Shown piece after piece: positions 1 through 20,548 of a stretch of DNA of 20,548 nt; the first letter of the stretch is position 1, and each line of letters opens with the position of its first letter. Source of the stretch: a virus; the IMG/VR virus record IMGVR_UViG_3300031551_000009, positions 1-20,548 of that record; one strand, given 5' to 3'. Below the pieces are notes generated by a model, which saw only the letters and a list, made by a program, of their open reading frames with translations, ran no database searches and was not told the origin of the DNA. The translations under genes were made by a program, and so were the position numbers.

Positions 1-66
1 ACCGGAGAGCCTGTCGTGAGCAGGCGTCTGGGCGAAGTTGTTTTGAAACACTATCAATCACTTTAA
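1..66 (+). CDS. 3' end of an upstream gene (partial, probably virion protein)
   Basis: Frame 1 is open from the window edge to a TAA at 64-66 and encodes 21 residues ending VVLKHYQSL. The next gene starts 16 bases later behind its own AGAAAGGGG ribosome-binding site, so this is most simply the C-terminus of the preceding gene in the same transcript. The position before a virion-type protein and a lysis-type pair suggests a structural gene, but nothing in the 21 residues identifies a family. One other frame is also open across this short stretch, so the assignment rests on the fit to the downstream ribosome-binding site. Confidence 0.5.
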   Translation, partial: TGEPVVSRRLGEVVLKHYQSL

Positions 67-82
67 GAGAAAGGGGTTTGCC

Positions 83-469
83 ATGGGAGCTTTCAACGAA
101 GAAAACAATATTGCTTTACTGACCATAGTGACGGTTGACCACTCGGCAGCGGCGCAGACAACGCTGCTCACCGTTCCGAGCGGTTTCAGGTGTATTCTCG
201 ATCACGTGAAAATCGAGGCGTCTGGGGACGAAGCCGAAACGGATATCACCATCGGGCAGGTTGGTGCCCTGACGGACTTCATTGGTACCACGCAGCTCAA
301 TAATCTGGACGCGCAGTACGACGTGGTCAAGGTCCAGCCGATACAGGCGGATCCCCCTGTCAAGCAGAAATCCTACGCTGCCGCAACAGTGATCCAGGTG
401 GACGTCACTGCTGCCAACGGGAATGCCGGAAATACCTACCTGGTATTTGGGACATTAGAACCCTCATAG
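83..469 (+). CDS. Small beta-rich protein, probable virion component
   Basis: This encodes 128 residues from an ATG with an AGAAAGGGG ribosome-binding site about 7 bases upstream. The protein is rich in Val, Thr, Ala and Gly in alternating hydrophobic/polar stretches. It contains no Cys, and has neither a signal peptide nor a membrane segment. It ends with a compact NAGNTYLVFGTL strand. This composition is typical of phage head-decoration, head-fibre or tail accessory proteins. The codon use is more GC-rich than in most genes further along the window, as is common for structural genes compared with early genes. I do not recognise the family. The virion role is inferred from composition and from its place directly before a holin/lipoprotein pair. 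Confidence 0.6.
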   Translation: MGAFNEENNIALLTIVTVDHSAAAQTTLLTVPSGFRCILDHVKIEASGDEAETDITIGQVGALTDFIGTTQLNNLDAQYDVVKVQPIQADPPVKQKSYAAATVIQVDVTAANGNAGNTYLVFGTLEPS

Positions 470-486
470 AAAGGGAGGAATCACAA

Positions 487-696
487 ATGAATAATGAAAC
501 ATGCAAGCATCATAGTGGACTGGTACAGAAAGTTGCTGATGTCAAAGACGACACCGATAAGCAGTGGGTTGAGATAAACCACATAAAGAACAGACCACCC
601 GTGTGGTGCACGGCCATAATCGCGATCCTGAGTGGTCTGCTTGGTTCGGTCTCGACTTACGTATTTGTCGCGATTAAAGTAGTCCAAATAAATTGA
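487..696 (+). CDS. Small single-span membrane protein, holin or XhlA-like
   Basis: This encodes 69 residues from an ATG preceded by a strong GGGAGGA ribosome-binding site. The N-terminal ~38 residues are polar and start with a Cys-Lys-His-His-Ser-Gly motif. They are followed by a probable amphipathic helix and then one hydrophobic segment at about residues 40-66. A polar or coiled N-terminus with one C-terminal membrane helix is the layout of XhlA-type hemolysin/holin accessory proteins and of some small holins. It lies between a virion-type gene and a lipoprotein gene, which is consistent with a lysis cassette. No endolysin is visible in the window, so the lysis role is an inference. A generic membrane protein remains possible. 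Confidence 0.6.
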   Translation: MNNETCKHHSGLVQKVADVKDDTDKQWVEINHIKNRPPVWCTAIIAILSGLLGSVSTYVFVAIKVVQIN

Positions 697-713
697 GAGA
701 AAGGAAAAGCGAA

Positions 714-1133
714 ATGTCAAAAGTTCAGAAAATACTTGTGACATTGCCTGGCTTGTGTCTATTCGTGCTTGTGGGTTGTTCAGCATTTCAAGATGCAATA
801 ATCCCCGCTTATGTGGAGCCGGTAGCAGCAGAATATGCGGACGCGGATGTCCCGCTCTTCATGCCATATACCACACTGCTTGATGCGAAGTATGTGGCAA
901 CCAAGATGGATTTCGTACATAGCGTCGGCCAGCTCAAATATGCCTATCTAAAGAGCAATATTGATCTCAATATAGCCATGTCGGAGGAGATTAAGAAAAT
1001 GGTTTTCACACCGGAGGGCCCAATCGGCTTGTTGCTACCTACTCTATTAGGAGGTACTTTAGGGGCAGTGTTGATCTCGAAGCCTGGCGATAAGAAGAAA
1101 ATCGTTGAATTGGAGAAGAACGGTAAGACATAA
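714..1133 (+). CDS. Lipoprotein with C-terminal hydrophobic segment (spanin-like)
   Basis: I place the start at ATG 714, not the in-frame ATG at 693, because GAGAAAGG lies at a suitable distance before 714 and the protein then begins directly with a signal sequence. The product is 139 residues: a basic start, a hydrophobic core and a lipobox LVGC with Cys22 as the lipidation site. A periplasmic-type region follows, then a second hydrophobic stretch at about residues 103-122, then a short Lys-rich tail. An outer-membrane lipid anchor plus a C-terminal inner-membrane helix is the known topology of unimolecular spanins such as phage T1 gp11, which disrupt the outer membrane at lysis. The neighbouring holin-like gene fits that reading. 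Homology is not shown, and an ordinary phage lipoprotein is the alternative. Confidence 0.62.
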   Translation: MSKVQKILVTLPGLCLFVLVGCSAFQDAIIPAYVEPVAAEYADADVPLFMPYTTLLDAKYVATKMDFVHSVGQLKYAYLKSNIDLNIAMSEEIKKMVFTPEGPIGLLLPTLLGGTLGAVLISKPGDKKKIVELEKNGKT

Positions 1134-1158
1134 AGCAGAGAAGGCTCCTTCTCTCTTC

Positions 1159-1200
1159 GAGGGCGGTATTCAGTTAGGCTGGCCGCTCTTTTTTCTTTTT
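1159..1200 (+). terminator. Probable rho-independent terminator after the lysis region
   Basis: An imperfect GC-rich stem pairs GAGGGCGG (1159-1166) with CCGCTC (1183-1188), leaving a two-base bulge. It runs straight into a T-rich stretch (CTCTTTTTTCTTTTT, to 1200). A second small hairpin, GAGAAG/CTTCTC, lies just upstream at about 1138-1153. It follows the lipoprotein stop at 1133 and precedes a new promoter, so it probably closes the virion/lysis transcript. The bulged stem makes it only moderately convincing. Confidence 0.5.
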
Positions 1201-1213
1201 GCAAAATATGGTA

Positions 1214-1238
1214 GGATTTCATAAAATCCCGTTTTATG
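1214..1238 (+). other. Two mutually exclusive hairpins in the intergenic region
   Basis: GGATTT (1214-1219) can pair with AAATCC (1224-1229). Alternatively CATAAAA (1220-1226) can pair with TTTTATG (1232-1238) around a 5-base loop. The two stems share bases 1224-1226, so only one can form at a time. No gene lies between 1134 and 1341; apart from this, the terminator and the promoter, I see nothing there. Confidence 0.35.
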
Positions 1239-1289
1239 GGCTGAAAATAGGGATTCTGATAAAAAATCTTGAAAAGTCAAATTTATATT

Positions 1290-1317
1290 TTGAAAAGATG
1301 GAGTGATATATTATACT
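1290..1317 (+). promoter_or_regulatory. Sigma-70-type promoter for the small-gene region
   Basis: TTGAAA (1290-1295) is followed after 16 bases by TATACT (1312-1317). It is the first good promoter after the probable terminator at 1159-1200 and sits 25 bases before the start of the first small gene of the next transcript. Confidence 0.5.
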
Positions 1318-1341
1318 TTGTGTAGAAAGAGAGGTGGAAAG

Positions 1342-1488
1342 ATGAAAATTTCAATCATCACTATCGTAGTTTTGTTGATTCTGTTTTTCGGATTGATCTT
1401 GGGGGCACGTATATGGCAGCTCCAGATTCAGCATCAGCAACAGACAGTCAAGAATGTCCCAGCCGAGGTGCAGAGGTTTCTAAGATAG
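1342..1488 (+). CDS. 48-residue membrane peptide
   Basis: The ATG at 1342 is preceded by GAGAGGTGG at a normal distance, which I prefer over an upstream in-frame ATG at 1303 that overlaps the promoter. The product is a single strongly hydrophobic helix (about residues 3-22, Ile/Val/Leu/Phe rich) followed by a polar, Gln-rich tail. There is no lipobox. It could be an inner-membrane peptide exposed on early infection, but no function can be read from it. It is the first of several tiny membrane proteins in this region. Confidence 0.5.
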   Translation: MKISIITIVVLLILFFGLILGARIWQLQIQHQQQTVKNVPAEVQRFLR

Positions 1489-1491
1489 TAT

Positions 1492-1560
1492 ATGAAGCTA
1501 CTCAAAACAATACGTTGGGTAGCATGCAGCACATTCGCAGCATTTATTGTGTTGATGTGA
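1492..1560 (+). CDS. 22-residue hydrophobic micropeptide (repeat copy 1)
   Basis: The ATG at 1492 lies 3 bases after the stop of the previous gene. It gives a Lys-rich start and then a hydrophobic segment with the core WVACSTFAAFIVLM before TGA. The last 15 codons recur with mainly synonymous changes at 1762-1806, which suggests this segment has been translated. There is no clear ribosome-binding site; translation could be coupled to the gene upstream. It is too short for confidence from one sequence. Confidence 0.35.
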   Translation: MKLLKTIRWVACSTFAAFIVLM

Positions 1561-1600
1561 AAGTACAGACAAGTAGTTCTCAGGAACGAAAGGAGTTAAA

Positions 1601-1768
1601 ATGAAAGATGATTTGTTAAAAGTGTGTAAATTAGGATTGTCTTTATATGAAACGGATAAAAGTGTGGGCAAAGGAGCCGGACATTTTGCTTCTAAGGTAA
1701 TTAACTGGGATAAGTATTGGAATACAGTAAAACAGGCTATTGCTAAAAACGAACAACCCAATGGGTAG
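1601..1768 (+). CDS. 55-residue hypothetical protein
   Basis: The ATG at 1601 follows an excellent AAAGGAG ribosome-binding site. The product is a small mixed-charge protein starting MKDDLLKVCKLG, with a Gly/Lys-rich middle, and has no membrane segment in its own frame. Just past the last codons the -1 frame is open for a hydrophobic segment, QWVACSTLAAFIVLI, ending at 1806. A slip on the run of five A at 1745-1749 would add this as a membrane anchor. That extension is speculative. No family is recognised. Confidence 0.55.
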   Translation: MKDDLLKVCKLGLSLYETDKSVGKGAGHFASKVINWDKYWNTVKQAIAKNEQPNG

Positions 1769-1806
1769 CGTGTAGCACACTTGCAGCGTTTATTGTATTG
1801 ATATGA
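1762..1806 (+). repeat. Second copy of a 45-bp degenerate direct repeat (first copy 1516-1560)
   Basis: The two copies are 246 bp apart and differ at 7 of 45 bases. In the frame where copy 1 is the end of the 22-residue micropeptide, four of the changes are synonymous and the others give Phe/Leu and Met/Ile. Both copies end in TGA in that frame. Copy 2 has no start codon: a TAA at 1744-1746 closes the frame just upstream, and the repeat overlaps the end of the 55-residue gene. Confidence 0.7.
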
Positions 1807-1818
1807 AAGGAGAAAATA

Positions 1819-1989
1819 ATGAAAGTCAGAGAGTTGAAAAAGTTGATTGAGGAAGCTACAGAAAAGGATTTGGACAAGGATATAGTTCTTAGTTGTTCGG
1901 ATATTGAATCAGAAAACAAACGAAGGTATGAAAGAGCAACAAACTCGGCAGGATGGACACTTGATGAACTTTATCTTTTTTCTGATTAG
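1819..1989 (+). CDS. 56-residue hypothetical protein
   Basis: The ATG at 1819 is preceded by AAAGGAGAAAATA, a clear ribosome-binding site. The product starts with a charged helix (MKVRELKKLIEEATEKDL), then a DIVLSC strand and a Glu/Arg-rich stretch, and ends in WTLDELYLFSD. It is soluble and acidic overall. An N-terminal helix of this kind followed by a short strand occurs in several small phage proteins, but I cannot name a family. The gene is codirectional with its neighbours. Confidence 0.6.
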   Translation: MKVRELKKLIEEATEKDLDKDIVLSCSDIESENKRRYERATNSAGWTLDELYLFSD

Positions 1990-2007
1990 CCTTACTCGGT
2001 AGTCAAA

Positions 2008-2026
2008 GCCCGGTTCAACTCCGGGC
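2008..2026 (+). other. Hairpin with a tRNA T-arm-like sequence
   Basis: GCCCGG (2008-2013), loop TTCAACT (2014-2020) and CCGGGC (2021-2026) form a perfect 6-bp GC stem. The loop fits the TTCRANY consensus of a tRNA T-loop, and the stem a T-stem. There is no complementary acceptor strand about 60 bases upstream and no anticodon arm, so this is not an intact tRNA. It stands 8 bases before the next ATG and could act as a weak terminator or leader hairpin, be a tRNA remnant, or be part of an attachment site. Confidence 0.45.
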
Positions 2027-2034
2027 AAGATTTT

Positions 2035-2163
2035 ATGAAAGCGAAACCAAAACAACTGAGTAAAGAAGCATGGGATCGAATTAGTGCTGCATTGCAAGCT
2101 CCTACAGGAATGGAAGGTTCCTATGAGCGTGCTAAGAAGGCAGCTGAGAGATTAAGAAAGTGA
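2035..2163 (+). CDS. 42-residue basic peptide
   Basis: The ATG at 2035 opens a frame of 42 codons encoding a Lys/Arg/Ala-rich, helical peptide (MKAKPKQLSKEAWDRISAAL at its start). There is no good ribosome-binding site: the bases before the ATG are taken up by the T-arm-like hairpin at 2008-2026. Expression may therefore depend on that structure, or the ORF may not be translated. The following gene starts 10 bases after its stop with a good ribosome-binding site, so the pair could be co-expressed. Confidence 0.4.
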   Translation: MKAKPKQLSKEAWDRISAALQAPTGMEGSYERAKKAAERLRK

Positions 2164-2172
2164 GGTAACAAA

Positions 2173-2256
2173 ATGTTAAAGCTAAACTGGTTTGAGTTAG
2201 GGTTTGCAGTTATGCTGGCCGGTTGGATGATTATTGAGATAGTTAAGTCTGCTTGA
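2173..2256 (+). CDS. 27-residue single-helix membrane peptide
   Basis: GAGGTAAC precedes the ATG at 2173 at normal spacing. The peptide is almost entirely one hydrophobic helix, from WFELGFAVMLAG to IIEIV, with a Lys near each end. It is one of several tiny membrane peptides in this region. Its size makes it uncertain, but the ribosome-binding site and the fit between neighbours support it. Confidence 0.42.
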   Translation: MLKLNWFELGFAVMLAGWMIIEIVKSA

Positions 2257-2313
2257 TCTCCTATGTCCAAGGATGGGCAGCAATTATAACTATATTGAAA
2301 TAGGAAGATGAAA

Positions 2314-2862
2314 ATGAAAAAAACAACCATCGATCTTCATAGTGAAATACTCGCAGAGACCTACGAGGACATGCAGGGGCTAATCACTAAGACTGTTTGG
2401 GACTTCTGGAAAGTCTACGGTGGCGATGTTGAGGATTTAATGGCTCAGGCCAACTTGATCTTCATTGAGGCAGTTGATACTTACAACCCAAGCAAATCCA
2501 AACTAACGACCTGGCTTATGTTCATAATCAGAAAAAGATTGCTTACCTACATAAAAGATGAATGCAAACAAGCGCACGTTCAAATCAATAAATATATCAT
2601 TGATACATACCCTGCACACCACAAGGATTTCTCTGTAATGGAGATGCTCGACGAGATGAAGCAGGACGCACATGTCGTGCTTCAGCTGTTCCTCGAAACG
2701 CCACAGGAGATTATGGTAGACATGCTAAATGATGGCAAGAGAATAGACCAGGCACCGGCCTGCATGAGAAGGCGGCTGAAAAATAGGCTTCGGCAGATGG
2801 GCTGGCGTACTAAAAGAATCAAAAAGGCATTCAAAGAGATCAAACAAATTACCAGTTATTAG
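2314..2862 (+). CDS. Phage sigma-factor-like protein (sigma-70 region 2)
   Basis: The 182-residue start at 2314 is chosen over the ATG at 2308 because AGGAAG (2302-2307) is correctly spaced only for 2314. Residues about 36-80 read as sigma-70 region 2: an acidic DVEDLMAQA helix, then IEAVDTYNPSKSKLTTWLMF matching the core-binding and -10-recognition part (compare AVEKFDP-KG-FSTYA in housekeeping factors), then a basic IIRKRLL helix. The C-terminus (about 140-182) is basic and helical with the look of a DNA-binding helix-turn-helix, MRRRLKNRLRQMGWRTKRIK. It probably redirects host RNA polymerase to phage promoters, such as the recurring GATAATATNAT sites in this window; that link is inference. 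Confidence 0.7.
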   Translation: MKKTTIDLHSEILAETYEDMQGLITKTVWDFWKVYGGDVEDLMAQANLIFIEAVDTYNPSKSKLTTWLMFIIRKRLLTYIKDECKQAHVQINKYIIDTYPAHHKDFSVMEMLDEMKQDAHVVLQLFLETPQEIMVDMLNDGKRIDQAPACMRRRLKNRLRQMGWRTKRIKKAFKEIKQITSY

Positions 2863-2874
2863 AAAGGGCAAAAT

Positions 2875-3234
2875 ATGGAACTTAAAAAATCTGAAACGAT
2901 TGTTATTTTTGAAGACGATTCTGGTGCTCACGATATAAATCGTTTTCAAGGAGTCTATGTAGTTCAAAAGGATTTTGATGTCACGGAACTATCGGCAGAA
3001 TTTCGTAAATCACATTGCATAGACAGTCCTGATGGGAGATTATTCAACCTCTTTTATAGATATTTGATAGAAGGGGATTTCATAAAGAGAATCTCATATA
3101 TTAAATGGAGTCCCTGGCATCAGCAAAGAAAAGGCGGTTTGCGATTAGAACTACTAAAGTCTGAAGGGGGAATAGAGAATGTTTCATTATGGAACGCAAT
3201 AACTAAATTTGATAAAGAGGGTTTCATAATATAA
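2875..3234 (+). CDS. 119-residue hypothetical protein
   Basis: The ATG at 2875 is preceded by TTATTAGAAAGGG, a clear ribosome-binding site that recurs as CTATTAGAAAGG before the next ORF at 3289. The protein is soluble and mixed alpha/beta, with an acidic start (ELKKSETIVIFEDDSGAHD), aromatic residues in the middle (LFNLFYRYLI, IKWSPWHQQ) and no recognisable catalytic motif, signal or membrane segment. No family is recognised. It lies between the sigma-like gene and the broken pentapeptide gene in one transcript. Confidence 0.6.
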   Translation: MELKKSETIVIFEDDSGAHDINRFQGVYVVQKDFDVTELSAEFRKSHCIDSPDGRLFNLFYRYLIEGDFIKRISYIKWSPWHQQRKGGLRLELLKSEGGIENVSLWNAITKFDKEGFII

Positions 3235-3288
3235 GTGTTAATTATTGAGGAAATCGAGAACATAACTAACTATTAGAAAGGATAAGAA

Positions 3289-3452
3289 ATGAAACTCCAG
3301 ATTAGGCATACTTGTATGAGGCAGACTTGCGTAAGGCAAACTTGTGCGAGGCAGACTTGTATGGAACAAACTTGTATGAGGTAAAAATTAAAGCAAGCCA
3401 AGAAAGACAAATACTTCAAGCATTGCATATTCAGATAGAATATGATGACTAA
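3289..3452 (+). pseudogene. Frameshifted pentapeptide-repeat gene
   Basis: The ATG at 3289 has a good AGAAAGGATAAG ribosome-binding site. In frame it reads only MKLQIR, then HTCMR-QTCVR-QTCAR repeats, stopping after 31 residues (TAA 3382-3384). The frame that starts at 3306 reads AYLYE-ADLRK-ANLCE, then ADLYG-TNLYE, the A(D/N)LXX pattern of the pentapeptide-repeat family. It runs to TAA 3450-3452, overlapping the helicase start. Adding back one G at 3305-3306 joins the two into a 54-residue protein. Either this is a real one-base deletion (or a sequence error), or the phage now expresses the Cys-rich frame. Pentapeptide-repeat proteins form a right-handed beta-helix; some mimic DNA and protect gyrase, but five repeats is very short. 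Confidence 0.65.
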
Positions 3453-4812
3453 ACCAGAAAAAAGAGACTACCAAGAGAAGGCTGTTAGGAAAATTGAACA
3501 TTTTCGCGGGCGTGCCCTGCTTGCCTACGAGATGCGGATGGGCAAGACCTTCATAGCTCTGCAATGGCTGAAAAGGAATTCCGAGGCATACCCTGCCATC
3601 ATAGTCTGCCCCGAGATCGGAAAGCTGCACTGGAAGGAAAAGGCAGAAAGATATTTCGGGATAAGAAGCGTTGTATTGAACGGGACATCACCCCCACAGA
3701 GGAATTTCATACACACAGACAAGAACAAACTGTATATACTCAACTGGGAGATTTTGCAATACTGGGTTAAATTTCTCCAGCAGGCAGGCGTAAAGACTAC
3801 AATCCTCGATGAGGTCCACTACATCAAGGAACGCAAAACGCAGTGCTATAAAGCAACCAAAAAACTCGCGAAGGGACTGCCTTATTTACTCGCGTTAGGG
3901 GGGACTCCGCTCAAGAGCAGACCTATCGAGCTTTTTAACATTCTGAATCTGCTCAGACCCGATAGGTTCCCATCATTTATGAAATATGCTTTCCGTTATT
4001 GCAAGCCTGAGCACAAACCGTGGGGCTGGGAGTTCAAGGGAGCAGAGCATCTTGACGAGTTGCACGAGAATCTGAACGCCTGGTGTATGATTAGGATGTT
4101 GCGGAAGGACGCGATGGGGGATCTGCCGAAAGACAGACGAATTGTACCAATAAAAATATCGAACAGGAATGAATACTCCGAGGCCGAACATTCTTTCATA
4201 AGATGGCTTGGCAAACGCTCAGTGACACGTGCGAACCGGGCAAAGAAAGCCGAACGTCTCGTACAGATGGGATATCTAAAGCGTCTGGCGGTATCACTAA
4301 AAATGAAGAATGCCCTAAAATGGATAGATGACTGGCTGAAGAGGGAGCACGGCAAGCTCGTCATTTTCGCCATACACAAGGAGATTATTCGACAACTCCA
4401 CAGTAGGTACGAGGGTCAATGCGTTGTAATCGACGGGACTGTCAGAGGCAAGAAACGCCACCTTGCTGTAAAGCTCTTTCAGACAAATAAAAAATATCGT
4501 TTGTGTATTGGACAAACAAAGGCTGCTGGTACAGTTATTGAACTATCGAAGGCAAAAGCAGCAGTCGCAATCGAATTTGATTGGACTCCAGGCGATCTTA
4601 CACAGTGCGAAGACAGGATATTTGACCCTGATGATAACAGTTCTTTGCTTATATATTATCTCGTAGCAGAGAACACTATCGAGCATCACCTCTGTGAGAT
4701 ACTGCAGTCGAAGCAGGATGTGGTTTCAGAGACTCTTGACGGGAGCAGAAAGAAGAACCGGCTGAGTATATTTGATGAGTTACAGAAGAAGCTTTTGTTA
4801 AAAGGTACGTGA
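3442..4812 (+). CDS. SNF2-family (SF2) DNA helicase/translocase
   Basis: This encodes 456 residues and starts at ATG 3442 (a second ATG follows immediately), overlapping the end of the pentapeptide frame. Motifs in order: a Q-type RDYQ (8-11), Walker A EMRMGKT (30-36), motif Ia around IIVCPE, DEVH box (123-126), motif III ALGGTPLKSRP (151-161), motif V around QTKAAGT, and a motif VI region with QCEDR (388-392). This is the SNF2/SMARCAL1-like arrangement common in phage replication modules, where such proteins are thought to remodel forks or drive branch migration. The motif VI end (IFDPDDN) departs from the usual R-HRIGQ. It is full length for phage versions and is followed directly by the zinc-ribbon and primase genes. 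Confidence 0.85.
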   Translation: MMTKPEKRDYQEKAVRKIEHFRGRALLAYEMRMGKTFIALQWLKRNSEAYPAIIVCPEIGKLHWKEKAERYFGIRSVVLNGTSPPQRNFIHTDKNKLYILNWEILQYWVKFLQQAGVKTTILDEVHYIKERKTQCYKATKKLAKGLPYLLALGGTPLKSRPIELFNILNLLRPDRFPSFMKYAFRYCKPEHKPWGWEFKGAEHLDELHENLNAWCMIRMLRKDAMGDLPKDRRIVPIKISNRNEYSEAEHSFIRWLGKRSVTRANRAKKAERLVQMGYLKRLAVSLKMKNALKWIDDWLKREHGKLVIFAIHKEIIRQLHSRYEGQCVVIDGTVRGKKRHLAVKLFQTNKKYRLCIGQTKAAGTVIELSKAKAAVAIEFDWTPGDLTQCEDRIFDPDDNSSLLIYYLVAENTIEHHLCEILQSKQDVVSETLDGSRKKNRLSIFDELQKKLLLKGT

Positions 4813-4813
4813 T

Positions 4814-5059
4814 ATGAGTGAAGAATATGAGCAACATATATGTTCGTCCTGCGGAGATTTTTTCCTATCCAATACTGTTTGTAGTATTTGCAATGAGGTC
4901 TTGGCAGATAAGTGTCTGTGTTGCCATAGAGAGCTAAAACACGAAATAATCGAGATCCAAAATCTTCACATAGTAAGCAGTCCCGATTCAGGATTAGATA
5001 GCATTGAAAACGATCCAGATGCGTATTCACCCTCCTGGAAAGCTGGAAACAATTTATGA
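4814..5059 (+). CDS. Small zinc-ribbon protein
   Basis: This 81-residue protein starts one base after the helicase stop, and its own stop overlaps the primase start (ATGA at 5056). Residues 10-37 hold three Cys pairs: CSSC, CSIC and a Cys-rich CLCC. This is the pattern of a treble-clef or double zinc-ribbon. The C-terminal half is acidic and looks disordered. Being translationally coupled to a helicase and a primase, it probably binds DNA, RNA or one of those partners; the sequence itself shows only the metal-binding motif. Confidence 0.7.
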   Translation: MSEEYEQHICSSCGDFFLSNTVCSICNEVLADKCLCCHRELKHEIIEIQNLHIVSSPDSGLDSIENDPDAYSPSWKAGNNL

Positions 5060-5931
5060 AATTCAAAGACATATTATCTGAATACAATATCCCAATTGCA
5101 CCCGCTGGGCATCACCACGCACGCGAGGGCTGGATACAGATTGACTGCCCCTACTGCGGTAGGGACTCCCATAAATGGCACATGGGCTATTCGATAGCGG
5201 GGAACTACGTCAACTGTTGGCGTTGTGGAAGTCACAGGCTCATAGACACCCTAATGGAAATCACAGGACTGTCCTACAATCAAGCCAAAAAGCTGCTGAG
5301 GTCACTTGACCATGAGCATATTGAAGAAAAGCAGAAACCCCTCGGCAGGCTCGTCATGCCAACAGGCATACAAAAACTTCATCAAGCGCACAAATGCTAT
5401 CTGCGTGACAGAGGATTTGATTGGAAGGAAATTGAGTACATCTGGAAAATATGGGGCATAACAGTTTCGAGCAGGCTCCCTTGGCGGATATGGATTCCGA
5501 TCCACTACCACGGGGAGATCGTCAGCTGGACGACACGCTCAATCTCAAAGAACCCTAAAATTACAAGATATATTAGTGCAGGTGAAAATGAAGAAGCAAT
5601 GCCTCATAAGGAACTCCTTTACGGAGAGGACTTCGCACGATACGCGGTCATTGTGGTCGAAGGCGTGTTCGATGCTTGGAGAATCGGTCAGGGGGCAGTT
5701 GCTACATTTGGTTCTGGGTACTCAAACGGACAGCTCGAACGAATCGCGAAGTATCCAACGAGGGCGATCTGTTTTGACAACGAACATGAGGCACAGAGAC
5801 GTGCGAGAAAGCTGGTCAATGATCTGTCAGTCTTTTCTGGTGATACTTACAATGTGAGTTTGGATGCGAAGGACGCATCAGATGAAAACGAAAAAAACAT
5901 AGAACGATTGAGAAAGGAGATTTTGGGATGA
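5056..5931 (+). CDS. DNA primase (zinc finger plus TOPRIM)
   Basis: This encodes 291 residues. A CHC2-like zinc finger uses Cys31, Cys34, Cys54 and Cys57 (CPYC ... CWRC) and would read the template for priming. The middle resembles the DnaG/T7 gp4 primase linker region. TOPRIM follows, with the glutamate motif VVEGVFDAW (Glu202) and an acidic motif ICFDNE (Asp241), which coordinate the catalytic metals. There is no helicase domain, so it works with the separate DnaB-type protein at 7673. It overlaps both neighbours by 4 bases, indicating coupled translation. It synthesises the RNA primers for the lagging strand. Confidence 0.85.
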   Translation: MKFKDILSEYNIPIAPAGHHHAREGWIQIDCPYCGRDSHKWHMGYSIAGNYVNCWRCGSHRLIDTLMEITGLSYNQAKKLLRSLDHEHIEEKQKPLGRLVMPTGIQKLHQAHKCYLRDRGFDWKEIEYIWKIWGITVSSRLPWRIWIPIHYHGEIVSWTTRSISKNPKITRYISAGENEEAMPHKELLYGEDFARYAVIVVEGVFDAWRIGQGAVATFGSGYSNGQLERIAKYPTRAICFDNEHEAQRRARKLVNDLSVFSGDTYNVSLDAKDASDENEKNIERLRKEILG

Positions 5932-6026
5932 ACATTCCAACTGGGGTTATGATAATATATACAATCGGGTTTGTTATTGGGGCGTCTTTGGGATTTCTGT
6001 TGGTCTATCTACATTCAAAACTCTAA
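5928..6026 (+). CDS. 32-residue membrane peptide
   Basis: The ATG at 5928 overlaps the primase TGA (ATGA) and has GGAG in the primase 3' end as ribosome-binding site. The product is one hydrophobic helix (about residues 7-28: VMIIYTIGFVIGASLGFLLV) with a short basic end. Its DNA also contains TGATAATATATACAA (5950-5964), repeated exactly at 6186-6200 before the next gene. Function is unknown. Confidence 0.5.
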   Translation: MNIPTGVMIIYTIGFVIGASLGFLLVYLHSKL

Positions 6027-6106
6027 AATTTGAGTTCTAAGCCCTTAAAATTTAAAATCAGTATTAAACTATGTATTAGTGTGGGAAAATCGATTAGAAC
6101 ACATGT

Positions 6107-6137
6107 CAGGCCCCTTAAAAGTGATGTTAGGAGCCTG
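6107..6137 (+). other. Stem-loop in the leader between primase and winged-helix genes
   Basis: CAGGCCCC (6107-6114) pairs with GGAGCCTG (6130-6137) with one mismatch, around a 15-base loop. No T-run follows, so it is not a standard terminator. It lies in the 205-base gene-free stretch 6027-6231, which otherwise holds AT-rich sequence with two TTAAAATTT-like inverted elements and the promoter-like motif at 6186. Confidence 0.35.
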
Positions 6138-6185
6138 TCTGAAACGTTATTTTGGGAATTTTTCACGAGATACGTTTATTTTAAG

Positions 6186-6200
6186 TGATAATATATACAA
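6186..6200 (+). promoter_or_regulatory. GATAATAT-type promoter-like motif
   Basis: TGATAATATATACAA lies 32 bases before the ATG of the winged-helix gene. The core GATAATATA matches the motif found before the genes at 9143, 9489 and 18642. No convincing -35 box sits 16-18 bases upstream here. The same 15 bases also occur at 5950-5964. Confidence 0.4.
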
Positions 6201-6231
6201 ATATGATATTCTAATACGATGAAAGTTGACG

Positions 6232-6732
6232 ATGAAATCTGAACAAAACAAATCAGAATATGAGCATTACCTAATACCGAGAGGGGTGTTGATTCGCAAA
6301 GATTTGACACCGAACGGCAAGCTGCTATTTACCGTAATACATACGATATGTAGCAGGTATGGATATTGCACTGCAAAAAATGAACAACTCGGCAATTTAC
6401 TTAATATCAGCAAGACGTCCATAAGTTTACTAATAAAATCATTGTATGAAAATAAAAAGTTAATCAAGTGTGAATATCTTAGGAAAAGATATATACGTAT
6501 TATCTTTCTACACAATGTTGACAAGGAATTCAAAAGTATCACTTTAAGTAGGATTAAAACCGCTCTAAACCATTTAAGCAGGGTTAAAGATATATATAAT
6601 ATATATAGGCAAGAATATTTTAATGATATTCTTGCCGATGATGATATTGATAATTTAGAAATTAAGGCTAAAATTTGGACAGATAAGGAAGGCGTCAAAA
6701 GAGGTAAGGATGTAATTGATTATGAAGAATAA
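6232..6732 (+). CDS. Winged-helix DNA-binding protein, possible replication initiator
   Basis: I start at ATG 6232; a TTG two codons upstream is also in frame. The product is 166 residues. Residues about 10-85 (IPRGVLIRKDLTPNGKLLFT to KRYIRIIFL) have the shape of a phage/plasmid winged helix of the HTH_36 or replication-initiator type. The recognition part is LGNLLNISKTSISLLIKSLYENKKLI followed by a beta wing. The C-terminus is charged and helical. Such proteins bind origins or early promoters. The position between primase and replicative helicase favours a replication role. Its last codons (GKDVIDYEE) carry a 15-bp sequence that reappears beyond the following methyltransferase gene. Confidence 0.6.
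   Translation: MKSEQNKSEYEHYLIPRGVLIRKDLTPNGKLLFTVIHTICSRYGYCTAKNEQLGNLLNISKTSISLLIKSLYENKKLIKCEYLRKRYIRIIFLHNVDKEFKSITLSRIKTALNHLSRVKDIYNIYRQEYFNDILADDDIDNLEIKAKIWTDKEGVKRGKDVIDYEE
6706..6720 (+). repeat. 15-bp direct repeat flanking the MT-A70 gene (partner at 7349-7363)
   Basis: AAGGATGTAATTGAT occurs at 6706-6720, in the last codons of the winged-helix gene, and again at 7349-7363, 31 bases after the MT-A70 stop. In both places it can be read as KDVID. The pair brackets the methyltransferase gene with almost no other sequence. Confidence 0.6.
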
Positions 6733-7318
6733 GAAACTTCCCAATAAAAAATACCAAATAATATATGCAGATCCGCCTTGGAGTTATTATAATGATAGCA
6801 ATGCAAACTCTAATTGTACCACCATACGAGGTATGAGAAGACCTCCATACAAAGTAATGAGTTCAAATGCCATAAAAAATCTACCTATTTCCAAACTTGC
6901 TGATGCTAATTGTATTTTGTTCATTTGGACGACTGATTATCATTTAGAAAGATGCATTGAGATAATAAATGCTTGGGGTTTTACGTATAAAACAATTGGG
7001 TTCGTTTGGGCTAAGAAAACAAGAAGAGGAGCTTCTGTTTGTTTTATGGGTGCTTACACAATGAAAAGTGGTGTCGAGTTGTGCTTGTTAGCTACCAGAG
7101 GCAGATCTATCCACAAATTGATAAAAAGTCATAAAGTCAGGGCTTTGGTTGAAAGCCAGAGGAGTGCCCATTCTAAAAAACCTGATGAGGTTAGAAAAAG
7201 AATTGTAGAATTGATGGGCGACTTGCCACGGATAGAATTATTTGCGAGAGATCACATACAAGGTTGGGATGTTTGGGGTGATGAGGTTCCCGATAAGGTA
7301 ACGGGGTTTTCAATCTAA
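6722..7318 (+). CDS. MT-A70 family adenine-N6 methyltransferase
   Basis: The product is 198 residues from ATG 6722; a TTG at 6716 is better spaced from AAGGA and may be the real start. The catalytic DPPW motif is at 17-20 (IIYADPPWSYY). It is followed by the family-typical LFIWTTDYHLERC, the FVWAK strand, GVELCLLATRGR and a late SKKPDEVRKRIVELMGDLPRIELFAR block ending WDVWGDE. This full set is diagnostic of MT-A70-type enzymes, which transfer methyl from S-adenosylmethionine to adenine N6. In phages these usually modify the genome against host restriction. There is no restriction partner. The gene overlaps the end of the winged-helix gene by 11 bases and is flanked by a 15-bp direct repeat. 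Confidence 0.85.
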   Translation: MKNKKLPNKKYQIIYADPPWSYYNDSNANSNCTTIRGMRRPPYKVMSSNAIKNLPISKLADANCILFIWTTDYHLERCIEIINAWGFTYKTIGFVWAKKTRRGASVCFMGAYTMKSGVELCLLATRGRSIHKLIKSHKVRALVESQRSAHSKKPDEVRKRIVELMGDLPRIELFARDHIQGWDVWGDEVPDKVTGFSI

Positions 7319-7441
7319 GAAGTATTTATCTCAACCAACATTATTTCAAAGGATGTAATTGATAGCGAGCATGAGGCCAAGTTTGTTTGAAAAATCAAAA
7401 AAGAAATTGAACAGGAAGACGAAAGAGTCATTTGGATTGAT
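7319..7441 (+). other. Intergenic stretch with a possible gene-end remnant
   Basis: From 7349 one frame reads KDVIDSEHEAKFV before TGA. This resembles the C-terminus of the winged-helix protein (GKDVIDYEE) and may be the displaced original tail. An unrelated 24-codon ORF (7371-7445, MRPSLFEKSKKKLNRKTK at its start) ends in an ATGA overlap with the next gene but has no good ribosome-binding site. I cannot decide whether it is translated. Confidence 0.4.
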
Positions 7442-7666
7442 ATGAAAAAAACTAAAACAATAAAGCTGACAGATGAACATATGCTGCGTCAATTGATTAA
7501 GCAGGCAAATGGTTTTGGGGCCAGATTAAGATTATATCGATCGAAGAATAAAAAGTATGATTTTTGCGTTTCAGGCTCGGATATAGTCCAAAGGCAAATT
7601 AAAATGGGAGGTACTGCAGACTGGCTTTATGATGAATTGCTGAAAAAATTTACTGATTATTTTTGA
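7442..7666 (+). CDS. 74-residue hypothetical protein
   Basis: The ATG at 7442 opens a small basic protein with a Lys-rich start, a helical LTDEHMLRQLIKQAN stretch and a C-terminal WLYDELLKKFTDYF. No motif, signal or membrane segment is seen. The ribosome-binding site is weak (GGA), so translation may be coupled to the 24-codon ORF whose stop overlaps the ATG. It lies immediately before the DnaB-type helicase (6 bases between stop and start) and may be expressed with it. No family is recognised. Confidence 0.5.
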   Translation: MKKTKTIKLTDEHMLRQLIKQANGFGARLRLYRSKNKKYDFCVSGSDIVQRQIKMGGTADWLYDELLKKFTDYF

Positions 7667-7672
7667 GAATTT

Positions 7673-9070
7673 ATGCGAATAGATAAGAAAGATAATAGTG
7701 ACGAACGCAGAATTTTAATTGCCATGATTGTCGATTCCGTTGTGTTGGCGAGAATCAACTCAAAGTGGCAGCCTCGGTCTTTCAAGTCCAAATGGGCGAA
7801 CATAATCGCTCGATGGTGTTTGAATTATTATCAGCGATATAATAAAGCCCCCATGAAGCACATCGAGAGTCTATTTGAGGGATGGTCGTCGAGGACCCAA
7901 GACAAGAGCAGTGTGAATCTTGTAAGCAGTTTCCTATCGTCATTGAGTGACGAATACGAAGATTTGAAGTCCGAGAGTAATAGTGATTACATGATCGACA
8001 TCGCATCTCAGTATTTTAATCAGGTTAGGATTGAGAATTTGATTGAGCAAGTCGAATCCGATATATCTGATGGAAATTCCGACAGAGCACATGATAGATT
8101 GGTTGGTTACAGCAGAATCGAGATGGGTGCTGGCGAGGGCATCGACGTCCTGCAAAATGTGGATGTAATTCGGAAAGCGTTTGAAACTGATAGGAAAGAA
8201 ACACTGATTGAATTTCAGGGTGCTCTTGGAAAGTTTTTCAGGAATTCTCTTGAGCGTGAGGGTTTTATTTCTTTTATGGGCAAAAAGGGTGTTGGCAAGT
8301 CTTTCTGGCTGATGGCCATTGCGTACGAAGCCATGTTGCAGCGGAGGAAAGTTGCGATGTTTGAAGTTGGTGACATGGGTGAAAGTCAAACAATGAGGCG
8401 TCTGATGATTCGTGCATCTAAGCAACCCCGCTATGCTTGTGATGTGTATTATCCGACAAGGGTTTGGTACAATGAAAAGAAAAGGAAAGTAGAACGAGAA
8501 TTTGAGCTAAAGGAATTCACTAAAAGTTTAAGTTGGAGAAAGGCTGCAAAGGCGTGTGCAGAGGTAATGCATAAGAAAATCAGGAGTAAGGAGACATATC
8601 TGAAGTTGTCGTGTCACTTTAATTCAACGCTCAGCGTCGATGGGATTGAAAGCATTCTGCAAGATTGGGAGAGGAGTTCTTGGATTCCAGATGTGATAGT
8701 CATTGATTATGCAGATATTCTCAAAATGGAATATGCTAGCATAGAAGGTCGTGATCGCATAAACGAAACATGGAAGCGTTTGCGTGCACTGAGTCAACGG
8801 AGACATTGCTTATTGGTGACAGCTACCCAGTCAGATGCGTCGTCTTATGACAGGAATATTTTGAAGATGGCGAATTTTACGGATGACAGGAGAAAGATTG
8901 ATTCAGTGACCGGAATGATTGGCATAAATCAGACTGAGCATGAAAAAAAGCGTGGAATTATGCGTCTGAACTGGATTTCGCTCCGAGACGACGAATTCCA
9001 TTCGAGCCGGTGTGTGCATGTCGCAGGGTGTCTCGCACTTGCAAATCCTGCTATTTGCAGTTGCTTTTGA
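7673..9070 (+). CDS. DnaB-type replicative DNA helicase
   Basis: This encodes 465 residues. The N-terminal ~170 residues are helical, as in the DnaB primase-binding region. A RecA-like SF4 domain follows: Walker A GKKGVGKS (203-210), a conserved VAMFEVGDMGESQTMRRLM strand-helix, Walker B VIVIDYAD (Asp345), a Gln-containing LLVTATQSDASS motif (sensor/H3), and a late arginine-rich segment. The end, HVAGCLALANPAICS, matches the terminal strand seen in phage DnaB-like proteins. It would unwind the fork on the lagging-strand template with the separate primase at 5056. It is about the normal family length. A hairpin overlaps its stop and a new promoter follows. Confidence 0.85.
   Translation: MRIDKKDNSDERRILIAMIVDSVVLARINSKWQPRSFKSKWANIIARWCLNYYQRYNKAPMKHIESLFEGWSSRTQDKSSVNLVSSFLSSLSDEYEDLKSESNSDYMIDIASQYFNQVRIENLIEQVESDISDGNSDRAHDRLVGYSRIEMGAGEGIDVLQNVDVIRKAFETDRKETLIEFQGALGKFFRNSLEREGFISFMGKKGVGKSFWLMAIAYEAMLQRRKVAMFEVGDMGESQTMRRLMIRASKQPRYACDVYYPTRVWYNEKKRKVEREFELKEFTKSLSWRKAAKACAEVMHKKIRSKETYLKLSCHFNSTLSVDGIESILQDWERSSWIPDVIVIDYADILKMEYASIEGRDRINETWKRLRALSQRRHCLLVTATQSDASSYDRNILKMANFTDDRRKIDSVTGMIGINQTEHEKKRGIMRLNWISLRDDEFHSSRCVHVAGCLALANPAICSCF
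9040..9068 (+). terminator. Possible weak terminator overlapping the helicase end
   Basis: TGCAAAT (9040-9046) and ATTTGCA (9053-9059) form a perfect 7-bp stem with a 6-base loop, followed by GTTGCTTTTG. The stem is AT-rich and the T-run short, so termination would be partial. It lies just before the promoter at 9085. Confidence 0.35.
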
Positions 9071-9084
9071 AAATCTTTTGCGTT

Positions 9085-9112
9085 TTGGTTGTGTTTTTCA
9101 CGATAATATGAT
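9085..9112 (+). promoter_or_regulatory. Promoter with GATAATAT motif before the 80-residue gene
   Basis: TTGGTT (9085-9090), 16 bases, then TATGAT (9107-9112). The -10 is embedded in TTTTTCACGATAATATGATAAG, which matches the sites at 9419-9447 and 18525-18553. Confidence 0.5.
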
Positions 9113-9142
9113 AAGGATGAAGTAAATTAAAGGAGAAACGAG

Positions 9143-9385
9143 TTGACTTATAAACAAGCAATGAGACCTAAAGATGGTTGGGCCTGCGCCGAAGGTGAAT
9201 CGTTAATTGCGAGTGCATCAACTATGTTGGCACGTTATCATGCAATGAATCCAGAATCAATTTTTGAGTGGGCAAAAAAACACTGTCAAAATTTGTATGA
9301 TTTGCTATTGGATAATCCTCGAAGTTTATTACCTCCCGATAGTCGTATTTTAACTGCTGTGTTGAATGATACAGATTTAGATTAA
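9143..9385 (+). CDS. 80-residue hypothetical protein, TTG start
   Basis: The TTG at 9143 lies 7 bases after AAAGGAG, a strong ribosome-binding site, and no ATG fits that site. The product is a soluble, mostly helical protein (YKQAMRPKDGWACAEGESL, then a FEWAKKHCQNLYDLLL helix) ending in an acidic LNDTDLD. It has its own promoter upstream and another downstream, so it may be an individually controlled early gene. No family is recognised. Confidence 0.6.
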   Translation: MTYKQAMRPKDGWACAEGESLIASASTMLARYHAMNPESIFEWAKKHCQNLYDLLLDNPRSLLPPDSRILTAVLNDTDLD

Positions 9386-9418
9386 GAATTTTTATAAAAT
9401 GGGAAGAATTTTTGCTAC

Positions 9419-9447
9419 TTTACAATGGTTTTTTGTGATAATATAAT
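9419..9447 (+). promoter_or_regulatory. Strong sigma-70-type promoter with GATAATAT motif
   Basis: TTTACA (9419-9424), exactly 17 bases, then TATAAT (9442-9447), in the context TTTTTTGTGATAATATAATAAG. This is the best consensus promoter in the window. It would drive the genes from 9489 onward, including the long replication operon. Confidence 0.65.
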
Positions 9448-9488
9448 AAGATGAAAGGGAGAACGAAACAGGAAAATGGAGGTGGTAA

Positions 9489-9698
9489 ATGATCAAAACA
9501 ACGTCATGTTCATTTCAAGATCGGACGCCACAAGAATTCGTCGAGGATATGATCTCGAACTGCAGGAGCTTGGATCAGATTCTTGTAGTTGTTGCAAATA
9601 CCATGTGGAAAAATCGCAAGGATGAAATTGTGGAAGCATATCACGAACTGATGGAAAACAAAAAGCGAATTTCTAATCGAAATAGAGAGGATAAATGA
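9489..9698 (+). CDS. 69-residue hypothetical protein
   Basis: GGAGGTGGTAA precedes the ATG at 9489, one of the strongest ribosome-binding sites in the window. The protein is helical and charged, with a Cys near each end of its first third (TTSCSF, SNCRS), a hydrophobic QILVVVANTMW helix and a basic tail. The stop overlaps the next start (ATGA at 9695), so the two are translationally coupled. No family is recognised. Confidence 0.6.
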   Translation: MIKTTSCSFQDRTPQEFVEDMISNCRSLDQILVVVANTMWKNRKDEIVEAYHELMENKKRISNRNREDK

Positions 9699-10339
9699 TG
9701 GGCAAGAAAAAAGAAGAGAATCTGGGAACAATAACAAAGATCAGGGCCATCAAGATTTTTGAGGCTTTGGGATTCAAGACTGCTGACAAATGGGATGTGA
9801 CTCGATTGCAGAAGAAGCTTGGTAATTTGAACATGCTTGTCGAGGGAACCGGGCTTGATGAGAAGAACCAGAAAAAAGTCAACGAAATTCTGCGAGCTCA
9901 GAAAAACGGTCTCAAAGTTACTGTAATTGATGTCGAAAATGCTGAGAGGAACAGGCAGCAGGAGCGGGAAATCAGAGATGCCCTGGAGCGTGGGAGAGAA
10001 CGGGCTGCCGAAAAGAAAGCACGAGCTGCGAAGAATGAGGAAAAAGATGCGGTGAAGAATGTGGCGGAATCTGTGGTAGCGAAGAAGCAGGCAACGAGGA
10101 TTGCTGGGAAAAAGAAAGATGGATCCCCAGGTGTAATAATGTCGGTTTTGGAATTTGTAAAAAACCAAGGGCCAATTTCGAAAAAGGAAATTTTGGATTT
10201 ATTGAAAAAGAGATTTCCAAACAGAAACCCAGAATCTATGGGGCGTACAATTTCTCAGATACCGAGCTATTTGTCGAGGAAAAAAAGCATTAGTAACATT
10301 AAAACAGATGATAAAGGTCTGTATATTTTCAAGAAATAA
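9698..10339 (+). CDS. Basic coiled-coil protein with C-terminal winged helix
   Basis: Two ATGs sit at 9695 and 9698; GAGAGG (9685-9690) is better spaced for 9698. The product is 213 residues. The N-terminal ~55 residues form a small helical domain (IRAIKIFEALGFK, WDVTRLQKKLGNL). Residues about 75-130 are an Arg/Glu/Lys/Ala-rich coiled coil. The C-terminal ~65 residues are a winged-helix module (VLEFVKNQGPISKKEILDLL, then MGRTISQIPSYL and a KGLYIFKK wing) like those in phage and plasmid DNA-binding proteins. It probably binds DNA through the C-terminus and oligomerises through the coil. It heads the operon that encodes the clamp and polymerase. The exact role is unknown. Confidence 0.62.
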   Translation: MGKKKEENLGTITKIRAIKIFEALGFKTADKWDVTRLQKKLGNLNMLVEGTGLDEKNQKKVNEILRAQKNGLKVTVIDVENAERNRQQEREIRDALERGRERAAEKKARAAKNEEKDAVKNVAESVVAKKQATRIAGKKKDGSPGVIMSVLEFVKNQGPISKKEILDLLKKRFPNRNPESMGRTISQIPSYLSRKKSISNIKTDDKGLYIFKK

Positions 10340-11250
10340 TGAAAGTTTTGTTAGTAAATGTTGATAGTATCCTTCCGAATCTTGCATTGGAAAAGCTTCG
10401 TGTATATCACGAGCGGCGGGGTGCTAAAATTTATAGAATAAAAGATAAATCCCTTTTGCCATTTATGGATGTTTACGACAAAATCTATGTCTCTTGTGTA
10501 TTTGATTATAACAAACATCGATGTAAGAAATGGGAGGGTATTGCAGAAATTGGAGGTAGTGGTTATAGTTTGAAAAAGCAATTGCCAGCGGTAATCGAAA
10601 AGATCAAACCAAAAATGAATTTTGGTTTTACAACACGGGGCTGCATAAGGAATTGTCCTTGGTGTATTGTTCCACAGAAAGAAGGTAAGCTTAGTATTGT
10701 TGGAGATGTTTATGATTTGTGGGATGGAAAGTCAAAAGATATTATAATCATGGATAATAATATTCTTGCAGCACCCGAACATTTTTTCAAAATTAGTGGC
10801 CAACTTAAAAAGGAAAGTTTAAGAGTTGACTTTAACCAAGGTCTTGATCACCGTTTATTGACTGACAAAATTTGCAAAGAACTTTTTTCCTTGCATCATT
10901 GTAAAGAAATAAGGTTTGCATTTGATCATATTTCATATAAAAAATCGGTTATGAAAGCATTAAAAATGCTGAGGAAAAACGGATTGAAAGATTGGCGAAC
11001 ACGGTGGTATATTTATGTTAGTATTAGTGATACTTTCGATACTGTTATGGAGAGGATAAATATACTCCGCAAAGCTAAGCAATTGGTTTATCTGATGAAA
11101 GATAGGGCTGTTTATAATAAATCAGAATATAAGGAAATTTTTTCATGGTGTAATTTTCCTGGCTTTTATAAAGCTACTCCATATTATGAAGGTTGCCTGT
11201 TTAGCAAATCAAAAAAAATATATAAAGAAACCAAACCAAATTTATTTTGA
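10339..11250 (+). CDS. Radical SAM enzyme, substrate unknown
   Basis: This encodes 303 residues whose ATG shares one base with the preceding TAA. Residues 1-90 look like a Rossmann-type domain related to B12-binding domains (VLLVNVDSILPNLALEKLRVYH). The radical SAM cluster motif is C102-x3-C106-x2-C109 (TTRGCIRNCPWCIVPQKEGK), which binds the 4Fe-4S cluster that cleaves S-adenosylmethionine. The GCIRNCPWCIVP context is close to that of MiaB/RimO-type and B12-type radical SAM proteins. A later DFNQGLDHRLL segment fits the TIM-barrel core. It lies between a DNA-binding protein and the sliding clamp, so a nucleotide or DNA modification role is plausible but not shown. Its codons are noticeably more AT-rich than those of the clamp. 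Confidence 0.72.
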   Translation: MKVLLVNVDSILPNLALEKLRVYHERRGAKIYRIKDKSLLPFMDVYDKIYVSCVFDYNKHRCKKWEGIAEIGGSGYSLKKQLPAVIEKIKPKMNFGFTTRGCIRNCPWCIVPQKEGKLSIVGDVYDLWDGKSKDIIIMDNNILAAPEHFFKISGQLKKESLRVDFNQGLDHRLLTDKICKELFSLHHCKEIRFAFDHISYKKSVMKALKMLRKNGLKDWRTRWYIYVSISDTFDTVMERINILRKAKQLVYLMKDRAVYNKSEYKEIFSWCNFPGFYKATPYYEGCLFSKSKKIYKETKPNLF

Positions 11251-11262
11251 GGAGATTCAAAG

Positions 11263-12291
11263 ATGCGGATAAATCGCGAAGAGTTTTTGAAACAGCTTGA
11301 ATCCGTCCTACCAGGCTTGTCAACGAAGGAAATCATAGAACAGTCGTCTTGTTTCATTTTCAAGGGCAAGACCGTTAATACATACAATGACGAGATTGCC
11401 TGTTCGCAGAAATCACTGTTGAAGATTGAGGGTGCAGTGCCTGCAATGCCATTCATTTCCATACTCCGTAAGTTGAAGGAGGATGAATTGGAAATCTCCG
11501 CCGGTGAAAATAATAAGGGCACGACTTTGCTTATCAAGGCTAAGCAGAAGCAGGCGGGAATCAATATGGAACAGGATATTTTGCTACCAATTGATGCTGT
11601 AGACAAGCCGAAGAAATGGAAGAAACTACCTGAAAATTTTGCTGACGCGATAGCGATTGTTCAACCATGCGCGGGAAATAATGAAGCGCGAGTTGTGACG
11701 AATTATATTCACATCACTTCAAAATGGATGGAGGCCTGCGACAACTACCAAGTTACACGATTTAGGATGAAGACTGATGTGAGTGGGTCTATTTTGATAA
11801 GAAGGGATTCGATCAAGCACATTATATCATTGGATATGGTGGAATTCAGTGAAACAAAACACTGGATTCATTTTAGGAATTCTGATGGTTTAGTACTTAG
11901 CTGCCGTCATTGGGTAGATGAATATCCTTCTGATGATATATCAGAGATACTGCAAGTTGAGGGCGCACCATTGAATCTTCCGAAAGGACTGAAGGAGTCC
12001 GTCGAAAAGGCGGAGATTTTCTCGTCAGAGAATGTCGGCGCCAATAATGTGATTGTGAATATCAAGAAGGGAAAATTCAAGATTACTGGTAAGGGTGTGT
12101 CCGGATGGTTCACTGAAATCAAGAAATCTAAATACGATGGGACATCTTTGCAGTTTACGATTCCGCCGAAGTTGTTGGTAGAACTCGTCCAACATTATAA
12201 CGAATGCGAAGTGACAAAGGATCGTCTGAAGGTTAAGGGTGTAAAGTTTGTCTATGTTACCGTATTAGGTATGGTGGAAGAAAAGGAATGA
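11263..12291 (+). CDS. DnaN-like sliding clamp (DNA polymerase processivity factor)
   Basis: This encodes 342 residues from ATG 11263, with GAGGAG upstream. The protein is built of repeating alpha/beta units with many short beta strands. It has a beta-clamp style N-terminus (a helix EEFLKQLESVLPGL, then strands around FIFKGKTVNTYND). A middle part carries ILIRRDSIKHIISLDMVEFS, and the last domain TIPPKLLVELVQHYNECEV has the IPPKLL helix typical of the third DnaN domain. It is slightly shorter than bacterial DnaN (~366). The DnaX-like loader at 16791 and the family A polymerase at 15017 support this role. It would encircle DNA as a dimer and tether the polymerase. The sequence match is weak by eye, so the call rests partly on context. 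Confidence 0.65.
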   Translation: MRINREEFLKQLESVLPGLSTKEIIEQSSCFIFKGKTVNTYNDEIACSQKSLLKIEGAVPAMPFISILRKLKEDELEISAGENNKGTTLLIKAKQKQAGINMEQDILLPIDAVDKPKKWKKLPENFADAIAIVQPCAGNNEARVVTNYIHITSKWMEACDNYQVTRFRMKTDVSGSILIRRDSIKHIISLDMVEFSETKHWIHFRNSDGLVLSCRHWVDEYPSDDISEILQVEGAPLNLPKGLKESVEKAEIFSSENVGANNVIVNIKKGKFKITGKGVSGWFTEIKKSKYDGTSLQFTIPPKLLVELVQHYNECEVTKDRLKVKGVKFVYVTVLGMVEEKE

Positions 12292-12926
12292 AATTGCCGA
12301 TAGGGAAAATTATCTGTGGCGATTGCTCAAAATCTATGAGATTGTTTCCAGAGCGTTCAATTGATTTGATTTTTGTTGATCCGCCCTATGTGAAAGAAGG
12401 GATTTATCTATATGAGCAAATAGCTCGTGAATCGTCTCGTATTTTGAAGCCTGGTAAGTTCGCTGTTTTTTATGCGTCTGATTATTGGCTTGACTTAACT
12501 TTTCCATTCATGTTAAAATTTCTTGATTATTTTTATTTGTTTCATAAGATAAATAGCCACCAAGTCGGCCAATTACATCCAAGGAAAATTTTTGGTGGTG
12601 CTAAAAGTATTCTTGTGTTTTCTAAGGGAAAGGCAAATCCATTGAATTGGGTTTCTAATATTGTTCCTAAAGATAAACCGGAAAAGCATCATAGAAGCGA
12701 CCGATGGGAACAATCTATTGGTGATGCTTACTTTTTTATAAAAAACTTTTCAAATCAGGGTGATGTTGTACTGGATCCGAATGTTGGTTCGGGAACAACT
12801 TGCATTGCTGCTGAGCGATTAGGCCGTAAGTGGATAGGCATAGATATAGATAAAAGTCAATGTGAAATGTCAAGAAAGCGAATTGCGTATGAAAGGCGGA
12901 ATCCTGGATTTAGGATATTCAAATGA
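12288..12926 (+). CDS. DNA methyltransferase, beta-class (DPPY type)
   Basis: This encodes 212 residues overlapping the clamp gene by 4 bases (ATGA). The order is catalytic motif IV first (DLIFVDPPY, 31-34), S-adenosylmethionine motif I late (DPNVGSGTT, 163-171), then GIDID, which is the beta-class permutation of N6-adenine/N4-cytosine methyltransferases. Motif I has Asn-Val in place of the usual Phe-Cys. At 212 residues it is short, with a small target-recognition region. The start MKLPIGKIICGDC is nearly the same as that of the methyltransferase at 17702, so the two are paralogues. There is no restriction enzyme nearby; the likely role is to modify phage DNA against host restriction. Confidence 0.8.
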   Translation: MKLPIGKIICGDCSKSMRLFPERSIDLIFVDPPYVKEGIYLYEQIARESSRILKPGKFAVFYASDYWLDLTFPFMLKFLDYFYLFHKINSHQVGQLHPRKIFGGAKSILVFSKGKANPLNWVSNIVPKDKPEKHHRSDRWEQSIGDAYFFIKNFSNQGDVVLDPNVGSGTTCIAAERLGRKWIGIDIDKSQCEMSRKRIAYERRNPGFRIFK

Positions 12927-14128
12927 CAAAAGGTTTCTTCTCATCCTCTAAAATACAGAGCAAACGAAAGACGGGCAATTTCGCTCTTTGCGGTTCGTGC
13001 GGTCTGTATAGGCATTGCAAGTCTCCGAAAATGCCCGCGACTGGCAAAGGTAGGAAGAAGATATTGTTTGTTGCGGAGGCTCCAGGTAAAGACGAGGACA
13101 GAGACAACGTGCAGTTGGTAGGGCGTGCTGGTAAGTTGCTGCGAAGATTTCTGAAATCTCTCGATGTCGATTTGGATGTCGATTGCGTAAAGACGAATGC
13201 GGTGATTTGCCGACCGAGGAACAACAAGAAGCCAGAAGATTATATGATAAAAGCTTGTAGACCAAATCTGATGAAAACCATTAAGGAATACAATCCGAAC
13301 GTAATTTTCTTATTAGGCGAAGTAGCGTGCAAATCACTGTTGTCAGAAATGTGGAAAGAAGATATTGGTGATATTAGTCGATGGGCCGGTTTCTGCATCC
13401 CTTGCAGAGAGCTGAATGCTTGGATTGTTCCTACGTATCATCCTTCTTATATACTTAGGATGGGCAATGATAAAATACTTGATAGGCTTTTCAAAAGTCA
13501 TTTGAAGTTGGGGATCAGTAAGGCGAAAAGCAAGCCTTGGGATGAAGTTCCCGACTATAAAAAACAGATAGAGGTAATTACAAGGCCATTTGAATCTGCA
13601 AAGATACTTAGGGAAATGATGAAGAAGGGTGGTGTGGTATCATTTGATTTTGAGACTAATTGTCTGAAACCTGATGGTGAAGGAACAGAAATCGTAAGTT
13701 GTTCCGTTTGTTGGCGGGGCCGAAGGACGATTTCGTATCCTTGGGCGGGTGAGGCAATAGAAGCCACCAATGAAATGACTAAATCTGCAATGCCAAAGAT
13801 AGCATCGAATTTGAAATTCGAGGATCGTTGGACACGAGCGAAGTTGGGGCATCCCGTAATGAATTGGTATTGGGACACTATGATTGCCGCACATGTTCTT
13901 GACAATCGTCCACACATTACGGGGCTCAAGTTTCAGGCATTTGTGAATTTAGGGCAGGAGAATTACAATACTCATATAGAACCATTCCTGCGAGCGGTGA
14001 AGGGAAGCAAATTCAATCGAGTTAAGGAATTGGATTTGCGGGATTTACTATTGTATGGTGGACTCGACAGTTATCTTGAATATTGGTTGGCGATGAAACA
14101 AATTAAACTTATTGGAGAAAAGAAATGA
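12923..14128 (+). CDS. Uracil-DNA glycosylase (family 4-like) fused to 3'-5' exonuclease
   Basis: This encodes 401 residues overlapping the previous gene by 4 bases. Residues 20-195 are a family 4-type uracil-DNA glycosylase. Cys23, Cys26, Cys96 and Cys112 have the spacing of the 4Fe-4S ligands known in family 4 enzymes; the catalytic-loop motif is AEAPGKDED (51-59), and the late motif is PTYHPSYILR (170-179). Residues 235-401 are a DnaQ-like proofreading domain: Exo I FDFET (Asp242, Glu244), a divergent Exo II ASNLKFED, Exo III YGGLD (Tyr378, Asp382). The protein stops just where a family A polymerase would continue into its polymerase domain, which is instead encoded at 15017. It would remove or detect uracil and proofread for that polymerase. 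Confidence 0.85.
   Translation: MTKGFFSSSKIQSKRKTGNFALCGSCGLYRHCKSPKMPATGKGRKKILFVAEAPGKDEDRDNVQLVGRAGKLLRRFLKSLDVDLDVDCVKTNAVICRPRNNKKPEDYMIKACRPNLMKTIKEYNPNVIFLLGEVACKSLLSEMWKEDIGDISRWAGFCIPCRELNAWIVPTYHPSYILRMGNDKILDRLFKSHLKLGISKAKSKPWDEVPDYKKQIEVITRPFESAKILREMMKKGGVVSFDFETNCLKPDGEGTEIVSCSVCWRGRRTISYPWAGEAIEATNEMTKSAMPKIASNLKFEDRWTRAKLGHPVMNWYWDTMIAAHVLDNRPHITGLKFQAFVNLGQENYNTHIEPFLRAVKGSKFNRVKELDLRDLLLYGGLDSYLEYWLAMKQIKLIGEKK
14054..14119 (+). repeat. 66-bp direct repeat of the exonuclease gene end (partner 14634-14699)
   Basis: The last codons of the exonuclease gene, from TATGGTG onward, recur 580 bp downstream with one mismatch in 66 bases. The copy ends with the GGAGA (14114-14118) that serves as ribosome-binding site for the following gene. 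In the second copy it is fused to the duplicated polymerase start. Confidence 0.9.
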
Positions 14129-14445
14129 CAATTAAAGATTGGTGCGATTATATTGTGTCTTGGAGAAGAGATAAGGGATTCTTCACACCTGAAACTATTA
14201 GAGGTGGAACCAATGCCGATTTGATGCTTGGCAAGCTTATGTTGGTAGTATCTGAGATTGGCGAGGCTTCAGAGGCTGTGAGAAAAAATGATATTGGGAA
14301 TTTCAAAGAGGAATTGGCGGATGCTACGATTAGGATTTTTGATATTTGTGGTACGATGGGGATTGATTTGGAATCGGATATAAATTTCAAAATGCGAATC
14401 AATGAGAAACGCCCAATGCGTCATGGAAAACAAACAAATTTATGA
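14125..14445 (+). CDS. MazG-type nucleotide pyrophosphohydrolase
   Basis: This 106-residue protein has its ribosome-binding site GGAGA inside the end of the exonuclease gene, and it overlaps that gene by 4 bases. The metal-binding pattern of the MazG/all-alpha NTP pyrophosphohydrolase family is present: E44-x2-E47 within SEIGEASEAV, and E63-x2-D66 within EELADATIRIFD, on two helices. Such enzymes cleave nucleoside triphosphates to monophosphates. In phages they may lower (p)ppGpp effects or cleanse damaged or unwanted nucleotides such as dUTP, which would fit the adjacent uracil-DNA glycosylase. Its stop overlaps the start of the duplicated polymerase fragment. It is a single-domain, short version. 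Confidence 0.78.
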   Translation: MTIKDWCDYIVSWRRDKGFFTPETIRGGTNADLMLGKLMLVVSEIGEASEAVRKNDIGNFKEELADATIRIFDICGTMGIDLESDINFKMRINEKRPMRHGKQTNL

Positions 14446-14640
14446 AACCTATAACTAACCAAGCCTATAAATTATTGCATGATGGATGTGTTGCTTTGTC
14501 TCAAGTCGAGGCGAACGGCATACGCATAGATGTCGATTATCTTAAAAAGGCAATTGACAATACCGGCGTACGGATTACAGAACTTTCAAACAGCCTCAAG
14601 AAATATAAGATTTACAAGATATGGAGAAAAACTTATGGTG
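14442..14640 (+). repeat. 199-bp direct repeat of the polymerase gene start (partner 15017-15215)
   Basis: The two copies align over 199 bases without gaps and differ at about 27 positions, most of them at third codon positions. Both run from the ATG to the shared TATGGTG. This divergence is far greater than the single mismatch in the adjoining 66-bp exonuclease-end repeat. Confidence 0.9.
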
Positions 14641-14711
14641 GACTCGACAGTTATCTTGAATATTGGTTGGCGATGAAACAAATTAGACTTATTGGAGAAG
14701 AAGTTGATTAA
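14442..14711 (+). pseudogene. Chimeric ORF: polymerase start fused to exonuclease end
   Basis: The 89-residue frame consists of residues 1-66 of a family A polymerase (about 86% identical in DNA to the start of the gene at 15017, no gaps). It is joined at TATGGTG (14634-14640) to the last 22 or so residues of the exonuclease (GLDSYLEYWLAMKQIRLIGE). Neither part is a complete domain, so a separate enzyme activity is unlikely. The frame has stayed open, so a short peptide may still be made. It is the joint left by a recombination event and separates the MazG-type gene from the next ORF. Confidence 0.85.
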
Positions 14712-15017
14712 ATGCAATTTTTCAAAGTGACTACTGTAAATAGAAAAAGTTTGGGATTAAGGAATAACCCAACAATTCTAACTTTTCCTATAGGTAAATG
14801 GGTGAAATCTCCTATTGTAAAGAATGATAATTCTGATGAAGGTGGAATTTGGTTGGCTGTTTCATTATCAGGTGCTAAACGTCTTAGGCAATATATGTTT
14901 GATAGATATGGAAAGCATAGTAGGATTTTTAAGGCATCTATTGGAAATATTCTTTTTAGGAATAGTTATAGAATTAAAACAGATAAAATTCGATGTGATA
15001 GTGAGATAGAAATTTAA
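14712..15017 (+). CDS. 101-residue hypothetical protein in the exonuclease-polymerase joint
   Basis: The ATG at 14712 lies 13 bases after the GGAGA in the duplicated exonuclease end, which is longer than ideal. The product is a basic, beta-rich protein (FFKVTTVNRKSLGL, then a GKWVKSPIV strand, a GGIWLAVSLSGAKRLRQYM helix, and a closing FRNSYRIKTDKI). It is not homologous to the MazG-type gene that fills the equivalent place upstream. It overlaps the polymerase start by one base (TAATG). Its codons are AT-rich. I see no nuclease motif (no HNH, GIY-YIG or LAGLIDADG). The ordered composition suggests a real folded protein of unknown role. Confidence 0.6.
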   Translation: MQFFKVTTVNRKSLGLRNNPTILTFPIGKWVKSPIVKNDNSDEGGIWLAVSLSGAKRLRQYMFDRYGKHSRIFKASIGNILFRNSYRIKTDKIRCDSEIEI

Positions 15018-16396
15018 TGAAGCCTATAACTAACCAAGCCTACAAATTGCTGCATGATGGGTGCGTTGCTCTGTCTCAAGTCGAGGCGAATGGCATACAC
15101 ATAAATGTCGATTATCTTGAGAGGGCAATTGACAATACAGGTACACGAATTACAGAGCTTTCAAATAGCCTTAAGAAATATAAAATTTATAGAGTGTGGA
15201 GAAAAACTTATGGTGTTAAAACGAATCTCGGCAGTCGGGAACAGTTGGGCAAGGTTCTTTTCGATGTAATGAAATATCCCTGTCTTTCACGTACCAAGAC
15301 GGGTAGGCCGACTGCGGACAAAATAAATCTGAAATCTACGGATCTGAAGTTTGTCGATGATTATTTGAAAATTGAAAAGCTGAAGAAGGCAAGGAGCACC
15401 TATTTGCGGAATATACTGCGAGAAACTGTTGATGGTTTTTTGCATCCCAATTTTCCGTTGAATCTTGTGCGTTCATATCGGGGAAGTAGTGATCATCCAA
15501 ACTTTACGAATATTCCAATAAAAGACCTTGAAATCAGCGAACTTGTTAGACGTGCCTTCATCGCACGCGAAAATCATCAGATTGTTGAGATTGATTTTAA
15601 GGGTTCTGAGATTTGTGGTGCCACTTGCTATCATAAAGATCCGCGTATGATTAAGTATATGGAAAATCCAAAGCTTGATATGCACCGTGATATGGCGGCT
15701 GAAATCTATATGCTCAAGAAGAGTCAGGTGACGCACTGGATGCGTGACGCTGGAAAAAATAGGTTCGTCTTTGCAGAGTTCTACGGTGATTGGTATAAGT
15801 CGTGTGCTCCTGATTTGTGGAAGGCAATAAAAGAGTTCAATTTGAAGATTGATGGTATTAGCCTATATAAACATCTTGAGTCGAATGGAATTACTGAGTT
15901 GGGTGCTTGCGATCCGGATAAAGAGCCTGAAGACGGTACATTTGAGAAGCACATTCAAGACATCGAGTATGGTTTCTGGAATAAAAGGTTCAAAGTATAT
16001 AATCAATGGAAGAAAGACTGGTGGCGGGCATACCAAGATAATGGTTATTTTGAAATGCTTACTGGTTTTGTGGTTGCAGGAAGCCTCAATAGAAAGCAGG
16101 CAATTAACTATCCTATTCAGGGAACATCCTTTCATTTGCTGTTGTGGTCGTTGATTAGGATACAGAAATTGTTGCGAAAGTATAAAATGAGGTCATTGAT
16201 AGTCGGTCAGATACATGACAGCATAGTTGGCGATATTTACAGAAGGGAGCGAAAAGATTATTTTGACATAGTTAAGCAGGTCATCTACGAAGATTTGCGA
16301 AAACATTGGAATTGGATTATCGTGCCTCTGAGGGTTGAGGCTTCTGTTGCCCCCGTTGGGGGTTCGTGGTACGAGAAGGAGGAAATTGAGATATGA
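15017..16396 (+). CDS. Family A DNA polymerase (polymerase domain only)
   Basis: This encodes 459 residues and starts at ATG 15017. It begins with the thumb-type helix that follows an exonuclease domain in complete enzymes (LLHDGCVALSQVEANGI), and contains no exonuclease motif. Motif A is EIDFKGSEICGA with catalytic Asp193, replacing the usual DYSQIELR. The O-helix (motif B) is RDAGKNRFVFAEFYGD (243-258), with the Arg, Lys and YG kept but the spacing altered. Motif C is GQIHDSIVGD with His400-Asp401 and Ser where many have Glu. Both catalytic Asp residues are present, so it should be active. Proofreading would come from the UDG-exonuclease protein at 12923, and processivity from the clamp at 11263. 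Confidence 0.88.
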   Translation: MKPITNQAYKLLHDGCVALSQVEANGIHINVDYLERAIDNTGTRITELSNSLKKYKIYRVWRKTYGVKTNLGSREQLGKVLFDVMKYPCLSRTKTGRPTADKINLKSTDLKFVDDYLKIEKLKKARSTYLRNILRETVDGFLHPNFPLNLVRSYRGSSDHPNFTNIPIKDLEISELVRRAFIARENHQIVEIDFKGSEICGATCYHKDPRMIKYMENPKLDMHRDMAAEIYMLKKSQVTHWMRDAGKNRFVFAEFYGDWYKSCAPDLWKAIKEFNLKIDGISLYKHLESNGITELGACDPDKEPEDGTFEKHIQDIEYGFWNKRFKVYNQWKKDWWRAYQDNGYFEMLTGFVVAGSLNRKQAINYPIQGTSFHLLLWSLIRIQKLLRKYKMRSLIVGQIHDSIVGDIYRRERKDYFDIVKQVIYEDLRKHWNWIIVPLRVEASVAPVGGSWYEKEEIEI

Positions 16397-16770
16397 AATT
16401 AGCAATAGTTGGTTCACGAACATTTAATGATTATGATTTATTTGAATATTGGATTGGGTACTTTGGCGGAGACATAATTGTTGGTTCACGAACATTTAAT
16501 GATTATGATTTAGAAGAATTAGTTTCTGGTGGTGCAAAAGGGGCAGATTCATTGGCAGAAGAATATGCTAAACTGTGGGGGTGTCCTATTCGGATTTTTC
16601 GACCCGATTGGGATAAATTTGGCAAACAAGCTGGATTTATACGTAATCAACAAATAGTTGATAATTGTGATATGGTATTAGCTTTCTGGGATGGCAAATC
16701 ACGTGGAACTAAAGACACAATAGATAAAGCAAGAAAGGCAAAGAAACCAACCTTTATTGTATATTTTTAA
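16393..16770 (+). CDS. DUF2493/SLOG-type Rossmann protein with internal duplication
   Basis: This encodes 125 residues overlapping the polymerase stop by 4 bases. The family pattern is clear: an N-terminal strand-loop KLAIVGSRTFNDYDL, then VSGGAKGAD (44-52), RPDWDKFGKQAG (70-81), an Arg-Asn pair (84-85) and a VLAFWDGKSRGTKDTI strand-helix. This is a nucleotide-binding fold related to the SLOG superfamily and DprA/YspA-like proteins. Phage members are common and of unknown function; a nucleotide-sensing role is an inference. Residues 6-16 (VGSRTFNDYDL) are repeated exactly at residues 30-40, encoded by an exact 33-bp DNA repeat, placing a second nucleotide-loop segment where the fold normally continues. 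The frame is intact, but folding may be affected. Confidence 0.8.
   Translation: MKLAIVGSRTFNDYDLFEYWIGYFGGDIIVGSRTFNDYDLEELVSGGAKGADSLAEEYAKLWGCPIRIFRPDWDKFGKQAGFIRNQQIVDNCDMVLAFWDGKSRGTKDTIDKARKAKKPTFIVYF
16408..16440 (+). repeat. 33-bp exact direct repeat inside the DUF2493-type gene (partner 16480-16512)
   Basis: The 33 bases encoding VGSRTFNDYDL occur twice, 72 bp apart (24 codons), identical at every base and in the same frame. Identity at synonymous sites shows the event is recent. The 39 bases between copies are unrelated. Confidence 0.92.
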
Positions 16771-16790
16771 TTTTATAAAGGATAGAATCT

Positions 16791-17705
16791 GTGGAACTTT
16801 ACAAAAAATATAGACCAAGAGACCTTAATCAGATGGTGGGCCAGGATGTTGCTGTCAGGACACTCGAGGCGGCAATCAAGCAGGAAAGCGTTCCGCATTT
16901 CATCCTTTTTACTGGCCCAACTGGTTGTGGTAAGACTACGCTTGCGAGGATTGTCCGTAGGAAATTGAGGTGCAGCAGGCATGATTTTATCGAGGATGCC
17001 CCACGCAAGATAGATGATGTACGAGCTATCAGACGTAGGATGCATCAGGCACCGATGAAGGGCAATTGTCGGGTGTGGTTGATTGACGAGTGTCATAAGC
17101 TGACCTCGGATGCACAAGATGAGTTTTTGAAGATGCTTGAGGATACGCCGAGTCATGTTTATTTTTTGTTTACGACTACGGATCCGGAAAAGTTGAAGGG
17201 AACAATTCGTAACCGTGCCATAGAAATTGTTGTGAAGTCTTTGAAAGATGATGATTTGGAGAATCTCATTAAGTATGTTTGTGAGGAAGAAAGCGTAAAG
17301 ATAGACAAAAAAGTTGTCGAGAAAATTATTGGCAATAGTGATGGTTCAGCTCGCAAGGCGTTGGTCTTCCTCAACAGTATTATTCACTTGTCGACTAAGA
17401 ACGAACAACTCAATGCGATAGTGACTGCGACTGCTGAATTGCAGGCGTTTGAGATTGTCAGGGGTTTGTTGTATCGGAAAATGAATTGGAAAGAAATGGC
17501 GGCGATTCTAAAAGCAACTGAGGGCGAGGATCCAGAACAAATCCGTTGGTTAGTGCTGTCTTGCTGTAAAACTGAATTGCTAAAAGCTGGAAAGTTTGCA
17601 AGTAGGGCTTATGTGATTATTGATGCGTTTCGCGACAATTTCTACGACTCAAAAATGGCAGGACTTGTTGCCGCTTGCTATGAGTGCGTTGAAGGTGGGA
17701 AATGA
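16791..17705 (+). CDS. DnaX/RFC-like clamp loader ATPase
   Basis: This encodes 304 residues from a GTG start at 16791, supported by AAAGGATAG upstream. The AAA+ clamp-loader opening YKKYRPRDLNQMVGQ is followed by Walker A GPTGCGKT (42-49), Walker B LIDE (97-100, in WLIDECHKL), sensor 1 FTTTDPEK (127-134) and a sensor 2-type GSARKAL. The arginine-finger motif, usually SRC, reads NRA (141-143) but keeps its Arg. The Cys-rich zinc module of bacterial DnaX is absent, so it resembles the short RFC-small/gp44-type loaders. A C-terminal helical domain of about 100 residues would form the collar. It would load the clamp at 11263. Its stop overlaps the next methyltransferase start. Confidence 0.85.
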   Translation: MELYKKYRPRDLNQMVGQDVAVRTLEAAIKQESVPHFILFTGPTGCGKTTLARIVRRKLRCSRHDFIEDAPRKIDDVRAIRRRMHQAPMKGNCRVWLIDECHKLTSDAQDEFLKMLEDTPSHVYFLFTTTDPEKLKGTIRNRAIEIVVKSLKDDDLENLIKYVCEEESVKIDKKVVEKIIGNSDGSARKALVFLNSIIHLSTKNEQLNAIVTATAELQAFEIVRGLLYRKMNWKEMAAILKATEGEDPEQIRWLVLSCCKTELLKAGKFASRAYVIIDAFRDNFYDSKMAGLVAACYECVEGGK

Positions 17706-18508
17706 AATTGCCAATCAATAAAATTATCTGCGGTGATTGTTTAGAGGTTATGAAAGATTGGCCGGATAACTGTATAGATTTGGTGGTCACGAGTCCTCCC
17801 TATAATGTAGGTGTTAAATATGATAAATACGAAGATATAATGCCTTATGAGGATTGGCTTGATTGGCTTGATCTTGTTTGGGATGAGTGTTTACGGATTC
17901 TCGTAAAGGGCGGTCGAATATGTATCAACTGTAATGATACCGGTCGGAATCCATATTATCCTTCACATTGTGATATTGCAAGTCGAATGAGGCGTAAATG
18001 GTATATGATGGGTATTATAGTTTGGGATAAAAAAAGTAATTTATCTAATACTGCCTGGGGTTCATGGAAAAGTCCTTCATCTCCAAGTTTGCGGGGTAGG
18101 CAAGAATATATTATTGTAGCGGGAAAAGATGGAAAAATTTTACATAAAGAAAATGGTATCAAAGATAGATATGGAAATAGAGAATTTTTAGACCTAACTA
18201 CTGAGATATGGAGTTTTATACCTCAAACTAATAATAGAATACACCCAGCTTCATTTCCAGTTGAATTGCCCAGACGGGCAATAAAGTTGTATAGTTATCG
18301 TAACGCAACAATTCTCGACCCTTTCTGTGGTTCTGGAACTACCTGTGTTGCTGCCAAGATGTTGGGTCGTCAATATATCGGAATAGATATATCCGAGAAA
18401 TATTGTAACATTTCAAGAAAAAGATTAAAAGGCGTTAGGCCAAATATATTTGAGGATTTGTCTAAGAAGAAGAAATTGAAAGAATCGTTTGGTCTCGGTA
18501 AAAAATAA
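17702..18508 (+). CDS. DNA methyltransferase, beta-class (TSPPY type)
   Basis: This encodes 268 residues overlapping the clamp-loader gene by 4 bases. Catalytic motif IV is TSPPY (30-34), typical of N4-cytosine enzymes and some N6-adenine ones. Motif I is DPFCGSGTT (206-214), followed by GIDISEKYC; motif IV before motif I is the beta-class order. A central region with GSWKSPSSPSLRGRQEYI is typical of this class and includes target contacts. A Lys-rich tail follows. It shares the opening MKLPI-KIICGDC with the methyltransferase at 12288, and both are attached by ATGA to a clamp-system gene. No restriction enzyme is near. The likely role is self-protection of phage DNA; the base methylated cannot be fixed from sequence. 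Confidence 0.85.
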   Translation: MKLPINKIICGDCLEVMKDWPDNCIDLVVTSPPYNVGVKYDKYEDIMPYEDWLDWLDLVWDECLRILVKGGRICINCNDTGRNPYYPSHCDIASRMRRKWYMMGIIVWDKKSNLSNTAWGSWKSPSSPSLRGRQEYIIVAGKDGKILHKENGIKDRYGNREFLDLTTEIWSFIPQTNNRIHPASFPVELPRRAIKLYSYRNATILDPFCGSGTTCVAAKMLGRQYIGIDISEKYCNISRKRLKGVRPNIFEDLSKKKKLKESFGLGKK

Positions 18509-18524
18509 TTGAAATTTTTTTGTT

Positions 18525-18553
18525 TTTAGAGTGATTTTTTATGATAATATAAT
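18525..18553 (+). promoter_or_regulatory. Promoter with GATAATAT motif reading into the NNGGT tract
   Basis: TTTAGA (18525-18530), 17 bases, then TATAAT (18548-18553) in the context TTTTTTATGATAATATAATATA. Thirteen bases (TGATAATATAATA) are identical to the 9419-9447 promoter. Transcription would begin near 18560, that is, at the beginning of the NNGGT tract. Confidence 0.6.
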
Positions 18554-18555
18554 AT

Positions 18556-18620
18556 ATGGTATGGTTTGGTTTGGTTTGGTAGGTTGAGGTGGGGTATGGT
18601 AAGGTCTGGTAAGGTAAGGT
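18556..18620 (+). repeat. NNGGT pentanucleotide tract 1
   Basis: GGT occurs every 5 bases from 18558 to 18620: 13 GGT in all, 12 in strict register and one (18582) shifted by a base. The two spacer bases vary at the 5' end (AT, TT, GG, CT) and become AA at the 3' end. The tract forms the leader between the promoter at 18525-18553 and the metallophosphoesterase gene. It is followed by AATTTTTATG and a GAGGAG ribosome-binding site. Confidence 0.92.
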
Positions 18621-18641
18621 AATTTTTATGAGGAGACTCAT

Positions 18642-19541
18642 ATGAAACAGAAGAAACGAAGTAATTCCAAAAAAGTCACCGAAGTTCCGATCAATAATCT
18701 CGTTGTCATTTCTGACACACATTGTGGCTGTCAGTTCGGTTTATGTCCACCTAATAAAGTTCGGCTTGATGGCGGTGGCTACTATTCCCCGAACCGATGG
18801 CAGCGTGAAATCTGGGATTATTGGCGATTCTTCTGGGATAAATGGATTGCGGATAGGGAAGTTCTGCACGATGAGCCTTTCGCGGTGGTATTCAATGGTG
18901 ACGCGATTGACGGCGTTCACCATGGGGCTACAACTCAAATATCGCAGAATATCGCTGACCAAGTTAATGTTGCACAGCAAATTCTTGAGCCTGTTGTCGA
19001 AAAGTGTCAAGGGCGTTTTTATTTCATACGAGGTACTGAATCCCACACAGGCAAGTCCGGTGAGTACGAGGAAATGCTGGCTAAGCGTCTTGGTGCGGTT
19101 CCCAACGAGGACGGGAAGTATTCGCGTGGTGAAATTTATATCAGGCTGAATTACGGGCTGATTCATTTGACGCATCACATCGGGACTACGGGTTCGCTGG
19201 CGTATGAGTCAAGCGCTGTCTTAAAGGAAATTGAGCAGATTCTGTCGGACTCTGGAAGATGGGGTTTGGAGGTGCCCGATGCTATCATACGTTCGCACAG
19301 GCATCGCAATATTGAAGTGCGTTTGAGGTTTAAGAAGGACAATCGTTTCGGGTTTATCAGTGGTGCCGTGACGGCGGCCTGGCAGGCGCGTACACCTTTT
19401 GTATACAGGACGACTTCAAGATACACATCCCCTCATGTTGGGGGGACTCTTGTCCGAAGTGGAGATCAAGATGTGTACACCCGTCACTGCATTTGGAACT
19501 TGCAGAGACCTAAGGTTCAGGAAATTGAAAAAATAAAATGA
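18642..19541 (+). CDS. Calcineurin-like metallophosphoesterase
   Basis: This encodes 299 residues from ATG 18642, with GAGGAG 7 bases upstream. A 5-codon ORF (18628-18645) overlaps the start. Metal-binding motifs in order: SDTHCG (Asp25, His27), FNGDAIDG (the GD motif), RGTESHTG (in place of the classical GN[HE]), a HLTHHIG His pair, and RSHRHR (in place of GHTH). This is the metallophosphoesterase set, binding two divalent metals. Such enzymes hydrolyse phosphomonoesters, diesters or nucleic acids. Phage versions occur near structural or replication genes, but the substrate is unknown. The codon use is more GC-rich than that of the preceding methyltransferase. It lies first in its own promoted unit, between two NNGGT tracts. 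Confidence 0.82.
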   Translation: MKQKKRSNSKKVTEVPINNLVVISDTHCGCQFGLCPPNKVRLDGGGYYSPNRWQREIWDYWRFFWDKWIADREVLHDEPFAVVFNGDAIDGVHHGATTQISQNIADQVNVAQQILEPVVEKCQGRFYFIRGTESHTGKSGEYEEMLAKRLGAVPNEDGKYSRGEIYIRLNYGLIHLTHHIGTTGSLAYESSAVLKEIEQILSDSGRWGLEVPDAIIRSHRHRNIEVRLRFKKDNRFGFISGAVTAAWQARTPFVYRTTSRYTSPHVGGTLVRSGDQDVYTRHCIWNLQRPKVQEIEKIK

Positions 19542-19545
19542 TTTT

Positions 19546-19598
19546 GGTCTGGTGTGGTCAGGTGGGGTGCGGTCTGGTATGGTAAGGTAAGGTAAGGT
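19546..19598 (+). repeat. NNGGT pentanucleotide tract 2
   Basis: Eleven GGT units in perfect 5-base register start 5 bases after the metallophosphoesterase stop. Spacers vary first (CT, GT, CA, GG, GC, CT, AT) and then are AA three times. The last AAGG (19594-19597) stands 6 bases before ATG 19604 and is the only candidate ribosome-binding site for that gene. Confidence 0.93.
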
Positions 19599-19603
19599 TT
19601 TTT

Positions 19604-19939
19604 ATGTTGACACAAAAGAAAATCGAAGAAATGTGGGAGGAAGTTGGTAGACCAGCGCCGGAGAGCGAACTTTGTGATAATGTCAGCCGGTGCTTTGATG
19701 CCAGCTTCACAATGGACGATATTATGAGAGGTGATTTTTTAGTGCCCCCTTTCGATGCCAAGAAATTTGCAAAGGAGGAGTTAGCAAAGGCTAAAAAAGA
19801 AAAAGCTTTAGAACATCGAAAACTTGTCGTGAATTCAGAGCGTAAGTTGCCTAATTTTCAGAGATGGAAAGAAGAAGATAAATCGCAAAAGTCTAAAGGC
19901 GCATTAAAACCAAAAAAGGAATGGTTTAAGAAAAAATAA
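19604..19939 (+). CDS. 111-residue basic hypothetical protein
   Basis: The ATG at 19604 follows the final AAGG of the NNGGT tract at a 6-base spacing. The N-terminal half is acidic to neutral and helical (KKIEEMWEEVGRPAPESEL, then FTMDDIMRGDFLVPPFD). The C-terminal half is very Lys-rich and charged, ending WFKKK, and is likely disordered or nucleic-acid binding. There are two Cys and no metal motif, signal or membrane segment. It lies between two NNGGT tracts in the metallophosphoesterase unit. No family is recognised. Confidence 0.65.
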   Translation: MLTQKKIEEMWEEVGRPAPESELCDNVSRCFDASFTMDDIMRGDFLVPPFDAKKFAKEELAKAKKEKALEHRKLVVNSERKLPNFQRWKEEDKSQKSKGALKPKKEWFKKK

Positions 19940-19942
19940 TGA

Positions 19943-19995
19943 GGTGTGGTAAGGTATGGTGCGGTAGGGTTTGGTAAGGTAAGGTAAGGTAAGGT
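19943..19995 (+). repeat. NNGGT pentanucleotide tract 3
   Basis: Eleven GGT units in perfect 5-base register start 3 bases after the preceding stop. Spacers vary first (GT, AA, AT, GC, AG, TT) and end in four successive AA. It is followed by TTTTTATT and a separate GAAAGGG ribosome-binding site for the next gene. Confidence 0.93.
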
Positions 19996-20016
19996 TTTTA
20001 TTGAAAGGGTTATAGA

Positions 20017-20548
20017 ATGTTTACTTTAATGTGTGAATTGGAAGGTACGAGTCCTTTGAGTTTCTCCCGTCCCGTGGCGGAACCGAAGAAACGTGGCGAG
20101 CTGCCTGCGGACTGGGAAAATCGTTGCTGGAAACAACGTCTTCACAGCAAGAAAGATCAGTTGTTTATACCCGCAATGGCCTTTAAGCTGGCTTTGGAGA
20201 ATGCTGCGGCAGGTGTTAGGATTCCTGGTGGGGGTAGTGCCACCTATTCCAAGGTGATGCGTAGCGGCGTGATGATTTTTGAGGATGTATTGCTTGATGC
20301 AGAGGAAAACGATGTTGTTTGTGAGGAGCTATTCGTTCCCTCTGACGGAAAGCGGGGTGGTGGCAAGCGAGTTCTCAAGAAATTTCCGACACTTGAAAAG
20401 ACGTGGATGGGTATGCTGGAAATCGAATGCATTCATCCGAAACTGAATAAGGAAGTGCTTATTCGCTTTTTGGAAGATGCTGGTCGTTTTGTTGGGCTGC
20501 TGCGGTGGAGACCCCAAAACGGTGGCTTATATGGTCGTTTCAGGGTTA
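20017..20548 (+). CDS. Unrecognised phage protein (3' end outside window)
   Basis: The ATG at 20017 has GAAAGGG (20003-20009) at normal spacing. The frame stays open to the window edge, giving 177 residues. The visible part is soluble and mixed alpha/beta. It has an FIPAMAFKLALENAA helix, a VRIPGGGSATYSKVM loop, a GKRGGGKRVLKKFPTLEKTWM segment and, near the edge, FLEDAGRFVGLLRWRPQNGGLYGRFRV. The last block looks complete and conserved, so the gene may end soon after. I have an impression of having seen similar GKFIG..RPQNGG..GRF ends in other phage proteins of unknown function but cannot name the family. It is the third gene of the unit separated by NNGGT tracts. Confidence 0.65.
   Translation, partial: MFTLMCELEGTSPLSFSRPVAEPKKRGELPADWENRCWKQRLHSKKDQLFIPAMAFKLALENAAAGVRIPGGGSATYSKVMRSGVMIFEDVLLDAEENDVVCEELFVPSDGKRGGGKRVLKKFPTLEKTWMGMLEIECIHPKLNKEVLIRFLEDAGRFVGLLRWRPQNGGLYGRFRV

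What the first reader, a model, noticed from the sequence alone, without database searches (positions are those of the whole stretch)
18556..19995. Three NNGGT pentanucleotide tracts in consecutive gene leaders
Each of the three leaders from 18.5 kb on holds 11-13 GGT units with a strict 5-base period (18556-18620, 19546-19598, 19943-19995). Spacer bases are variable at the 5' end and become AA at the 3' end, then a T-run and a start codon follow. Variable spacers with a fixed period argue for selection on GG spacing and against simple slippage. All three are on the sense strand and none lies in a coding frame. The first would be the very 5' end of the mRNA from the promoter at 18525. In RNA, GG every 5 bases could stack as two-layer G-quadruplexes with 3-base loops, present a row of weak AAGG Shine-Dalgarno sites (the last one serves the gene at 19604), or bind a multivalent protein. 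DNA-level roles (strand exchange, packaging, recombination between leaders to shuffle genes) are also possible. I know of no described element of this form.
Basis: partly seen in the sequence, partly recalled or inferred. Interest (0 to 1): 0.82.

Follow-up and report, generated by a model that had tools for sequence, protein, structure and literature searches.

The report
Split-code guide RNAs of phage VIPR
The three odd GGTNN repeat tracts are most probably guide-RNA genes of a recently described phage-encoded, CRISPR-like targeting system (VIPR), whose protein gene begins just after the third tract; in this virus's branch of the family the fixed three-letter part of the repeat appears to have changed from GGT to GGC, GAC, AAT or CTC.

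Summary
Three sense-strand GGTNN arrays lie between genes (12 GGT plus one GTT, then 11 and 11 GGT). A Markov model of the window gives runs of at most 3. High-entropy GGTNN arrays are widespread in viral contigs, lie on one strand per record, usually start right after a stop codon, and are rare with the triplet reversed. Gene content explains them: 45 of 50 array-bearing records encode one ~200-aa family, against 2 of 50 control records. The window's member is the truncated ORF at 20017. A family profile hits the solved SUSP1 Vipr (PDB 36pp, E=4e-45), and the AlphaFold model (pLDDT 94) matches Cas7/Csm3 RAMPs (Z 12.7). These are therefore vrRNAs of a VIPR system (preprint PMC13142463): the protein holds GGY, and the NN pairs jointly read a DNA target with one-base skips. 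Window-specific features are five single arrays spread among replication genes, constant (AAGGT)n 3' ends, and no detected vap. The window's clade (100/99 support) keeps the 5-nt period but uses GGT, GGC, GAC, ART or YTC cores. The preprint mentions "a related consensus" in a supplement I could not read. The target was not found.

The parts
18525..18553 (+). putative promoter (TTTAGA-17-TATAAT) of array 1; the transcript would start in the first repeat unit
   Evidence: consensus scan 10/12, not above shuffles in number; GATAATATAATATA conserved in L129 upstream of the same array. Inferred.
18558..18620 (+). vrRNA array 1: 13 units, NN = AT TT TT TT AG GA GG AT AA CT AA AA (AA)
   Evidence: near-identical virus L130 lacks 3 units at the 5' side and has 5 more at the 3' side
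18628..18641 (+). small hairpin ATGAG-GAGA-CTCAT after array 1, overlapping the Shine-Dalgarno of the 18642 gene; possible tail
   Evidence: z -2.2 in window, -1.65 in L129 where the stem is kept as CTCGT (U-A to U-G)
18642..19541 (+). 299-aa calcineurin-like phosphoesterase-like protein flanked by arrays 1 and 2; weak candidate accessory (vap) gene
   Evidence: sub-threshold Pfam Metallophos E=0.013; distant homolog directly upstream of array and vipr in L096
19546..19598 (+). vrRNA array 2: 11 GGT, NN = CT GT CA GG GC CT AT AA AA AA
   Evidence: starts 4 nt after the stop codon of the 299-aa gene
19604..19939 (+). 111-aa lysine-rich ORF between arrays 2 and 3, no family; the last AAGG of array 2 may serve as its Shine-Dalgarno
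19943..19995 (+). vrRNA array 3: 11 GGT, NN = GT AA AT GC AG TT AA AA AA AA
   Evidence: 3 nt after a stop codon, 21 nt before vipr
20017..20548 (+). vipr gene (Cas7-like RAMP), 177 codons, cut by the window end; full 184 aa at L130:11376-11930, followed 3 nt later by array 4

Best explanation
The arrays are genes for vrRNAs, the guide RNAs of a phage-encoded VIPR system, and the gene starting at 20017 is its Vipr protein. Copies of Vipr, a small Cas7-like RAMP, would line up along the transcript, one per 5 nt, each holding one GGU and presenting the two free NN bases. The NN pairs of consecutive units together read a DNA target in the pattern NNxNNx..., blocking transcription of a competing phage or satellite. 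Shown here: arrays, period, free NN, strand, gene association, fold and clade. Taken from the preprint for other members: RNA binding, the 1-nt skip rule, repression and inter-phage targets. Inferred for this virus: that the arrays are expressed and processed, that the constant 3' (AAGGT)2-5 units serve as anchor or tail rather than guide, and that the purpose is inter-phage conflict.
For: The 16 NN dinucleotides are nearly equally frequent. All 48 whole viral records carry arrays on one strand only. Vipr-family gene in 45/50 array records vs 2/50 control records. Profile hit to PDB 36pp 'SUSP1 Vipr protein' E=4e-45. All 37 members hit the same PHROG family, 4652, of unknown function. AlphaFold model pLDDT 94.1; Foldseek top hits are Cas7/Csm3 (E 4e-7), VIA-align Z 12.7 to Csm3 over 161 residues at 3.9 A. 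Array, vipr and array are adjacent. The preprint describes exactly this RNA: 9-16 YNNGG repeats with invariant GGY and hypervariable NN (PMC13142463).
Against: The window's own protein matches 36pp only weakly alone (E=0.083); the link needs the family profile or the fold. No convincing target for the guides of arrays 2-5 in viral contigs. No clade vap found in the window or L130, though both are fragments. No shared structured 3' tail: hairpins only after array 1 and one L129 array. Informative guides are short (6-10 NN) if the AA units are constant.
Confidence: 0.92

Rival explanations
1. Cis-acting mRNA leader elements: the GGU row binds a protein or ribosome on the downstream gene's own mRNA and controls its translation (TRAP-like, ribosome standby or Shine-Dalgarno row).
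For: Arrays lie between codirectional genes (56 of 92 array clusters have sense genes on both sides); the last AAGG of array 2 is well placed for the ATG at 19604; TRAP binds (G/U)AG triplets at a similar spacing (own knowledge).
Against: Arrays begin just after the upstream stop codon rather than at fixed distance before a start; some contigs hold 7-16 arrays in a row; no TRAP homolog in any of 48 viral records; the NN are free and nearly uniform; the associated protein is a Cas7-like RAMP.
Confidence: 0.04
2. The window's system is a VIPR relic: arrays are decaying or expanding by slippage and no longer guide anything.
For: Array 1 differs between two viruses 99.85% identical over 11.9 kb by gain and loss of whole units and holds one GTT unit; AA-rich 3' units; no target found.
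Against: Arrays 2 and 3 are intact, identical in both viruses and kept in register; L129 keeps position with different NN; vipr is open and well folded.
Confidence: 0.1
3. Neutral simple repeat or DNA-level element (G-quadruplex, recombination or packaging site, diversity-generating retroelement product).
For: Repeats do change length; the NN variability suggested A-to-N mutagenesis of a GGTAA template.
Against: No reverse transcriptase in 48 viral records; one strand only; clade relatives use GAC, AAT or CTC cores with the same period.
Confidence: 0.01

Closest known systems
VIPR system of Escherichia phage SUSP1 and the P. fulva prophage (PMC13142463; PDB 36pp)
   Same: Vipr-family RAMP gene; intergenic pentanucleotide arrays with GGY core and hypervariable NN on the same strand; phage-encoded; unit numbers in the 9-16 range.
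   Different: Window Vipr is in a separate 100/99 clade on a long stem; five single arrays spread among replication genes instead of one upstream and three clustered downstream; 3' ends are (AAGGT)n plus a T-run, no pseudoknot tail seen; clade vap not found.
Cas7/Csm3 backbone subunits of class 1 CRISPR (types III and VII)
   Same: Predicted fold (Z 12.7) and glycine-rich C-terminal motif; multiple subunits read a guide in periodic segments (own knowledge).
   Different: No cas operon or CRISPR repeat-spacer array recognised in the window; repeat unit is 5 nt with 2 variable bases.
TRAP (MtrB) and its (G/U)AGNN arrays
   Same: Triplet plus two free bases, about 11 units.
   Different: No TRAP-family gene in the array-bearing records; unrelated protein fold.

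Membership tests
VIPR | Vipr-family RAMP protein encoded next to the arrays | tested here: met
   profile to 36pp E=4e-45, same family as other array-associated genes, fold Z 12.7 to Csm3; array 3 lies 21 nt upstream
VIPR | vrRNA tract of 9-16 YNNGG repeats with invariant GGY and hypervariable NN | tested here: met
   13, 11, 11 units in the window, 11-12 in L130 arrays 4-5; near-uniform NN across the set
VIPR | phage-encoded, arrays on the strand of vipr | tested here: met
   IMG/VR record with phage replication genes
VIPR | invariable, structured 3' tail after the repeats | tested here: inconclusive
   constant (AAGGT)2-5 and T-run in all five arrays, hairpin only after array 1 and one L129 array
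VIPR | accessory vap gene (typical, not universal) | tested here: inconclusive
   homologous vap in the other clade members, none in window/L130/L129, all fragments; 299-aa phosphoesterase-like gene is a weak candidate
VIPR | targets in competing mobile elements by the 1-nt skip rule | tested here: inconclusive
   guides of arrays 2, 3, 4, 5 scanned: 1, 56, 58, 5 hits, no contig listed for more than one guide
VIPR | vrRNA expressed and bound by Vipr | not testable with these tools
   needs RNA sequencing and pull-down
Class 1 CRISPR-Cas | CRISPR repeat-spacer array plus cas operon | tested here: not met
   no cas gene among the proteins scanned and no CRISPR-type repeats among the tandem repeats; contig is a fragment
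Diversity-generating retroelement | reverse transcriptase | tested here: not met
   0 of 48 viral array records
TRAP regulation | MtrB/TRAP protein | tested here: not met
   0 of 48 viral records over the cut-off

The most novel reading that the evidence does not exclude
The fixed half of the VIPR code is itself evolvable: within the single well-supported Vipr clade that holds the window, the 5-nt guide arrays switched core triplet (GGT in the window and L013; GGC/RGC in L363 and L365; GAC in L360; AAT/AGT in L358/L359; CTC/TTC in L361/L364) while period, position beside vipr, strand, hypervariable NN and constant 3' units were kept. Different Viprs would thus read different scaffolds, giving orthogonal guide systems and a natural series for mapping which residues hold the core triplet. 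[quoted passage not shown] S17)', so part of this may already be in its supplement.
Probability: 0.5. Interest if true: 0.75.

Novelty: new member of a known kind. Interest (0 to 1): 0.55.

Why it matters
VIPR is proposed in the preprint as a forerunner of CRISPR. This window adds a deep-branching clade with guides dispersed through a replication region, and supplies natural variants in which the protein-held triplet differs. That makes the question of how a RAMP reads its guide scaffold, and whether it can be re-coded, directly testable by comparing 37-47% identical proteins.

Tried and rejected
Literature search for the bare motif strings found nothing relevant. DGR mutagenesis of a GGTAA template: no reverse transcriptase. 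TRAP-like ring: no homolog. Simple slippage: the reversed triplet gives mostly perfect repeats and only 4 degenerate arrays. Rfam: no family in 9 loci. Vipr has no Pfam or NCBIfam model at E<=0.01. Skip rules 0-3 tested on our own loci (4 Mb): no array matched beyond shuffled guides, as expected for so small a database. Targets of guides 2-5 in viral contigs: chance-like; the five array-5 hits encode acidic low-complexity stretches in different proteins. The window's Vipr has no tblastn match in 50,697 phage records, so no isolate of this lineage is known there. A second member of the 299-aa phosphoesterase next to vipr was found only in L096, too few to call it a vap.

Full report
Observation. 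The three tracts exist as described: 18558-18620 (12 GGT and one GTT), 19546-19598 (11 GGT), 19943-19995 (11 GGT), strict 5-nt register, NN free at the 5' side and AA-AA at the 3' side. First-order Markov sequences of the same length give GGT runs of at most 3 at this period. They lie between codirectional ORFs, not in a predicted gene.

Relatives. The near-identical virus L130 (99.85% over 11.9 kb) continues past the window and holds two more arrays (11934-11991, 14007-14064), the second 29 nt before a gp32-like single-strand-binding protein. L129 (86% identical at the neighbouring protein) keeps an array at the same place with different NN. Array 1 is the only array that differs between window and L130, by whole units at both ends.

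Breadth. The reversed triplet gave 67 stretches in the whole collection, almost all perfect repeats. In 257 Gb of cellular genomes a filtered pattern gave 47 stretches, 7 with high-entropy arrays. NN composition is nearly uniform. Each of 48 whole viral records has arrays on one strand only. Arrays usually start a few nt after the stop codon of a sense gene, with 7-16 arrays in a row in some contigs.

The protein. Clustering ORFs of the array loci gave one family in 47 loci, always on the array strand and often directly beside the array; the window member is the ORF at 20017. Searching whole records with the family profile finds it in 45 of 50 array records and 2 of 50 controls; at least one positive control (L133) itself carries a GGCNN-type array. 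The profile hits the SUSP1 Vipr chain in PDB 36pp at E=4e-45, although the window's sequence alone reaches only 0.083. The AlphaFold model (pLDDT 94.1) is a Cas7/Csm3-type RAMP.

Identification. The preprint PMC13142463 describes VIPR: a phage RAMP protein, Vipr, and vrRNAs of 9-16 YNNGG repeats whose NN bases jointly recognise double-stranded DNA with a one-base skip, repressing competing phages and satellites. The window meets the sequence and protein criteria. Expression, binding and targets are not shown for this virus. Four of the five guides were decoded by the skip rule and scanned; only chance-like hits resulted and no contig was listed for two guides.

Anatomy of this variant. Single arrays follow genes one by one over about 5 kb: after a methyltransferase gene, a phosphoesterase-like gene, a 111-aa ORF, vipr, and a small ORF. 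All end in (AAGGT)n and a T-run. Array 1 has a promoter-like sequence ending 4 nt upstream, kept in L129. The ~170-aa vap that follows vipr in the other clade members, weakly similar to the gene after vipr in SUSP2, was not found in window, L130 or L129; all are fragments.

Core triplet switching. A scan for the window's Vipr subclade returned 9 loci, two of which are already-known contigs (L357 is the L130 contig, L362 the L013 contig). The other seven have no GGT arrays by the same test but hold period-5 arrays beside vipr with other cores: GGC (L363, L365), GAC (L360), AAT/AGT (L358, L359), CTC/TTC (L361, L364). At periods 4, 6 and 7 these loci give none; at period 5 they give 252 clusters per Mb per strand, against 19 in control loci that include repeats selected for a 5-nt period. 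L360 has three arrays with different NN and one shared tail, ACCATCACAAGCCGCGC; the CTC arrays mostly end in CTCAACTCAA, the counterpart of the window's AAGGTAAGGT. The nine proteins form a 100/99 clade, with one long-branch warning concerning L112. Five isolated-phage Vipr loci checked (Gordonia ODay, Mycobacterium Brocalys, Cyanophage Cy-LDV1, Pseudomonas LESphi2, SUSP2) all use GGY. The preprint allows 'a related consensus' in a figure I could not read, so priority is open.

Verdict. The finding is real and important in kind, but the kind was described in 2026. The window is a new member in a divergent branch; the change of core triplet in that branch is the part worth following.

Noticed in passing
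L358:741-885, L359:4447-4602, L360:7884-7954, 8553-8623 and 9193-9258, L361:9071-9759, L364:9190-10035, L363:7853-9359, L365:1651-1716 and 2954-3048: Period-5 guide-like arrays with AAT/AGT, GAC, CTC/TTC or GGC cores beside Vipr genes of the window's clade.
   Followed up: yes
L083 (record of 111,906 bp), 2609-12920: 148 overlapping pattern matches in one phage record, with single arrays up to 46-67 units: an unusually large guide load.
   Followed up: no
L091:2-633: GGTNN arrays interleaved with CCGTGGGCATTAA ... TTACAGCCCACGG inverted repeats, so each array is framed by a hairpin; no Rfam match, and the record shows no Vipr (5.8 kb fragment).
   Followed up: partly
window 12923-14128 and 15017-16396; L129:6188-8917: DNA polymerase gene split in two ORFs; in L129 a GGTNN array (7425-7477) lies between the halves, in the window about 0.9 kb with three small ORFs.
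   Followed up: partly
window 14054-14122 and 14634-14703: 70-bp direct repeat, 97% identical, duplicating the end of polymerase part 1 around a small ORF and a duplicate start of part 2.
   Followed up: no
window 3304-3385: 15-bp tandem repeat that in one frame reads A(D/N)LxX, like a pentapeptide-repeat remnant.
   Followed up: no
window 18642-19541; L096:1799-2653: Phosphoesterase-like proteins (26-28% identical) next to vipr in two distant VIPR loci; possible accessory enzyme.
   Followed up: partly
L022, L027, L030, L095, L193, L216: A different repeat class, GGT(TA/AC/CT/TT) runs followed by AGCCCCGTTACG-like sequence or similar, with restricted NN; not VIPR-like by entropy.
   Followed up: no
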